Source: Hippasteria phrygiana (lineage: Eukaryota > Echinodermata > Asteroidea > Valvatida > Goniasteridae). From it: DNA of 64,000 bases. Both the position numbers and the translations under genes were made by a program. The stretch lies in the NCBI GenBank assembly GCA_037893225.1, contig JAZGUH010000935.1:186001-250000 (forward strand), read 5' to 3'. Below are positions 1 through 64,000 of the stretch, piece by piece (position 1 is the first letter of the stretch; every line of letters begins with the position of its first letter). Below the pieces are notes generated by a model. It worked only from the letters and a program-made list of their open reading frames with translations. It was not told the origin of the DNA and searched no databases.

Positions 1-1321
1 GTGTACAACGATTCGATTTACACATAGCGCGGGGCACTGTATAAGCAGTGTCCTGCATACGTATGCAGTGGACACTAGACTTACATACTATGTACACGCA
101 ACTGGTAAATTCCAGTCTGTGAGGAACGGTCACAAGTTTTGTGTACGTTGCGTACCACTGGTGCGTACACACAGTGAGCGTGCAGAACAAAATGCAATCA
201 ATCGACGACTTGTTCAAGTTTAGTTCCACAGAGATTGCTGATTTCGTTGATTCCCATGCAACTCGTATTCACTTTACGCAGTCAAAGTAGGGAACCAGTT
301 ATGTTCGTGCATCAAATGGTTTCGCGAGCGTGCGTGTGCAGCGTGTATACAACATGACGGAATGACAGCAGAGATCGTTTGACAAAATTGGAAGTTGAAA
401 TGATTATGCATGGCGTATTGAACATCTACGATGTGATTGCGTATACCGGTACTGTTCATTGTTGTACGATAGATCTACGTTCGCTTTGGAAACATTCTCG
501 TTGGAAAAATAGATCGAGCACTTTGTAAAAATAAAGCAGAAGGCGGCGTCCGAAAAATTAGGAAAAGTTTATTGTACAATGTACATGTATACGCATATGT
601 AATTGTAGCGTGGCCCAGATTCCGGACACGCAATTTTTTTCCGGCCCTGCAGCCAAGACCTACTGGCATCCCTGACTATTACTTTACATGGAGCTATGGT
701 GCCCCAATTTTTCCCAAGTCCAAAGAATGTGCCATAGGTATACTGCAGAGTGTTGGATTTTTACAGGTTGAGGAAGCCTCCTAGTAAAAATGCCTAGGGG
801 GTTAGGTTTAAGCCGCTTAATTTATCACCAATACAACATTTAGTGCACAATTATTACTAAGCTCTAACTGTTTAGAATGCATGTTGTTAAAGGCAGCATA
901 TTATTTGTGATCGCAGTGTGCAAGGGTTTCAGCAGAAAAGTGCTTCAGAGAATACGCTGAAAATGTAATTTTCTTTTATGGTAATGTTTTATGTTGAATG
1001 GATTGCGTCTTTATTTGGAGATCATGGCAATTTTGGCCAACTTGACATAAGGTCAACCTCTTAGTGCAAGTATGTGAGGTTTAGTTGAGTCGATCCAATA
1101 ATTTTGCTTAACCGGGTACAGTTTTCCCTTGAATCGCCAATTCAGATATTGACCGGAAGTTTTTCTGAAATTTGTATTTGCATGGCGTGTCTTTCAGTTT
1201 TTTCAAGAAGTGCAAATTGTGAACTAAGCTGTGATATTGATCTCTACAAATGTTGAAAATTGAAAATAACTTAAGTAACTGAATTAAACCTTGATGGTTC
1301 TGTATGTTTATCCTAATACAG
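1..1321. other. WAC intron, mostly unassigned
   Basis: No exon was found. The first 600 bases hold no recognisable feature beyond an imperfect palindrome near 48-75. A repeat is annotated separately at about 640-812. The remainder (813-1321) runs into the acceptor of exon A, with nothing else seen. Confidence 0.5.
640..812. repeat. Interspersed repeat, copy 1 (GTTAGG-type end)
   Basis: This is near-identical to 29341-29526: both contain TTACTTTACATGGAGCTATG or a close variant, GTCCAAAGAATGTGCCATAG, and end in CCTAGGGGGTTAGG(G)TT. The ending places it in the large TTAACCCTAAC / GTTAGGGTTAA group described below. Confidence 0.7.
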
Positions 1322-1837
1322 CTGATACCAACAACAAGCATTCCAACGAGTCGGCTCGAGAGAAACCCACCCCATCACCTCTTCTGCATCAACAGCAGGC
1401 CAATAGATACCCAGACAGATCCGCCAGTAAACCCCAGGAGAGACCCTGTGGCAAGCCCCAGGAAAGACCTGTGGTCAGACCTCAGGAGAGACCATCGGCC
1501 GGCAGTGCCAGCACACTTACCCGGAGTTATAGCTCAAGCAGCAGCAATAGTAGTCTGTCACAGAAACGGCCGGCGCAGTCTAACCAAGCCCCCTACAGCT
1601 CCCTGGCACGGAGCCAAACTGAGGGGGTGCGGACTGAGCGTGAAAGGAGACATGATGTTGATTACCATCACAGAGAACATTCTAATATTAATGATAAACC
1701 GCGCAGTAGCAGTAGCCTGGTACATCCTTCTGGGGGCAGCAGCGGCAGTGTCAGTGGTGGACTTTCCCTGGCTACAGATATTTATGGGCGACTTAAACCA
1801 CTTGTATCCTACTCAAAAAGTGATAGAGATCGCACAG
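1322..1837 (+). CDS. WAC: WAC coding exon A (low-complexity linker after the WW domain)
   Basis: The acceptor AG is at 1320-1321 and the donor GTGAGT starts at 1838. The exon opens with two bases that finish a split codon and closes with the first base of the next, so both ends are phase 1. It encodes 171 complete codons of Ser, Pro, Arg and Gln-rich sequence without recognisable folds. Three near copies of KPQERP lie at about 1428-1500, a small internal repeat. A patch near RERRHDVDYHHREHS resembles the charged Arg/Asp/Tyr segments that follow the WW domain in human WAC. Assignment rests on the continuous frame with the downstream exons rather than on strong similarity of its own. Confidence 0.8.
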
Positions 1838-1902
1838 GTGAGTTGTACCACAAATAAGTTGACTTCTGCAAAAGATTAATCCCCAAATCGTCTATATGTA
1901 AT

Positions 1903-2614
1903 ATTAGTTACCCCACGAGTGCGAGTTGAACATGGACCAAACTGTTCGGTTAGTGGAGTATTGGACCACACACGCACTACGTTCTTTGTGTTCCACGAGT
2001 GCTTGTGGGATAACAAATCTATCTTGAAGCAAACTCAATGCACAGTAGTGATCCTCATTGTACGTTTTTTTTTTCACAGACATCCTTGTGCATGTAATGC
2101 AATTTAATACAGCATAAGGATGGGATGTTTACACATTTAAACGAAAAACAATTCAAATCTGTTTAGAAATTTTCCCAAACGTTTAAACGGAACTTAAATT
2201 TTAATAATGGGACCTTGTATTTATGCAATCTACCTTCCAGTTTTATTTACAAAGAATCTAGCATCTTTGTAAATTTATTTAATTTACAAAGAAATACAAA
2301 CGCCTTTAGTACTACAGTGTTATTGTTTGTGTTTGATGTTTTCAATACGCCGCCAGGCTACGATCAATGCTTGACTCAGATGGCACCTCTCCTACGTCCT
2401 ACACAAATACTGGGACGGGCGGCAGCTTTTTGCAATATTGTTGACTAAACGTTAAAACACTACGGGAAAATTTTGCTAAACGTTTATCAAATTAAACGTA
2501 AATTCCCATCCTTAATACAGTACACAATGCGCACTGTACAATACATACCATGAAGTGTGGGATGAAATCACAAGGCACTGTAGATGAATTGACCAATCAA
2601 GATCCAGAATTCAA
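1903..2614. mobile_element. MITE with ends near TTACCCCACGAG, copy A, interrupted
   Basis: It shares with 3384-3890 the inverted segments (T)TAYCCCACGAG...CGAGTGGGATAAC, the following ATCTATCTTGAAGCAAACT and the far end GACCAATCARGATC. Between these the copy carries a complete hAT-like insertion (2113-2512). Confidence 0.65.
2105..2520. mobile_element. hAT-like MITE with exact 8-bp target duplication
   Basis: The element is 2113-2512. TAATACAG stands on both sides (2105-2112 and 2513-2520). Ends are inverted: CATAAGGATGGGA against TCCCATCCT. Related fragments are at 43085-43212 (inverted) and about 53795-53835. The open frame inside has no recognised similarity. Confidence 0.8.
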
Positions 2615-2621
2615 GTGTTTT

Positions 2622-2778
2622 TTAACCCTAACCCTGCCAGACGCAGCACAGTGCATCTGTGGTGACAGCTCCACCTTGCTGCATTCTGCACACTGCACAC
2701 AAGTCAATGTGACAAAGTATGCAATCTGATGCGTCTGGCAGGGTTTCTAGCCAAAATACCCTGGAGGGTTAGGGTTAA
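2622..2778. mobile_element. TTAA-flanked MITE (TTAACCCTAACCC ends)
   Basis: It begins TTAACCCTAACCCTGCCAGA and ends GGAGGGTTAGGGTTAA, with TTAA at both ends. Inside, CCCTGCCAGACGCA and GCGTCTGGCAGGG form a second inverted pair. The TTAA site and CCC start fit the piggyBac superfamily. Confidence 0.7.
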
Positions 2779-3149
2779 AAGAAAATATAAGTTAGCACAT
2801 GTAGTCTGCAGATGGTGGTTTCCTCAATACAAAAACCTTTGTTTGGAACAATATCCTGCATAATGTAGCATATCGCTCTTGCAACAGCATTCAAAACGGT
2901 TTGAATATCGTGCACATGCATCATGTTCATTTTTCATGCATTATGTATGGTTACATCTTTTGTTACAAAAGACACCATTAGGAACAGTTGCTAAATGTGT
3001 TGTATTTCCTTGTATTTCCTTGTATTTCCTATTTGTTTTGTAATCTCTGTTGACAGAGTGAAAAGTGTAACATCTAAAGGTGGTGTTGCAAAGGACACTA
3101 AACAAAACTACTTCATTGCAAAAGCACACATTACTATTTCTTCTTGTAT

Positions 3150-4659
3150 TTAGCCCTCCTACTATTTGACCATACAAAACCTTACAAAAAGTTCATTTCA
3201 AAATTTTACCATAGCATTAACACACACATGGCAAAACCATACAATGTAATGCTATAGCAAGCTTATTGACATGGCTTCACTGTGGTACACAGTGTATGCC
3301 AAATGGTTTTGTGTGGTGAATATACTTCATTGTGGCTTATCAACAGACTACATGTTTTGGGGCTATGGTGAGTTATATATTATAAGTTATCCCACGAGCG
3401 CCGAGTGAAACACGGAATAATGTAGTGCGTCCGTGTCCCATATTTCACGAGGCCGAAGGCCGAGTGGAATATGGGACACGGACGCACTACATTTTCCGTG
3501 TTCCACGAGCGCGAGTGGGATAACGAATTTATCTTTAAGCAAACTTGACGCGCAGTAAAGATGGAACACGCACGGCGCTGTGCGCGAAACATGTACCACG
3601 TACACGCACACATCATTAACAGCAAGCACTATCCTGCAGGATAAACGGGAGCTATCTGGAAAACGTAACAAGTGTGCGCCGAAGACGTGACGATCCACAT
3701 GGGACGCAAACGCACAGCTTTTGAATTACCAATGGATTGTGCAGCACTGCGTTTTGCATATCGCGCAATTCGCAGAATTAGAACAGCGCAATTCGGAGTG
3801 TGTATATGGGCCATGTGATATGGGTTTTTATCACACTCTCAGCTGCCACGGATCGACCAATCAGGATCGAGGATTCAAGTTTGCTTGAAGATAAAATGTA
3901 TAACACTATGCTGGGGGCTTTGTTTCACATTTGCACTATCTGGACTGCTTTGTTTTACATGCTGGATGGAGTGTGTCCAATGTTGCCCTTTGATTTCTGT
4001 GGTGTTTTAGTTCTTTTTTTGTTGGCTCAGTTTATTCATGGAGAAAATAATTGTCTGCATGAATCATTCATCTTTGTTAATTTTATTGTTTTAACACAGC
4101 ATAAGTTTGGTTTGTTCTTTTGACTTTATTTTTGTTTTCCCTTTTTTTACACATTTATTTGTGTCTTGTTTTCTTCTTTTTTTTAGGGATGATGGGAAGG
4201 TCAAGCTCGTGTTTTTTTTTTTTATATAATTTAAGAAAGAAACCAAACTGACTGGGTAAATTCATCAATGTTCCCCAGTGCATAAATATATAGAAACCAC
4301 CCTAATTCTAAAATGGTATAGGCCTATTCATCAATGTTCCCCCCAGTACACAATGGAGTTGGTTCACCATACAAAACCTTGCACCTGCCAGCAGACACAG
4401 CCTGTACAACCATACAAAACCTTACAGTGAAGTTGATTTACCATTCATCACCTTACATAGTTCAGTACAGGCAAGTCTTTTGACCATACAAAACCAGACA
4501 GTAGCTCCACAGTGGACTCTAATAAGCAATGTGACCATACAAAACCAAACAGTGAGTCACTGAGTGTACAGCAGGTATACCATACAAAACCTGACAGCTG
4601 TATGGTTTTGTATGGTGAATAAACTTTCTTGTAAATTGCCTCAAGAGTAGGAGGGTTAG
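3150..4659. mobile_element. DNA element with CCCTCCTACT ends, copy 1
   Basis: The left end is TTAG/CCCTCCTACTATTTGACC, the right end GAGTAGGAGGG/TTAG. The arms are full of the motif ACCATACAAAACC and its inverse. Copy 2 at 49800-51614 is the same element in the opposite orientation. This copy holds another MITE (3384-3890). No transposase was recognised. Confidence 0.75.
3384..3890. mobile_element. MITE with TTATCCCACGAG ends, copy B
   Basis: The 5' part is a strong foldback: TTATCCCACGAGCGC, CGTCCGTGTCCCATAT and their inverses meet around 3450-3465 (GAGGCCGAAGGCC). The 3' part matches copy A. It is nested in the CCCTCCTACT element. Confidence 0.65.
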
Positions 4660-4767
4660 GATGATTTTGATAGAAGTTTCTGATAGAACACCTTTGAGAA
4701 TACTGTAGTTATTCTGGCTTAAATATTGCAGGCTAGCTACACTTTTGATTTGTTGTTTGACCCACAG

Positions 4768-4977
4768 AATCCCCACGTGTAAGAACCACCCCGTCCCCAG
4801 GCACACCAACTGCCACTCCGTCTCCGCTCGTGTCCAAATCGCTACACAACAACCAGCCCAACCAACAAGGTCTCCACCCACCAGTAGCTCAGAAGTTATT
4901 TCCTGCCCATTCGCCGTCACTCGATAGACACGGCCACCCCCACCACCACAGTGACAGGGCGGAAGAAGCATTTGAAA
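4768..4977 (+). CDS. WAC: WAC coding exon B (Thr/Pro-rich linker)
   Basis: The acceptor CAG ends at 4767 and the donor GTAAGT starts at 4978, a consensus site. Both ends are phase 1, matching exons A and C. The reading begins SPRVRTTPSPGTPTATPSP and continues through a His-rich stretch (HGHPHHHSD). This corresponds in position and composition to the Thr/Ser/Pro linker of vertebrate WAC. There is no domain, and the frame is open throughout. Confidence 0.8.
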
Positions 4978-5037
4978 GTAAGTCTCTTTTTACCGCCATT
5001 TGGAACATTATAGCGCATGCCAAAACATTAACCCTAA

Positions 5038-5260
5038 CCTTCCCAAATCCTCCAAAATCCTCTTTGGCAAATGGAGATATTTGGAGGATTGAGGGTCTTT
5101 GGAAGTTGAAGCATTGGTGGATTTTGCAGGATTAACCCTAACCCACCTCGATCCTCCAAAATCCTCCTTGCAGTTTTGGAGGATTCAGGATGAATGGTAT
5201 TTCAAGAAAGAGAATTTTGGAGCATTCAGGATGAATGGTGTTTCAAGCGAGGAGGATTTT
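5038..5260. repeat. TTAACCCTAAC-type repeat rich in ATCCTCCAAAATCCTCC
   Basis: It starts TTAACCCTAACCTTCCCAAA and resembles 61302-61654. It contains repeated TTTGGAGGATT and the inverse, with a second internal TTAACCCTAACC at about 5133. Confidence 0.6.
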
Positions 5261-5896
5261 AGGGGCCATTCAAAATGTTCAATGTTTTAAAATTTTGATT
5301 TTTGTTCAAAATTTGTTTGACCCACCCACCCACCCCAATTTGTGATCTTAAAATATTGATTTGCCATTCAATTAAACTAATAATAAAATGCCCAGTTTCA
5401 CGACAGCTGCAGCTGTGGGTCTCCCCACTTTAACACGTGTCCCCATGACTTCTAGTGTTTCATAATCAGCTACTGACCTACCGCTGGTGATACTGATTTT
5501 TTTCGTAGTCAATATTTTTTCCGCTGTATCGCCGATATGGCAATAAAAATCGTCTACAAATTACGGTATGATAAAAATGTTGTGAAAGGTTAGCGATCTT
5601 AAAATCCTAATGTACAAATGCATAGGCCTAAACAACTTTCAAAAACTTAACACCGCCAAAGCTCTCTGTCACAATATCGCCACTCAGATCGTCTACCCAT
5701 GGAGGAATGGTCCACTATACCTACGCCATGGCCAGTGTTGCAGTAAATTTTTTCAACAACTTCCGAAATTCTTGAAGTTGAAGCAACACAATACCTCTTT
5801 TGAAGTTGACATTCGTGTAAAAATCACGCATGTCCACGTATCGTTTTCCCAGGGCTTCGCAATGCGAGCAAGCAACGCGTATGCTTATTAGCACGG

Positions 5897-5947
5897 TTCC
5901 CATCTCTGCTGCGGTATTTAATTGATAGCAGTAGAGACGGGAACCAG
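5897..5947. repeat. Imperfect 51-bp palindrome
   Basis: GGTTCCCATCTCTGCTGC pairs with GCAGTAGAGACGGGAACC. The GGTTCCC/GGGAACC ends recall the element at 8696-9114. Confidence 0.5.
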
Positions 5948-6413
5948 TCTACAGTGCGTACTCGATTGGGTATATTTTGATGCATGACTTAGGGAGAATT
6001 TAAATAGGTCTATAGAATTTTACTCTCGATCTCAGACACCCTTATTTGCATTTCAAAGATGTATTGTGATTACATATATATATATATATACAAACGTTAC
6101 TTCATTGTTTTGAACGTTTGAAGGACATTACATATATAAAGCATTTGCCAAGCGTTTTTGGCGAAAAAGAGGAATTCTTGCTGCGCTTTAATTGTACATT
6201 TAGAGGAAAGACGATGGCAGTCGTTGTAAGATAATGTTTCTTCCTTCATGTTTTTATATCTGATCAATAATGTACAGCCCGGTATGGCAGTGCTGTGCCA
6301 AATGCCGAAAAGCCATAGGAACAGTCTATGAAGTATAGAATATCCACTCTGTTGAACAACGGATGATACAACGTCTAAGACTACGCACAGGCCGTACGGG
6401 TATAGGGTTGAAA

Positions 6414-6441
6414 AAACAAACAAACAAACAAACAAACAAAC
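6414..6441. repeat. AAAC microsatellite
   Basis: About seven copies of AAAC. Confidence 0.85.
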
Positions 6442-6894
6442 GAAGCGAAATGCGGGAGTGGAATTGGCAAGTCAAACGAGCATTTCTTTTAATTTTCCTT
6501 TGGTTTTTTATTTAATAGTAAATTTCGATTATTAATAAATTTCCTTGACCCACCCACCCACATTTTCGAAAAGAAATCGAAATTTTAAAACATTGAAAAT
6601 GTTGAATGGCCCCTTATCTCTTTTGTCTTTTTTTTCTAATAGTCACCAAAGAAAAAGTCCAAGGACAAACAATATTTGGTTTACAATAAAAGTTAAACAT
6701 TTACAATGGTTGCAAACAATTATATTAACGGTAAAATTTAAAAAAATTAACAATAACAGTGACTAACATTACAAAAAGAAAAATACAATACTGAAAATAT
6801 ATTAAAAAAGAATTAGATTATATAAAATTAATATAATTATATAAATATAATATAATTAAGAATACAATAAAATAAAAACTCCTAAAAACCACAA

Positions 6895-7285
6895 CTACTG
6901 ATAATTAATTAATCTTATCAGAGAGGGGACAGGAGATTTTTTTTTATATCTCCGAGTATTGATATGAGGCATGGTAAGATGGTTGGAATTCCTAAGATTT
7001 CGTTTGGTGAGAGAATGTCTTGGATTAGGAAGCATATGACGGTGTTTCTCCGAAACCAGCAAGTTTTTGGCCAATTGAGTGGCAAGGTGGTCAACACGTC
7101 TGTCTGAAAGCAATTGGATGTCAAGGAAATTAAGAACATCGTTATATGGCAAGACGTTTGGGTAAAACATTATGTGGAGTGCACGTTTCTAGACTCTTTC
7201 AATACTTTGAGCTTGATTTAAAGTGAGACCCAAAGACCAAACTACTGCACCGTATTCAAGTGTAGGACGAATGTAAATTTTATTT
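6895..7285 (-). pseudogene. Non-LTR retrotransposon 3' end (reverse transcriptase C-terminal region), relic
   Basis: On the minus strand the reading begins IYIRPTLEYGAVVWSLGLTL, then a block with IERV, an in-frame TAG where Gln is expected (about 7187), KRALHIMF, and a long tail (YNDVLNFLDIQLLSDRRVDH, ..., NTRRYKKKSPVPSLIRLIN) ending at a stop. The iRPxlEYgxxvW, IERVQkRA, LxxRR and NTRRYKxSpxpxLxrlLN motifs are typical of the C-terminal part of jockey/CR1/L2-like LINE polymerases. An AT-rich 3' region follows toward 6540. It is a 5'-truncated, dead copy. Confidence 0.75.
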
Positions 7286-7590
7286 TGGAGGATTGAGGAT
7301 GAATGCATTATTTTGTAAAGCACAGGAGGATTTTTGAGGCTTGAGGATGGTTCCTAGCAAAAAGGGTCTAGGGGGTTAGGGTTAAGGGTATTAGAGGATT
7401 TTGTCCTCTGGAGGAAAATGGAGGATCTAGGTCATCAGGCCCAATCTGATGCTGGAGGATTGAGGTTACTGGGGTGTTAACCAAATGATTTTTCATCATT
7501 GAGGCAGTGGGCCCCTATTAGATGATTCAGGTTTATGTACATGTAGCTTTAACACTTCGAAATCGGAGTGGTGTCGGGAGTTAGGGTTAA
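7240..7590. repeat. GGAGGATT-rich TTAA repeats, two adjoining
   Basis: One unit ends CTAGGGGGTTAGGGTTAAG at about 7385; the next runs from there to GAGTTAGGGTTAA at 7590. Both contain GGAGGATTGAGG motifs shared with 5038, 55880 and 61302. Confidence 0.6.
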
Positions 7591-7682
7591 GAGTGGTTGT
7601 AAGAACACTGTTTGCACACATTAACATATCAGCACTTAGACGGCTGTTTCTCTGTAGCGATCCATGAAAGAAGTTCTTTCTG

Positions 7683-7905
7683 TTAACCCCTTGAGTACGG
7701 TATTTTACGGGAGACGTCGGGGTGCTGCGGCAGGTCTGGCAGCCAAGCGAAACGGCCACAATGTGTTTGTGCAGTCAAGTGTAACATATACACAATAATC
7801 CAACAATGGATTGAAACTGCACAAACAGCGGCCAATGGCGTCATCCGGCCTGGTGGCACTGTTATTTTTTGTGCCATGTGGCGTCATCTGAACGCAAGGG
7901 GTTAA
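7683..7905. mobile_element. TTAA-flanked MITE, family with CCCCTTGNGTACGG ends, copy 1
   Basis: TTAA at both edges (7683-7686, 7902-7905), ends CCCCTTGAGTACGGTATTTT and CGTCATCTGAACGCAAGGGG. The interior includes TTTGTGCAGTCAAG and ATAATCCAACAATGGATTGA. The same family is at 28854, 29831, 34214 and 47775, with diverged members at 33127 and 60436. piggyBac-like by target and end sequence. Confidence 0.85.
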
Positions 7906-8173
7906 ACTTGCCCCGAGTTTTCACGGAGCTGCAGTTTAGATACATGAAAGCACTGCAAGGCAAACACTAACGGGTTGTTTTATGAGAAATATTCCTTCAG
8001 TAAAGAATACAAAACCTCTAAAGGTTGACATAACCCGTTGTACTTCAATTTTATTTACTGACACTGTTGGAATGATAAAAGTTTGGATTCAAGTAGATTG
8101 ATGGATTCAAGTCGCTGAATTCCTATATATGACCCCTGTGCAATATCTTTGTTGCATTTTTCTCTCATAACAG

Positions 8174-8513
8174 GGTTGTCCAACCAGTCTCCGGTCTCGG
8201 TAGCTTCTGTCTCGGACCTCTCCTCTCCAGCCATCTCACAGCCTTCACCACGCAACCAGACCTCCACGACACCTCTTCTCCCCCATACACAGTCGCACCC
8301 ATCGCAATCCAGAAGTAACTCCCAAGTACAGTCTCAGCATGACTCGTGTTCTGCGACACCGACGTCGGTTGGCACGCCGCTGGACAAATTGAGCCGAGTG
8401 TCGTCGGACATCAAGCAGGAACAGCCGCGGGAGGTGGATTCCGAGGAGTGTAAAGCTGTCGGCGACAGCCAGCCAGCTGCAGATAGTAAACAGTCAAGTC
8501 CGGTTTCATCAAG
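8174..8513 (+). CDS. WAC: WAC coding exon C (SNQSPVS region)
   Basis: The acceptor CAG ends at 8173 and the donor GTAATA starts at 8514. The exon is phase 1 in and phase 2 out, 340 nt. The reading LSNQSPVSVASVSDLSSPA matches human SNQSPMSLTSDASSP, followed by Ser/Pro-rich sequence and an acidic/Lys patch (SSDIKQEQPREVDSEE) that resembles a sumoylation consensus (IKQE). In human WAC about 80 residues predicted to be helical (around LLPALQATLQLNN) precede this point. They are not encoded between 4978 and 8173 as far as I can read. Confidence 0.85.
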
Positions 8514-8539
8514 GTAATAAAGAATGATCATTTTTTATC

Positions 8540-9430
8540 TACCTCCCCATGCTATCCATTACTTGGCCAAGACAACTATACGTCCCCTTATGGAGTACTG
8601 TTGCCACATCTGGGCTGGTGCTTCTGCTTGTTCAGAAGTACATTGTTAATTTGTTTGCAGAAGAGTTGGGCTCATCCTTACGGTTACCCTCACACTAGTC
8701 TGGTTCCCTGACCTGAAGATTCCCTGACGTCTAAATCTTAGGTCAGGTAGCTACCGCGGTTTATAATAGATCGTGACGTGTGTGTTAGTCCGAGTGACGT
8801 CAGTGGCATCATTCAAATTAAATATTCTTGCAAAATCCAGTCGGCAAAATACTGCAAGAGTGTGGCATTGATTTTTCAGTTTTTATATATAATTGAGAAT
8901 TCAAATTCCCGGATCTGTAACGGGCCTGACAGACATTTTGTTATTGCGAACATCAACGTTAACAGCCGAATGCTACCGAAAACAAGTTCGGAAAACTTGG
9001 GACATTTTCGGAAAATGTCAGAATTCTGACAGTTTTCGTCACGTGACATTGGCGGCTACCGGACCTAATATTCATCAGAAATAGTCAGAATATTTTGGTC
9101 TGGGAACCAGACTACCCTCACACTGGACATTTGTTGCTGCCCAGATTTTCGCTGTAATTTTTTCACTGGTCTGTCCAACTTGGTTTCTCCATTCAGGGAG
9201 CTTGAAACTTTCCGCTTGTTCTCACAATATACTCTAGCTGTACCTAGATGTAGAAAGAAAAACTATGCTAACAGCTTCTTCCCACATTGTGTATCTCTAT
9301 GGAATTCTTTGCCTGGTGTGTTTCTTATCCTACAACCTTTTATCTAAAAGACTAATCTTAATTCTTACCTTCTGCCGTTTTGATTCTTCCTCCGTTTGTA
9401 GCCCTTTGCCTCGAGTAGCTCATGGTCTTG
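8540..9430 (+). pseudogene. LINE relic split by a later insertion
   Basis: The left part reads LAKTTIRPLMEYCCHIWAGA. Right of the insertion (8696-9114) the frame continues LDICCCPDFRCNFFTGLSNL ... AVPRCRKKNYANSFFPHCVS, LWNSLP. The IRPLMEYcxxIWaga and RxKnYxnSFFPxxxxLWNSLP motifs are hallmarks of the end of CR1/L2-type LINE ORF2. Confidence 0.7.
8687..9123. mobile_element. MITE with 9-bp target duplication inside the LINE relic
   Basis: Element 8696-9114; CCCTCACAC on both sides (8687-8695, 9115-9123). Ends TAGTCTGGTTCCC and GGGAACCAGACTA are perfect inverses. A 9-bp duplication fits Mutator-like elements. A short relative is at 46008-46075. Confidence 0.8.
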
Positions 9431-10313
9431 TTTGAGGCAAAATTCAATGAAAAAAACCAAAATAAAGCGTATTTTTCATGGAGACTTCAGGCATTTACTT
9501 TCAGAACAAAAGTGTGATGAAACGATCTTGGCTATGCCAATAATGGCCAAGGATGGACCCCAACCTTACTAAGGTTGCTATTAACTTGATCATTACAAAT
9601 TATATTCCCACTCAACTTAGGTTTTTTTTTTTATCAAAACTCCCCTGTAAAATTGTGGATGAAAATAATTGTCAACAAGATTCATTTCCCCCCCCCCCTC
9701 CCCAAGCTCACCCACAGTCGACTTTGGGTCACTTAATACTTTTGTGCCACCCTTTCAATTTTGAGCCGGCCACTGCCGTTTGATGCGCCTTCACTAATCC
9801 GTACACCAATGCTATCCGTAATCGATAACGATCAACACAAAAAACTGGCATGACTTCATAGAGGGTGATCTCGCCACTGTGCTGGCCCGAGTCTGACTAC
9901 AGAAACACCCTTATTCAAGTATGCAGGACCTTGACAATTTAGGAGTTTATTGGAGGAGGGCCATGTTGCAGGCTAGTGTTCTCGCTAAAAGGAAAACGAA
10001 TTCCTTTGTGTGCACACCAAAGTTGGAGTCGAGTCCCTGCAAGTTCTTTCACAAGTACTTTCGCAAGCCCAGTCAGAAGTCCTTTCATAAAGCCGGTCAC
10101 AAGTAACTGGATGAACAATGACAAAGGAATGCCTTTGTCAAAGCTCATTTGAATAGCTTGTGATTGGGATTAGGACTGGAGGGCTTGTGATCGACTACAT
10201 CTCTGGTGCACACAGTTCTGAAGCTATTTGTGCAGAACATCTTTCATTAACGATTTTCATTTCGTGTGGTATTTAACATTGTACACATCTGATTGCATTG
10301 TCTTATTCTCCAG
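9431..10313. other. WAC intron remainder
   Basis: No gene. It holds one copy of the AAGTCC-rich foldback repeat (about 10020-10215); otherwise nothing recognised. Confidence 0.5.
10020..10215. mobile_element. AAGTCC/GGACTT subterminal-repeat element, copy 1
   Basis: It shares GTCAGAAGTCCTTTCATAAA, CACAAGTAACTGGATGAACA and AATAGCTTGTGATTGGGATT with 42445-42670 and, inverted, 53470-53640. Short AAGTCC-like motifs repeat near both ends. Confidence 0.65.
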
Positions 10314-10482
10314 CCCCACACCTAGCCAGACATCAAGCCAGTCAGGTACTGGTGTCAGCAGCCTACCTACTACACCTCAGAAGCCTGCGGTTGCAACACT
10401 TACGCCGTCATTATCGGCGTATCACAATGAGTCCTTAACGAAGCATGTAACTGGCTGGTCATCAGAGCTTTTGGATAGACAA
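10314..10482 (+). CDS. WAC: WAC coding exon D (start of conserved C-terminal region)
   Basis: The acceptor CAG ends at 10313 behind a pyrimidine-rich tract, and the donor GTAAGG starts at 10483. The exon is phase 2 in and phase 0 out. After a Ser/Thr/Pro stretch it reads TLTPSLSAYHNESLTKHVTGW, cut here at the conserved Trp, aligning with human [21 protein letters not shown]. This is the beginning of the highly conserved C-terminal block that precedes the coiled coil. Confidence 0.92.
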
Positions 10483-11565
10483 GTAAGGATGAATTTACAC
10501 TCAAATGAACTATCAAGAACAAACTTCTAATGTTGGCATGTGAATTAACAATGGGCCACACTGGCCCTTTTTACTTGTTCCGAGCATGCGCTTAGTTCTG
10601 AGCATGTGCGCGTCTGATGAGAACAGAACCGGAAAAGGACCGCTTTGTCTGCTGCCACACGCGTCGCAATCCCTCATTGCCAGAAATTGCTTGGTCTTGA
10701 AGATATAGCAGAGCTGTCAGCCAGTATGGATTTTCCTTATTTTGTATTTATAGATTACGGAACTATGATTTTTTCGTTTATAAATATGGATTTGGTGAAA
10801 TCCAACCATAATGTATTTTCATGCATATTATGCTATTTATACTCAGCCAGTCATTATTGTGATCCCAACCGAACGGACGCAACTTTAAAAATCTAAATGT
10901 AAGGAGACAGTCCATCTAGCACATGGGTTCATTAAACTCACCAGGCACGCAGTATGCACGCATAGCAGGAGCTCAGAAAAGAAATATCCTATTTTCAGGT
11001 AGAGTTTAAATTGCATGAAAAATATGGATTTACTGAGCAAAATAATAATTGTTTGCTTTCTGAATACTAAAATGTGTTTGAAAAGGTTGGCAGCTCTTTG
11101 CTTTCTTGACTTTTAGTGCATTGCACTCCGCTTATGTGGATTGCAGTGCGCACATATCTACCAGTAATGGTACTCAGGGTTTACTACACTGTTACCCTTG
11201 CTCATCAGGCCTATAAATCATTGTCAGATACTCGGCGAGTACTTTGCGAGTATGCAGCCCCGGCGACAAGGTAAACGTGTGATATAACATTTGTAGAGCT
11301 GGTGACACAGTTGCAAGCAGTTTTCAAACTGCATGAGATTCAACATATACATGAAAAAACAAACCTGTGAATTGTTTTAGCCCAGTCCCTCATCCAAATC
11401 ACGAGAAAATAGTGGAAAACCATTTTTTAAAGAGCTATTTCTGTGTGTTGATAATGGGCTTACTTCAGTTTTGAAATTGAAATAAGCCACAGTGTTTTGG
11501 TAGGTCCTTGGATAGTTTTCTAAAAGGTGACAGTATTTCAGATGGAAATATTTCTCAGGAGGATA
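10483..11565. other. WAC intron, no feature seen
   Basis: No coding similarity and no repeat shared with the rest of the window was recognised. Splice-like signals are not convincing. Confidence 0.4.
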
Positions 11566-11573
11566 CTGGTATG

Positions 11574-11786
11574 CAGGGTTGTAATCAAATCAATCACAAA
11601 TCAATCACAAGTCACCACAGGTCACTTCACAATCTGTTCTCAACCCATGTAACAAGCTATTCAAACCACTATATAACAAAAGCATTCCTTTGCCATTGTT
11701 CATCCCATGTAGCTTGTGAGCTGACTTGTTATTGACTTGTGATCTGCCTTTTGATCTGACTTGTGACTGACTTGATTACAACTCTG
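11574..11786. mobile_element. hAT-like MITE with CAGGGTTGTAATC ends
   Basis: Left end CAGGGTTGTAATCAAATCAA, right end GACTTGATTACAACTCTG. Subterminal CACAAGTC/GACTTGTG motifs repeat. Flanks CTGGTATG and TTGGTACA may be a decayed 8-bp duplication. Related by end sequence to 58434-58540 and 59022-59263. Confidence 0.65.
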
Positions 11787-12547
11787 TTGGTACAGTCTGT
11801 AAGCATTAAGCTGTCAGATTGAAACTTTTATTATTAACTGAAGCCATATCAATCCTTTAAGCACACTGGGCTAATCAAACCCACTGCCCTCACAGGAGCC
11901 ATTTACCCGTGGTACGAGAGAAGCAATTCACGACATGTCTCTCTGTAGGACTTGAGCATGATGACCCCCCTTGCTGGACTCGAAGCCACATTCCACAGTA
12001 GGCTTGGGCGACTCCGTGCAGGAGTTGACTCTACTAGACTCCAACATTGTAGTTGGAATCTTGATTTCCATTTTTTTTTTTTTGAGGAGTCAACTCCTTG
12101 AAGTAGCCAATTCCTGCTTCCATGGAGTAGATTCCAAGCACCGCTCGACAAATCTAAATTTGCCGAATCCAAAAAATGATTTAAAGATGGCTGATTCCTG
12201 AAAATACCTCACGCGGTACTTGACAGAGCTAGCTGTTTCCTCCATTAAATCAAGCATGATGCCACATGGTTTCAAAGGATGTGCCGTCAATGTGCATTTT
12301 GTACATGTGTGGAGTCCCGTTCGGACTTGGTCTACTCCAAAAATACCAGGGTTGATCAAGGCTAATCCACAGTATCACTTAGATATTTGGCCTCATTGCA
12401 TAGAGGTAAATAATTTCTCCATGTACTACTCATAAACACAGAAAAACTAATATATATTTTTTGAGATTCATAGATTAAATTTTTTTTTTTTTAAAGAACT
12501 GCATCGATATGTTTTTAAACTGAACTTCTGTTTTCAAACTGTTGCAG
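11787..12547. other. WAC intron, low-order GAGTC/GACTC repeats
   Basis: Between about 11985 and 12345, short GACTC/GAGTC/GGAGT motifs recur in both orientations, like the subterminal arrays of the hAT-like elements, but I could not find edges. No gene. Confidence 0.4.
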
Positions 12548-12675
12548 GCCCAAAGATTATTTGAGGAGTCCCACACACTAGGTGCAGAACTCTGTGCTAA
12601 GGTTTCAGCAGATCTCAAGTTTGCAAGGTCATTAGTCAGGGTATCAGAGATACAAGCAACATTACAAGAACAGAG
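12548..12675 (+). CDS. WAC: WAC coding exon E (coiled coil)
   Basis: The acceptor CAG ends at 12547 and the donor GTACGT starts at 12676. The exon is phase 0 in and phase 2 out. It encodes AQRLFEESHTLGAELCAKVS and then LKFARSLVRVSEIQATLQEQ, almost identical to the human coiled coil ([20 protein letters not shown]). In the family this segment mediates binding to RNF20/RNF40. It is the strongest single piece of evidence for WAC. Confidence 0.96.
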
Positions 12676-12989
12676 GTACGTGTATTTTATCGTAGAAAAT
12701 CCAAGTGTCTGTGGGAGCATTACAAAGAGACGGACCCAGACCAGGGCAGTTGAGGCTAATTTTTATTCCAGACCTGATAATCTGGATCGGTTATCAAAAA
12801 CATTTTTAACTCTAAGCCATCCAGATCTTTCAATATTCATCCGGTGGTGTGGGAGGATTTTGCAGGAATGAAGAGTAGAGCCCATTGACTGCTTCTGTTT
12901 ATATGTGGTTAGATGTCCCCTTATTTCTTTAATCACAAAGAATGTGCTATTACATTATCACACAATGGGGGATTGTGGGAGAGAAAGTG

Positions 12990-13130
12990 TTGTAGTGGAG
13001 ACCTTCATGTCCGAGACTGAGACCAAGGCTTTCGAGACCAGCTCTTTCGAGACCGATACCAAGACTTCCGAGACTGAGACGTTTGCAGATCGAGACCGAG
13101 ACCACAACTTCCGAGACCGAGACTGGGACG
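12990..13130. repeat. Degenerate tandem GAGACCGAGACC repeat
   Basis: About 12 imperfect copies of a unit like CCGAGACCGAGA(CT). Translated frames over it (ETETKAFETS) are a by-product of the repeat. Confidence 0.7.
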
Positions 13131-13143
13131 AAACATGAATAAA

Positions 13144-13583
13144 AATTGTGACCGGCTCTGCAAAAAGGGCTATTATGTTGCAAAATTTGAAAAATGAGTT
13201 CTATACATAGTTGAATTTGTCACGTCCTAAGCTTTAATTTGGTGTAGGTTTGACCCATGTGGCATTTTGTGTTCTCAAGATATCTTGACATTTGTATACT
13301 GCTATTTTCCCAATTTAACGGAAGTGTGTTTAGAGATACAGGCCTTTAAACACAAAAAGTGCAAAGAAATAAGATAGAAGTAATTTTTATCAACATTTAT
13401 TTTGTCATCTTTATTCATCAATATTAATGTTTCTCAAAACAGAATATAACAGAAACCAACAAACTAAAAACAAAAACAAATCACTTACGTGAAGATTTTT
13501 TCGCCCACTTCACATAGAACTGCCATGTGTGTGTTTTCACATAGTGCGACATAATACCCCTTTTTGCAGAGCCGGTCACAATT
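13144..13583. mobile_element. MITE with AATTGTGACCGGCTCTGC ends
   Basis: The terminal inverted repeat AATTGTGACCGGCTCTGCAA and its inverse, continuing through AAAGGG, stand at 13144-13173 and 13554-13583. The 440-bp interior has no gene. Confidence 0.75.
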
Positions 13584-14119
13584 ATGGTGTTGAAGCTGAT
13601 TTCCCTTATGGAGTGTTGTGCCCTGCTTTAGATTAATATGCTAAAAAGATAACTTCCCACGGATGATAATTTGTGCTAATGACTCATATAGGGGATCATC
13701 TTATCCAAAAATTTAAACAAAATCTAGTTGAAGTTGGGTTTAACAAGGACCATTATCTTAAATTATGCAATATATGTGTATAAAATGAAGTGCTCAACTA
13801 TAAAGACTCGCACAGCAAGCAAACAAAAATTTAAAAATTCCACAAGACTTGACAGTTATTTCACCTCGGGTAAATAGTTGGGCTTTCAGACTTTTGACAT
13901 GCCATACATGTGTTCGGATTTTTGACAACCAGAGCCAGCATGTAATAACTTTTTAAACTCTTCTTGGTGCACTACAGACAGTTGGTGCATGTCATCTTTA
14001 TTCCAACAAGTGTTTTTTGATAGTTCATTGTGAGTAAAGGGTCTATTTTTCTTGAACATGATGTTGAACTAATCCTAACTCCCTAGTTGGTGTGAACAAA
14101 ATGTATTGGAATTGGAGGA

Positions 14120-14530
14120 TTCAGAACCGTACATGTATTTCGCAGGTTTGAATCCCACTCCTGGTAGTTTTTTTTTTTCACTTTGAAAATTTATTCAAAT
14201 TTACCTAATCAGTTTCCGTTGTGGTTTGTTTTACAAATTATAAGTTAAAAAGTCGTATCCTCATTGAGTGATCCCCACAATGTCGCTTCCCAGGTTGTAT
14301 CATTGGGCATGATCTCTGGCAATATGGCATTCTGGGTTTATGACTTCTGATTAGTGCTCCCGCACAAGGAAAACTGACAATTTGGGAGACTGCCAACATA
14401 GGGCAAGATAGCTCAGTTGGTAGAGCGCCGGTACAGTATTTCGGAGGTCGCAGGTTCGAATCACACTCCTGCCAGTTTTCTTTGTTCACTTTGAAATTGA
14501 TTCAAATTTACCTAGTCAGTTTTCTTTCAT
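14120..14530 (+). repeat. tRNA-derived SINE (family 1), tandem heads
   Basis: A tRNA-like head at 14402-14474 has an A box (TAGCTCAGTTGG) and B box (GGTTCGAATC); six of seven acceptor pairs are possible. Upstream is a body with AAGTTAAAAAGTCGTATCC and CACAATGTCGCTTCCCAGG, and before it a second, partial head (B box GGTTTGAATCC at about 14145). Relatives are at 30955, 42720 and 51765. Confidence 0.75.
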
Positions 14531-15117
14531 GAAAAGTTTAAGTTGCTTCAATTCTTGGAAATATTATATCACTGGAGAGAGTACAAAATTAGAAATAAAA
14601 TGAGGGGTCAATGGTCATGACAGGTTAACCCTGTGCAAAGTTATGGATTTTTGTTGATTTAATTCTTTGGTCATTTTACAAGACATTTCAGTTAAAAAGT
14701 TATGACCATATTGCTAAATTGCTAAAAAATTGTAAATAAAAAATTTGAGCCTCATTTATTTCTTATCAATTTGTTATAAATATATAAATAATTTTATGAA
14801 AATTTGTGTTACGACTTAAATATTTTTAGAAACTTCACATACATTTAGATGTTTAAATGTCCAAGCAAGATTCATGGAACCAGCCGTACAGCCTCACTGA
14901 AGCCCTCGGAGAACATCAGGGAATTTGTGTGTTAAGGGTTGTCCCATTAGGAATTGTCATTCATTTAAAAATGTGTCAATGGAACTTTTGGATTGTGACT
15001 TGTTAAAAGGGTGTTTTTAGAAATTAGCAAACAGATATTCATTTTTTTTTTACCCATTTAAACATGTGAACTTCACAGCGTTAACTTGAATTGTGTTTCA
15101 CTTTGATTTATTTGCAG

Positions 15118-15187
15118 AATATTATTTCTACGGCAGCAAGCAAAGGACTTAGAAAAACTACGGAATGAAAATGCATACATGACGTAG
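15118..15187 (+). CDS. WAC: WAC terminal coding exon with stop codon
   Basis: The acceptor TTTGCAG ends at 15117. One base completes the Arg codon begun in exon E, then the exon encodes ILFLRQQAKDLEKLRNENAY, MT and TAG at 15185-15187. The human protein ends [20 protein letters not shown], MV, so the C-terminus is the same length and the stop is the native one. Confidence 0.96.
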
Positions 15188-16885
15188 TATTAGTCTCCAA
15201 GGCAGCTGCTGTGACTGCTAGGTAATTGTACATAACTATATAAAAATGTTGGAAGGAGTATTAAGGCAACCACACCTGGCAGGTATTCCTGTGAGTAGAC
15301 AGGAGTTTGGTGACGGGTAGGTAGAATGCTCATAATAGGGACTTATCCTCTGTCAAATGACAACGGAAATCTAGAACAAAGTCATGCATCTTTTTTGCTG
15401 CACAGCCAATGATCATGGGAAGAAATGGCAATGTTTAAAAAATTGTGGCACCCAAGATTTAGACCCCCATAGCAGTGTATCATGTAGCTTTTACTCTGAA
15501 ATCTTCTTTGTGCATAGCACTCATTTCTGTCTTCAAAGACATGGGCCTCAATAAGCTACACAGGAGTCAGTGTGTGCTTGTACACACATTTATCTCGTGT
15601 TTGTTCTGCACTTAAGTTAGAGCTTCAAAGGACATCACACTCGCACAGTTGAGCTGCGTGCATTCTCATTTCCCTGTTTAGTCGCGGTAGTTGAGCTGCA
15701 GTGCATTTTCTTACACAGAACTGGTTGCTTTTCTGGGGCACATTGGGTTTGCACATTGGCAAACGTGTGGAATGAGCGATACCTTGGTTACGAGTGAGCC
15801 AAACATGTTTATTGAAATATACATGTACTCCAAAGGGGTGTCACTAAAGGGAAATGTTTGTCAGTGACCCAATCATGTAGGACTCTGCTAACCCTATGCA
15901 GCAGGTATTTCGTGATGTGCCTTGGCAGAGAGGCGTAAGGACCCTTTGATGTGTAGTCGTCTTTGCATGCTTCTGCCATGCAGTAGATGATTTGAGACTG
16001 CACAGTAGTGTGTAGAGCATTCTGTTACTGCTTTAGGCCGTTTATTATTTGTTTTACTTGGATTACGGATTTGTAATGTCCCCGGGTCGGGCAGCGGTGA
16101 CTGCTTAGCACCGCCGGCTCATTGCCCCAAACAGATTGGCAAGGATCCCATGATCCAGACAATACCAAATTGGCTGGAGAATTTGGAACAACTCGGCTTG
16201 ATTTCTTGGCCAAACTTGGCAATGGAGTTGCCTCTCCAGCTCGTTCCACAAATTCTGCAGCGGTTTTTTTTTTTACATGTTTCGAAAATCCGATTATTTC
16301 CGGCGGCGGATCCATAATCCAAGAAAAAAATAGAAGTGCCTGTCACCACTCCATTTATGTCTCATCCAAACTTAACATCATGTTAAGTATTTAAAGTAAA
16401 GAAGAGAATGTAATCATAGTGTTATATTTTGGTTTAATTTTGTTTTGGTTTTTTTTACCTAGAATGTTTTTTTTTTCACTTATGCTGTCATTTGTTTTGC
16501 TCAAATCCGTTTGAAAATGTTTGTCACAATGATCTTTGATTCTGGTTCATTCATTCAGTTAATTAATCCAGCGTACTCAAGGTTTGATTAATTCAAAATT
16601 CAGAACATGAATGCTTGCCCCGATAGCAACATAAAGACTGCATTTGGATTTAAAGTGAATTTAAAATCAAAATGTCATGTCGGTAATTGAATTGTCAGTG
16701 TTTCCCAAGATGTACCTGTTGTGTGGCTGTATTAGGTGTGTTCATCATAGACATCACAAATGAATGTCCACGGTTTCATGTACAGGCATTGTTAACGTAA
16801 GATCAAAACAGTCTGGATTGACAAGGTTTCATTTGTATAAGTCCACAAATAATAGACAGAAACTTGAGACCTGCAGGTAAATTCC

Positions 16886-17479
16886 AGTAACCCTTTCATT
16901 ACCACATTGTTTATTGGCTTATCTTCCCCAGCACCAGATTCTTTGTTCAGTCAAGCATAAAAATCACTTAGCAGAAAAAGCAGCTGACTGCTTGTCAAAT
17001 GGTTGTATTTTCAACCAGAGATATGAAAAGGAAAATGTTATGTGTAAAGTTTGTTCCATGAAAAATTATCTTTCATATGGTGTAAAAATGAAAGTCTTAA
17101 CTGCTAGAATGGGAAAGTTACGGCTGTTTTTTTTTTTCTGGCCCACTTTATCAAACAGGAACTTCATCAAAACATGGACAAATGGCACTCCATACACGTA
17201 CACATAACTGTACAGGGAAACTTCGGATACAGTTTTCTCAAAATATTGTAATGGTGATACATGAATTTGATGGCACCATTGGAAAGATCTGAACAAGCTC
17301 TTTCTGTTCATGTATGGACAGCAAAAAACACAAGCACTACATTGTTGAAACATGGTGAATATATTTGTTGTTTGGATACTCTGGTGTGTGGTTTCCTTGT
17401 CAAGTAAACTCGACATTGGTCAGCAACAGGGGTGCTGTGGCTTGCCGACTAAACTCGACATTGGTAAGGGAAGGGTTAA
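16886..17479. mobile_element. TTAA-type MITE, CCCTTTCANTACCACATT ends, copy 1
   Basis: Left end GTAACCCTTTCATTACCACA, right end ATTGGTAAGGGAAGGGTTAA. Copy 2 at 41124-41637 shares the arms, including AGTTTGTTCCATGAAAA and GGCCCACTTTA. Confidence 0.65.
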
Positions 17480-17919
17480 ACTTGTGCCCAAGGCACCACA
17501 GAGCACCTGGCATACATACTTTCCAGTGGGTCTAAGGCAGTCCCTGGAACCCCACGCTTTGGGGCTTCACACTTCTTGCTTGCAACCCAAGTCAAATTTT
17601 GTCCCCTTTATTTCAGAAATTTTCAGTTGCATGCCTGTATGTGAGTAACTCTAATAAGTGTGGTCACATTTATTTTTAGTGTCTGTGTTTTGTGGGGTCA
17701 CACAAAAAGTTTTTCTGGAGTAAGTTTACAGGAGATTGGGGTTTTTGACTTTTTTATATAAATTGAGCCAACTGCTGCATTCTTTGGATCAGTCCATTTG
17801 ATGATATTTATTCAGCAATCTCAGAAAAGTTCCTTTCATGTGACCCCTGACCTTTTGTCAAAGAGACATGATAGATTGATAGTGGCATTTCTATGGCTTT
17901 CTGTTTGCGTATCTTCCTC

Positions 17920-18110
17920 GCATCTACTCTACAACAAGAACATAGAGGTCGGATTTGATGGGATTCAGAGAGCCGCGGGTTTTGTTACATGTACACATTG
18001 CAATGAATCCTACCCCTTTATGGAAGACTTATTGCTCAAACGTTGTTCCCAGCTGCATAAGACTTTATTAGTCTTGGATTGATTGTGTACAAAGCTATTT
18101 GTTCTGTACG
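17920..18110 (+). pseudogene. LINE polymerase fragment (weak)
   Basis: Reading NIEVGFDGIQRAAGFVTCTH and a following LLLKRCSQLHKTLLVL resembles the IExxQRRAARFV...LxxRRxxxRLxxxY segment after the LINE reverse transcriptase. Short and decayed. Confidence 0.4.
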
Positions 18111-19919
18111 GATGAAGGGCACAAGTTTTAGTTATTTTGAGATGAAAATATTGAGAAAAATGTGTTGTAAATTATTTTGGACACCGACACAGTATAGTCC
18201 CTTCAATATAGTTGAGAAAATATGCATGGCATACAGCAGATGGTTTATGCTGTAGGCATAAGTTGTTTTTATAACAAGCAAACATCCACTGTAGTAAGTA
18301 TGGCTTATAACGTGAAACAATTTTGGATTCGACTTTAACCTCACTCGGTGTACATCCTTCCCTTCCCCACGTGGGATATTTACAGCTCTTGTTATGAAAG
18401 GGTCCTGCTTTATTATATCACGTTGTGTTTGGCATTATAAAAGAGGTGAAGCAGAAATATTCAAGTCGAAGTTTGTGTCATCACTTTAAATCTTTATATT
18501 GCAGTTATATTTTCTTAATTTTGAACTGGGGCACTTGGGTCCAATTAAGTGTGTCCCTGTTGAGAGAATGAGTAGTATTTTCAATAAAAAAAAAAGGCTG
18601 TAGTAATTACTAATTTGTTTGGTGGCCATCTGTAGCATTAAATTGTTTATTTCAAACGGCTAATTTTTCTACTCTAACGATTGATTCCATTTTTTGGAGT
18701 ATGTCAGGAAGGACAAAAATCAGTAAATGTTGCACAGTGTCAGCTGACTTGGAACTTATCTAGTGAAGCAGAATCCATCACTGTCGGCTATGGAAAAGTT
18801 TCAGGCGAGTGGTCAAGTTATACATTCACTTTCCACCAACGTACATGGCATAGCATACCTCAACAGCATCAATGTAAACAATTCCATGTGACTGAATGGG
18901 AATGCTCTGACAGTAAAGCCGACTTTCCATAAGTGCATTTTTGGCAGTTTTGTGTCTGTTGCAATAGGCAAAGAACTCGGTCGCAAAACGGACCAGAAAT
19001 CCACTTACGGAAAACCGGCTTTAGGCCACTGTCAACATGTGGTAAGCTATTCTTGTACAATGAGTCTGAAGTTAATGGAGCTATTTTGGGGTCACAAGCC
19101 TGGAAACTTGGATATGTATAATTTACCCTGCAATAAACCCTCACATGGACTCTCTACTGTTGAAGTACACTGTGACGAGTCTAAAAAAAATTAAGGGCGA
19201 GACCCATGGGGAAAATGTTTCTCAAAATTTCTCAAAATTAACTGGTATGAAACTGCTGGAACATGACATGGAGGTCATGTAACTTGGCTTCTAGCAATAC
19301 CACAATCTAATTTGTTCACTTTAACTTCAGAAATTGGAATGTTGCATTTCTAGCCCTAGTCAATGTGTAGCGTTGCTGGCTGCGTAAGCCTTTACACATG
19401 CATTTTTCTGTTACTTTATCCTGTTTTTACAAAGAATGGTATGTGCTTTCAAATACAAAGGAAGTGTCAAACACCAGTGCAGCCAACTGCATGGTACAAT
19501 GAACCTTAGGGGTGTATCTATCATGTTGCTTTGTTCCTCAAGTTGTGAGCAAATTTAACTGGATTAACAACTCCTTCAAGAAGTAAATTTGAATGGAACA
19601 CATTGCCTTGGAGGTGGAAAAGGCAATATCCTAAAAGTGCTTTGGTTTGAAAGATCAATTAAAAGTACACAACCATCCCTTGAAAATTCATCGTTTGTCT
19701 GAAAATCATTGCTGATAAACTTCAACTTCAGCTGTATGTGGTATTTCTCTGTACATCACTGGTCTCTGGTGAAAACAATATATTATATTCCATGTTTGTT
19801 CTAGGCTTGTACACCCCATTAGGTTCTTGCTCTGAAATATGAACACATTTATCCCAGTGCTACAATATATGCATCATTCCTCTGGTACTAAGTGAATCAG
19901 AGGAAGTGCATGTGTCTCT

Positions 19920-20155
19920 AAAAAAAAACGGGGGTGAGATTTGTCTGGATTTTTCCTGATTTCAGGATTTTTTGGCAGGATTTCAGAATTTTTAAAGAAT
20001 CTCTTTTGCAATCTGGAATTCCTGAGGTGTTGTCCTAAAGGTGTTTTTACCTGTTAAAGTGAATATAGACCAATAAAAACAGATATTTAAAGGGGGTGCC
20101 TTTAGGAAAATGCAAACTATATGTTTTTTTAATTTTTGGCCAATCTCGCCCCTGA
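19920..20155. repeat. Interspersed repeat (GGGTGAGATTTGTC), copy 1
   Basis: It matches 27870-28115 (AAAGAATCTCTTTTG, CTGGAATTCCTGA, TAAAGGTGTTTTTACCTG). A more diverged relative is split across 59750-59880 and 60195-60295. Confidence 0.65.
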
Positions 20156-21253
20156 AAAAAATGCTGAGTTGTTTTTAATGCAGTTCACCCTGCATCTCCG
20201 TGGATTTACACGTCAGTTTCTAATTCAAGGATTGACATGATCTTCAAATGACGGCACTGTTCTTGTGGTTACTCATTGCTCCAGTATTCAACATCATTCT
20301 TTGTATGATCAAGGAAGCTTTGTTTTGGTCTGATTAATGTGAAACGACATAAGTTTATGTGCAACCTTTATCATGCCATGTAAAAGTTAAAGTGAACAGA
20401 TATCAAACTTACCAGCACTGGTGAATGTACTTTGACATTGAGACTTCCAAACACTGCTTCCAACCTCAGTAGAATTCCCTCTAATTATGTGTATGCTCTC
20501 CAAGGTTTAAGCATCTAATAACATGTCAGTGATTGGTGGGAAATGTAACTACACAACAACATCATTATGTGTAAATGTAATTTTGTTTTCTGTGGAGACT
20601 TAAAGTCTTCAGATGTCTTCAGTTGGATAAAAACAAAGAATGACACAAGGAATGGCAGTTGTTTTGTAGCTAGCGTAAAGAATTTCTCTTTTATCTAGGT
20701 TCTTCGTTTGCCACTTGTTATGTATAAATCAAGCCGCCTCCAACATGAAAACAAAATAAAACTGTAATTATGAAATTCAGTAAGACCCTTGTCGAAAATC
20801 ATTTATATCTGTCTATGCTGTATTTGTTCTTAGTTTTTGTTATGTTTGAAAGCTGCATAATGTAACTCAAAGCAACACTGCGTTCAAGTTAAATCCTAGT
20901 TTATAGCTCCATGTCTGAACGTATAGTCATCTCATAAGTAGGGAGTCCACTGTTTTGGATCGTATATCTGAACCCATGCAAAATTAGGGGTCTTCAAAAA
21001 TGCCATAATTAGTATTTTGAGCGGTCCAAAACACTAAAACAGTTTAGTATTATATGGACAATTCACAAACTTGGAGGTGAGAATGTTACTTCATAAGTTG
21101 CCATTGTTATAAGATACTATAATTTTACAAATGATGTAGGAACATTTTGCACAAAATTTAAACACCCCCCCCCCTAAAAAAACGCCTCGAACGCATTCAC
21201 GTGTAGACAGATTAGCCTTTGACAGTTTTATTGATGATAATGTCAGCACATTA

Positions 21254-21287
21254 GTTAGGTCATGGAGCTATAGCTCCATGGTTAGGT
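21254..21287. mobile_element. 20-bp perfect palindrome flanked by GTTAGGT repeats
   Basis: CATGGAGCTATAGCTCCATG (21261-21280) lies between GTTAGGT at 21254-21260 and 21281-21287. It belongs with the palindromes at 23751, 23809, 24026 and 28592. Confidence 0.6.
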
Positions 21288-21558
21288 CATGGAGGAAGGA
21301 ACGCCTTCCTCCATTAGCCTTTTAGAGGTATGGCGGACACAATAGGAGGGCGCTATTTGATTTGGGTAAACATTTTGTGAAAACACAAATTCCAGTGAAA
21401 GTCAGAATCAGATATTGTTTTGAGTTAAAGTGCAATCCATAGATCATGCCTAATCTTCACCTTTGAAATTTCCTGTGGTTTAACAAAAGGTATACCCAAA
21501 TCAAATAGCGCCCTCTCCTATTGTGTCCGCCATACCTCTAAAAGGCTAATGGTTAGGT
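21288..21558. mobile_element. Inverted-repeat element with palindrome at its left end
   Basis: A hairpin ATGGAGGAAGG/CCTTCCTCCAT (21289-21314) is followed by CATTAGCCTTTTAGAGGTAT and the inverted end at about 21497-21551 (arms near 55 bases, including CGGACACAATAGGA/TCCTATTGTGTCCG). A third GTTAGGT stands at 21552-21558. Confidence 0.65.
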
Positions 21559-22086
21559 GCAATTATAGACACCAGCACCCAGAAACTACACCTTTAAAGT
21601 GCCATATAACTCTCGAGCTAATTTTCATACCATTCAATAAACCTTTTCTACATTCTCAATGCATTGTGGGTTTGGAGGCCAAACAAACCATGTAATTTAT
21701 ACACAAACCTGTGGAACTGGGAACCAGTCCAAAGATTAATTGATTTTATGCTAAATATCTGTCATGAGTTGAGCGATACCCTTTTCACATATCTTTGCAT
21801 TTAATACCTCCATGATGAAACATAAGGAAAATAATAACCAGAAAAATCAATTTTAAATCGCAATAAAATAAAGGAAATAATTGGGGAATCCCTCTCAGGG
21901 TACCAGTTACTGATGAATGCAAATTCTGGAATTGGAACAGCTAATAATGTCACATTATTAGCCAATCAGAAGAGGATTTTTGCAAGCACGACAACGAACA
22001 TGTGACCAATGCAACCAATCACGTCCGTTCTAATGTGCTTGCTCTTCTAATGCCAGTTAGGGCTGATGCAGTTCCCATGATCGATG

Positions 22087-22825
22087 CTTTGAGAGGGGCC
22101 GTATCGTAAGTCCGACGCCTCTAGTCCGACGCCTCATAAGTCCGAAAATTCGGAACTATGAGGCGTCGGATTTATGAGGCATCGGACTTATGGACAATTT
22201 TAGTATTCGGCCTCATAGCTCCGACGCCTCATATAAGTCTGAAGCCTCATAAGTCCGACGTCGGAAAAACGAGGCGTCGGACTTATGACTATAAATGAGG
22301 TGTCAGAGCTATGGACCGATACAAAGAAAGGTTCATTTGTCGGACAAGGCAAAAACGAGTTTCACCAAAAATTACATGACGATGTGAGCGAGGGTGTCTA
22401 CTTACACTGTTAAAACGCTGTTTAAAAGGTTGTTTAAACAAGTTAAACAACCGTTCATGTTTAAGCAATGTGTATATCCGCCAGCGCGCAGTTTTTGGCG
22501 CCAGGGTTGATGCCACGGGCGTAAATCACGGGTAGGGGAGAGGGGTATACTCCGGGTCCCCCACCCACTTTTTAACAATAACAGCTGTCGGATAAACGAG
22601 GCGTCGGACTAATGAGGCGTCGGACCTTTAGGCGTCGGACTTAATTATGAACCGAAATAAAAGTAAATTTATTTGTCGGACTTTATGAGGCGTCGGACCT
22701 TGAATTGTCGGACCTATGGGTCGCCGGACCTATGAGGCGTCGGACTTATGGGCCTTTATTTGGTTGGGGTGGGATTTTTGTCGGACTAATGAGGCGTCGG
22801 ACTTATGCGCGGACCCCCTTTGAGA
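22087..22825. mobile_element. hAT-like element built of GTCCGACGCCTCAT repeats, exact 8-bp duplication
   Basis: Element 22095-22817; CTTTGAGA at 22087-22094 and 22818-22825. Ends GGGGCCGTATCGTAAGTCC and (inverse) GGGGTCCGCGCATAAGTCC. At least a dozen copies of GAGGCGTCGGA or its inverse fill the two arms. No transposase frame recognised. Confidence 0.85.
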
Positions 22826-23743
22826 ATGTCGAAAAGGTTTATTGGTCTTGCAATTCCCTTTCCATTGATATCAAATTTGTGACAAGTAGCTCGAAAAAAA
22901 ACACCCAAAACGCCGGACTATCATAAGCCACCCCATTGCTTAGGGTTGTAACTGTGTCATAAAAACAAGATAAACATCACTGATAACAAATAAACGGTAT
23001 AATGCTAGAATTGAAAGGCTAAATGTAAGAAAATTCACAAGTAAGTGTATGTTTATAGTGCATACAGTAATCTAACGCTGGCTCATTATTAGGAATCTTT
23101 ACAGATCGAGGGTAGGTACAGGTACAGGTCCGGCCTGTGTGAAACATGCAGGGCGCCCCCCACGCTTGCCATCCTGGAATTGCTAGATTGAATTCAAGTA
23201 GTTTTTATGAAGCACCGTAATCTGTTGATGAAATAGTGTTCGTTTCTTTTGGATTATGACTACAGTCGTAGACAGTATGTTTTGGATTTAATTCAGTAAA
23301 TATTTTCGAATGAGTAGCTACATGTACTACGTTACATTGCATGCTGTTTAGTCTTTGAAATTACAATTGCCTGTCGTCCCTAAAAAACCAACCAAAACGG
23401 CTAGTGGATGCTTCAACCACGATGTCGCCTTGAGAAACGTCTATTGCATGATACTTGACATCGCTCGCGCTTGGTGCTAGCTGGTAGTAGCTGACATTTT
23501 GCCCTCATTGCTGTGTGCCGGCCGATCAGTACGCGTATACGGTAAGCTTCAAAATTGACCTTTGTATAAACATAGAGAAATAAACAAATATGTAATGTAG
23601 CTCCATCTCTTTCATAACTGACAGCATATTGTTATTTTGTACATGCTGATGCGCATATAATAATAACGTTATGTATCAAGCCATTAGCTTGAAAATTCCA
23701 GCTTATGACATATTCGCCACTAGCTGGAAAGACTTGCTGGTCA
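22826..23743. other. Intergenic; possible non-coding first exon of the MAGUK
   Basis: No repeat edges were seen. Around 23460-23541 a CpG-containing segment ends TATACG/GTAAGC, a plausible donor at 23542; if real this could be a 5' UTR exon joining to 29692. There is no other support. Confidence 0.2.
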
Positions 23744-23808
23744 GTCAGTGCTACTCCTAGAACTATGAGGTTCCTCAGGAACCTCATAGTTCTAGGAGTA
23801 AGTCAGTG
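23744..23808. mobile_element. 49-bp perfect palindrome flanked by AGTCAGTGC
   Basis: Palindrome 23752-23800, arms TACTCCTAGAACTATGAGGT plus TCCT, one central base. AGTCAGTGC precedes (23743-23751) and follows (23801-23809) it exactly. Confidence 0.7.
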
Positions 23809-23843
23809 CATGGAGGTACCTTTTAATACCTCCATGGTCAGTG
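23809..23843. mobile_element. 28-bp palindrome next to the previous one
   Basis: CATGGAGGTA, 8-base centre, TACCTCCATG (23809-23836), flanked by GTCAGTG at 23802-23808 and 23837-23843. Confidence 0.65.
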
Positions 23844-24025
23844 CGACAGTTCCGGATCACTTGATTAAATAAACAGATAAGAATTAATCCAAGTGCAACC
23901 AAATTTGTTTTTTAAGAATTTTTTTCACAAATTTCAATGTCCATCATTTTGCAATAGTCGGAAACATTTTTTTGAAGATCGCTTCATTGTCACCCATAAT
24001 ATAATCATAATGCAGTTCGTCGAAG

Positions 24026-24056
24026 CATGGAGGTAGGCTAGTTTCCTACCTACATG
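24026..24056. mobile_element. 31-bp near-palindrome of the CATGGAGG group
   Basis: CATGGAGGTAGG, 7-base centre, CCTACCTACATG: one mismatch. Flanks GTCGAAG and GTCAAAA share five of seven positions. Confidence 0.55.
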
Positions 24057-24657
24057 GTCAAAATTTGTAATTATCTTGTAACTGTTAGTTGGCCTCTTTG
24101 ACGTGAAATGCCAATCAAAATTCTTGTTTCCCCGGCATAGACCATATTGCAAATACCGCCTGGTCGAGACGTCACAAATTGTCAATGGTCACAAGGGATT
24201 GTGGGAAGGAAATGGGAGCGATTTTGGTGCGTGTATCTTTCCCACGTCCCTAGTGGTAGTGTTAGTAACCATTGTGACGTCTCATCCAAACAGTATTTCA
24301 CTATTTGCGATAAGGTCTATGTAGGCCCTAGTCAACATTCATTGTTTTTTATTGACTTTACTAGTTGAAATTTTCAAGCTATGACTTTACTAAAATAGAG
24401 ATCATAACCGAACATTATGTCATTAAATAAAAGAGACATGAACGGGAAGCGAAAAGAACGGGGACTTAAATTACAATATAAATTTGCATATAAATCAAAC
24501 AATAGACGTAAGTGCACCTTAATTAATAAGTTAAGTTCAGCCATTGAAGAATAAAATCACAAAATAAACATAGAAGTGTGATTGAGACAGTAAAAATGAG
24601 TATGCTTGTGCTAAAAATGAAATGGTATTTGATTAAAACAATATAATTAGGTGCAAC

Positions 24658-25140
24658 TTAAATGTAGTGTACACGACTGATAATCCTCCAAATATTTTTG
24701 TACTGAATTATTACGAAATACCTTACTAGACAGTAAGTTAAGAGCAATCTCAATCATCCTGTGAAATGATGGCACCTGGTGTGCTGTCGTTTTCAAGAAA
24801 AGGTAAAATTTATATCGTTTTTCAACGATTGTTCCGCGTAACAATCGTTGGAAAAAAATATCGGATTTTTAAAATACTTGACCGAATGTAGTTGACCGAG
24901 TGCAAGGTTGCAATTATAGTACAAGTGTGTGTCGCGTAGTGTACTGAAGCGATGGGTTGTAACCAGTCGGCTCGTGACCAATTGAAAATGATCCCGTTTA
25001 CAAAAATGTGGCTTATTTTACAAGAGGGTGCTATATTAAACAAATCCAGTTAATTGCCGCCCGACGGTTGAAAACGAATGCCGATTTTTCTCTCGTTTTT
25101 TTCGCCATCTAAGAACGCAAAACTTTGAAAAATAAAATAC
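24658..25140 (-). mobile_element. TTAA-flanked element with ATGTAGTGTACACGATTGG ends, partial copy
   Basis: It begins TTAAATGTAGTGTACACGAC and shares TTATTACGAAATACCTTACT, CACCTGGTG and AACGCAAAACTTTG with 26980-27434, 62186-62674 and 62930-63415. The far end is rearranged. Confidence 0.65.
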
Positions 25141-25757
25141 TAAATATAGGAAACCAGTCCAGAGGGACCGAATAGAATTTGTTTGCAAATGTACCGTTCA
25201 CACCTCACAAATCGTGTGGTGCGTCTGTTCGTTTTTGTCTGTTTTATCGTTGTGTAATCCATGTTGTTTATTATTTCACTGGTCAATTGGTGACTGTTGA
25301 GCTCAGATTAGTGGTTAAAGTTGTCATTTTCTTTTTTATCCCCCCCCCCCCCCCCGCCAAAAAACAGAAAAGAACAAGAAGAACTGCCGCACGGCCCACC
25401 CAGCAAAGACACTCATCCAGCCCGCCAAAATTGGTAATTTCGAGGACTTATGAAAGTATATTTGTAATGGGCTCCATGCGCGTCGAATGAGGGCGCTGTC
25501 CACATGGGCAGTACGTCGCTGGTATTACGCACCGCGATCCTCGTTCATTTGATACTCGTGTACCAGTGGGATTGCTTTGTCTGTTTGCCGACCCTCGATA
25601 ATGGAGTACCGAAGTGATGACGTCAATCAATGCATTGTTTGGAACCAGAATACATTCTAAACTGCATGTGTTTGGAACCATTGCCGCGGCAACTGACGTC
25701 ATCAGACGTCGGTAATATTGCATTTTCAATAAGAATATCATATCGGGAACCAGACAC

Positions 25758-25993
25758 CGAGGGGGTTTTCGAAACCCTGGCTTCGTCTCCGACTTCGGCT
25801 TTGTCTCCGATTTCTAAATAACTGAGAAGCAAACCAAATGGAAATATTCTAAATTTTGGTGCATGTTCTGCTCCAGGAATATTCATTCGGTTGATTATGA
25901 AAGCAAAAATTAGAATATTTCCATTTGGTTTGCTTTTCAGTTATTCAGAAGTCGGAGACGAAGCCGAAGCCAAGGTTTCGAAAACCCCCTCAG
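25758..25993. mobile_element. Foldback element, 236 bp
   Basis: Arms of about 75-80 bases: GGGGGTTTTCGAAACC, TGGCTTCGTCTCCGACTTCG and CAAACCAAATGGAAATATTC each recur inverted at 25890-25993. The loop is about 60-80 bases. Confidence 0.75.
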
Positions 25994-26055
25994 GTAAGAT
26001 GGCATCGATATTGACCCCCCAACTCGCCTTTTCTTTCCGCTGAGGGGGTAGTTGT

Positions 26056-26746
26056 GCACGGAGCATTGATCTCCATTATTATTGACTGGATAGGACACCT
26101 CAAGCGCGTTTGCACACGTTCGATGGACAATGCTGTGGAACGCCGCGTATCTCACTTTGGTGGTTTACGAGTGAAAACACGCATGCGCTTGTCATACAAC
26201 TACGCAGTTCCCGATATCAGGATTTTAATTAACTTGTTGGATTAAAAAAACAATAAATAAATAAATACAAATAAAAAAGTTTTAACATAACAGGGCAAAT
26301 CAAAACAAAACAACAAAATAAAACAAAACTAATCCGGCGCTAAGATTACACACAATAATATTACGTCAGGCATAACAGCAAAGGCTCAATATCTTTCTAC
26401 AGACTAAAAAACTTACTTGTGGAACGAAATCCCATTTTTCCAAGCATCTGTGGGTCTTAAGTTTTAACAGCCTACAGCTGCCAAACACTTAACAATTGTT
26501 GCATCGGAATCTAGTTTTAATTAATTTTTTTCACATTCTTTTTTGAAAATTGCGAAGAATAAAAAAAAAGTTTGGTGAAGAAATAATTTGCCCCGACTCC
26601 CAATTTCATTTGTTTGCGTTGCGTCAGTGTAGTGTGACGACTTGGCGTTCAAATTTTCAAACCACCTAAATCGAACGCACGCGTTCACGCATGGCGGCGC
26701 AACTTAGCCTATCCAGTCAATAATAATGGAGATCAATGGCATGGAG
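26056..26746. mobile_element. Element with 31-bp perfect inverted ends and near-exact 8-bp duplication
   Basis: Element 26064-26738. Ends CATTGATCTCCATTATTATT and GACTGGATAGG match their inverse without a mismatch over 31 bases. Flanks GCACGGAG and GCATGGAG differ at one base. The 610-bp interior is AT-rich, without a gene. Confidence 0.8.
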
Positions 26747-26979
26747 CCCATAGTGACACTCGTTTGCGCGCTGCTTACACTTTGGAATTGCATGTGTAGT
26801 GGAACCATTTACATAGTAGCGCTTCAGCATGCAGCACAATGACTTTTGTGGTTGGACGTCATCAGCGCCTCAGTGGGGCTTATACGCCGGTGCGGCTAAT
26901 ACGCCAACTTTAAATCTTAATTTGCAGATTTTTACGTGCTGCGGCTTATACTCCGCGCGGCCTATATTCCGAAAATTAC

Positions 26980-27434
26980 GGTACATGATTGGTCAATGTT
27001 GCAATTTTCAGAAATGGGCGGATTTGGGGTTAGTATTTTATAGAAATTATCGTTTCAAAGTTTTGCGTTCTTGGATGGCGAAAAAAATTAGAGAAAAACG
27101 GCGCTCGTTTTCAACCGTCGGGCGGATGATAGCCTTTAGTCAAGGCGTGCGTGGCTGCCTGGACGCGTGACACTTCCCGAATGCCAGCATGTCCGGGGCG
27201 CGCCACTCGTCCGGGTAGCCACGCGTGCCTTGACTAAAGGCAACAGGGCAGTTTTCCAATGATTTCCAGCTGGAAATCGTTGGAAAACGATATATATTTT
27301 AACTTTTCTGAACGACAGCGCACCTGGTGCCATCATTTCACAGGATGATTGAGACTACTAGTATTAACTTAGTCTAGTAAGGTATTTCGTAATAATTCAT
27401 TAAAATAAAATTGAAGGATTACCAATCGTGTAAA
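26980..27434 (+). mobile_element. TTAA-type element with internal palindrome, copy 2
   Basis: ACATGATTGGT at the left and ACCAATCGTGTAAACTACC at the right. The middle has a strong inverted pair (TTTAGTCAAGGCGTGCGTGG against CCACGCGTGCCTTGACTAAA). Confidence 0.7.
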
Positions 27435-27631
27435 CTACCTCTTAATAATAGCCTTTACACCTTGGCTAATTTTAATCCTGATCAAATTTGTGTGCATTTG
27501 CACATGTTTGCATACATGTGGACATCCAGGCTTGATCCTGTAGATTTTTGTACTTCTGTATTTGAGCTGGGTTTCAATACACAACAATTGTATTGATATA
27601 AACGTGGTTGTATACAGGTTCTGTATATAGG

Positions 27632-27803
27632 TACTTCCGAGGACAAGAGGAGAAAGAAAATATAAAGAAACCTTTCAGTCCTCGCAAGTCAAGTCTTTTG
27701 TTGAAATCGGTCCTCGCAAGTAAAAATACATGCTTAATTAGTCTAGGGGTTTGGGTTATATTAAAGGAACAATAGGAAACACAAAGCATTGTCCTCGGAA
27801 GTA
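27632..27803. mobile_element. MITE with TACTTCCGAGGACAA ends, copy 1
   Basis: Perfect 15-bp inverted ends. The interior matches 52697-52863 (CCTTTCAGTCCTCG, TGTTGAAATCGGTCCTCG, ATTAAAGGAACAATAGGAAA). Confidence 0.75.
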
Positions 27804-27869
27804 TTGGGAAAGTACGACTGTGTGCACACACGTGTGGATGCATGTTTGCATACTCGCCTGGTTCTAAAA

Positions 27870-28115
27870 GACACGGGTGAGATTTGTCAGGATTTTTGTC
27901 GGAATTTTTACTGATTTCAGAATTCTTAAAGAATCTCTTTTGAAATCTGGAATTCCTGATGTGTTACCCTAAAGGTGTTTTTACCTGTAAAAGTGGATAT
28001 AGACCAATAGAAACTGGTATTTTAAGGGGTGAACCATAGACCCTACATTGTTCTGGGGTCCTCGGCAACCCCCAAACACTGCAGATTTCGTGGAATTTTC
28101 ATTTTCGGCAGTTTC
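27870..28115. repeat. Interspersed repeat (GGGTGAGATTTGTC), copy 2
   Basis: Second copy of the repeat at 19920-20155. Confidence 0.65.
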
Positions 28116-28584
28116 ACCACTAATAAGATTTGCAGAAATGTACATGTATGTATTTTTTTCATTGTATACTGCACAGCACTACACCGGTAGCATTTTATTT
28201 GCCTGAATATGTGTGCTTGCATGATGTACATATTCAATCAAACATTTAAAACGAGTGTGTACAAGAAATGTACCCTCAAGCAGAGATTATGCTGAGATTT
28301 GACATTTTGCTTTTGTCAACATATGCAAAAGTGATTTGCCTGGTGAAACGGTCTATTACGCATTTACCCTGGTAAATTACTATAGTGTAGCATATGGCAC
28401 AAGGCACACTGGAGGTTGAGAAATATCTCACTTTATGTGCTCCAGTGAACTTCAAATTGAGAAGTCAGAGCTTCCCTGAAAATTGAATTGTAAATTATTC
28501 AGAACCTAAAGGGCTTGAGCTGATGATGGCGTGCATGCCTACAATTATAATGTATTTTTGGATTGAGACCTGCATGGCATGTCT
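28116..28584. other. Intergenic, nothing recognised
   Basis: Unique-looking AT-rich sequence; no ORF with similarity. Confidence 0.4.
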
Positions 28585-28626
28585 ATTCAATCATGGAGGA
28601 AGAAAATTCTTCCTCCATGATTCAAT
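28585..28626. mobile_element. 28-bp perfect palindrome flanked by ATTCAAT
   Basis: CATGGAGGAAGAA, AA, TTCTTCCTCCATG at 28592-28619, with ATTCAAT at 28585-28591 and 28620-28626. Confidence 0.7.
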
Positions 28627-28853
28627 TGTGCACACTTAAAGGTATACGTGTACCCTGTACATTGTTTGCGTGTAGAGCACATGGGAAAAACTATTCAAAA
28701 TTACCAAAGATGTACACATGTGCTGTGCTTCAGATAAGGATGTAATAAGCATACCAGTATAATTTCTTACAAATTGTGGATTATTAGTTTTTCCCTCAAA
28801 ATGCATTCAATGTCTACCTCATTGATTGGACCAAAATGATGAGTCTCTCTGCT

Positions 28854-29073
28854 TTAACCCCTTTGGCACGGTATTTTACGGGAGACGTCGGGGTGTTGCA
28901 GCGGTTCTGGCAGCCAAATCGAACCGCTACAATGTGTTTGTGCAGTCAAGCATGACATAAACAATAATCCAACAATGGATTGAAACTGCACAAATGGCAG
29001 CCAGTGGCGTCATCCGGCCTGGTGACACTGTTTTTTTTGCGCCCTATGGCATCATCCGTAAGCAAGGGGTTAA
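28854..29073. mobile_element. TTAA-flanked MITE, CCCCTTG family, copy 2
   Basis: TTAA at both edges; same orientation and interior as 7683-7905. Confidence 0.85.
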
Positions 29074-29299
29074 GTCCATCCATTCGTGAATATCCTTCTT
29101 TTCAGGCTTGTTTATTATTAAAAAGCAGCATTAAAATCTTATTATTAAAAAGAAAGAGATATTTTTTCTCACAAAAACAGGAAAGAAATCTCAGGGTACT
29201 CCATAGAACAGGGGAAAATTAGTGCTCACAGGGTGGCACAGTTTCCGATCCACAACTTGATTGGTTGAAGCTGCAGTGCAGACATCAAAAACATTTTTT

Positions 29300-29527
29300 T
29301 GCCATTAAAACCCTAACTACCCCAAGCCTTGCAAACTCCAACAGCAGGTTTTGTCTAATTTTAATGGGTTCAGGACTGCAGGGCCTTGGCACCATTACTT
29401 TGACATGGAGCTATGATGCCACAATTTGTCTAAGTCCAAAGAATGTGCCATAGGTATACTGGACAGTGTTGGCTTTTGACAGGTTAAGGAAGCCTCCTAG
29501 TAAAAATGCCTAGGGGGTTAGGGTTAA
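29300..29527. repeat. Interspersed repeat, copy 2 (GTTAGGGTTAA end)
   Basis: Close copy of 640-812 ending CCTAGGGGGTTAGGGTTAA, about 165 bases before the first MAGUK coding exon. Confidence 0.65.
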
Positions 29528-29691
29528 AAAAAAAAAACATGTTAAATTTTTTGTCTGTTCTGCATGTACATGTACTTTGTGCAATATTAAATGATGCATA
29601 ATATGATTCATCATTCCAGGGCATTGTATGTGCTCTATAGTGCTTTCTTGAGGCGGTCATCATCCAACCACTTTGTTGTCAATTCTTCCAG

Positions 29692-29754
29692 TTTGGACTT
29701 CCATGATGCCTGTTGCTAAAGATGAACCCGGTCAAGTTGAGGAGGGAAATCCAG
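29692..29754 (+). CDS. MAGUK first coding exon (start codon, MPVA leader)
   Basis: The likely acceptor TCTTCCAG ends at 29691, so a non-coding exon should lie upstream. ATG codons stand at 29703 and 29706. The reading is MMPVAKDEPGQVEEGNP, and the donor CCAG/GTGAGA leaves phase 1 at 29754. Human MPP2 starts MPVAATNSETAMQQVLDNL, and joining this exon directly to 38459 gives MPVAKDEPGQVEEGNPEAM, then DTVVGNL: the same MPVA start and the same AM before the first L27 helix. That agreement supports this start over the internal ATG at 38464. Confidence 0.7.
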
Positions 29755-29830
29755 GTGAGATGATGAGTCACAGTTAGAGGTCAGAGGTCAGAGGTCAGAG
29801 GTCATCTACATATACTTACTATTTAGTCTA

Positions 29831-30039
29831 TTAACCCCTTGGACACGGTATTTTACGGGAGACGTCGGGGTGTTGCAGCGGTTCTGGCAGCCAAATCGAA
29901 CCGCTACAATGTGTTTGTGCAGTCAAGCATGACATACACAATAATCCAACAATGGATTGAAACTGCAAATGCCGTCATCCGGCCTGGTAGCACTTTTTGT
30001 TTTGACGCCATATGGCGTCATCCGTACGCAAGGGGTTAA
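29831..30039. mobile_element. TTAA-flanked MITE, CCCCTTG family, copy 3
   Basis: TTAA edges. It lies in the intron 76 bases after the first coding exon. Confidence 0.85.
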
Positions 30040-30133
30040 GGCAAATAAAAAAAAACTATTTGGAGTTAGTGAAGACAAAAGGTCCAAGTTTTAGTGTATT
30101 CCGATTTATAAAAGGTAAGTGCAACAGATGTGG

Positions 30134-30760
30134 AGTGTCGTGGCCGAACGGTCTAGCATACTTGACCCAAGCTCTGGTTCAGCGATTGTGTAGTGTAGGG
30201 CCCCTCTTTAGTTTTGATAAAAATAGTCAATGGTATTTTTTCTCATTCCAAAATGACTTTTTTAACCTAAAGCAGATTTCTCTTAATTCTTTTGACATCT
30301 TTTTTTGTAATTTTGAACAGTTTATTGCGGTAGAAAATGCTTTTTTCTTACGCGCTTTATGGCAGTTGCCATGCGAATCAACGCGGTTTTGCGTGTTTAC
30401 TGTGCGTCGCGGTGATCGCCATCTTCTATATTTTCGAGTTGCGTTTTGTCATCTTCATCACCGCTTTACCCCAAAATTTTCCTCAAAAACTGAAACCCTG
30501 CCCTTAATTATCATACCTGTTGGTTTGTAATGTCGCTAACTAGTTTGGCAATTCCATTAACCTAAAAGTGGATTTTTGTTTCCTTATAGGGAACAGGGCC
30601 CTACACTACACAATCACCCTAGTTGCTCGGTCAATAGAAAGTGAATTTGAATCCAGACTAGGGTTATGGCACTTTTGTCCTTGATCACTACACTTAACAT
30701 GTAATTGCTGCTCTGCACCCAGGATTAGAAATGGGTACCAGCAAGATTCTTGATTTTTTT
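30134..30760 (+). repeat. tRNA-derived SINE (family 2), interrupted
   Basis: The head GTCGTGGCCGAACGGTCTAG has an A-box like tRNA-Leu/Ser. After an insertion (30184-30615) the B-box-like TTTGAATCCAGA and a tail with GTCCTTGATCAC...GCACCCAGGA...AATGGGTACC follow, matching 56388-56640 and 59925-60176. Confidence 0.5.
30184..30615. mobile_element. MITE with GATTGTGTAGTGTAGGGCCC ends
   Basis: A 20-base perfect inverted repeat stands at 30184-30203 and 30596-30615. The 390-bp interior has no gene. It splits the SINE above. Confidence 0.75.
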
Positions 30761-30954
30761 TTTCCTGATGACAAAATTTGTTCGAACAAGCAAACAAAAA
30801 TCTTTCTTTCTTTATTATCTAATTACGGAAAATTGTTTTGTCGACAGCTCATAAAATGATTAGTTAAATATCAACAATAACAAAATGAGTACCAAATGAA
30901 CTATAAAAATACATTCAAATTGGTTACAAAGTAAATTTTCAAAGTCAACAAATA

Positions 30955-31385
30955 AGACTGGCTGGAGTGGGATTCGAACCGGAGACATCCATAATGCCGT
31001 ACGGCGCTCTACCAACTGAGCCATGTTGGCAGTCTCCCAAATTGTCTGTATCTTTGTTCGGGGGGGGGGCGCAGGGCGCAGGGCGCAGGGGGCGCAGTGC
31101 TAGTCATGTCATAAACCCAGAATGCTGTATAGCCAGGGATCACACCCAATCACGTCCAATACAACCTGGGAAGCGACATTGTGGGGATCACTCAATGCAG
31201 ATACGACTTTTTAATGTATAATTCGTCAAACCACAAGGGAAACTGACTGGGTAAATTTGAACAAAGAACACCGGCAGGAGCGGGATTAGAACCTGCGACC
31301 TCCGGAATACTGTACCGGCGCTCTACCAACTGAGCTATCTTGCCCTATGTTGGCGGTCTCCCAATTGTCAGTTTTCTTTGTTCGA
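30955..31385 (-). repeat. tRNA-derived SINE (family 1), two heads
   Basis: Minus-strand heads lie at about 30961-31032 and 31273-31344 (A box TAGCTCAGTTGG in the second), separated by the body with CACAATGTCGCTTCCCAGG. A G/C run GGGCGCAGGGCGCA is at 31060-31097. Confidence 0.75.
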
Positions 31386-33126
31386 AGAAACTGGATATAA
31401 ATCTCAGCCTGATGAGCTATGTTGGCTCAGGACAGACTCTACTTTTCTACTTTTTAAATCAGATTTAAAATTTTTTTTTTTAGTTTGAAAATCACACTCA
31501 GCAATTGCACATGCTGGTTTAATACAATAAATTATTGGATTAAATGATTTGTTGAGGATCAAAAAAATCCACAGAGCCATGTACAAGAACTTTGATTTGG
31601 AGATTCTTCTCGAACCGGATCCAAGTTTGATATTTTTCAAATGCATCTTTTCAACAAGTATTTGTATGTACATGTACTTTCAGACCTTTTTTCAATGATA
31701 ATCAGATTTCAGTGTTTTCCAGATTCCCTCCAAAGGAGTTTTCTTGTAAGTTAAACGTAGTAACTTCCTAACTTTAAAATTTGGATCTCCCTGTGAAACT
31801 TGGGAACTCCTGCATTGTGAAACTGCAGTCAGTGTTGCGAGTCAGTATTGCAAGATAAACTCTATGCCAGTTCATGTACATTTGTGCATGTACACTGTAC
31901 ATGATAAAACATTTTGGTTGGGATTAAGCCCAGTTTAGTTCAAGTTTCACAGTGTTTGTTGGAAAAGTTACCCCACGATTTAAAATTGGAAAAAAAATGC
32001 AGATGTTATGGGGGATTTGTACATTGATACTCGGGGCATAATTTTCCTGGTATCGCATCGCAGTTTGCGACGCATTAACTCACCGTTTGCGATGCATTTT
32101 CCAAAATGGATCGCATTAAACTGCGATACATCAAACTTGCTTTAATGAAGTAGTCAGATCTTAAAATGTAGCCCAAAACAAGAAGAATGTTCTGTTAAAA
32201 ATGTGCAGTTTCGGCTCGCAACTTCTGCCCTGAAGTGGGAAACTGATGCTTGCAATTACCAGTACGATATTAGCAGTAGTCTGATGCTGCGTGTTTGAAA
32301 GGCTACGTTGAGGGTTTAAAGTTACGTACACAGCCAACAACGAGAATCGACCCCATTTTCCTGGATTGCGTCGCCGTGTTGTTTTCATATGCATGCGCGA
32401 TGTGGTTTGCGCTTGCGCTTGAGCGCGAGTGAGCATGAGCATGCTTCAACCGGGTACTGCAAAATGGACCTTACCAACAGAGGGCGCTGTGAATTACACT
32501 AATAATTCGAACTTATTTACGCTGAAAAAAAGTCAAGAACTCCACACCAGTTTATATAGAAGAAAAAATTCCACAAACACCATTTTAAAGCCCGAAAATA
32601 TAAAAATCGCTGAAGAAACATTTTTATTTTTTTTATAATAATGCATGTGGTCGACCAGAATTGCCACGAACGTCGAACGGCTTGACTAAAGGCTAGTCAT
32701 ACAGTGGACAGCGCCCTCTCTTGAAAGCTTTAACCAGTAAACGGCTGTGAGACAAAATTCTTTCTTTATTAAGCACAGGTGCAACTCCGGACAAAACTGC
32801 TACGCATGTATAGCAAACTGCTACGCAATATTAATATTGCGTAGCAATAACTGCTACGCAAATTTTCTTGTCAAAATTATGCCCTGATACTATTAAACCT
32901 TGCAATTAGGATTAAGCCTTACTTACAGAATTACTTGGAAGAAACAAATAAACAAAAATTAGCATGAAAACCTAAGTAATTGAAATCAGTGATTTAATTT
33001 GCGATTTAAGCCTCTCTCAGATACTTGCTGCATGGTACCTGTGAAGTTGTACTTTGGCCTTTTATAAAATAATGGATTCATAAAAAGTCTTCAAAGTAGT
33101 ATGTTTTTCTATTTTGTCATTCTTTA
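31386..33126. other. MAGUK intron, mostly unassigned
   Basis: No exon. It contains a 28-bp perfect palindrome TGCTACGCAATATT and inverse (32819-32846) and an open frame at 32429-32638 without similarity. Confidence 0.4.
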
Positions 33127-33321
33127 ATAACCCCTTGTGTTATAATGGGGTGCCAGGATGCCATGCTGGCTTGTGCAGCCAAGCGAAATGGACACAAGAG
33201 GCTTGTGCAATCAAGCGTAACACACAATTATCCCAACAATGGACTGAAAATGCAGAGAATGCGGGAATAGCCGTTAACCGGCCAGGTGTCAATTTTCAAA
33301 CCATGGCTATCAGTGGGTTAA
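33127..33321. mobile_element. Diverged CCCCTTG-family MITE
   Basis: Shares AATAACCCCTTG, TTGTGCAGCCAAGCGAAA and CCCAACAATGGACTGAAAAT with 60436-60658 and, more distantly, with the 7683 family. Ends in GGGTTAAG. Confidence 0.65.
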
Positions 33322-33631
33322 GAAAATGTAAATTCTCAAAATGCCTCCCTTTTATGAGAAAATATGACATTGAAGCAAGTTCATTACAAAGAAAATGACT
33401 ACTCTTGTAGCCAAACTTGTCAGCTGCTTTATTGACAAATCACAGCCGCGACTATGGTCTTGACTTTGGTCAGACGTGCATGAGTGACATTTGGTCAGAG
33501 GGGTGTGGCTTAATTGATTATTCTGTTGCATGGTAGTGAGTGATTAATTCTACTACTGGACACGCATCAACTTTGTGTTTTAGCTGCACAACTTGGTAAG
33601 AAGCAAATTTTTCAGTGTTCCTTCTTCTAAA

Positions 33632-34213
33632 GCCCTGTCCGCACTGGACTGTTTTTGGTAAAGCTTACCGAGACGATGGGTACTTTTCCCATTTTAAGTT
33701 TTCCTCTCAGTTACTTTTCCCGAGTCCAGCGGTTACTTTTACTGGGCAACTGCTGCACAGGAAAACAGGAAAGCATACATGTTTGTACATCCATCCGGCC
33801 CGAGCGCGAGGTCATGCTACACAGGGACACCATGCATGCGCTTTGCATTGTTTCACCATGGTGCGGCGCATATACATTGTTCCTCTTTTGGCCGCAATCA
33901 TGCCAGATATTATTATTGATAAAGTCGGAAGTTTGATTGGTGCTACCAGTGCATCATTCCCAGATGATAATGAAGGACGTCAACGTGTACACATCGGCCA
34001 AAAGAATGAAAAGGCGCGTGCGCTTTGGGTCCAATGTAGAAAGGTCACGCAAAGCGCCCTCATGAGTCGTTATACTGACAGCTCGGTTACTTCTACCACG
34101 GTCTCCGTAAAATTTTCCCATGTCCAAAGTCCAAGTGCAGACAGTGGTCACATTTGACCATTTTTCGGTTAACCATCGTAAAACCTTCCAAAATAAAAGT
34201 CCAGTGCAGACAC
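33632..34213. mobile_element. MITE with CCCTGTCCGCACTGGACT ends, copy 1
   Basis: Left CCCTGTCCGCACTGGACTGT, right AAGTCCAGTGCAGACA. Copy 2 is at 54931-55600. It abuts the next TTAA element directly. Confidence 0.7.
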
Positions 34214-34436
34214 TTAACCCCTTGCGTACGGATGACGCCATATGGCACAAAAAAAACCAGTGCCACCAGGCCGGATGATGCCATTGGCCGCTGTTTGTGC
34301 AGTTTCAATCCATTGTTGGATTATTGTGTTTATGTTACGCTTGACTGCACAAACACATTGTAGCGGTTCGCTTGGCTACCAGAGCCGCCGCGGCACCCAG
34401 ACGTCTCCCGGAAAAATACCGTACTCATGGGGTTAA
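34214..34436. mobile_element. TTAA-flanked MITE, CCCCTTG family, copy 4 (inverted)
   Basis: TTAA edges, opposite orientation to copy 1: starts CCCCTTGCGTACGGATGACG. Confidence 0.85.
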
Positions 34437-34689
34437 CAGTCTGTGTGTCTATGCTATGAAACTTGGCATGTTTTGATGATGATTTTGTAGTCATGATATT
34501 CCAGAACACCCTTATGGTACTTATGTGATCGTTGAAACCAGTTATTAACCTTGCCATACTGCAATTTGTTCTGGTCAATTGCATATTCATGAAGATGGAA
34601 AGTTTTAGACATTATCAGCACCAGCCCTACATGTATGTATAATGAATGGCATACTTAAATAGCATCACCCATCACCACAACATTTTCAG

Positions 34690-34766
34690 ATGTAGAAGTT
34701 GAAACAGAATACATGCAAACTGAACTTAATGCTTTCAGTCTTATAGAATCAGCCGCTTCTGTTATG
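34690..34766 (+). CDS. Candidate optional MAGUK exon, 77 nt
   Basis: The acceptor ATTTTCAG ends at 34689 and the donor GTAAGT starts at 34767. Entered in phase 1 it is open and reads DVEVETEYMQTELNAFSLIE then SAASVM, leaving phase 0. Because 77 is not a multiple of 3, inclusion stays in frame only if the next exon starts at 38461 instead of 38459; with 38459 the reading stops after five codons. It contains an ATG (34713) that could start an alternative leader. I find no clear match in vertebrate MPP2/6. Confidence 0.45.
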
Positions 34767-35478
34767 GTAAGTTTGATTTTTCTTTGAGCAATTTTGATGG
34801 ACTGATTGACATGATCACACTAGGTATTTTGCATGGCTGTATTTATTCAGGTGATTACATTTCTCTATTAAATTTGTTTTGTTTACCTGCGACTTTCTAC
34901 ATGTATGGAGATCATTTATCGGTATACTGTACTGTACATTTGATGAAGCTTCAACGGTCAAGGCATGCATACATATTGCTTCATATGCATCGGACAAATC
35001 TATTAAGCACTCTTTAAATGCAAATTTTTAAAAATATATTGTGTTTTGTCACTAGATCATCACAAAGCACACATTATTTATTTCAGAATACTGGAGGAGT
35101 TGGTGTAGCATGTACCTACAAGTTATACAGCTCACTGAATCGTTGTACCCTAAACTTCATTGAAATATACATATTTTTAAAATATAAATTGGTATAAATT
35201 TGGCAATTGAAATCCATACATGCACATTACGTATACCTGCACATTATTGATCAAATTGTAGATTATTACATGCAGTGGTTTTCTTAATGAAGGTTAGCTT
35301 TACATCAATAATGGATATTGATTCCTTATAGATTTGTTTTGTTTATGTGGGAACATTTTGTTATCAGTAGCCTTTTTGACTATGGTTTGTGCATTATTAG
35401 GTCAAATAGGGGTCTCTACAGGGTAATTGGAGATGTAAATTCATGGTCATACATGTGTATGATTTGATGTCTGATGAG
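34767..35478. other. MAGUK intron, nothing recognised
   Basis: AT-rich, many TACATGTA-like strings, no shared repeat or exon. Confidence 0.4.
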
Positions 35479-35633
35479 GCATCATAGGCCTGACGGCCTC
35501 ATCATAGGCCTGACGGCCTCATCATAGGCCTGACGGCCTCATCATAGGCCTGCACGGCCTCATCATAGGCCTGACGGCCTCATCATAGGCCTGACGGCCT
35601 CATCATAGGCCTGACGGCCTCATCATAGGTCTG
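35479..35633. repeat. 20-bp tandem repeat, about 7.7 copies
   Basis: Unit CATCATAGGCCTGACGGCCT. Seven full copies, one with an extra base, plus a partial one. Each unit contains AGGCC...GGCCT, a small inverted pair. Confidence 0.9.
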
Positions 35634-35940
35634 TGAATGTTACACTGTTACAAACATTGTCAGTGTTATAAAATTATCACCATGGCATTCATATTAAGGA
35701 TATGAATCTGACTTTACAGTACTGTATGTTGTGAACACAGTACAGTATACCATGAGCGGGTACTAAAATGAACAGTTTTGGGTGATTTCTTGCCAAATGT
35801 ATAGTTTATCTGAGTGAATTTAAGCAAAATTAATTGAGCTTTGCCCATCAAATTGTACTCAGTGTTTACTTTTAGTCTGATGTACAGTACTTGGCCAAAA
35901 CTTTGACCATCAGTGTGCTCCACCCATACTTAAGCCCCAA

Positions 35941-36473
35941 AGTGCTTAAAGGGTGGCTGCAATGAAATTGTACCAACAATTTTATTTTGTGATGTATAAC
36001 TCTTTTACAATATAAGAAATGTGATTAAAATGTGTCTTTTGTGTTTCTGCCTATTTTTGGTGTTTAATTTCCCCGGAATAAAGTGCCCCCCTTTCTCTAT
36101 TGTTTCCGCGCCCCTAACTGCGTGACGTCATCTCGGGAAAACAGAAACTCAGCAAGAGTAGTTTGATCAGTTTGATCAGTGTGTGTTTTTGAAAGCTTTC
36201 CGCGACACAGCGAAAACACACATGCATGTCAATGCAACGCACGCTCGGTGTACTATGGCCGACCATCCACCACAGCCAGCCGGGTTCCCGGGATGACGTC
36301 ACATCGGCATTACCACTTGATGGGCGGGGCTGACCCCCTCCCGCATAAAAAAAATGATTTTCAAATGCTTACGCGAAATTAAAAAATACAAACAACACAC
36401 AGTTGTGTTTCAAAAACTTTATTTCATCGATATACACAATAAAAATTCCATTGCAGCCACCCTTTAAAGTACT
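35941..36473. mobile_element. MITE with AGTNCTTAAAGGGTGGCTGC ends
   Basis: Ends AGTGCTTAAAGGGTGGCTGC and GCAGCCACCCTTTAAAGTAC are inverted over about 30 bases with few mismatches. The interior includes a GC-rich, CGTGACGTCA-containing part, no gene. Confidence 0.7.
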
Positions 36474-37193
36474 CTGTACTCAAATTTGAGGACTCGACTC
36501 AAATGTTGCAGTTTTGAAATGAAATGTGCTACATGTACCCATACATGTACATGTATGTATTTGTGTTCATTGTTGCAAGAAGCAGCCGCTGATATGACTA
36601 ATCTGCATGGCTGGTCTTTGTCACACCACAGCTTCATTTTTTCCCCAATTATCTGCATAATGTTGTATTTAATCCCATGCCACAAAATCACTGGTAATAG
36701 TGCCAGACAACCATGCACTGTTAACAAATACCTGTATCTCGCTCTCTCTAAATAATGGTTTTTATTTCCATCGGTGTTGAGTTTATGTACAGGTAAGAAC
36801 TTTGGGGTGGGTATTGGCACAACACGTAGCATAGGGGTTTTGTTGACATGTGAGCATGCATAGCATGTCATTCTCTCTTGAGATTGCTAATGAGGTACAC
36901 ATAAATTGCTTTCACTCAATGCTACTTGTATGTAACAGTAATGATTGATGATTACATGCACATTGTGTGGTGTACATCAATTTGCATGACATGTGTACTT
37001 TCATTTATAAACACGTTATGTCAACAATATTTCTTTCTCCCCTTCTCTTCTAGCTTTTAGACATGGCTCAATCGTGACTGGGCATTTTACTATGAAGTGA
37101 TTTGAGCAGAGATTTTACACAGCATGTGGCACAGCCACAAGGGCTTTTTCATCTTGAAAGAAAATCTCGTTATTCTTTATAATCATGATATTA
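36474..37193. other. MAGUK intron, nothing recognised
   Basis: No exon or shared repeat recognised. Open frames have no similarity. Confidence 0.4.
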
Positions 37194-37348
37194 TTAAAAC
37201 CCTCCTGTTCTCAAGGCCAAAATGGAGCCAGCCTCCCTATATATCAAAACCTATATCAAGTGACAGATTGAAACACGCACAAACTGTGAGAGTTGGTGTT
37301 TAGAGTTTTTGATAGGCTGTTATAGTTATAAGTATAGGAGGGTTTTAA
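37194..37348. mobile_element. Short TTAA-flanked MITE with CCCTCCT ends
   Basis: TTAAAACCCTCCTGTTCTCA ... GTATAGGAGGGTTTTAA. Internal GCCAAAATGGAGCCA and ATCAAAACCTATA match the inverse copy at 48197-48343. Confidence 0.75.
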
Positions 37349-37532
37349 GGGAATAAATATGCTGGGCCATTTTTAAACGTACGTTTATATAAAACCGCCT
37401 TGGGACCTGGGCACTTTATATAATAACCCGAGCTGAAGACCTGATCTGAAATCGAGAGTCATTAATTAGCATCCAGGCCCCAAGGCGGTTTTATACGTTC
37501 GTTTGTAACCGGCCCAGCACATATTTATTCCC
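37349..37532. mobile_element. Foldback element, GGGAATAAATATGCTGGGCC ends
   Basis: Arms of about 50 bases (also AAAACCGCCTTGGG / CCCAAGGCGGTTTT). It starts at the very end of the preceding TTAA element. Confidence 0.7.
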
Positions 37533-37679
37533 ATTCATAAAATACCTTTTTGTATAATTCAGCCAAAACCTCCAAAAATTATAAATTTCCAATGATTTTT
37601 TTCAATTTGTTTTACCTTGGTTTGTAACACCCCTTTAGCTTTTTTTTAATGGTTCGGGCCTCACGCACGTAGTGCTAAA

Positions 37680-38120
37680 AATGTCCTTATATGGCTATGT
37701 TCAGACGTAGGGCAGATTTTGAGCTAGCTCTTTTCCAATTATATAATGAACCAAACAGGGGTTCTGTAGAGCTAGTGATATAATCTAAAATGTGCTCACG
37801 ATCATACATGTAGAATGATGATTAGCTCAGGAGCTAGAGATGCAGTGGAGCTAAAAGGTCTTATGTTGCATAATACATGTATGTGTTCATGGGGTGACGG
37901 TACATGTACTTCCCTCAGTGTGGGCTAGGTCAGTTGCGTCTAAACGACAAATTACGGTGGAGCTATAGGTCGTAAAAGAAGTCCCAATGAGCTGAAAGTG
38001 GGGCTAGCCCCACAAATTTTTGGGGCTAGCCCCGGAGCTGGCAAGCCGTTCCAACAACTCTTTTAGGTGGAGCTAGCCAGCTTCATGCCTATCTCAAGAG
38101 TTAGCCCTCCGACACCTACA
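37680..38120. repeat. GAGCTAG-motif region
   Basis: GAGCTAG/CTAGCTC/GGGGCTAGCCCC recur in both orientations, like a subterminal-repeat element, but the edges are unclear. Confidence 0.35.
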
Positions 38121-38458
38121 TGTACAGTATGCGCCTGTTTAGTTGCAGACACATACGTATACTCGGAAGCACAAGACTATCGGCTATTTACAACCGTTCA
38201 AAACTAGAAAAAGCATTTAATTCCCAATGTTATTTATTTCAATCTCTCTCCTACTTCGTAAATTCCCACCGTTTACAAAATACATGCAGTACCGTGTTTC
38301 TCCTGTGATGGTCCATGCATTTTCTACACCCTTGGCTTTGCTCCTAAGGTTCCATTTACCCCCTGTTCCTCCTCAGGTTTGCAAAATACCATGAACCACA
38401 TCTCAGTAAACAATGTCGTCTGAAATTTCAACAGTTGTATTGTTTTGTGTTGCTGCAG

Positions 38459-38580
38459 AGGCCATGGATACCGTAGTTGGTAATCTTCATGATATTGGGA
38501 ACTCCGCTGAGGCTCAGAGTGTTGATCTTCTTTTCTTGAAGGAGGTGATGCAAGGCCGAGTACTGCAAAATCTGGTCAAG
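38459..38580 (+). CDS. MAGUK exon: first L27 domain
   Basis: Two AG acceptors, at 38457-38458 and 38459-38460, lie 2 nt apart. The donor GTACTG starts at 38581 and the exon leaves phase 0. It encodes AMDTVVGNLHDIGNSAEAQS and then VDLLFLKEVMQGRVLQNLVK, matching the human MPP6 N-terminus (MQQVLENL..., IDLIFLKGIMENPIVKSLAK). This is the N-terminal L27 helix set. MPP6 itself starts at the Met equivalent to 38464, so that codon is an alternative start. Confidence 0.93.
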
Positions 38581-40052
38581 GTACTGTAGTCCCTTCATTG
38601 GCCGATTTTCCCAGTTTGAGGTTCTATTTATTTAAATAGCTCACATTTTAGCACGTGTCATGAACAAAACAGTTATATGCCTGTTTAACACGACAGTTAG
38701 AAACGCATGTATTCCGTGTCTTGTGAAAGTGTATCCTTGTCACCAAATCGCATGGGTCCCGTGCGGTTCAGGATCGGGATCAACACCTCAAAAATTTCGT
38801 ATCGATTCGACATCCGTGCGACGATCACCGAGATTGGTCGTGTGAATGTATCGATGCATTTTTCACAAGGACTGTGCAGTGAAATTGCCTTTACGCATGC
38901 GCAGTTTGCTGTTTGGCTTTTGTCAAAACAAATTTCTTCCGTTCTGATTGGTCAGTTGCTGTGTAATGAGATTTGTGTACAACAGTAGATTCTTTGTAAA
39001 TAAACAACACTCCGTTATGTGTTACTGTATATTTATAGCAAATTTTGACAAAGTGGTAGTGTATTTACATGTATTTGTACATCCTCTTTGTATAAATTGA
39101 CGTTAAAACACGAAAACTACGGACAAGTGATGTTTTCTAGGTCACAGTGCCGTAATTTTATGTCCAAAATCTGTTAAAACTAAAATACGGTGATTGTTTG
39201 TTTTTGAAAGGCGAAAAACTTCTTTTTTTTCCCAGAATTTGTTACAGTGCGGGAAAATCACTGGTACCCTATAAATTTCATCGTTCATAGAATATCGCAA
39301 CACCCAGCGATACATGTGTAGCCTTGACCCACGAATTGCAAACATTGCAAAACGAGGGATGTTCGCTACCGGACTGTGTTGTATCGTGTGAAAGCCTGTG
39401 ATGAAATCGTAGGCATCCTTGGGCGTCGGACACCCGGTGCCGATCATCGCAGATGTGTGTTTCCAGCGTTGTGTGAAACGGGCTTCAGTAAAATTTGTCA
39501 CATATGTACGGCTTGAAACTGCATACAAACACCTTTCTGTAGATATAAAATATGTTGTGGTTTGTTTATCTTTAAGCATAAAGAATGAGAAGATTGACTT
39601 AACTCTCATTCTATAGAGCCGGATATTCTCAGCCACTCACAGCCAGGGGCGGAATCTGCCCCCCCCCCCCCATCCTGGCCAAACAGTAACAGATTTTTAT
39701 GACATTAACTATGCAAATGAGGATATGATAATTACTTGTGCAAAATTTCATTCCAATTAATCCTAGGATTTTGTAGTCATGATACCCTTATACACGCTGT
39801 GCCATGTTTTGTTGATGCATGGTTTGTATGTACAAGGTCATTGAAGCAATCACGGCTGTTTTCATAAACTGTAGGGAATAGTTGTATTGCACGAGAACAG
39901 TTCCCCCCATTTTATAAATTTAGTGTCAAAATGTGCCTGAGACAAAAGCCGAAAAAGTCTGGAAGGCTCAGTGTGAAAAAAAGAATAGAAAAACACTCGG
40001 ACACTATCGCAAAAAAACTGGAGGAGAGGGGATAGTCTTGTACATTATTATG
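38581..40052. other. MAGUK intron, mostly unassigned
   Basis: No exon similarity. Open frames at 38707-38988 and 39142-39636 (minus) look random. Confidence 0.4.
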
Positions 40053-40372
40053 TTGATTGCTGAGAGAAGTCTGCGTCATTTTGTAGTTTTATGTAGATTG
40101 TGTATTTGAAAAGAAAACAGCCAATTATTTCTGCCTTGAAATAACAAAAAGTGACTTTTGAGAGCTATTTTTTATTAAGTCCCGTCTAGCCTGCTGGTGC
40201 CATTTGTCTAAAAGTCGTCGCTGCGGGCAGCAAACAAATCTGACGTTATAACACAAACTCCCCTTTTGTGCCTGTTATTTCAATGGCAGAAATAATTGGC
40301 TGGTTTTTTTACAATACGCAATCTACATAAAATGACACAGACATCTCCCGGCAATCAGCATCCTCTTTAATG
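40053..40372. mobile_element. Inverted-repeat element, TGATTGCTGAGAG ends
   Basis: GATTGC(T/C)GAGAGAAGTCTG, GTCATTTT, ATGTAGATTG and CCAATTATTTCTGCC recur inverted at 40280-40372. Confidence 0.6.
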
Positions 40373-40789
40373 ATTTTCTCAACCATAATAATTTTTGGAT
40401 GAATGCTTTTTGTAGCCCAACTTTCTGCCGCAAAGGCAATGTGTCCTTTAAGGTCAGTTTTGGGGACTGTCGGAGCATACTGACCGAAATGTCGACTTTA
40501 TACCTCCAGTTCTTCTGAGAACCATACATCTCTAGATACTTACATGGTGTATCAGCAAAAAAAATTAATAAATACAAAATTCTCTGTAGTAAGATATTGC
40601 TGATGGTGTTGACAAAACTTTCCACATGAGTTACATTTTACTGTCTTTGTGTATGTCAGAAGATGGAATTTTTGCGTCGGGATGATGTAAATTTAAACAG
40701 AGATGTTTTCTCTTTTGCCCTGTCTGGACGTAATATTTGAAGCACTGTATACTTGGTGCTTTCCGAGAGCCTGTGTGAACAAATACACA

Positions 40790-40850
40790 GGCTTACTCGG
40801 GCGGGATTCGAACCCACGACTTCCTGCTTGCTGGTGCAGACTCTGTGGAT
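40790..40850 (-). repeat. tRNA-like B box fragment
   Basis: On the minus strand, GTGGGTTCGAATCCCGCC is a good B box and T-arm. No A box or full tRNA was found. Confidence 0.35.
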
Positions 40851-40910
40851 GTATTATTTTATGTGAATTTACTTTGATAGAGCTTTGTTCTTGTGTCTTT
40901 ATTTCTTCAG

Positions 40911-41063
40911 GCCCATGATACATTAGAGGAGATCGAGTTGAGGCCGATGTGCAAGAATGGACTGTCTCTTATTGGTGAGGTCATTGAGGACATCGGACCA
41001 TTCATTGCTGAAGATGACGATGCTGCTGAGCTAGCTGGAATTCTGGATGATCCAAACTTCTCA
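40911..41063 (+). CDS. MAGUK exon: end of first and start of second L27 domain
   Basis: The acceptor TTCTTCAG ends at 40910 and the donor GTAAGA starts at 41064; phase 0 at both ends, 51 codons. It opens AHDTLEEIELRPMCKNGLSL and continues through EVIEDIGPFIAEDDDAAELA and GILDDPNFS, against human AHERLEDSKLEAVSDNNLEL, EILEDITPLI..., and GILKEPHFQ. L27 helices form heterotetramers with partners such as LIN7. Confidence 0.95.
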
Positions 41064-41123
41064 GTAAGAAAAACTGCTCATACTCATTGCAAAGTATTTG
41101 TACACTACTAATCATGCAACAAG

Positions 41124-41637
41124 TTAACCCTTTCAGTACCACATTGTTTATTGGCTTATCTTCCCCCAGTACCACATTCTTTGTTCAGTCAAGCGTGAAC
41201 AACTCAAACAGAAAAACAACCAAAAATTTCACCCTCGAGAGTTAGTTGAAATGGAAACGGTTGTGTGCAAAGTTTGTTCCATGAAAATAACTCTTTCACA
41301 TGGTGTTAAAATGAAATTCATATCTGCTAAAGTAGCAAAGTTAAAGCTGTTTTCTCTTCTGGCCCACTTTACCAAACGGGAAACTTGTTTGTCACACAAA
41401 CAAATGGCACTCCATACAAATGACTGGAAGAAACTTCAGATACAGTTTTCTCAAAATATTGCAATTTGATATCACCATTAGAAAGATCTGAAAAAGCTCT
41501 TTCCGTTGATATGAGGATAAAGTATGGACAGCAAAAAAACACAAACACCAGAGTTGATTGAAACGTGGTGAGCATATCTGTTGTTTGGCTGCTTTGTGTG
41601 TGGTTTCCCTGTCGACATTGGTAAGGAAAGGATTAAA
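41124..41637. mobile_element. TTAA-type MITE, CCCTTTCAGTACCACATT ends, copy 2
   Basis: Starts TTAACCCTTTCAGTACCACA, ends TTGGTAAGGAAAGGATTAAA. Same family as 16886-17479. It begins 61 bases after a MAGUK exon. Confidence 0.7.
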
Positions 41638-41908
41638 CCTAGTTGGTATTCCATGAATTGTGGTGTAAACCGAGGACTTCCCATTGCCCGTCTGATCGCC
41701 TCATTTGTTTGTACTTTTTGCAATTCCCTCATTGTTTTTGTACATGATTTCCAACTGCAAAGCCACAAGGTGGGAGTCCGGATCCGTGACATGACACTGT
41801 GTGTGTTTGTGCACGATAAGTGGCTGATGTACGTATACTGTATGCGAAGTAACGTCAACACAAATTTTGTACCGTATTAAGTCATTGCAAAAAGTTTTCA
41901 ATTTATTT

Positions 41909-42106
41909 TTGAGACTCGAGTCTTATTAGCCTTCGCTCGAATCAAGTCGAGTCTTCTGGTGAGAGACTCGAGTCAAGTCATCATTTGCTCGCAGTGACTC
42001 GAGTCAAGTCATTTCCCCATCGGGACTCGAGTCCAGTCACCAAAAATTGTGACTCGAGTCGGACTCGAATCGAGTTACTGACTCGAGTCATTACAACTCT
42101 GAAAAA
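41909..42106. repeat. GACTCGAGTC array, probable 3' end of a hAT-like element
   Basis: More than eight copies of GACTCGAGTC or near variants, ending GAGTCATTACAACTCTG, the same end type as 11574-11786. The left end is lost. Confidence 0.6.
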
Positions 42107-42241
42107 CCCTGCTGCATTTTGAAGGATCTGTGGGGTGGGGGTGGGGTGGGGGGTTGTCAGTTTGTCATTGTGTCATTGTGGATGGCTAGCCAATGTTTCT
42201 AATTACATGTAATTATCTCTTGCTTGTTTGTTCCTGTGAAG

Positions 42242-42403
42242 TCTTTAACCAAGACCCACGACAGCATTGCTAATGGTGACTTTGAGCAGCCCTCGGTCTT
42301 CTTGGATCGCACCCGGCCTGCATATCCACCCCCACATGAGTTCAATGCTGTAGGTGATGCAATCAGAATGGTTGGAATCAGGAAACCATCCAATGAACCA
42401 TTG
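42242..42403 (+). CDS. MAGUK exon: end of second L27, linker, start of PDZ
   Basis: The acceptor AAG ends at 42241 and the donor GTGAGT starts at 42404; phase 0 both ends, 54 codons. The exon finishes the second L27 (SLTKTHDSIAN), passes through a Pro-rich linker (RPAYPPPHEF), and enters the PDZ domain with DAIRMVGIRKPSNEPL. The EPL with the following GI from the next exon forms the carboxylate-binding loop (PLGI in place of GLGF), as in MPP2 (REH-LGVT type). Confidence 0.95.
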
Positions 42404-42444
42404 GTGAGTATCACTGTCAACTATAGACCTTTTCACACTGGACA

Positions 42445-42670
42445 AATGTCGGAGTTGATGTGGGTTTGTAAACAAGCGACGTTTCACACGTCCTTTCGCA
42501 AGTCCAGTCAGAAGTCCTTTCATAAAGCCGGTCACAAGTAACTGGATGAACAATGACAAAGGAATGCCTTTGTCAAAGCTGATTTGAATAGCTTGTGATT
42601 GGGATTAGGACTGGAGGTCTTGTGATGGACTCGCAGGGACTTGTGATGGACTCGACTACATCTCTGCTTG
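42445..42670. mobile_element. AAGTCC/GGACTT subterminal-repeat element, copy 2
   Basis: Near-identical over its core to 10020-10215. It starts shortly after the exon ending at 42403. Confidence 0.7.
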
Positions 42671-42719
42671 TTACACAATGACCGAGTTTTTCTGCCATTA
42701 AAAAATGACATTTTCCAAG

Positions 42720-43075
42720 TGAACAAAGAAAACTGGCAGGAGCGGGATTCGAACCTGCGACTTCCGGAATACCGTACCGGTGCTCTACCAACTGAGCTAT
42801 CTTGCCCTATGTTGGAGGTCTCCCAACTTTTCAGTATCTTTGTTCGGGTGGGCGATTCGGTTTTCTTTGTTCACTTTAAAAATGTATTCAACACCGAGTC
42901 AGTTTCCCTTGTGGATGGTTTGACGAATTATAAGTTAAAAAGTCGTATCCTCATTGAGTGATCCACACAATGTCGCTTCCCAGGTTGTATCGTAAAATTG
43001 GGAGTGATCCCGTGATACGGCATTCTGGGTTTATGACTTTTGACTAGCGCCCACCTGAACAAAGATACTGACAAC
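42720..43075. repeat. tRNA-derived SINE (family 1), head and body in opposite orientations
   Basis: The head (42735-42806) is on the minus strand, while the following body (TTTGTTCACTTT, AAGTTAAAAAGTCGTATCC, CACAATGTCGCTTCCCAGG) is on the plus strand: an inverted junction of two copies. Confidence 0.7.
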
Positions 43076-43084
43076 AATCCACAA

Positions 43085-43212
43085 GGGAAACGCTTTGTAA
43101 ATTAAATAGATTTACAAACATCGTAGATTCTTTGTAAATAAAACTGGAGGGTAGATTGCGTAAATACAATGTTCAATTTTTTTTGTTTAAACGTGTAAAC
43201 GTCACATCCTTA
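43085..43212 (-). repeat. Fragment of the hAT-like MITE at 2113
   Basis: Inverse of about 2115-2290: GGTAGATTGCGTAAATAC, TTCTTTGTAAATAAAACTGG. Confidence 0.6.
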
Positions 43213-43239
43213 CTTTACATCTGTCTTGAGGGTTTTGCA

Positions 43240-43459
43240 CAATAAGCCAGTTCGGTATTTCAACTGTGCATGTGCACAATGACATTTTATTCCGAATGAC
43301 CCGCGTGACCTAATGCGCGCGTGTGAGCGCAAAAGGTGATCACACAATGCGCACGTGTTAAATTCAGTCAGAATGGGTGTTCGCTTAACATGGCGGGACA
43401 TTACGTCAGCAATTTTATATCGAATAACCTTTGATCTTCGAGATACCGAACTGGCTTAT
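43240..43459. mobile_element. MITE with AATAAGCCAGTTCGGTAT ends, copy 1
   Basis: Left AATAAGCCAGTTCGGTATTT, right GATACCGAACTGGCTTATT. Copy 2 at 58262-58588 carries a hAT-like insertion. Confidence 0.75.
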
Positions 43460-43669
43460 TAACCCCAACGTCCTAGGCATTCATTTGGGATTAAGTACAA
43501 TATACTACCTGTACAAAATACTACATGTACATAATTTCTAATATGCCAGTGTAGTAACAGTACTGCATGCTACAGTTTGCTATTAGTATTTTGTAGCTTG
43601 AGATGAGGTTGGGGTTAAAGATCCGTGACAGAAATTGTATTGTGTGTTCTATTTTTTTTTTTTTAACAG

Positions 43670-43745
43670 GGGATAACATTGAAACAGGATCATGGAGAAG
43701 TTGTTGTTGCCAGGGTAATTCATGGAGGCATTATTGAAAAACAGG
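43670..43745 (+). CDS. MAGUK exon: PDZ core
   Basis: The acceptor AACAG ends at 43669 behind a long T run, and the donor GTAAGT starts at 43746. It is phase 0 in and phase 1 out. The reading is GITLKQDHGEVVVARVIHGG then IIEKQ, equivalent to human GVTFRVENNDLVIARILHGG, MIDRQ. A hAT-like element with intact 8-bp duplications begins 54 bases past the exon end (43799). Confidence 0.96.
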
Positions 43746-43790
43746 GTAAGTTGACATTAGTTTTGTTTTTTTGAGGAATAGCCAGGTGAG

Positions 43791-44235
43791 GAGTGTTATA
43801 GGACTGTTCATTTTCGAGTAATGTAGTATTCTAATATTCGAAACTGGGTTTAACCAAATATTCAAATATTTGATACTCGCCGATCAAGTTTTTCTGTGCA
43901 AGCCGTACCGGTAAAAAACAATTGCACGTAAATGCATGCCGGTGTTTTACGTATAGCGATTGATATTATGGACCGTTCATCAAACGGCATTTTGTTGCAT
44001 GCCCCTGTTGTATCAAGGGTTTTACGGACGGGAACAGTAAACCTCCGTCCACAAAAAGTTATGATTGACAAAAATGCGGCATTTGACACTGCTAAGTGCC
44101 GTAACTTTTCTATTAAAATAGCATCAGAGTCGTATCTGTACGTACATATATCTTTTCGAATATTCGAACTGGCAAAATGGTATTGACGATCGAATATCGA
44201 ATATTTGGTATATTCGGGACAGCCCTAGAGTGTTA
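43791..44235. mobile_element. hAT-like MITE with exact 8-bp duplication, ATATTCGAA motifs
   Basis: GAGTGTTA at 43791-43798 and 44228-44235; element 43799-44227. Ends TAGGACTGTTC and (inverse) TAGGGCTGTCC. Subterminal ATATTCGAA/TTCGAATAT repeats. Confidence 0.85.
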
Positions 44236-44334
44236 CATGCACACCAAATGTAATGAGCATTCATGGAATGGCACTGGGAATGGAAACCTCTCTAGTCATA
44301 GCTTCCACAGTTGCACCAACATCCCGGAAGATAC

Positions 44335-44922
44335 TACAGTGGAACACTGCTATACCGAACACCATCCTTGGCTCCCAAATTTTGTGTACAAAACTTACCG
44401 AACATTGTTGTTGAAAAAAAAAAAACAGATTGAAAAAGTGTACCGGGTATTTGGGCTGTTTGTAATTCCAGTACGGCCGCAGCTTTATGTTGAAGAGTGA
44501 CAGGCGGCTATTATTTCCCCAAGGAATAGAAGGAAAAAGCCAAAAGCCAACTGTTGCTTTAGAATTCGGTAAGCTTAGAAAGTTTGAACATGTAATTACA
44601 TGATTTAATGGCCGGCATATATTCAATTACAATCAAAAGCGGGCGCACTTTAAATACAATGCAAGAGGGCGCTATTTAAAAGAACGGATGCCATGTTGGC
44701 GGACTGGCGGCTGAAAATCGCTATACCGAACGATCGCTATACCGAACGATCGCTATACCGAACGATCGCTATACCGAACGATCGCTATACCGAACGATCG
44801 CTATACCGAACGATCGCTATACCGAACGATCGCTATACCGAACGATCGCTATACCGAACGATCGCTATACCGAACAAAATCTGTGGATCTCGCGATGTTC
44901 GTTATAGCAGCGTTCCACTGTA
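44335..44922. mobile_element. TA-flanked (Tc1/pogo-like) element with an internal array of its own end motif
   Basis: TA / CAGTGGAACACTGCTATACC at the left and GTTATAGCAGCGTTCCACTG / TA at the right. The end motif GCTATACCGAAC is amplified inside (see next entry). No transposase recognised. Confidence 0.8.
44719..44875. repeat. 16-bp tandem repeat, 10 copies
   Basis: Unit CGCTATACCGAACGAT, ten nearly exact copies. The unit contains GCTATACCGAAC, present in the left end of the surrounding element. Confidence 0.95.
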
Positions 44923-45137
44923 TATTCACGGATCTACCTACTGTAAACAAGTGATTGACCAGTGGCTTCAAAATTTTACTTGTTTTTTGTTTAGAGTATA
45001 TTCATTGTTCAAATAAACTAATCAAAGAGACAAATGTGCATTGAACATTAGCCATCATTGTAATTGGCCGTTGACACTGCAGCAGCATACACATTTTTAT
45101 TTTGAATTATTTTTGTTTTGCTAATGCTTGCGTCACA

Positions 45138-45770
45138 CTGTCCCGAAATTGACACCAGATGGACACACGATAAAGGAAATGTTCAAATTCGGCTCTGATC
45201 GTAAAAACATCGGGCCATTCGTGAGGGCATCTTAAGCCATCGTATGACCGCCGGTGGAGTTTCTCAGGCTCCGGCAGCAACTTCGTGAGCGGTGGCAAAA
45301 TCTTTGGCATGCCAACAAATTGCCGAAGGACCTTGCGAAGGTTCATTTTCGTGTTGAATTCGTGTGTCCATTTTGCTCTTCGTAAGGCCATCGTGAGGGC
45401 ATCTTGTCAAATCGTGTCATCTTCGTCTTTACTTCGTGTGATCATCGGTGCCATCGGGCATTTTTCGCCTCACGAAGACAATACGAAGGAAACAAGAAGC
45501 TGCCCGATTGTCTTAGGAAGGCAATACGACGTCGTGTAGCCATCGTGTGGCCTTCGTGTGGCCTTCGTGTGTCCTGCGGGTAAACTACTTAATACAAATT
45601 CACATCTTCGTGTTGCCTTCGTGTGTGGTTCGGGTGCCATCGTGTGACCTTCTGTAGGCATCGTACTTGCTTCGGCTGTTGATTGGCTGTTGACCAAGTT
45701 CGGGGCCATCTTCGTGCGAAATTCAAAATTCCATATTCGTATGGCCATCTTGTGTCAATTTCGGGACAAC
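45138..45770. mobile_element. MITE with TGTCCCGAAATTGACAC ends
   Basis: Ends TGTCCCGAAATTGACAC and GTGTCAATTTCGGGACA are exact inverses. The arms carry many CTTCGTGTGGCC / GGCCATCGTGAGGGC-like motifs. Confidence 0.75.
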
Positions 45771-45889
45771 CCTACTTCATACAGAACAAATATGACGCCA
45801 ATTTTTTTTTAAAAGATACCCTGATGCACACATTTATTTAAAGGTAGTTTACAGCATTTGCAAACATCAATTGTACAATGTAAGTAAAT

Positions 45890-46187
45890 AGCAGTTGCAA
45901 GCATTCTGTGAAATCTTGGCACCTGTTGTGCTGTTGTTTTCAAGAAATGTATTTTGTTTTCCAACAAGTGTCGGCCGACAATTGTTGGAAATAGTTTAGT
46001 TCCCCGACCTGATAATTCCCTGACTCTATAAATTGCTTGGTTTTGTCTGATGTAGGGTCAGGGAACCAGACCACTAGAACATAATTTTTCTCTCTGTTTT
46101 CCCAGTACCTAGGTACACAAAACTTTAAACAGGTCAGTGTTACAGTATTCACTAGCACGCTATAAAATATTAACCCCCAAATCCATT
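45890..46187. repeat. Fragment of the ATGTAGTGTAC TTAA element
   Basis: TGTGAAATCTTGGCACCTG, CAAAACTTTAAACAGGTCAG and TTAACCCCCAAATCC match 62930-63415. A short piece with TCCCTGAC...GGTCAGGGAACCAGACC (46008-46075) is inserted, related to 8696-9114. Confidence 0.55.
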
Positions 46188-47400
46188 TATAGGTTTTCCC
46201 GGCCAATTTCACCATGTTTTCGTTCATTTTAACGCCTGGCTCATTCAATTTAGATTGAAATTGAATGGTCACGCAGATCGTCATTCGACAATAAAAAATA
46301 ATAATTCAAATTCACTATCCGAGCATTCTATCATATTTTAGCTTCACTCGTGCCTGTAAAAAATGCATTCAAATTAAAAGTATCGTATTGTTCATTCAAT
46401 TTCGTCTGGACCAGCAGTAAGGTGTTGATCGGGCATTCATTTTCATTAATAGGCAAACATTTCACCTTTTTTTAAGCATCATTTCCTGCATGTCCACATT
46501 CTTGCATGTCCGTATTCCTAAAAATGTCATAGTTATCTAAACGCAAATCATATCTGACGTATTCAATCCGTAGATATAGATCCACACATCTCTTTCTTAA
46601 CTAAGTCTTCAGACAGATAAGATGGCGAGCCTACAGGAGGGGAGGTGTGATCGTCTGATGGAATCGGCCCAAGAAAACAAATTACCTAAAAAGAAGTGTT
46701 CCCGATGGTACAACCATTGCCAAACATACATGCCCCGATGTCTTGCACATGAAGAGATCGATGGGTGAATCAGAACGAAAAAGAACAGTAAACAAAGTTA
46801 AAAAATTATAGGATTCGTAAATTTGTCAACATACAGATGCCCCTATCAACAGAGATCAACAGTGAAAAAGAAAATTCCTTACCCCTTTTCATTTCATTAG
46901 TTTACATCATCCATCCCTCATATCAGTTCAGATGTTACATTATAAATGTTACAAACAATTCCGTTATAAATTTTACAAAATGTTTATAAAAACCTCAGAA
47001 GACAATAGGAAAATATATCAATTAAAAAATCTTATTATTTTAAATGACCATATGATGAAAATGATTGCCCATAAATGAATAAGAAAAGAAAAGCATGGTC
47101 GTACGTCATATGCACGCCGACGTTCGCTAATTTGAATGCTTCAACCGTCAAAGGATGTCACGAAACTCAATGTAAGAATGCAACAAATGAAGTTTTGAAT
47201 GCACCAAAACGAAATAGAATGCCCCCTCAACGAAAACGAACATTAGGCACAAAATCTTGGGTGCTTACAAATTGAAAATGAATGCCCAAACAGTGAAAAA
47301 GAAACCTTATTTTGATCAGATGTGTAAAAACCACGCGAATTTGAATGACCAATAACGAAAAGGATCAGAAAAATTCGCAAATTGGCCGGGAAAACCTATA
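46188..47400. mobile_element. 1.2-kb element with TATAGGTTTTCCCGGCCAAT ends
   Basis: The 22-base end and its exact inverse stand at 46188-46209 and 47379-47400. Repeated GAATGCCC/GAATGNCC motifs lie in the arms. No transposase frame. Confidence 0.7.
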
Positions 47401-47527
47401 TTTCTGAAAATTACAGCAAAAGAAAATGTTGTCTACTGCCTTTAATCCTGACTTGTGTGAAGAAAAGTTTGAAGGAATTGGGAAATTTGCGCAAAAAGTT
47501 GTATGAGGTCTTCCTGCTTCTTTCTAG

Positions 47528-47679
47528 GTCTGTTGCATGTGGGTGACATCATCAAGGAAGTGAATGGCATTGATGTGACTAATGATCCGGATGCACTTCA
47601 GGAGCATGTCAAGACAGCATCAGGAAACGTCACTCTAAAGATCATTCCAAGCTATCACCACAATTACCGACTTCTGCCT
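47528..47679 (+). CDS. MAGUK exon: PDZ C-terminal half
   Basis: The acceptor TTCTAG ends at 47527 and the donor GTAAGT starts at 47680. It is phase 1 in and phase 0 out. It encodes GLLHVGDIIKEVNGIDVTND, identical in its first 14 residues to MPP2/MPP6, then the alpha-B helix and last strand (SGNVTLKIIPSY) and a short PDZ-SH3 linker HHNYRLLP. This is one of the best-conserved blocks of the gene. Confidence 0.97.
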
Positions 47680-47708
47680 GTAAGTACAACCAGGGGTATC
47701 AGTCAATA

Positions 47709-48075
47709 GAGTACCGAAGTCTGACGTCAGTTAGCACAACTGGCTACAAACAAATGAAGATTTCAACTGTTCCTTTAACCCCTTGCGTACGGATGACGCC
47801 ATATGGCGTCCAAAAAAAGTGGCACCAGGCTGGATGACGCCATTTGCCGCCGTTTGTGCAGTTTCAATCCATTGTTGGAGTATTGTTTATGTTACGCTTG
47901 ACTGCACAAACACGTTGTAGAGGTTCGCTTGGCTGCCAGAACCACCGCGACACCCCGACGTCTCCCGTAAAACCGTACTCAAGGGGTTAACAGCCAGTCG
48001 TGCAAACACATTGACACAAAATAACAAAAGTATTCTGGTTCCAAACATTGCATTGACGTCATCACTTCGGTACTC
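47709..48075. mobile_element. TA-flanked element with GAGTACCGAAGT ends
   Basis: TA / GAGTACCGAAGTCTGACGTC and GACGTCATCACTTCGGTACT then C / TA. A TTAA MITE is nested inside. A relative is at about 25614-25715. It starts 29 bases after a MAGUK exon. Confidence 0.6.
47775..47990. mobile_element. TTAA-flanked MITE, CCCCTTG family, copy 5 (inverted)
   Basis: TTAA edges; ends CCCCTTGCGTACGG and CCGTACTCAAGGGG. Nested in the element above. Confidence 0.85.
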
Positions 48076-48096
48076 TATGGCTTTGCTCCCATAGGA

Positions 48097-48870
48097 TATG
48101 GGTCATTTCATCAATTTAGGGTCCAAAAGTGTGACGTTTTTGGTGTTCCTGTTACATAGTGACGTGTATGAGATTTTGCAATTCAAGACGCATTCTTTAA
48201 CCCTCCTACTATTATAACTATCACAGCCTATCCAAAAATCTACCCACTTCCTCTGACAGGTTGTGTGTGTTTCAACCTGTCACTCGATAGGTTTTGATAT
48301 AGGGCAGTTGGCTCCATTTTGGCACCAAGAGGGGGAGGGTTAATGCCTTCTATCTTCAAGAGTGATTAAAGTATCTGCCAAACAAGTAACAAATATCCGT
48401 CTTGGATACTGTATACGATCACGTGTCCGGTCTATAAAAACGACTGGCATACTCCAAGCATGATATCACACATCAGCCAGCTAGCTATGGAGCTGTATCA
48501 TTGGTACCCATGCAATTGTCACTTACACTGTTGATGTCAGTAAACTGTAGTGGGAGCAGCGGACGATACGGAATAACAAGATACCGGGAATTGACATTGG
48601 AAGTGACCCAAATTTTGTTGCCTCTGAGAGTGCGTGTCGAGCAAGGCAAGTTGAACTGAAAAAACTGGGTTTGGCAACATACAAATATAACATAGCACCC
48701 TCGGCTTCGCCTCTGGTGCTATGCGTCCCGCACATGTTAAAAACGTCATATCTCGCATCACAGCAGTCAACAATTGTTAAATGATTTTTTATACACAGGT
48801 GAGTTGTAACATAACAGGGACACCAAAAAAGTCACACCTTTTGGATCCCAAATTAATGGAATGACCCATA
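48097..48870. mobile_element. Element with TATGGGTCATT ends, about 60-bp arms
   Basis: TATGGGTCATTTCATCAATT, GGGTCCAAAAG and TTTTTGGTGTTCCTGTTA recur inverted at 48808-48870. A short CCCTCCT TTAA MITE is inserted at 48197-48343. Confidence 0.7.
48197..48343. mobile_element. Short TTAA-flanked MITE with CCCTCCTACT ends
   Basis: TTAA/CCCTCCTACTATT ... GGGGGAGGG/TTAA. Inverse-oriented relative of 37194-37348. Confidence 0.75.
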
Positions 48871-49142
48871 TACACAGCAGATTATATGCACCTGAGCAGT
48901 TTCAGTGCCTTGAAGATTTCTTGAACTATGGTCTAAAATTTAACAAGGGCTCACAGCGATTTTTTATTGAAAGACTAGATAGGAAAGTGCCATTTTTGCT
49001 GTTTTTGTATTTTGTCATTTTGCCTTTTGGTTATTTCCATGGAGCCGTTCTGTGATGTGTGTGGCAGTTTCTCCCTATGGTACATTCCATGTCCCTTTCT
49101 GTCTGAAAATGTGTTTGACTTCTGTTCAGCCTTCTCTGTTTG

Positions 49143-49143
<1 letters not shown>

Positions 49144-49178
<35 letters not shown>
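49144..49178. repeat. CT microsatellite
   Basis: About 16 CT dinucleotides, lying 150 bases before the candidate microexon. Confidence 0.9.
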
Positions 49179-49180
<2 letters not shown>

Positions 49181-49329
49181 CTAGCTGAGTGAACATGTAT
49201 GCGTGTTTATACTGCCGTCTGTCTTATGTCTCATTCTTCCTAGAATTTCTGGTGTGTTCCATGGTAGTTTGTGTGTGAATTTTTCTACTAACAGAACTGT
49301 AACTTAAAAACTCATGTTTGTTATTTTAG

Positions 49330-49353
49330 GCCACCTTCAGAAAGAGCCGAGTG
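49330..49353 (+). CDS. Candidate 24-nt microexon in the PDZ-SH3 linker
   Basis: The acceptor TTTTAG ends at 49329 and the donor GTATGT starts at 49354. The 24 bases encode ATFRKSRV in phase 0, and both neighbours are phase 0, so it can be included or skipped without shifting the frame. It would add two basic residues and a Ser in an RKS context to the linker. Splice sites and phase fit, but length alone makes chance possible. Confidence 0.45.
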
Positions 49354-49799
49354 GTATGTTGTGATATGTTGTAAATTTAGCACCCTTTTCCAAACTCCAA
49401 CACTCTTAAATTATCTTTCTTGGGGATAAATTATGTTCTGGTATGGATGAAATACAACACAATCTGCAGTTTTTTTTTTTTGTTTTTTTTTTCCTTAAAA
49501 CTTGAGGTTCGGGTTTTGGGGCATGATTTTTGAGCAAAGCAGAACATTTTCTGGATGTGATACGCATGGCGCTCTCCAAGTGCAATCGTCTTGATTCAGG
49601 ATCGGATTTTGTCCTGAGTGCTGTAGTTTTTTCATATAAGCTACACCAGCAGAAGGTACTGCATATATTTATAAAATATGAATTTTAACAGTTTCTGGTG
49701 CAAAATCCTTGCCTTGACATAATGACACAAGTCCCTAGAGCTCCAATACCTCATGTGCTTGCACTCTAGTACTTGCCTACAACACTGCTCGCACATTGA

Positions 49800-51614
49800 T
49801 TAAAAACCCTCCTACTCTTGAGGCAATTTATAAGAAAGTTTATTCACCATACAAAACCATACAGTGAGTCACTGAGTGTACAGCAGGTATACCATACAAA
49901 ACCGGACAGCTGTATGGTTTTGTATGGTCAAAAGACTTGCCTGTACTGAACTATGTAAGGTGATGAATGGTAAATCAACTTGACCTCTGTATGGCACTGT
50001 AAGGTTTTGTATGGTTGTACAGGCTGTGTCTGCTGGCAGGTGCAAGGTTTTGTATGGTGAACCAACTCCATTGTGTACTGGGGAACATTGATGAATAGGC
50101 CTATACCATTTTAGAATTAGGGTGGTTTCTCTTTATACATTACAGTCGACTCTCGGTAATAAGAGCTTGGTTAACACGAGAACCCGGCTAAGACGAGCAT
50201 TTTTTGTGGCCCGATTGAGCGCAAATGCATGTATTGTTATCTATTTTCCACGAACATTTTGGAAAACAACCTGTCAATCAGCGAATCCATTCAATTTGAA
50301 AAGTAATTGTAATGTTCGTTAATTCTGCAGTGCGGTTTTCACTCCGCGTACACATCACCTGTTTGTGTCTCATGCCGCAATGATAATGGCGCAATCATAA
50401 TGCTCGCTAATCCTGCTCTGTGGTTTTCACTCCATGTAGACATCAGCTGCTTGTGTCTCGAACGTGCCGCTAGAGGGGGCTATTAAAAGGTGGACAATGG
50501 GCAATTGCGGTTCCCGTGCCGCGATAGAGGGGTTTGTTTATGGCAGCTTTCATGCCGTCGGAACGCGTAAACTGTGAAAACAGTAGCCTGCACTTGCTTT
50601 CGTTCCCCTTCCAGCCAGCAGGAAAAAAATAACCCAACCCAACCATGCCAAGGCAATCATGAAAAGCAGAATGTTTGGCGCCCTCTTTTGTTCAGTTATA
50701 TCAATCCCGTTTGTAACTCAAAATATTTAATTTACCCCCAGGATTATCAATTAATTTTAGAGCTTATTAATCCCCAATAGTCGCACCCCAACATTTCAAA
50801 TGTTACCTTAAAAAATAGTCATTAACGAAGACCCCCACGATCGAGAAACGCCCTCTGTTGTCTACAAAAAATGCACTGGTTTCCTCCCTTTTGTGCCTTA
50901 TGCTAGTTTCCGTGATGGTTACCAACTAACAAGAGCCCGGCCTCATCAAGATTTTTGTGTGTAGCTAATAATGCAGTGGTTTGCAGTGATCTTGGCAGCT
51001 CAAATCGCCCGGTCAGCGAACTCCAGAGGTTTTGTTCTTGTGCTCCGGTGTTGTTTTATTAAATATTACTGCTTGTTTTATTAAAAATCTGCTTGCAACA
51101 TTTTCATACATGTAACCAATATAAAGCAATACAATTTTATCGACACGATGTGCGTGGCGTTTACATCGTGTTTGGGGCCTATCCACGCATCACATTTATA
51201 CACAATAAAGGGGAAAACCTGCAGCCCGGATAGGACGAGAGCCCGGATAATACGAGATATTTGCGTAAGTCCGGAGGACCTCGTATTAACGAGAGTCGAC
51301 TGTATATATATCCCACCATAGCCCCAAGTAGTCTGTTGATAAGCCACAATGAAGTATATTCACCACACAAAACCATTTGGCATACATTGTACACCACCGT
51401 GAAGCATGTTTACCATACAAAACCATTTGGCATACACTGTGTACCACAGTGAAGCATACTTACCATACAAAACCATGTGTATGGTTTTGCCATGTCAATA
51501 AGCTTGCTATAGCATTACACTGTATGGTTTTGCCATGTGTGTGTTAATGCTATGGTAAAATTTTGATATGAACATTTTGTAAGGTTTTGTATGGTGAAAT
51601 AGTAGGAGGGTTAA
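49800..51614. mobile_element. DNA element with CCCTCCTACT ends, copy 2 (inverted)
   Basis: Inverse of 3150-4659 in both arms (GTATACCATACAAAACC, GGTGATGAATGGTAAATCAA, GGCTGTGTCTGCTGGCAGGT). TTAA at both edges. It carries the pogo-like insertion below instead of the one in copy 1. Confidence 0.75.
50141..51304. mobile_element. TA-flanked pogo/Tigger-like derivative
   Basis: TA / CAGTCGACTCTCGGTAATAA and TTAACGAGAGTCGACTG / TA. Subterminal GAGCCCGGATAATACGAG-type motifs. 1160 bp, no transposase recognised. Nested in the previous element. Confidence 0.8.
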
Positions 51615-51764
51615 TAACATGTGCGCAGTAAAAGTAGCTGTGCGGACCGATAGCTAGGTACCGGTCCCAAAGTGTGCATGCGTGTGTACTTTGCCCAATG
51701 TAATGGCTCTGCGTATGGTTAGTGAGGAATCGCTGCTAACCGTAGCCGAAAATTCTAGTTATCT

Positions 51765-52030
51765 TCTTTTCAAAGTGAACAAAGAAACTGGCATGAGCGG
51801 GATTCGAACCTGCGACCTTCGGGTTACCGTACCGGCACTCTACCAACTGAGCTATCTTGCCCTATGTTGGCGGTCTCCCAAATTGTCAGTATCTTTGTTC
51901 GATGGGTGCTAGTCAGAAGTCATAAACCCAGAATGCCGTATAGCCAGGGATCACACCCAATTTTTTCGATACAACCTGGGAAGTGATATTGTGGGGATCA
52001 CTTAATGGGGATACGACTTTTTAACTTATC
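51765..52030 (-). repeat. tRNA-derived SINE (family 1)
   Basis: Head at 51790-51861 (minus), A box TAGCTCAGTTGG and B box GGTTCGAATCCC, with the body toward 52030 (CCCAGAATGCCGTATAGCC). Confidence 0.75.
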
Positions 52031-52696
52031 TTATTTCACGGGTTACCAAGGAATTTTGGCTTGGATGCATACATACATCCTGTAACTAAAGATTCTGTTC
52101 ATCGCTTGAAAATTTCTAGGGATATTAGCTAATTTAAAGGATTTTATACCAGTAGACATGGCTAAGTCAGCAGCATTCTCTGCCAGTAGCTTGGCTTGTG
52201 ACTTACGTGAGCAAAGTATTACACTCTGGAGAGAAAAAAAAGAATAAAAATTCATCTTGAGTCAAGACCGTAAGTGTAGTGATTCGGATAGGTAATGCAT
52301 ACTCTTACCACAGGCAATGACAGGTGGAGGAATCCTATCGGTTACTGAATGTTTTTCCTATTGAACTTGGGAAAGTAGGTTTGGCTATGGGCTGTATTCA
52401 TGATATATCAAGCTCCTTGAATCCATCCTACAGAACATCAACATTTGCCTCCAAACACGGGCGTAAAGTTGTGCACATGCATGCATTTTAGTTCCACATG
52501 TTGTAGGGGCATTGGGGTATTCAAACCGTGGACGAAAAATGTTGGAGAACAAAAGAGAACAGCATACGTCCGCGATTAGGAGTGTGTACAAACATATGGA
52601 GGTCTTCCGAAAAAGTAAAAGTACAAACAAAAGGGGGAACAATAGGACGTCCACGTTTGGAGGTCGATACACGTTTGCGTGTACGTGCACTGTATA

Positions 52697-52863
52697 TACC
52701 TCCGAGGACAAGAGAAGAAAGGAAACACAAAGAAACCTTTCAGTCCTCGAACCTAGAATCTTTTGTTGAAATCGGTCCTCGAACGTAAGGATACGTGCTT
52801 AGTCTATGGGGGTTGGTTATATTAAAGGAACAATAGGAAACACAAAGCATTGTCCTCGGACGT
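52697..52863. mobile_element. MITE with TACNTCCGAGGACAA ends, copy 2
   Basis: TACCTCCGAGGACAA and TTGTCCTCGGACGTA. Same family as 27632-27803. Confidence 0.75.
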
Positions 52864-52957
52864 ATTGGGGAAGTACGACTGTGTGCACATGTGCATGTAT
52901 GCCCATTCCAGACACGGGCGCATGAAGCAGTGTTGTACTAGTATGTCAAGGTACATG

Positions 52958-53099
52958 TGAAGACTTCAGGCGCAAAAGCCTCTAAACGCCACTTCCCAGA
53001 AAAATGAGATAACGATATCAAGTGAAAGCGCTTTCACTTGATCGTTATCTCATTTTTCTGGGAAGTGGCATTTAGAGGCTTTTGCGCCTAAAGTCTTCA
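52958..53099. repeat. 142-bp near-perfect hairpin
   Basis: Arms of about 70 bases (TGAAGACTTCAGGCGCAAAA, CCACTTCCCAGAAAAATGAG, ATCAAGTGAAAGCG) meet at GCGCTTTCACTT with only a few mismatches and almost no loop. It is in the sense strand of the MAGUK intron. Confidence 0.9.
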
Positions 53100-53469
53100 T
53101 GTGTATCTGTTTTACTTTTTCAGATTTTAAGGGGCAACCTCACTTCCAAATTTTAGCATTTTTTTTGTGTATGACAACAACTAGCTTGAATGTGCGGTGT
53201 GCCCATGTGCGAGGTACCGTTACAGACTTGGGGTACTAGTACCTGCACGCGTTTAACTAAAAATCCCCAAAACACGACAGCAAATCTTATTTCAAAAATA
53301 TTTCATTATTTTACTTATCACGTTAATAATTTTTGGGGGGTTACGGTACACAAACCATTTCAGTGGATAAAATGATGAAAATAACTGGTGTATGGTGGGG
53401 GCCTTCAATCTGCCTGGGCTGAAGACCTTGATTTCCCTTGATGTACCAAGTCATGTATGGGTGACAAGG

Positions 53470-53640
53470 ATGTAGTCGAGTCCATCACAAGTCCTCTGCA
53501 AGTCCATCACAAGCACTCCAGTCCTCATTCCAATCACAAGCTATTCAAATGAGCTTTGACAAAGGCATTCCTTTTTCATTGTTCATCCAAAGGACTTCTG
53601 ACTGGACTTGCCAAAGGACTTGCAGGGACTCATTTTACGA
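53470..53640. mobile_element. AAGTCC/GGACTT subterminal-repeat element, copy 3 (inverted)
   Basis: Inverse of 42445-42670 (GTAGTCGAGTCCATCACAAG ... GGACTTCTGACTGGACTTG). Confidence 0.7.
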
Positions 53641-53677
53641 TCAACTGGAAATCGAACCCTTGAACAAATTATAATTA

Positions 53678-53747
53678 TTAACCCTAACTCCCTAGGTGGT
53701 GTGGAAAATCGTATTGAAATTGGAGGATTCAGGACTATTAGGGTTAA
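53678..53747. mobile_element. 70-bp TTAACCCTAA...TTAGGGTTAA element
   Basis: TTAA at both edges. This is the shortest complete member of the group, with TTGGAGGATTCAGGAC inside. Confidence 0.65.
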
Positions 53748-54116
53748 AGACCTTTGAGAAATTGCCATTGAAATTGTTTCACTGTTTTAATGGTGCGTGA
53801 AAGTTTTGCTAAATGTTTACCACATTAAACATAAAACCCATCTTTACCCCCGACCTATAGTTTGTTGCTCTCTGTAATTGCGCACTCTGAGTATGCTTTT
53901 AAGATAAACTTGATGGCATTTCGTAGAATCCTAGAACCCTCTTGGGGATTTCTGTAAGCACCCTGCCAAATAGAAACAGAATCCAATGACAGCAAATTGT
54001 GAAGCATGCTGAATCCAACAAAAGCCAACAGAAAGAAAGAAAATCTTTTGATCACTGCTCAGATAACTTACAAAAATTTTCCCCCGTTGGATATTGTTGG
54101 ATCTTGGCTGATTAGG

Positions 54117-54480
54117 ATGAACCCTAACTCCCTACATCATTTTTTCTACACATAGAGTATTTAACCTGAATCCTCCAATATTCTCCGATTCCAAAATCCT
54201 CCGATGCCTGTTACTGGGGACCACTGCCTGTTACTGGGGACCACTGCCTGAAACCTACAAAATATTTTGAATAAATAACCTCAATCCTCTGAAATCACCC
54301 AGCACCAGATTTGGCCCGATGACCTGGATCCTCCATTTTCCTCCGGAGGCAAAAACCCTCTAATGCCCTCAATCCTGCAAAATCCTCTGATGCTTAAACT
54401 TCCACAGAACCTCATTCCTCCAAATTGTTCCATTGGGCTTTTTGATGGATTTGGGGAAGTTAAGGTTGAGAGTCTATTTA
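54117..54480. repeat. TTAACCCTAAC-group repeat, complex
   Basis: GAACCCTAACTCCCTAC, many AATCCTCC/ATCCTCCATTTTCCTCC motifs; a 25-base stretch (CCTGTTACTGGGGACCACTG) is duplicated at 54208-54247. Confidence 0.5.
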
Positions 54481-54930
54481 CAATACACTCACCCTGTGTA
54501 TTGGTTGTGAGATTCCATAACTTTTTATTGAATAGCTTTTTTCTTGAAATATCAATTTTCCCATGGACTCCTTGTAAACTAACAACATTCCAGGATTTTC
54601 CATGAATGTGGGTATTCTGTTAATATCTCTTGTTCTCCTCATAAACCACAGTTCTCTTTCTGGAGTTAGTTACTGCACATGGTGTATCCGCAAAACTTCT
54701 CTCTAACTTGGTGCTGGTCATTTAAATTCTTTGTGAATTGACACTAGCTAAATTTGTCAATTTTGAAGGCATTGTTTACAATTAGACGTTATCCAGATTT
54801 TGTGGAGGTAAATTAGGAAAACCTCGACAAGGACATTGGTCAAACCAGTTTTTGCCAACTTGTGCTTGATCCATTCGTAATACCCCCCCCCCCACCCCCC
54901 CCCAAAAAAAAAGAGCTCTTTGTGTAAGAA

Positions 54931-55600
54931 GCCCTGTCCGCACTGGACTTATTTTGGTAAAACTTGCCGAGACGATGGGTACTTTCCCATTTTAAGTCCA
55001 GTGCGGACAGCCTAGGACGTTTTCCTCTCAGTTACTTTTCCTAAGTCCAGCGGTTACTTCTACCGGCCAACTTCTGCCCAGGAAAACTGACCAGGTAACT
55101 TTTCCCGAGACGATAAGTCCAGTGCGGACAATGCGAGTCGGTAAAAAGCGGCTCAGGAAAGCGTACATCCGGCCCGAGCGCAAGGTCATGCTCCACTGGG
55201 ACACCAAGCATGCGCTTTGCATTGCTTCACCGCGGTGCGGTGCACGTGGCAAGTTTCCAAATTCCAGTGCGTTGTTCCTTTTTTGTTTGCAATCATGGCA
55301 GATATTATTGATACAATCAGAAGTTTGATTGGTGCTAATCGATGTAGTCCTATGTGTACAAATCAGCCCGAAAAATGAAAAGGCACGCGTGATTTGGGTC
55401 AATCGTGTCAATGTAGTAAGGTCACGCAAAGCGCCCTCATGAGTCCTTATATTGACAGCTCGGTTACTTCTCCCACGGTCTCGGTAAAATTTTCCCGTGT
55501 CGAAAGTCCAAGTGCGGACAGTGGTCACATTTGACCATTTTTCATTTTACCATCGTCTTGGTAAAACCTTCCAAAAAATAAGTCCAGTGCAGTACATGTT
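54931..55600. mobile_element. MITE with CCCTGTCCGCACTGGACT ends, copy 2
   Basis: Shares with 33632-34213 the ends and GAGACGATGGGTACTTT, CGGCCCGAGCGC, CACGCAAAGCGCCCTCATGA. It contains an extra inverted AAGTCCAGTGCGGACA at about 54996. Confidence 0.75.
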
Positions 55601-55879
55601 CATAACAGTTCTTTGATTTTGGTCAAAGACTAATATGTTCAACCTCATTTCTATACTTTCATTTATTTTTTATTTGCATTGCAACATTGTCTGCAGTCCT
55701 AATTGTTGACAAACAATTGTTTATACAGTAAGCAAGGAATTGATTATTGCTGCTACCTACAGTAAACAAAATTACGCTTCCGATTAACATATTTTGTCAA
55801 ACAATCCACAAGGGATTAACATATTTCATGGGCTAGCAAGGAATTTTGGCTTGTGTGCATGCGTACATGTAGACTGTTA

Positions 55880-56026
55880 TTAACCCTAACCCCCTAGGCC
55901 CTTATTGCTAGGAACCATCCTCAATCCTCCAAAATCCTTTGCTTCAATCACCATTCATCCTCAATCCTCCAAAATCCTCCAAAACCACCATGAGGATTTT
56001 GGAGGATTGAGGAGGGTTAGGGTTAA
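55880..56026. mobile_element. TTAACCCTAACC element with CCTCCAAAATCC repeats
   Basis: TTAA edges, ends TTAACCCTAACCCCCTAGG and GGAGGGTTAGGGTTAA. AATCCTCCAAAATCCTCC and its inverse meet at about 55990. Confidence 0.7.
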
Positions 56027-56387
56027 GGGTTCTGCCCTTACGGGGTAAGTACAGAATTTCTTTGTTAGGTCAACTCTTTGCTGAACGAGCTATCACTGTT
56101 CTCAAGAATAAGCCAATCACAGTTTCTGTTGAATATCATGTGACATTTTAAATCCTAGACAAACAAAAAACTTTAAAGATGTGCAAGCACCTGCATGTGC
56201 ATCTTGTTCTTTAGAATGTAATATGTAATTGCATGACAAACGCAAATGTGATTCAACAATGGGCATGATGTGGTCCGTATGTTCATGCAATATCCAAAAC
56301 AACTGCGGTCATAGATAAGAGCATCAAACCAATAGATAAGAACTTAAAATATGTTCTATATATATATATATATATATACAGTGTGGG

Positions 56388-56650
56388 AGTGTGTGGTCTA
56401 GTGGTTAGGATTTGTGACTCATGATCAGATGGTCAGGGGTTCGAATCCAGCTACTGGCCATATGTTGTGTCCTTGGGCAAGCTACTTCATCCCTACTTGC
56501 CTCTCTCCACCCGGGAGTATAAATGGGTACTAGCATTAGCTGGGGAGTAACCTGCGATGGACTAGCATCCCGTCCAGGGGGGAATAGAAATATTCTCAGT
56601 CGTTTCATGTTACTGAAACCGGAGATAAACAGCCTGACTTTGCTTTGCTT
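56388..56650 (+). repeat. tRNA-derived SINE (family 2)
   Basis: Head with A box TGGTCTAGTGGTTAGGA and B box GGGTTCGAATCC. Body GTCCTTGGGCAAGCTACTTC, TCTCTCCACCCGGGAGTATA. An AT microsatellite lies directly before it at about 56357-56380. Confidence 0.75.
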
Positions 56651-56896
56651 GCTAATATATATATACAATGCACATGTATACAGTATGAGCAAAGCCTTTA
56701 GGAGCGCTTGTGTATGCATCGTGCCCTTATACGCTATTGCACATGCTGCACGTGTGCATAGTTGTCCAAAAACGACGATGGGTCAATTGCAGTCCCAATA
56801 GCACACAATGCAGCATGATGTATTTCATGAAATTGGGCGTGGGTGTGCCAGTAGAAGTGTGCATGCCTACAAATTTGCAAATAATTAAACACATCT

Positions 56897-57101
56897 TGAA
56901 CCCTAACAGTACTCAATCCGTCAAAACCCAGCAGCATGTTTGGTTTGAATCTGTCAGGATGGGTACTAGACCCCGAAACTGAGTTTGGCATACCACCAGA
57001 ATCAGAGTCCAGCAATTTGTGTGTACAGTTTACCATATGGTGTTTGAATTTGCAAGGATGGGTATGGCTCCTAGTAAATTATACTGGGGAGTTGGGGTTA
57101 A
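56897..57101. mobile_element. TTAACCCTAACAGT element, copy 1
   Basis: Shares CCCTAACAGTACTCAA, CAGCATGTTTGGTT, GGTATGGCTCCTAGTAAAT and the end GGGGTTAA with 60791-61007. It ends 49 bases before the SH3 exon. Confidence 0.65.
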
Positions 57102-57150
57102 TATATTTGGAAGATTGTATCCAATTCTGTTTTTGTTTCTGTACATGTAG

Positions 57151-57282
57151 GTGTATGTGAGGGCATTCTTTGACTATAACCCAGATCATGACAGTCTGCT
57201 TCCATGCCCTGAGGTAGGCCTTGCCTTCAAGAAAGGAGAAATCCTCAGCATAGTTGACAGAGAGGACCAGAACTGGTGGCAG
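57151..57282 (+). CDS. MAGUK exon: SH3 domain N-terminal part
   Basis: The acceptor ATGTAG ends at 57150 and the donor GTACGT starts at 57283; phase 0 both ends, 44 codons. The reading VYVRAFFDYNPDHDSLLPCP and EVGLAFKKGEILSIVDREDQ, NWWQ follows human VFVKCHFDYNPYNDNLIPCK, EAGLKFSKGEILQIVNREDP, NWWQ. The ALYDY-like motif is FFDY, and the paired Trp of the specificity pocket are present. The intron before it (about 7.8 kb) is the largest in the window. Confidence 0.97.
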
Positions 57283-57721
57283 GTACGTCTGACGATACAA
57301 AAAACCCTAGAGGTGCACTCCCATTTACCTTAGTGTAAGATCCATTAACTACACAGTGAAAAAATATTTATCCAGGAGTCTCTCAGTTTTTATTACACTA
57401 CAATTTTTGGCAGGTCAGCCGATGAGAATTTTTGCTAATTGTCCCCAGAGAGTACCACCCCTGAAAATGTGGTTTTTCCCAAACCGGCTAGCTGCCATTT
57501 TTTATACAGCATCCCTCCACTTGCCCAGCCAAATAGCACCAATTTTAAAGCCAAAATTTATGAAGTCTTCACAAAAGTTGAAGCACGGAACACCCAGGTT
57601 ATGATAGCTGATCATAATTACACAATTTATGAATTGCATGACCCCATAAGCTTACATTGTCTGTAGAAATCGATTCATGGATGTTTGTCTATCAAAGATA
57701 TATAATTTGTTGTTTATGCAG
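57283..57721. other. Short MAGUK intron
   Basis: 439 bases between the two SH3 exons, with no repeat recognised. Two open frames here are random. Confidence 0.6.
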
Positions 57722-57830
57722 GCATACATTCTGAACCGAGGAGGTCCAACAGGCTTAATACCCAGTGTCGATTTGGAAGAACGGAGGCGTGCTTTTGTTC
57801 CAAAGGAAAACATCTATACAAGACAGACAG
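57722..57830 (+). CDS. MAGUK exon: SH3 C-terminal part and start of HOOK
   Basis: The acceptor GCAG ends at 57721. The exon leaves phase 1 at 57830 with a weaker donor (GTTACT). It encodes AYILNRGGPTGLIPSVDLEE, RRRAFVPKENIYTRQT; human MPP6 has GGSAGLIPSQFLEEKRKAFV here. GLIPS is the conserved final SH3 strand. The donor departs from consensus, but the phase and the downstream partner fit. Confidence 0.93.
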
Positions 57831-58261
57831 GTTACTAAGAATTCTGAGCACATTAATTCCTCTCTTGTCTTGTCTTCCACCTTCTAGGCCCAAACCAGGC
57901 ACCATCACTTCATTCCATTAATGTGGAATTGAATCATAAATTTTTAGAAAAATGAACGTAAGGCCTTTTTACACATTCAAAAATCTCCGAGTTGGGCAAG
58001 TATCAAACCATGTGATTTTTCTCCTCTTGTGCTACACCGTTTTGCTAGTTATCAACTTGGAGCTCACTCGGCTACAACAGGTTAGATCATGACCAAAAAC
58101 AAAAATGATAATTTTTAATCCGCAAGCTTACTGTTTATAAAGACGATACGGTACCAAGTCTCCTGAGAAATGCATGTATTCCCATCTGAAATGCTTTCAT
58201 CATCGAGAAAAGTACGTCTGACAACCGTAAACAAATGCTGTGGCTTAGTTTTGATTGCAAC

Positions 58262-58588
58262 AATAAGCTGGTTCGGTATCTCAAAGGTTATTCGGGATAA
58301 AATTGCTGACATGATGTCATGCCATGTTACGTGAATGCCCTTTCTGATTGAATTTAACACGTGCGCGTTGTGCGACCGCCTTCTGCATTCACACGCGCGC
58401 ATTGGGTCACGCAGGTCATTCGGGATAAAATGTCAGTGTTGTGACCAAGTCATTTTTTTCCTCAAGTCAAGTCTCAAGTCAAAAAAAGTGCGACTCGAGT
58501 CCGATTCAAGTCCAGTCAGCAAGTCAAGTCAACAAGACTGTAAAATGTCATTGTGTACATGCACAGTTGAAATACCGAACTGGCTTAT
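58262..58588. mobile_element. MITE with AATAAGCNNGTTCGGTAT ends, copy 2, with insertion
   Basis: AATAAGCTGGTTCGGTATCT at the left and AATACCGAACTGGCTTATT at the right. Orientation is inverse to 43240-43459. It is interrupted by the next element. Confidence 0.75.
58426..58548. mobile_element. 107-bp hAT-like MITE with exact 8-bp duplication
   Basis: TAAAATGT at 58426-58433 and 58541-58548; element 58434-58540. Ends CAGTGTTGTGACC and (inverse) CAGTCTTGTTGAC. The interior is AAGTCAAGTC and GACTCGAGTC-type repeats. Confidence 0.85.
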
Positions 58589-59013
58589 TGAAATAAGTAG
58601 ATATGAACACACACAAAATCACTGTAGTCAAACGATGGTTTTTCAGTATTTATATGTACCATCTATATGTAGTAAGAGAGAGTGAGCCCCCCACCCACCC
58701 CCCCCCATTGGCAATATTTTGCCTTATTTTTTTCTTTTAAAGAAATCCAAAGTGGCGCACATCACAAACAGTTCTAATACCCCCCCCCCCTTCAAAACAT
58801 TTTTCAGAGGAAAAAACCAAGGGCCAATTTTTTTCCAATTTTATTTTTAGTATTACATGGAAACAATTGTTGCACATTTACGTGCCATGTACCCCAAGGC
58901 TGTAAGTGTTTTGAAGATGAGACCTGAAGACAAATCTCTTTGGTTTCCTGAATGCAGGCATGCATGCATGCATGCTTGCTGTTCAACTTCACCAGCTTAT
59001 TTTGTCATCCGAG
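58589..59013. other. MAGUK intron, nothing recognised
   Basis: Two C runs (58688-58706, 58780-58790) and a CATGCATGCATG string; no gene. Confidence 0.4.
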
Positions 59014-59271
59014 TTAGTTTACAGTCTTGTTGACTTGACTTGCTGACTTGAACTCGAGTTACATTTGAGTCACAATTTTTTTTTACTTGAGACTTGACTT
59101 GAAATGGACCTGGCTTGACTTGAATAAATTTGACTTGCTAACATTAACACTTTGTAGAATAGACACAAACTTTTGGGCGTAAGCACATATCAGTTGACAA
59201 AACCCGGCAAAATGTGACTTGCGGCTTGACTTGACTTGAGAAAAAATTACTTGGTTACAACACTTAGTTTG
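59014..59271. mobile_element. hAT-like MITE, CAGTCTTGTTGACTTGACT end
   Basis: Element 59022-59263; flanks TTAGTTTA and TTAGTTTG (one mismatch). Arms of GACTTGACTTG repeats. Inverse-oriented relative of 58434-58540, less internally deleted. Confidence 0.7.
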
Positions 59272-59459
59272 TCAAAAAGTGTTATAACATATTCCTAACA
59301 TAGAATTTGGCAAGTAAAATCAACTGAATGCCCAGAGTACTATCAGCTTTAAAATATATTGGTATAATCTGAATACATAATGATCAGTGTAATGCAATCA
59401 TAATGCCAGGCTAGGTTTTTACCAATCACTGCCTTATCTTGTATTCTACATTGCAACAG

Positions 59460-59687
59460 TAGCATGTGGCCTTATACAAAGCAAGAGACGACGCCATGAG
59501 CGCTACCAGACGCGCAAGAACTACGAGTTTGACCGCAGTGACATCGTCATCTATGAGGAGGTCCAAGAGATGCCACCATTTAAGCGAAAGACCTTGGTCT
59601 TACTGGGTGCGCAGGGAGTAGGGCGAAGAATCCTGAAGAATAAACTCATCGATTCCGACTTGAAGCGGTTTGGTACTGCCGTAGCTC
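59460..59687 (+). CDS. MAGUK exon: HOOK and start of guanylate-kinase-like domain
   Basis: The acceptor AACAG ends at 59459 and the donor GTAAGT starts at 59688; phase 1 both ends. It reads VACGLIQSKRRRHERYQTRK (basic HOOK cluster, the place where p55 proteins bind 4.1-type FERM domains), NYEFDRSDIVIYEEV, QEMPPFKRKTLVLLGAQGVG, RRILKNKLI. The kinase P-loop GxxGxGK is here GAQGVGRR: the catalytic Lys is replaced by Arg, as in MPP2/MPP6, consistent with a non-catalytic peptide-binding fold. Confidence 0.97.
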
Positions 59688-59924
59688 GTAAGTACAAGTT
59701 CAATCGTCGAAATGTTTCTTAAAATTGTTCCCCCACAAATCCGTACTTCAGGGGCGAAATTTCTCCTGATTTTAGGATTTTGGTGAGACGCCTTTCAGAT
59801 TTTCGGAAGATTTTTGGTCCTTATATTGTTTTTATCCTTCCAAAATTACCTGTACCCTAAAACAGTTTTTTTAATTTTTATTCTAATTACCATATTTTGT
59901 GCAATTTCAAACCATATAGTGCTT

Positions 59925-60176
59925 GTGTCCTTGAGCAAGGCACTTTGTCACAAGTTGCTTCTCTCCACCCAGGAGTAAATGGGTACCTGTGAGGGCAGTG
60001 ATGGTTATGTGTTTGATTAGCCCATGTGCGCTAAACTTGCAGCAAGGGCTGTATACTCCCCAGGAAGCTGAGAAGGTTTCAGGAATGATTAATGTGCCCG
60101 ATGACCAGGGGTAATAATATTTGTAAAGCGCTTTGATCTTGCTAAAAGCGCATTATAAGAACCTGTATTATTATCT
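59925..60176 (+). repeat. SINE body and 3' tail (family 2)
   Basis: GTGTCCTTGAGCAAGGCACT, TCTCTCCACCCAGGAGTAAA, TGGGTACC, and the tail GTAAAGCGCTTTGATCTTGC, a 3' end common in invertebrate SINEs. The tRNA head is missing. Confidence 0.6.
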
Positions 60177-60435
60177 CTCAGTAGAAAATGCAATTTCCTT
60201 GTGCATTTTTCAGCAACACCTCAGCAACACCATACAAAATTAAATGCCTTTGAATTTTTCGTGGATTTCTCATTTTCCTCAAATTTCACCCCTGATACTT
60301 GTTTGAAACATTCACTTGCTATTTTTCACTAAGTTATAAAAGCAAAAAAGTAGAAAGGAAACAAAATATATCCTAAATACAACTGAAAACTTTGTGATGT
60401 GTAAAGCTGTCTAAAACATCAACTTGAACTCAACC

Positions 60436-60658
60436 TTAACCCCTTGAACCTGGTAATACCGGGTATTTCATTGGGGGCGCCAGGCCGGGTTATGCAGCCA
60501 AGCGAAACGGAAACGAGAGGCTTGTGCAGCCAAGCATAACATACACAATACCCCAATAATGGATTGAAAATGCAGAAATTGGCATTTATAGACGTCAACC
60601 GGCCAGGTGGCAATTTTCAATCTGCACATATTTGGGTCAACCGTATGCAAGGGGTAAA
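60436..60658. mobile_element. Diverged CCCCTTG-family TTAA MITE
   Basis: TTAACCCCTTGAACCTGGTA ... CGTATGCAAGGGGTAAA. Close to 33127-33321. Confidence 0.7.
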
Positions 60659-60790
60659 ACTAATCAGTTATATTTGTCAATTTGACAAGGAATTTTTATT
60701 TTTTTCAAGTAAGTTTGTGTACATAGGTTCTGAGATGAACCGTTGGTTTTTAATCAACATTTTGACCAGTGTGCTCTGATTACCGGTAAT

Positions 60791-61007
60791 TTAACCCTAA
60801 CAGTATTCAACCCGTCAAAACCCAACAGCATGTTTGGTTGGAATCTGTTAAGATGGGTACTGGACCCCCAAACTGATAGTCCTTTACACTGAGTTTGGCA
60901 TACCACCAGAATCAGAGTTGAACAATTTGTGTGTACATATATATGGTGTTGGATTTTGCAAGGATGGGTATGGTTCCTAGTAAATTGTACTAGGGAGTTC
61001 GGGTTAA
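60791..61007. mobile_element. TTAACCCTAACAGT element, copy 2
   Basis: TTAA edges. Near copy of 56897-57101. Confidence 0.7.
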
Positions 61008-61301
61008 GGAGACAATGACCAGAACACACTGGTCAAAATGTCGAGTTTAAACCATTCATTCTAAGAACCTATAAAAACCTCACAAAAGACACTTATTACT
61101 CAGTGTCACCGCAAATCTATTTTTTATGATCATCATTGGCTTTCATTATAGCCTTCTGTTTCAGAATTGTTTTTAAGCTTTCATACATGTAGTTCCGGTG
61201 GAAATACATGCTAAAACTGTAAGATTTGCTAAACCTAACCCCAATCATCATAGGGTACATGCAAAATCATATTAAAATTGGGGGATTTGGGACTGTTATA
61301 G

Positions 61302-61654
61302 TTAACCCTAACCTTCCCATATCCTCTGCCAAAAGGAGGAATTTGGAGGATTGATAGTCTTTGGAAGTTGACGCATTGGAAGAATTTGCAGGATTGAGGG
61401 CATAAGAGTATTTTGGAGGAAAATGGAGGATCCAGGTCATCGGGCCCAATCTGATGCTGGTCGATTTCAAGGGATTGAGGTTTACTGGGGTGTTCAAGAA
61501 AACCTCTAGAGGATTTTGGAGGATTCATGCAATGGTCCCCATAAGAGGATTTTGGAGGATTCAGGTTACATGCAGTTTTAACACTTTGAAATCAGAGGAT
61601 GTTGGAGGATTCAGGTTACTTGGAGGAAACAAATATGGAGGGAGTTTGGGTTAA
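61302..61654. mobile_element. TTAACCCTAACC element rich in GGAGGATT
   Basis: TTAA edges, start CCCTAACCTTCCCATATCC, end GGGAGTTTGGG. Many TTTTGGAGGATTCA units. A further relative adjoins it on the left (about 61231-61303). Confidence 0.7.
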
Positions 61655-61689
61655 TGGAACAAAATTGATCCTTGTTTGTTTTTGATTAG

Positions 61690-61892
61690 ACACATCACGT
61701 CGCCCCAGGGAGGGAGAGGAGAATGGCCTGGACTACTACTTCTCTCTGCGTGTGGAGATGGAGGAAGACATCCGACAAAACCGATTCTTGGAGTATGGAG
61801 AGTATGCAGGCAATCTGTATGGCACAACATATGATGCAATACGGACCATCAATCGATCAGGCAAGATGTGCGTGCTGGACATCAACCCTCAG
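61690..61892 (+). CDS. MAGUK exon: guanylate-kinase-like domain, middle
   Basis: The acceptor GATTAG ends at 61689 and the donor GTATGG starts at 61893; phase 1 in, phase 0 out. It encodes HTSRRPREGEENGLDYYFSL, RVEMEEDIRQNRFLEYGEYA, GNLYGTTYDAIRTINRSGKM, CVLDINPQ. The TSRRPR, EYGEYxGNLYGT and LDINPQ blocks match MPP2/MPP6. A TTAA-flanked element ends at 61654, only 35 bases before the exon. Confidence 0.97.
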
Positions 61893-62185
61893 GTATGGGC
61901 AAGTTATGTGGCAGGAGTAAATATAACGAGCTAAAAAAAAAAAAGGGAAAAAGGAGAGGGAGTCGGGGATAGAAGTGCATGTGTGTTTTATCAGGATGAG
62001 TTAAGTACAGTCAACTCTTGACATAAAGTGCACTCTGAGGGCCATGTCACATGAGGCAGTTCACAGGCAATTGTTTTCAGGCATTCTCCAAGAAGCAAAG
62101 CATTCACATTTCACTTTTTTTTTTACAAATGTTGGTTTTGTCAATACACTGTCAGAAAATGTCTTTTGTGCAACCCAAGCATTCC

Positions 62186-62674
62186 TTAAATGTAGTGTAC
62201 ATGATTGGTCATTGTAGCAATTTTCAGAAATGGGCGGATTTGGGGGTTAGTATTTTATAGGAATTATCGTTCCACTGACCTGTTCAAAGTTTTGCGCTGT
62301 TGGATGGCGTAAAAAAAACGAGAGAAAAACGGCGCCCGTTTTCAACCGTCGGGCGGATGATAGCCTTCAGTCAAGGCGCACGTGGCTACCTGGACACGTG
62401 ACGCGCCCCGAATGCCAGCGTGGGGGCGCGCCACTCGTCCGGGTAGCCACGTGCGCCTTGACTAAAGGCTACAGGGCAGTTTTCCAATGATTTCCAGATG
62501 GAAATCGTAGGAAAACGATATAAATTTCCACTTTTCTTGACAACGACAGCACACCTGGTGCCATCATTTCACAGGATGATTGAGACTACTATTAACTTAC
62601 AGTCTAGTAAGGTATTTCGTAATAATTCAGTAAAAAAAAATTGAAGGATTACCAATCGTGTACACTACATTTAA
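62186..62674 (+). mobile_element. TTAA-flanked element with ATGTAGTGTACATGATTGG ends, copy 3
   Basis: TTAA/ATGTAGTGTACATGATTGGT ... ACCAATCGTGTACACTACAT/TTAA. It contains a strong inner inverted pair (AGTCAAGGCGCACGTGGCTA and inverse). Confidence 0.85.
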
Positions 62675-62929
62675 GCCTGCAGTGCTGGTGGTTGCCTCCA
62701 AGTTGCCGGAAAAATTCGCCTCGTGTGACTAGGCCTTAACAACAAAATACTGTTGCCAAGAATGCAAATCAAAAGTCTCAGATTCGAAATTGTTGGTTTT
62801 CTTTGTTGTTTGTCATATTATAACAAAGTTTGACTGGTCCCATCGATTTTGGTATGAGAGTTGACTATAAAAGCCCCCTGTAAATAGACAAATAAGGTGA
62901 AGCCAAAAAAAAAGAAAAGTTAAACGTAG

Positions 62930-63415
62930 TGTACACGATTGGTAATCCTCCAATTTATTTTTTACTGAATTATTACGAAATACCTTAGTAGACTGTAAGT
63001 TAATAGTAGTCTTGAACATCCTGTGAAATTATGGCACCAGGTGTACTGTCGTTGTCAAGAAAAGTGGAAATTTATATCGTTTTCCAACGTTTTCCGGCTG
63101 GCAATCGTTGGGAAAACTGCTCTGTAGCATTTAGTCGAGGCACGCGTTGCTACCCGGACGAGTGGCGTGCCCCGGACATGATGGCATATCCGGGGCGCGT
63201 TATGTGCCCAGATAACCACGCGCGCCTTGACTAAAGGCTATCAACCGCCTTACGGTTGAAAACGAGCGCTGTTTTTCTCTAGGTTTTGTTTCGCCATCCA
63301 ACAACGCAAAACTTTGAACAGGTCAGTGGAACAATTTTTCCTATAAAACACTGACCCCCAAATCCGCCCATTTCTGAAAATTGCAACAATGACCAATCAT
63401 GTACACTACCTTTAA
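62930..63415 (-). mobile_element. TTAA-flanked element, copy 4 (inverted)
   Basis: TTAA/ACGTAGTGTACACGATTGGT ... ACCAATCATGTACACTACCT/TTAA (allowing one base). Opposite orientation to copy 3, 255 bases away, so the pair can fold into a long hairpin. Confidence 0.85.
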
Positions 63416-63934
63416 GCATCCCCGCCCGCTTCCTTTTAGAGGGCCGCCCGGATTTTAAAAAAATTTACCAGTGGAAAATGAGTTAACAAAACAAAACAAA
63501 ATAATGTCACTTGGCCTAATACAAGCCCATTTATGTTCCGTGTGTTCACTGTCTGACTTCCAGCTGCTACAGTTGTACTACAAAAGTACATTATACCTCA
63601 GAAATGGATGTGGGTAATAAACATAGCTTTTGCAATGCATAATGTTGGAAACAAGTCTTTGTGCTTTTCAATTTTGTGCATAAATCTGTGGGGGGGGGGA
63701 AATAAGTGGCAATGCATTTCTGTAGGACCGTGTTTGGATCCAATATGTTACATGGGTGTGTTATGTTGGAATGACCTCACACTATTACCAAGGCTTGGAA
63801 AAGTTGTACAAATGAATCAAAGTTGTACGTCTGGTAATTTACAGTATTTTCCTGAGGTACAGATTCTGCACAATCTGGGACAGTCTGCTTCATGTCATAT
63901 TGGATGTACAATCATTGTTTGTCTATCTTTGCAG
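63416..63934. other. MAGUK intron before the last exon
   Basis: No repeat recognised. A G run at 63690-63700. Confidence 0.5.
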
Positions 63935-64000
63935 TCATTGAAGTTGTTGAGAAACAGTGAGTTTCTACCACTGGTGGTATTCATTAAAGCACCAGAGTTA
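63935..64000 (+). CDS. MAGUK exon: guanylate-kinase-like domain, cut by window edge
   Basis: The acceptor TTTGCAG ends at 63934. The frame runs to the last base: SLKLLRNSEFLPLVVFIKAP, EL. Human MPP6 has ALKVLRTSEFMPYVVFIAAP, EL at this place. The exon is truncated only by the window, and the native stop lies to the right. Confidence 0.95.

Follow-up and report, generated by a model that had tools for sequence, protein, structure and literature searches.

We suggest that the short palindromes with CATGGAG ends in this genome, which lie between 7-bp direct repeats, are probably footprints left by the excision of P-superfamily-type cut-and-paste transposons.

Palindromes in the 64-kb window

An earlier note on the window, by which we mean the whole 64-kb stretch of DNA that was analyzed, listed five perfect or nearly perfect palindromes (units 1 to 5), four of them with the shared ends CATGGAG/CTCCATG. 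The coordinates of all five were correct on re-reading of the sequence. The shared ends held exactly for three of the four units, the ends of unit 4 being CATGGAG/CTACATG, and self-complementarity was 20/20 in unit 1, 48/51 in unit 2 (taken as 23751-23801), 24/31 in unit 4, and 26/28 in unit 5, with unit 3, at 20/28, not being near-perfect along its full length. The direct-repeat flanks that had been described were also found, being exact for GTTAGGT, GTCAGTG, and ATTCAAT, matching at 5 of 7 positions at unit 4, and taking the form of a 9-bp repeat, AGTCAGTGC, at unit 2.

Three of the five palindromes start with CATGGAG and lie between exact 7-bp repeats (plus strand, as for all window features unless noted). 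Unit 1 (21261-21280; 20 bp) is a perfect palindrome, CATGGAGCTA/TAGCTCCATG, between two copies of GTTAGGT (21254-21260 and 21281-21287). Unit 3 (23809-23836; 28 bp), between copies of GTCAGTG (23802-23808 and 23837-23843), consists of a left arm CATGGAGGTA of 10 nt and a right arm of up to 18 nt, CCTTTTAATACCTCCATG, with 2 centre bases not accounted for by the prefix fit described below. Unit 5 (28592-28619; 28 bp), between copies of ATTCAAT (28585-28591 and 28620-28626), has arms that are both prefixes of the CATGGAGGAAGAAAACAC end. Unit 4 (24026-24056; 31 bp) is degraded and is flanked by GTCGAAG and GTCAAAA. When the window was scanned mechanically for units of 14-80 bp with exact 7-bp inverted ends between exact 7-bp repeats, units 1, 3, and 5 alone were returned, and the same scan on 40 dinucleotide shuffles gave a mean of 0.03 and a maximum of 1. 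Among random pairs of window 7-mers 14-51 bp apart, a 7/7 match occurred at a frequency of 0.0005.

A sixth palindrome, unit 1b, had been overlooked. It begins at 21288-21314 (27 bp) and resumes beyond a 234-bp MITE (21315-21548; TIR TAGCCTTTTAGAGG; AT on each side), which was inserted later and split it, so that its final base lies at 21551. With the MITE and one AT copy removed, unit 1b is a 28-bp palindrome, CATGGAGGAAGGAACGCCTTCCTCCATG, followed by the third copy of GTTAGGT (21552-21558), and GTTAGGT is present three times around the two palindromes. Relatives of the MITE were observed in loci L050/L052. Unit 2 (23752-23800; 49 bp) is of a different kind from the CATGGAG palindromes, being a 24-1-24 perfect palindrome with the ends TACTCC/GGAGTA between two copies of AGTCAGTGC (23743-23751 and 23801-23809), the second of which contains the GTCAGTG that doubles as the left duplication of unit 3. 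Two single arms on the minus strand, CATGGAGGTATTAAA (21800-21814) and CATGGAGCTATA (20902-20913), preceded on their own strand by GTTTCAT and GTTCAGA, respectively, may be one-armed scars.

Genome-wide abundance and flanking duplications

CATGGAG and CTCCATG separated by 0-30 nt were found at 6834 places genome-wide, compared with 78 for the reversed control. By subtraction, 6352 of these places had a unit length of 14-34 bp, and the other 482 (35-44 bp; 18 in the control) include compound and chance hits, with 12 of 50 matches listed having 7 nt per arm only. The earlier note had attributed the 7-bp flanking repeats to a transposition-like event with target duplication, for which flanking 7-mers should match more often than by chance and empty sites should exist. 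The flanking 7-mers were identical at 32 of 45 sampled sites against 8 of 1980 cross-pairs, far above chance, and matched at 6 or 7 of 7 positions at 38 of 45; the 13 inexact rows included 4 with only 1-3 of 7. Uninserted sites were also found for some units, as paralogues within this genome, and both results uphold the claim. The 45-site sample gave a symmetric 15-bp palindromic consensus surrounding the 7-bp duplication, which itself has a consensus near GTTNAAC. A chance origin was ruled out by the shuffled-window scan, the genome-wide control counts, and the flank identity relative to cross-pairs, and the association of the palindromes with 7-bp repeats is confirmed.

Internal structure of the units

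When 12 end sequences were fitted to 46 units, 34 units were exactly two prefixes of one end placed back to back (4% for shuffled centres) and 39 were so with up to 3 extra nt (15%), in a fit that is partly circular, the ends having been chosen mostly among the longest scars that this genome contains, and that favours the same end for both arms when scores tie. The two prefixes overlapped by 1-4 nt at the join in 20 of the 46 units, and 4-9 nt were left unexplained in 7 of 46.

An arm limit was observed in one end family, that of the 21-nt end CATGGAGGAAGGAACACWAAC, which was present at 260 places genome-wide with 0 in the control. Ten of these places were inspected, and nothing was common to them past nt 21 except in three copies of one scar. 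They included one-armed scars (locus L080, GATAGAC-21 nt-GATAGAC, and locus L077) and unequal-arm scars with the duplication. A deletion in the flank beside a one-armed scar was present at locus L029. None of the arms seen went beyond the initial 18-21 nt of an end, and joins occurred at many points inside. As another candidate long end, CATGGAGRWAKRAAACACAC (257 places) was rejected, because the 20 places examined were mostly copies of one dispersed repeat containing the string (13), the others being copies of another repeat (2), single cases (2), and copies of one palindrome with a duplication (3).

Because the arms seen do not exceed 18-21 nt, the joins are variable, and one-armed and flank-deleting versions exist, excision scars are favoured. 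The same features speak against two proposals of the earlier note, namely that the units form a class of tiny insertions and that they are foldback elements with extreme internal deletions; its interpretation is thus partly supported. We infer the cut positions and the end-joining step as follows. An element would insert by duplicating 7 bp of a GTTNAAC-like target within a 15-bp palindrome. At excision, the transposase would make a staggered cut, with one nick at the border of the element and the other, on the opposite strand, about 18-21 nt into the end, so that each flank would retain a copy of the terminal inverted repeat as a 3' tail. The two tails would then be filled in and ligated by end joining, often at a microhomology of 1-4 nt. 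As both tails would present one end sequence in opposite orientations, a palindromic scar would be left between the duplications, its centre depending on where the tails were joined.

P transposases and candidate parent elements

The genome contains 37 matches to P transposase domains. Two open frames carry five and four P-type Pfam domains, and P transposase was the only solved relative found. A P element of 7641 bp (loci L050, L046, and L051, joined positions 1463-9103) has a P-type transposase open frame of 690 aa and an exact 7-bp TSD, GTTACAC, which fits the target of the scars, and long copies of it persist in the genome. Its ends are CAAAGATAGTAGAGCGCC, which excludes it as the parent of the CATGGAG scars. 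None of the P elements and P loci examined was tied to CATGGAG ends, and the P loci L045, L047/L048, L054, and L055 had no clear ends. A search of the window and the sampled loci for full-length elements with CATGGAG ends and 7-bp duplications found none, and among the 100 of 260 CATGGAGGAAGGAACACWAAC places that were listed, no opposite pair lay 0.1-12 kb apart. Within the window, a Pfam search with ten frames returned no transposase and one match below the cut-off, a protein search with one frame returned three short unnamed matches only, and a search of a phage collection returned no match.

Comparison with known systems and alternative explanations

The excision products of fly P{wa} have 8-bp duplications, 17-nt tails CATGATGAAATAACATA, and short-microhomology joins (PMC2895639 Table 1). 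As described there, they share with the scars here the order of duplication, end prefix, opposite-end prefix, and duplication, as well as short-microhomology joins, small inserts, and one-sided losses (PMC2895639), and the ends begin with CATG in both (CATGATG in fly P). The scars differ in having 7-bp duplications and arms of up to 21 nt, the cap appearing at about 18-21 nt rather than at the 17-nt stagger of a P excision footprint. They do have a duplication on both sides and variably joined end prefixes, as in P footprints, and their 7-bp duplication within a 15-bp palindromic target falls within the 7- or 8-bp duplication in a 14-15-bp palindromic target that characterizes the P superfamily (PMC4168063). 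Galileo, a P-superfamily element of Drosophila, resembles the scars in its mostly 7-bp duplications (consensus GTATTAC) and 15-bp palindromic target, but has long, foldback-like TIRs and is still present in many copies, and CATGGAG ends are not described for it in the text available from that source (PMC4168063). Pdre2/THAP9 of zebrafish has 13-bp TIRs starting with CAT (CATACCTGTCAAC) and a THAP9-type transposase, whereas its 8-bp duplications and its end sequence differ from those of the scars (PMC10983969).

The units could also be excision footprints whose parents belong to another or undescribed DDE superfamily with 7-bp duplications and long tails, in keeping with the lack of a CATGGAG-ended parent in the window, the sampled loci, and the 100 of 260 long ends listed, and with arms of up to 21 nt instead of 17. 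We consider this unlikely, given that long tails and scars of such a layout have been described for P (PMC2895639) and that the genome encodes P transposases and holds a P element whose 7-bp TSD fits. Dada, which has a TSD of 6-7 bp, lacks terminal inverted repeats and inserts in small RNA genes (PMC3706591), whereas the scars have inverted ends.

A far less probable explanation is that the palindromes are micro-MITEs mobilized as such by a transposase acting in trans, which would account for the 7-bp duplications, the empty paralogues, and the thousands of places. To our knowledge, 14-20 bp is too short for internal transposase sites. MITEs or foldback elements should give near-identical units at unrelated sites, and the 45 sampled rows held 37 distinct units. 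Six units were repeated, three of them with shared flanks, that is, in copied DNA, and three identical at unrelated sites with different duplications; unit 1 recurs at an unrelated site in locus L001 and unit 5 in locus L026. Because three identical units lie at unrelated sites, the scar reading is slightly weakened and the micro-MITE reading slightly strengthened. However, recurrent identical joins are also expected of scars, because microhomology repeats junctions, as in flies, in which one junction was recovered 14 times (PMC2895639), and the one-armed units and the flank deletion argue against mobile units. Extreme internal deletion through interrupted gap repair after excision, leaving the element ends alone, would likewise predict end-to-end joins with duplications, and such aborted repair is named as the origin of defective copies of P and Galileo (PMC4168063). 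This reading is very improbable, since repair synthesis would give all arm lengths, whereas the 10 long arms share nothing past nt 21 and the counts per bp of unit length are lower at 35-44 bp (about 48) than at 14-34 bp (about 302).

Implications

With P-type excision as the preferred reading, we tentatively propose that several related families with CATGGAG ends may have gone through thousands of insertions and excisions in this lineage, re-entering the same 7-bp sites repeatedly, and that full elements may now be rare or gone, leaving a genome-wide archive of scars with a stagger of about 18-21 nt, longer than that of fly P. DNA-transposon activity has been surveyed in rice, so that excision has been studied on a genome-wide scale for other elements (PMC4423477); no genome-wide record of palindromic P-type scars is announced in the titles and abstract openings of one literature collection. 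In the cited literature, as far as it describes them, excision scars are single experimental events sequenced in flies, whereas the several thousand places here would be an accumulated, natural record of the repair of double-strand breaks with long 3' tails. Such a record would allow the tail length to be measured for each family and would show how frequently a transposon leaves or stays. It also calls for caution in annotation, as such palindromes are probably scars rather than tiny elements.

Results and Discussion

The earlier note had described five short palindromes with flanking 7-bp duplications. This holds for the three with CATGGAG/CTCCATG ends, at 21261-21280, 23809-23836 (footprint 3) and 28592-28619, which have exact 7-bp repeats on their flanks, and in part for the degraded palindrome at 24026-24056, whose flanks match at 5/7 positions, but not for unit 2 (23752-23800), a 49-bp palindrome with 24-bp perfect arms, other ends (TACTCC/GGAGTA) and the 9-bp flanks AGTCAGTGC. 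Unit 2 is a different kind of unit from the adjoining footprint 3. A sixth palindrome, absent from the earlier note's list and starting at 21288, is interrupted by a 234-bp MITE (21315-21548; TIR TAGCCTTTTAGAGG, AT at both borders), and removal of the MITE with one AT copy leaves a 28-bp palindrome followed by GTTAGGT, so that this 7-mer occurs three times around two palindromes in 21254-21558.

A joint scan of the window for ends and flanks gave 3 units against 0.03 in shuffles. Genome-wide, the CATGGAG/CTCCATG pair at 14-44 bp was found at 6834 places compared with 78 for the reversed control, although these are not as many independent events, because some scars lie in copied repeats. Flanks were compared at 43 loci out of 50 listed among the 6834 places, with two loci of identical flanks (L001 and L002) merged and the three window sites added to give 45 rows. 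The flanking 7-mers were identical in 32 of the 45 rows, with 6 rows at 6/7, 3 at 5/7 and 4 at 1-3/7, whereas cross-pairs of left and right flanks matched in 8 of 1980; at these sampled sites, therefore, flank identity exceeds chance in the comparison that the earlier note had proposed. After repeat copies were discounted by hand, about 40 events remained, and 28 of these had exact flanks. In the window and 20 ten-kb loci, all 17 matches at a duplication length of 7 bp were CATGGAG units, 14 of them at places picked for CATGGAG ends; the genome sequence fetched came to 280,527 letters, including 200 kb around chosen scars.

The duplication has the consensus G19 T28 T20 N A18 A22 C13 (counts of the 32 exact rows, copies included), and the pattern resumes one base outward (T21 T18 on the left, A15 A21 on the right), so that the target is a 15-bp palindrome with the duplication at its centre. 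According to PMC4168063, Galileo, of the P superfamily, likewise has mostly 7-bp duplications (consensus GTATTAC) within a 15-bp palindromic target.

Uninserted relatives, which the earlier note had suggested seeking in other individuals or a sister species, were detected within this genome for four events, when 45 queries joining the flanks with the duplication once were compared with the window and fetched loci. For the L023/L039 scar the relative is L020, with a single GTTTGTC; for the second of the L029 scars, L017, L019 and L027; for the L003 scar, the window near 22.0 kb; and for the L033 scar, L035, L017 and the window near 46.1 kb. The latter two cases are weaker, because the scar flanks match at just 2/7 and 3/7, respectively. 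L029 also has a one-armed scar next to which about 8 flanking bases are absent. Neighbouring units have a common duplication at about 21.3 kb and 23.8 kb of the window and in L029, and elements therefore seem to have re-entered the identical 7 bp, one of the two at 23.8 kb being unit 2, with its non-CATGGAG ends.

Most units consist of a prefix of an end sequence and the reverse complement of another prefix from the identical end. Fitting prefixes of 12 end sequences, mostly drawn from the longest scars, explained 34 of 46 units completely and 39 with ≤3 extra nt, compared with 4% and 15% for shuffled centres, the fit being partly circular because the ends were chosen from the same genome. One end fitted both sides in 45 of 46 units, an outcome favoured by the fit at equal score, and 1-4 nt overlapped at the join in 20 of 46. 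Among the 45 rows, 37 units were distinct and six recurred. Three of the six had identical flanks and lay in copied DNA; the other three were at unrelated sites, where the duplications differed. Joins also recur in flies, one P excision junction having been recovered 14 times (PMC2895639), but the latter three units leave room for the palindromes themselves being mobile, as micro-MITEs.

The arms appear to be limited in length. Place counts for the CATGGAG/CTCCATG pair fell from 6352 at 14-34 bp to 482 at 35-44 bp (control, 18). Among 50 listed places at 35-44 bp, five were perfect palindromes (36, 36, 38, 38 and 42 bp) with arms of 18-21, exact arms reached 21 at most, and 12 matched over the demanded 7 nt alone, representing compound or chance matches. 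For the 21-nt end CATGGAGGAAGGAACACWAAC, 260 places were found genome-wide (control, 0). Among 100 listed of these, no opposite pairs lay 0.1-12 kb apart, and three closer pairs formed 42-50-bp palindromes. Among the 10 of 260 places read, no sequence was common beyond nt 21 except in L083, L084 and L085, which are copies of a single scar of 21 and 11 nt enclosed by GTCTGAC, with a base changed in one of the two flanks. L080 (GATAGAC, 21 nt, GATAGAC) and L077 are one-armed, L079 and L081 retain short right arms and the duplication, and in L076, L078 and L082 the right side is lost or altered. A dispersed repeat (L056 and 12 of L057-L072) carries CATGGAGGAATAAAACACACTGG or a close variant, mostly with GTGCAAG in front, and mimics a scar end without being one.

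Other features of the window include an approximately 110-bp hairpin repeat (GCCTTTAGTCAAGGCG...) at 27132-27241 and 62361-62471, with similar repeats in L009 and L022; a long inverted repeat at 62480-63115 (arms 161 nt, 91%); a perfect tandem array at 44717-44875 (16-bp period, 9.9 copies, ATCGCTATACCGAACG); and predicted minus-strand tRNA-Thr genes or tRNA-derived repeats at 31272-31344, 42734-42806 and 51789-51861.

In the genome, 37 matches were found to PF21788 (GTP-binding insertion of P transposases), and P-type domains lie in open frames of L045 (780 aa) and L046 (690 aa), for which the sole solved relative found was a P transposase. The L046 frame lies within a 7641-bp P-superfamily element (positions 1463-9103 of L050, L046 and L051 joined) with matching ends of about 40 bp, CAAAGATAGTAGAGCGCC matching at 18/18, and the 7-bp duplication GTTACAC. 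With these ends it was rejected as the parent of the CATGGAG scars, and no parent was found in the window and loci searched. Other long copies of the L046 stretch are 96-99% identical; that in L049 and its neighbours has identical borders and common surroundings, and the two may therefore be alleles or a duplicated segment. Two contigs with a P transposase fragment (L047 and L048) are 99.8% identical over 6 kb, and both alleles may be present in parts of the assembly. Inside the 7641-bp element lie a relative of the window MITE (L050/L052) and a single minus-strand end CATGGAGGAATAAAACACACGCGAGC adjoining CGTCTAG (L050 2556-2562; L052 2644-2650), for which no partner was seen there.

In flies, P transposase cuts at the element 3' end and, on the other strand, 17 nt inside (PMC7776569), and post-excision flanks bear 17-nt 3' tails. 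The repair products in Table 1 of PMC2895639 share with the units here their layout, joins at short microhomologies, small inserts and losses on one side, whereas the duplication is 7 bp here and 8 bp for fly P, and the arms reach 21 nt compared with 17-nt tails. From this resemblance and the presence of the superfamily in the genome, we infer that the CATGGAG scars of H. phrygiana are probably excision footprints of P-superfamily transposons.
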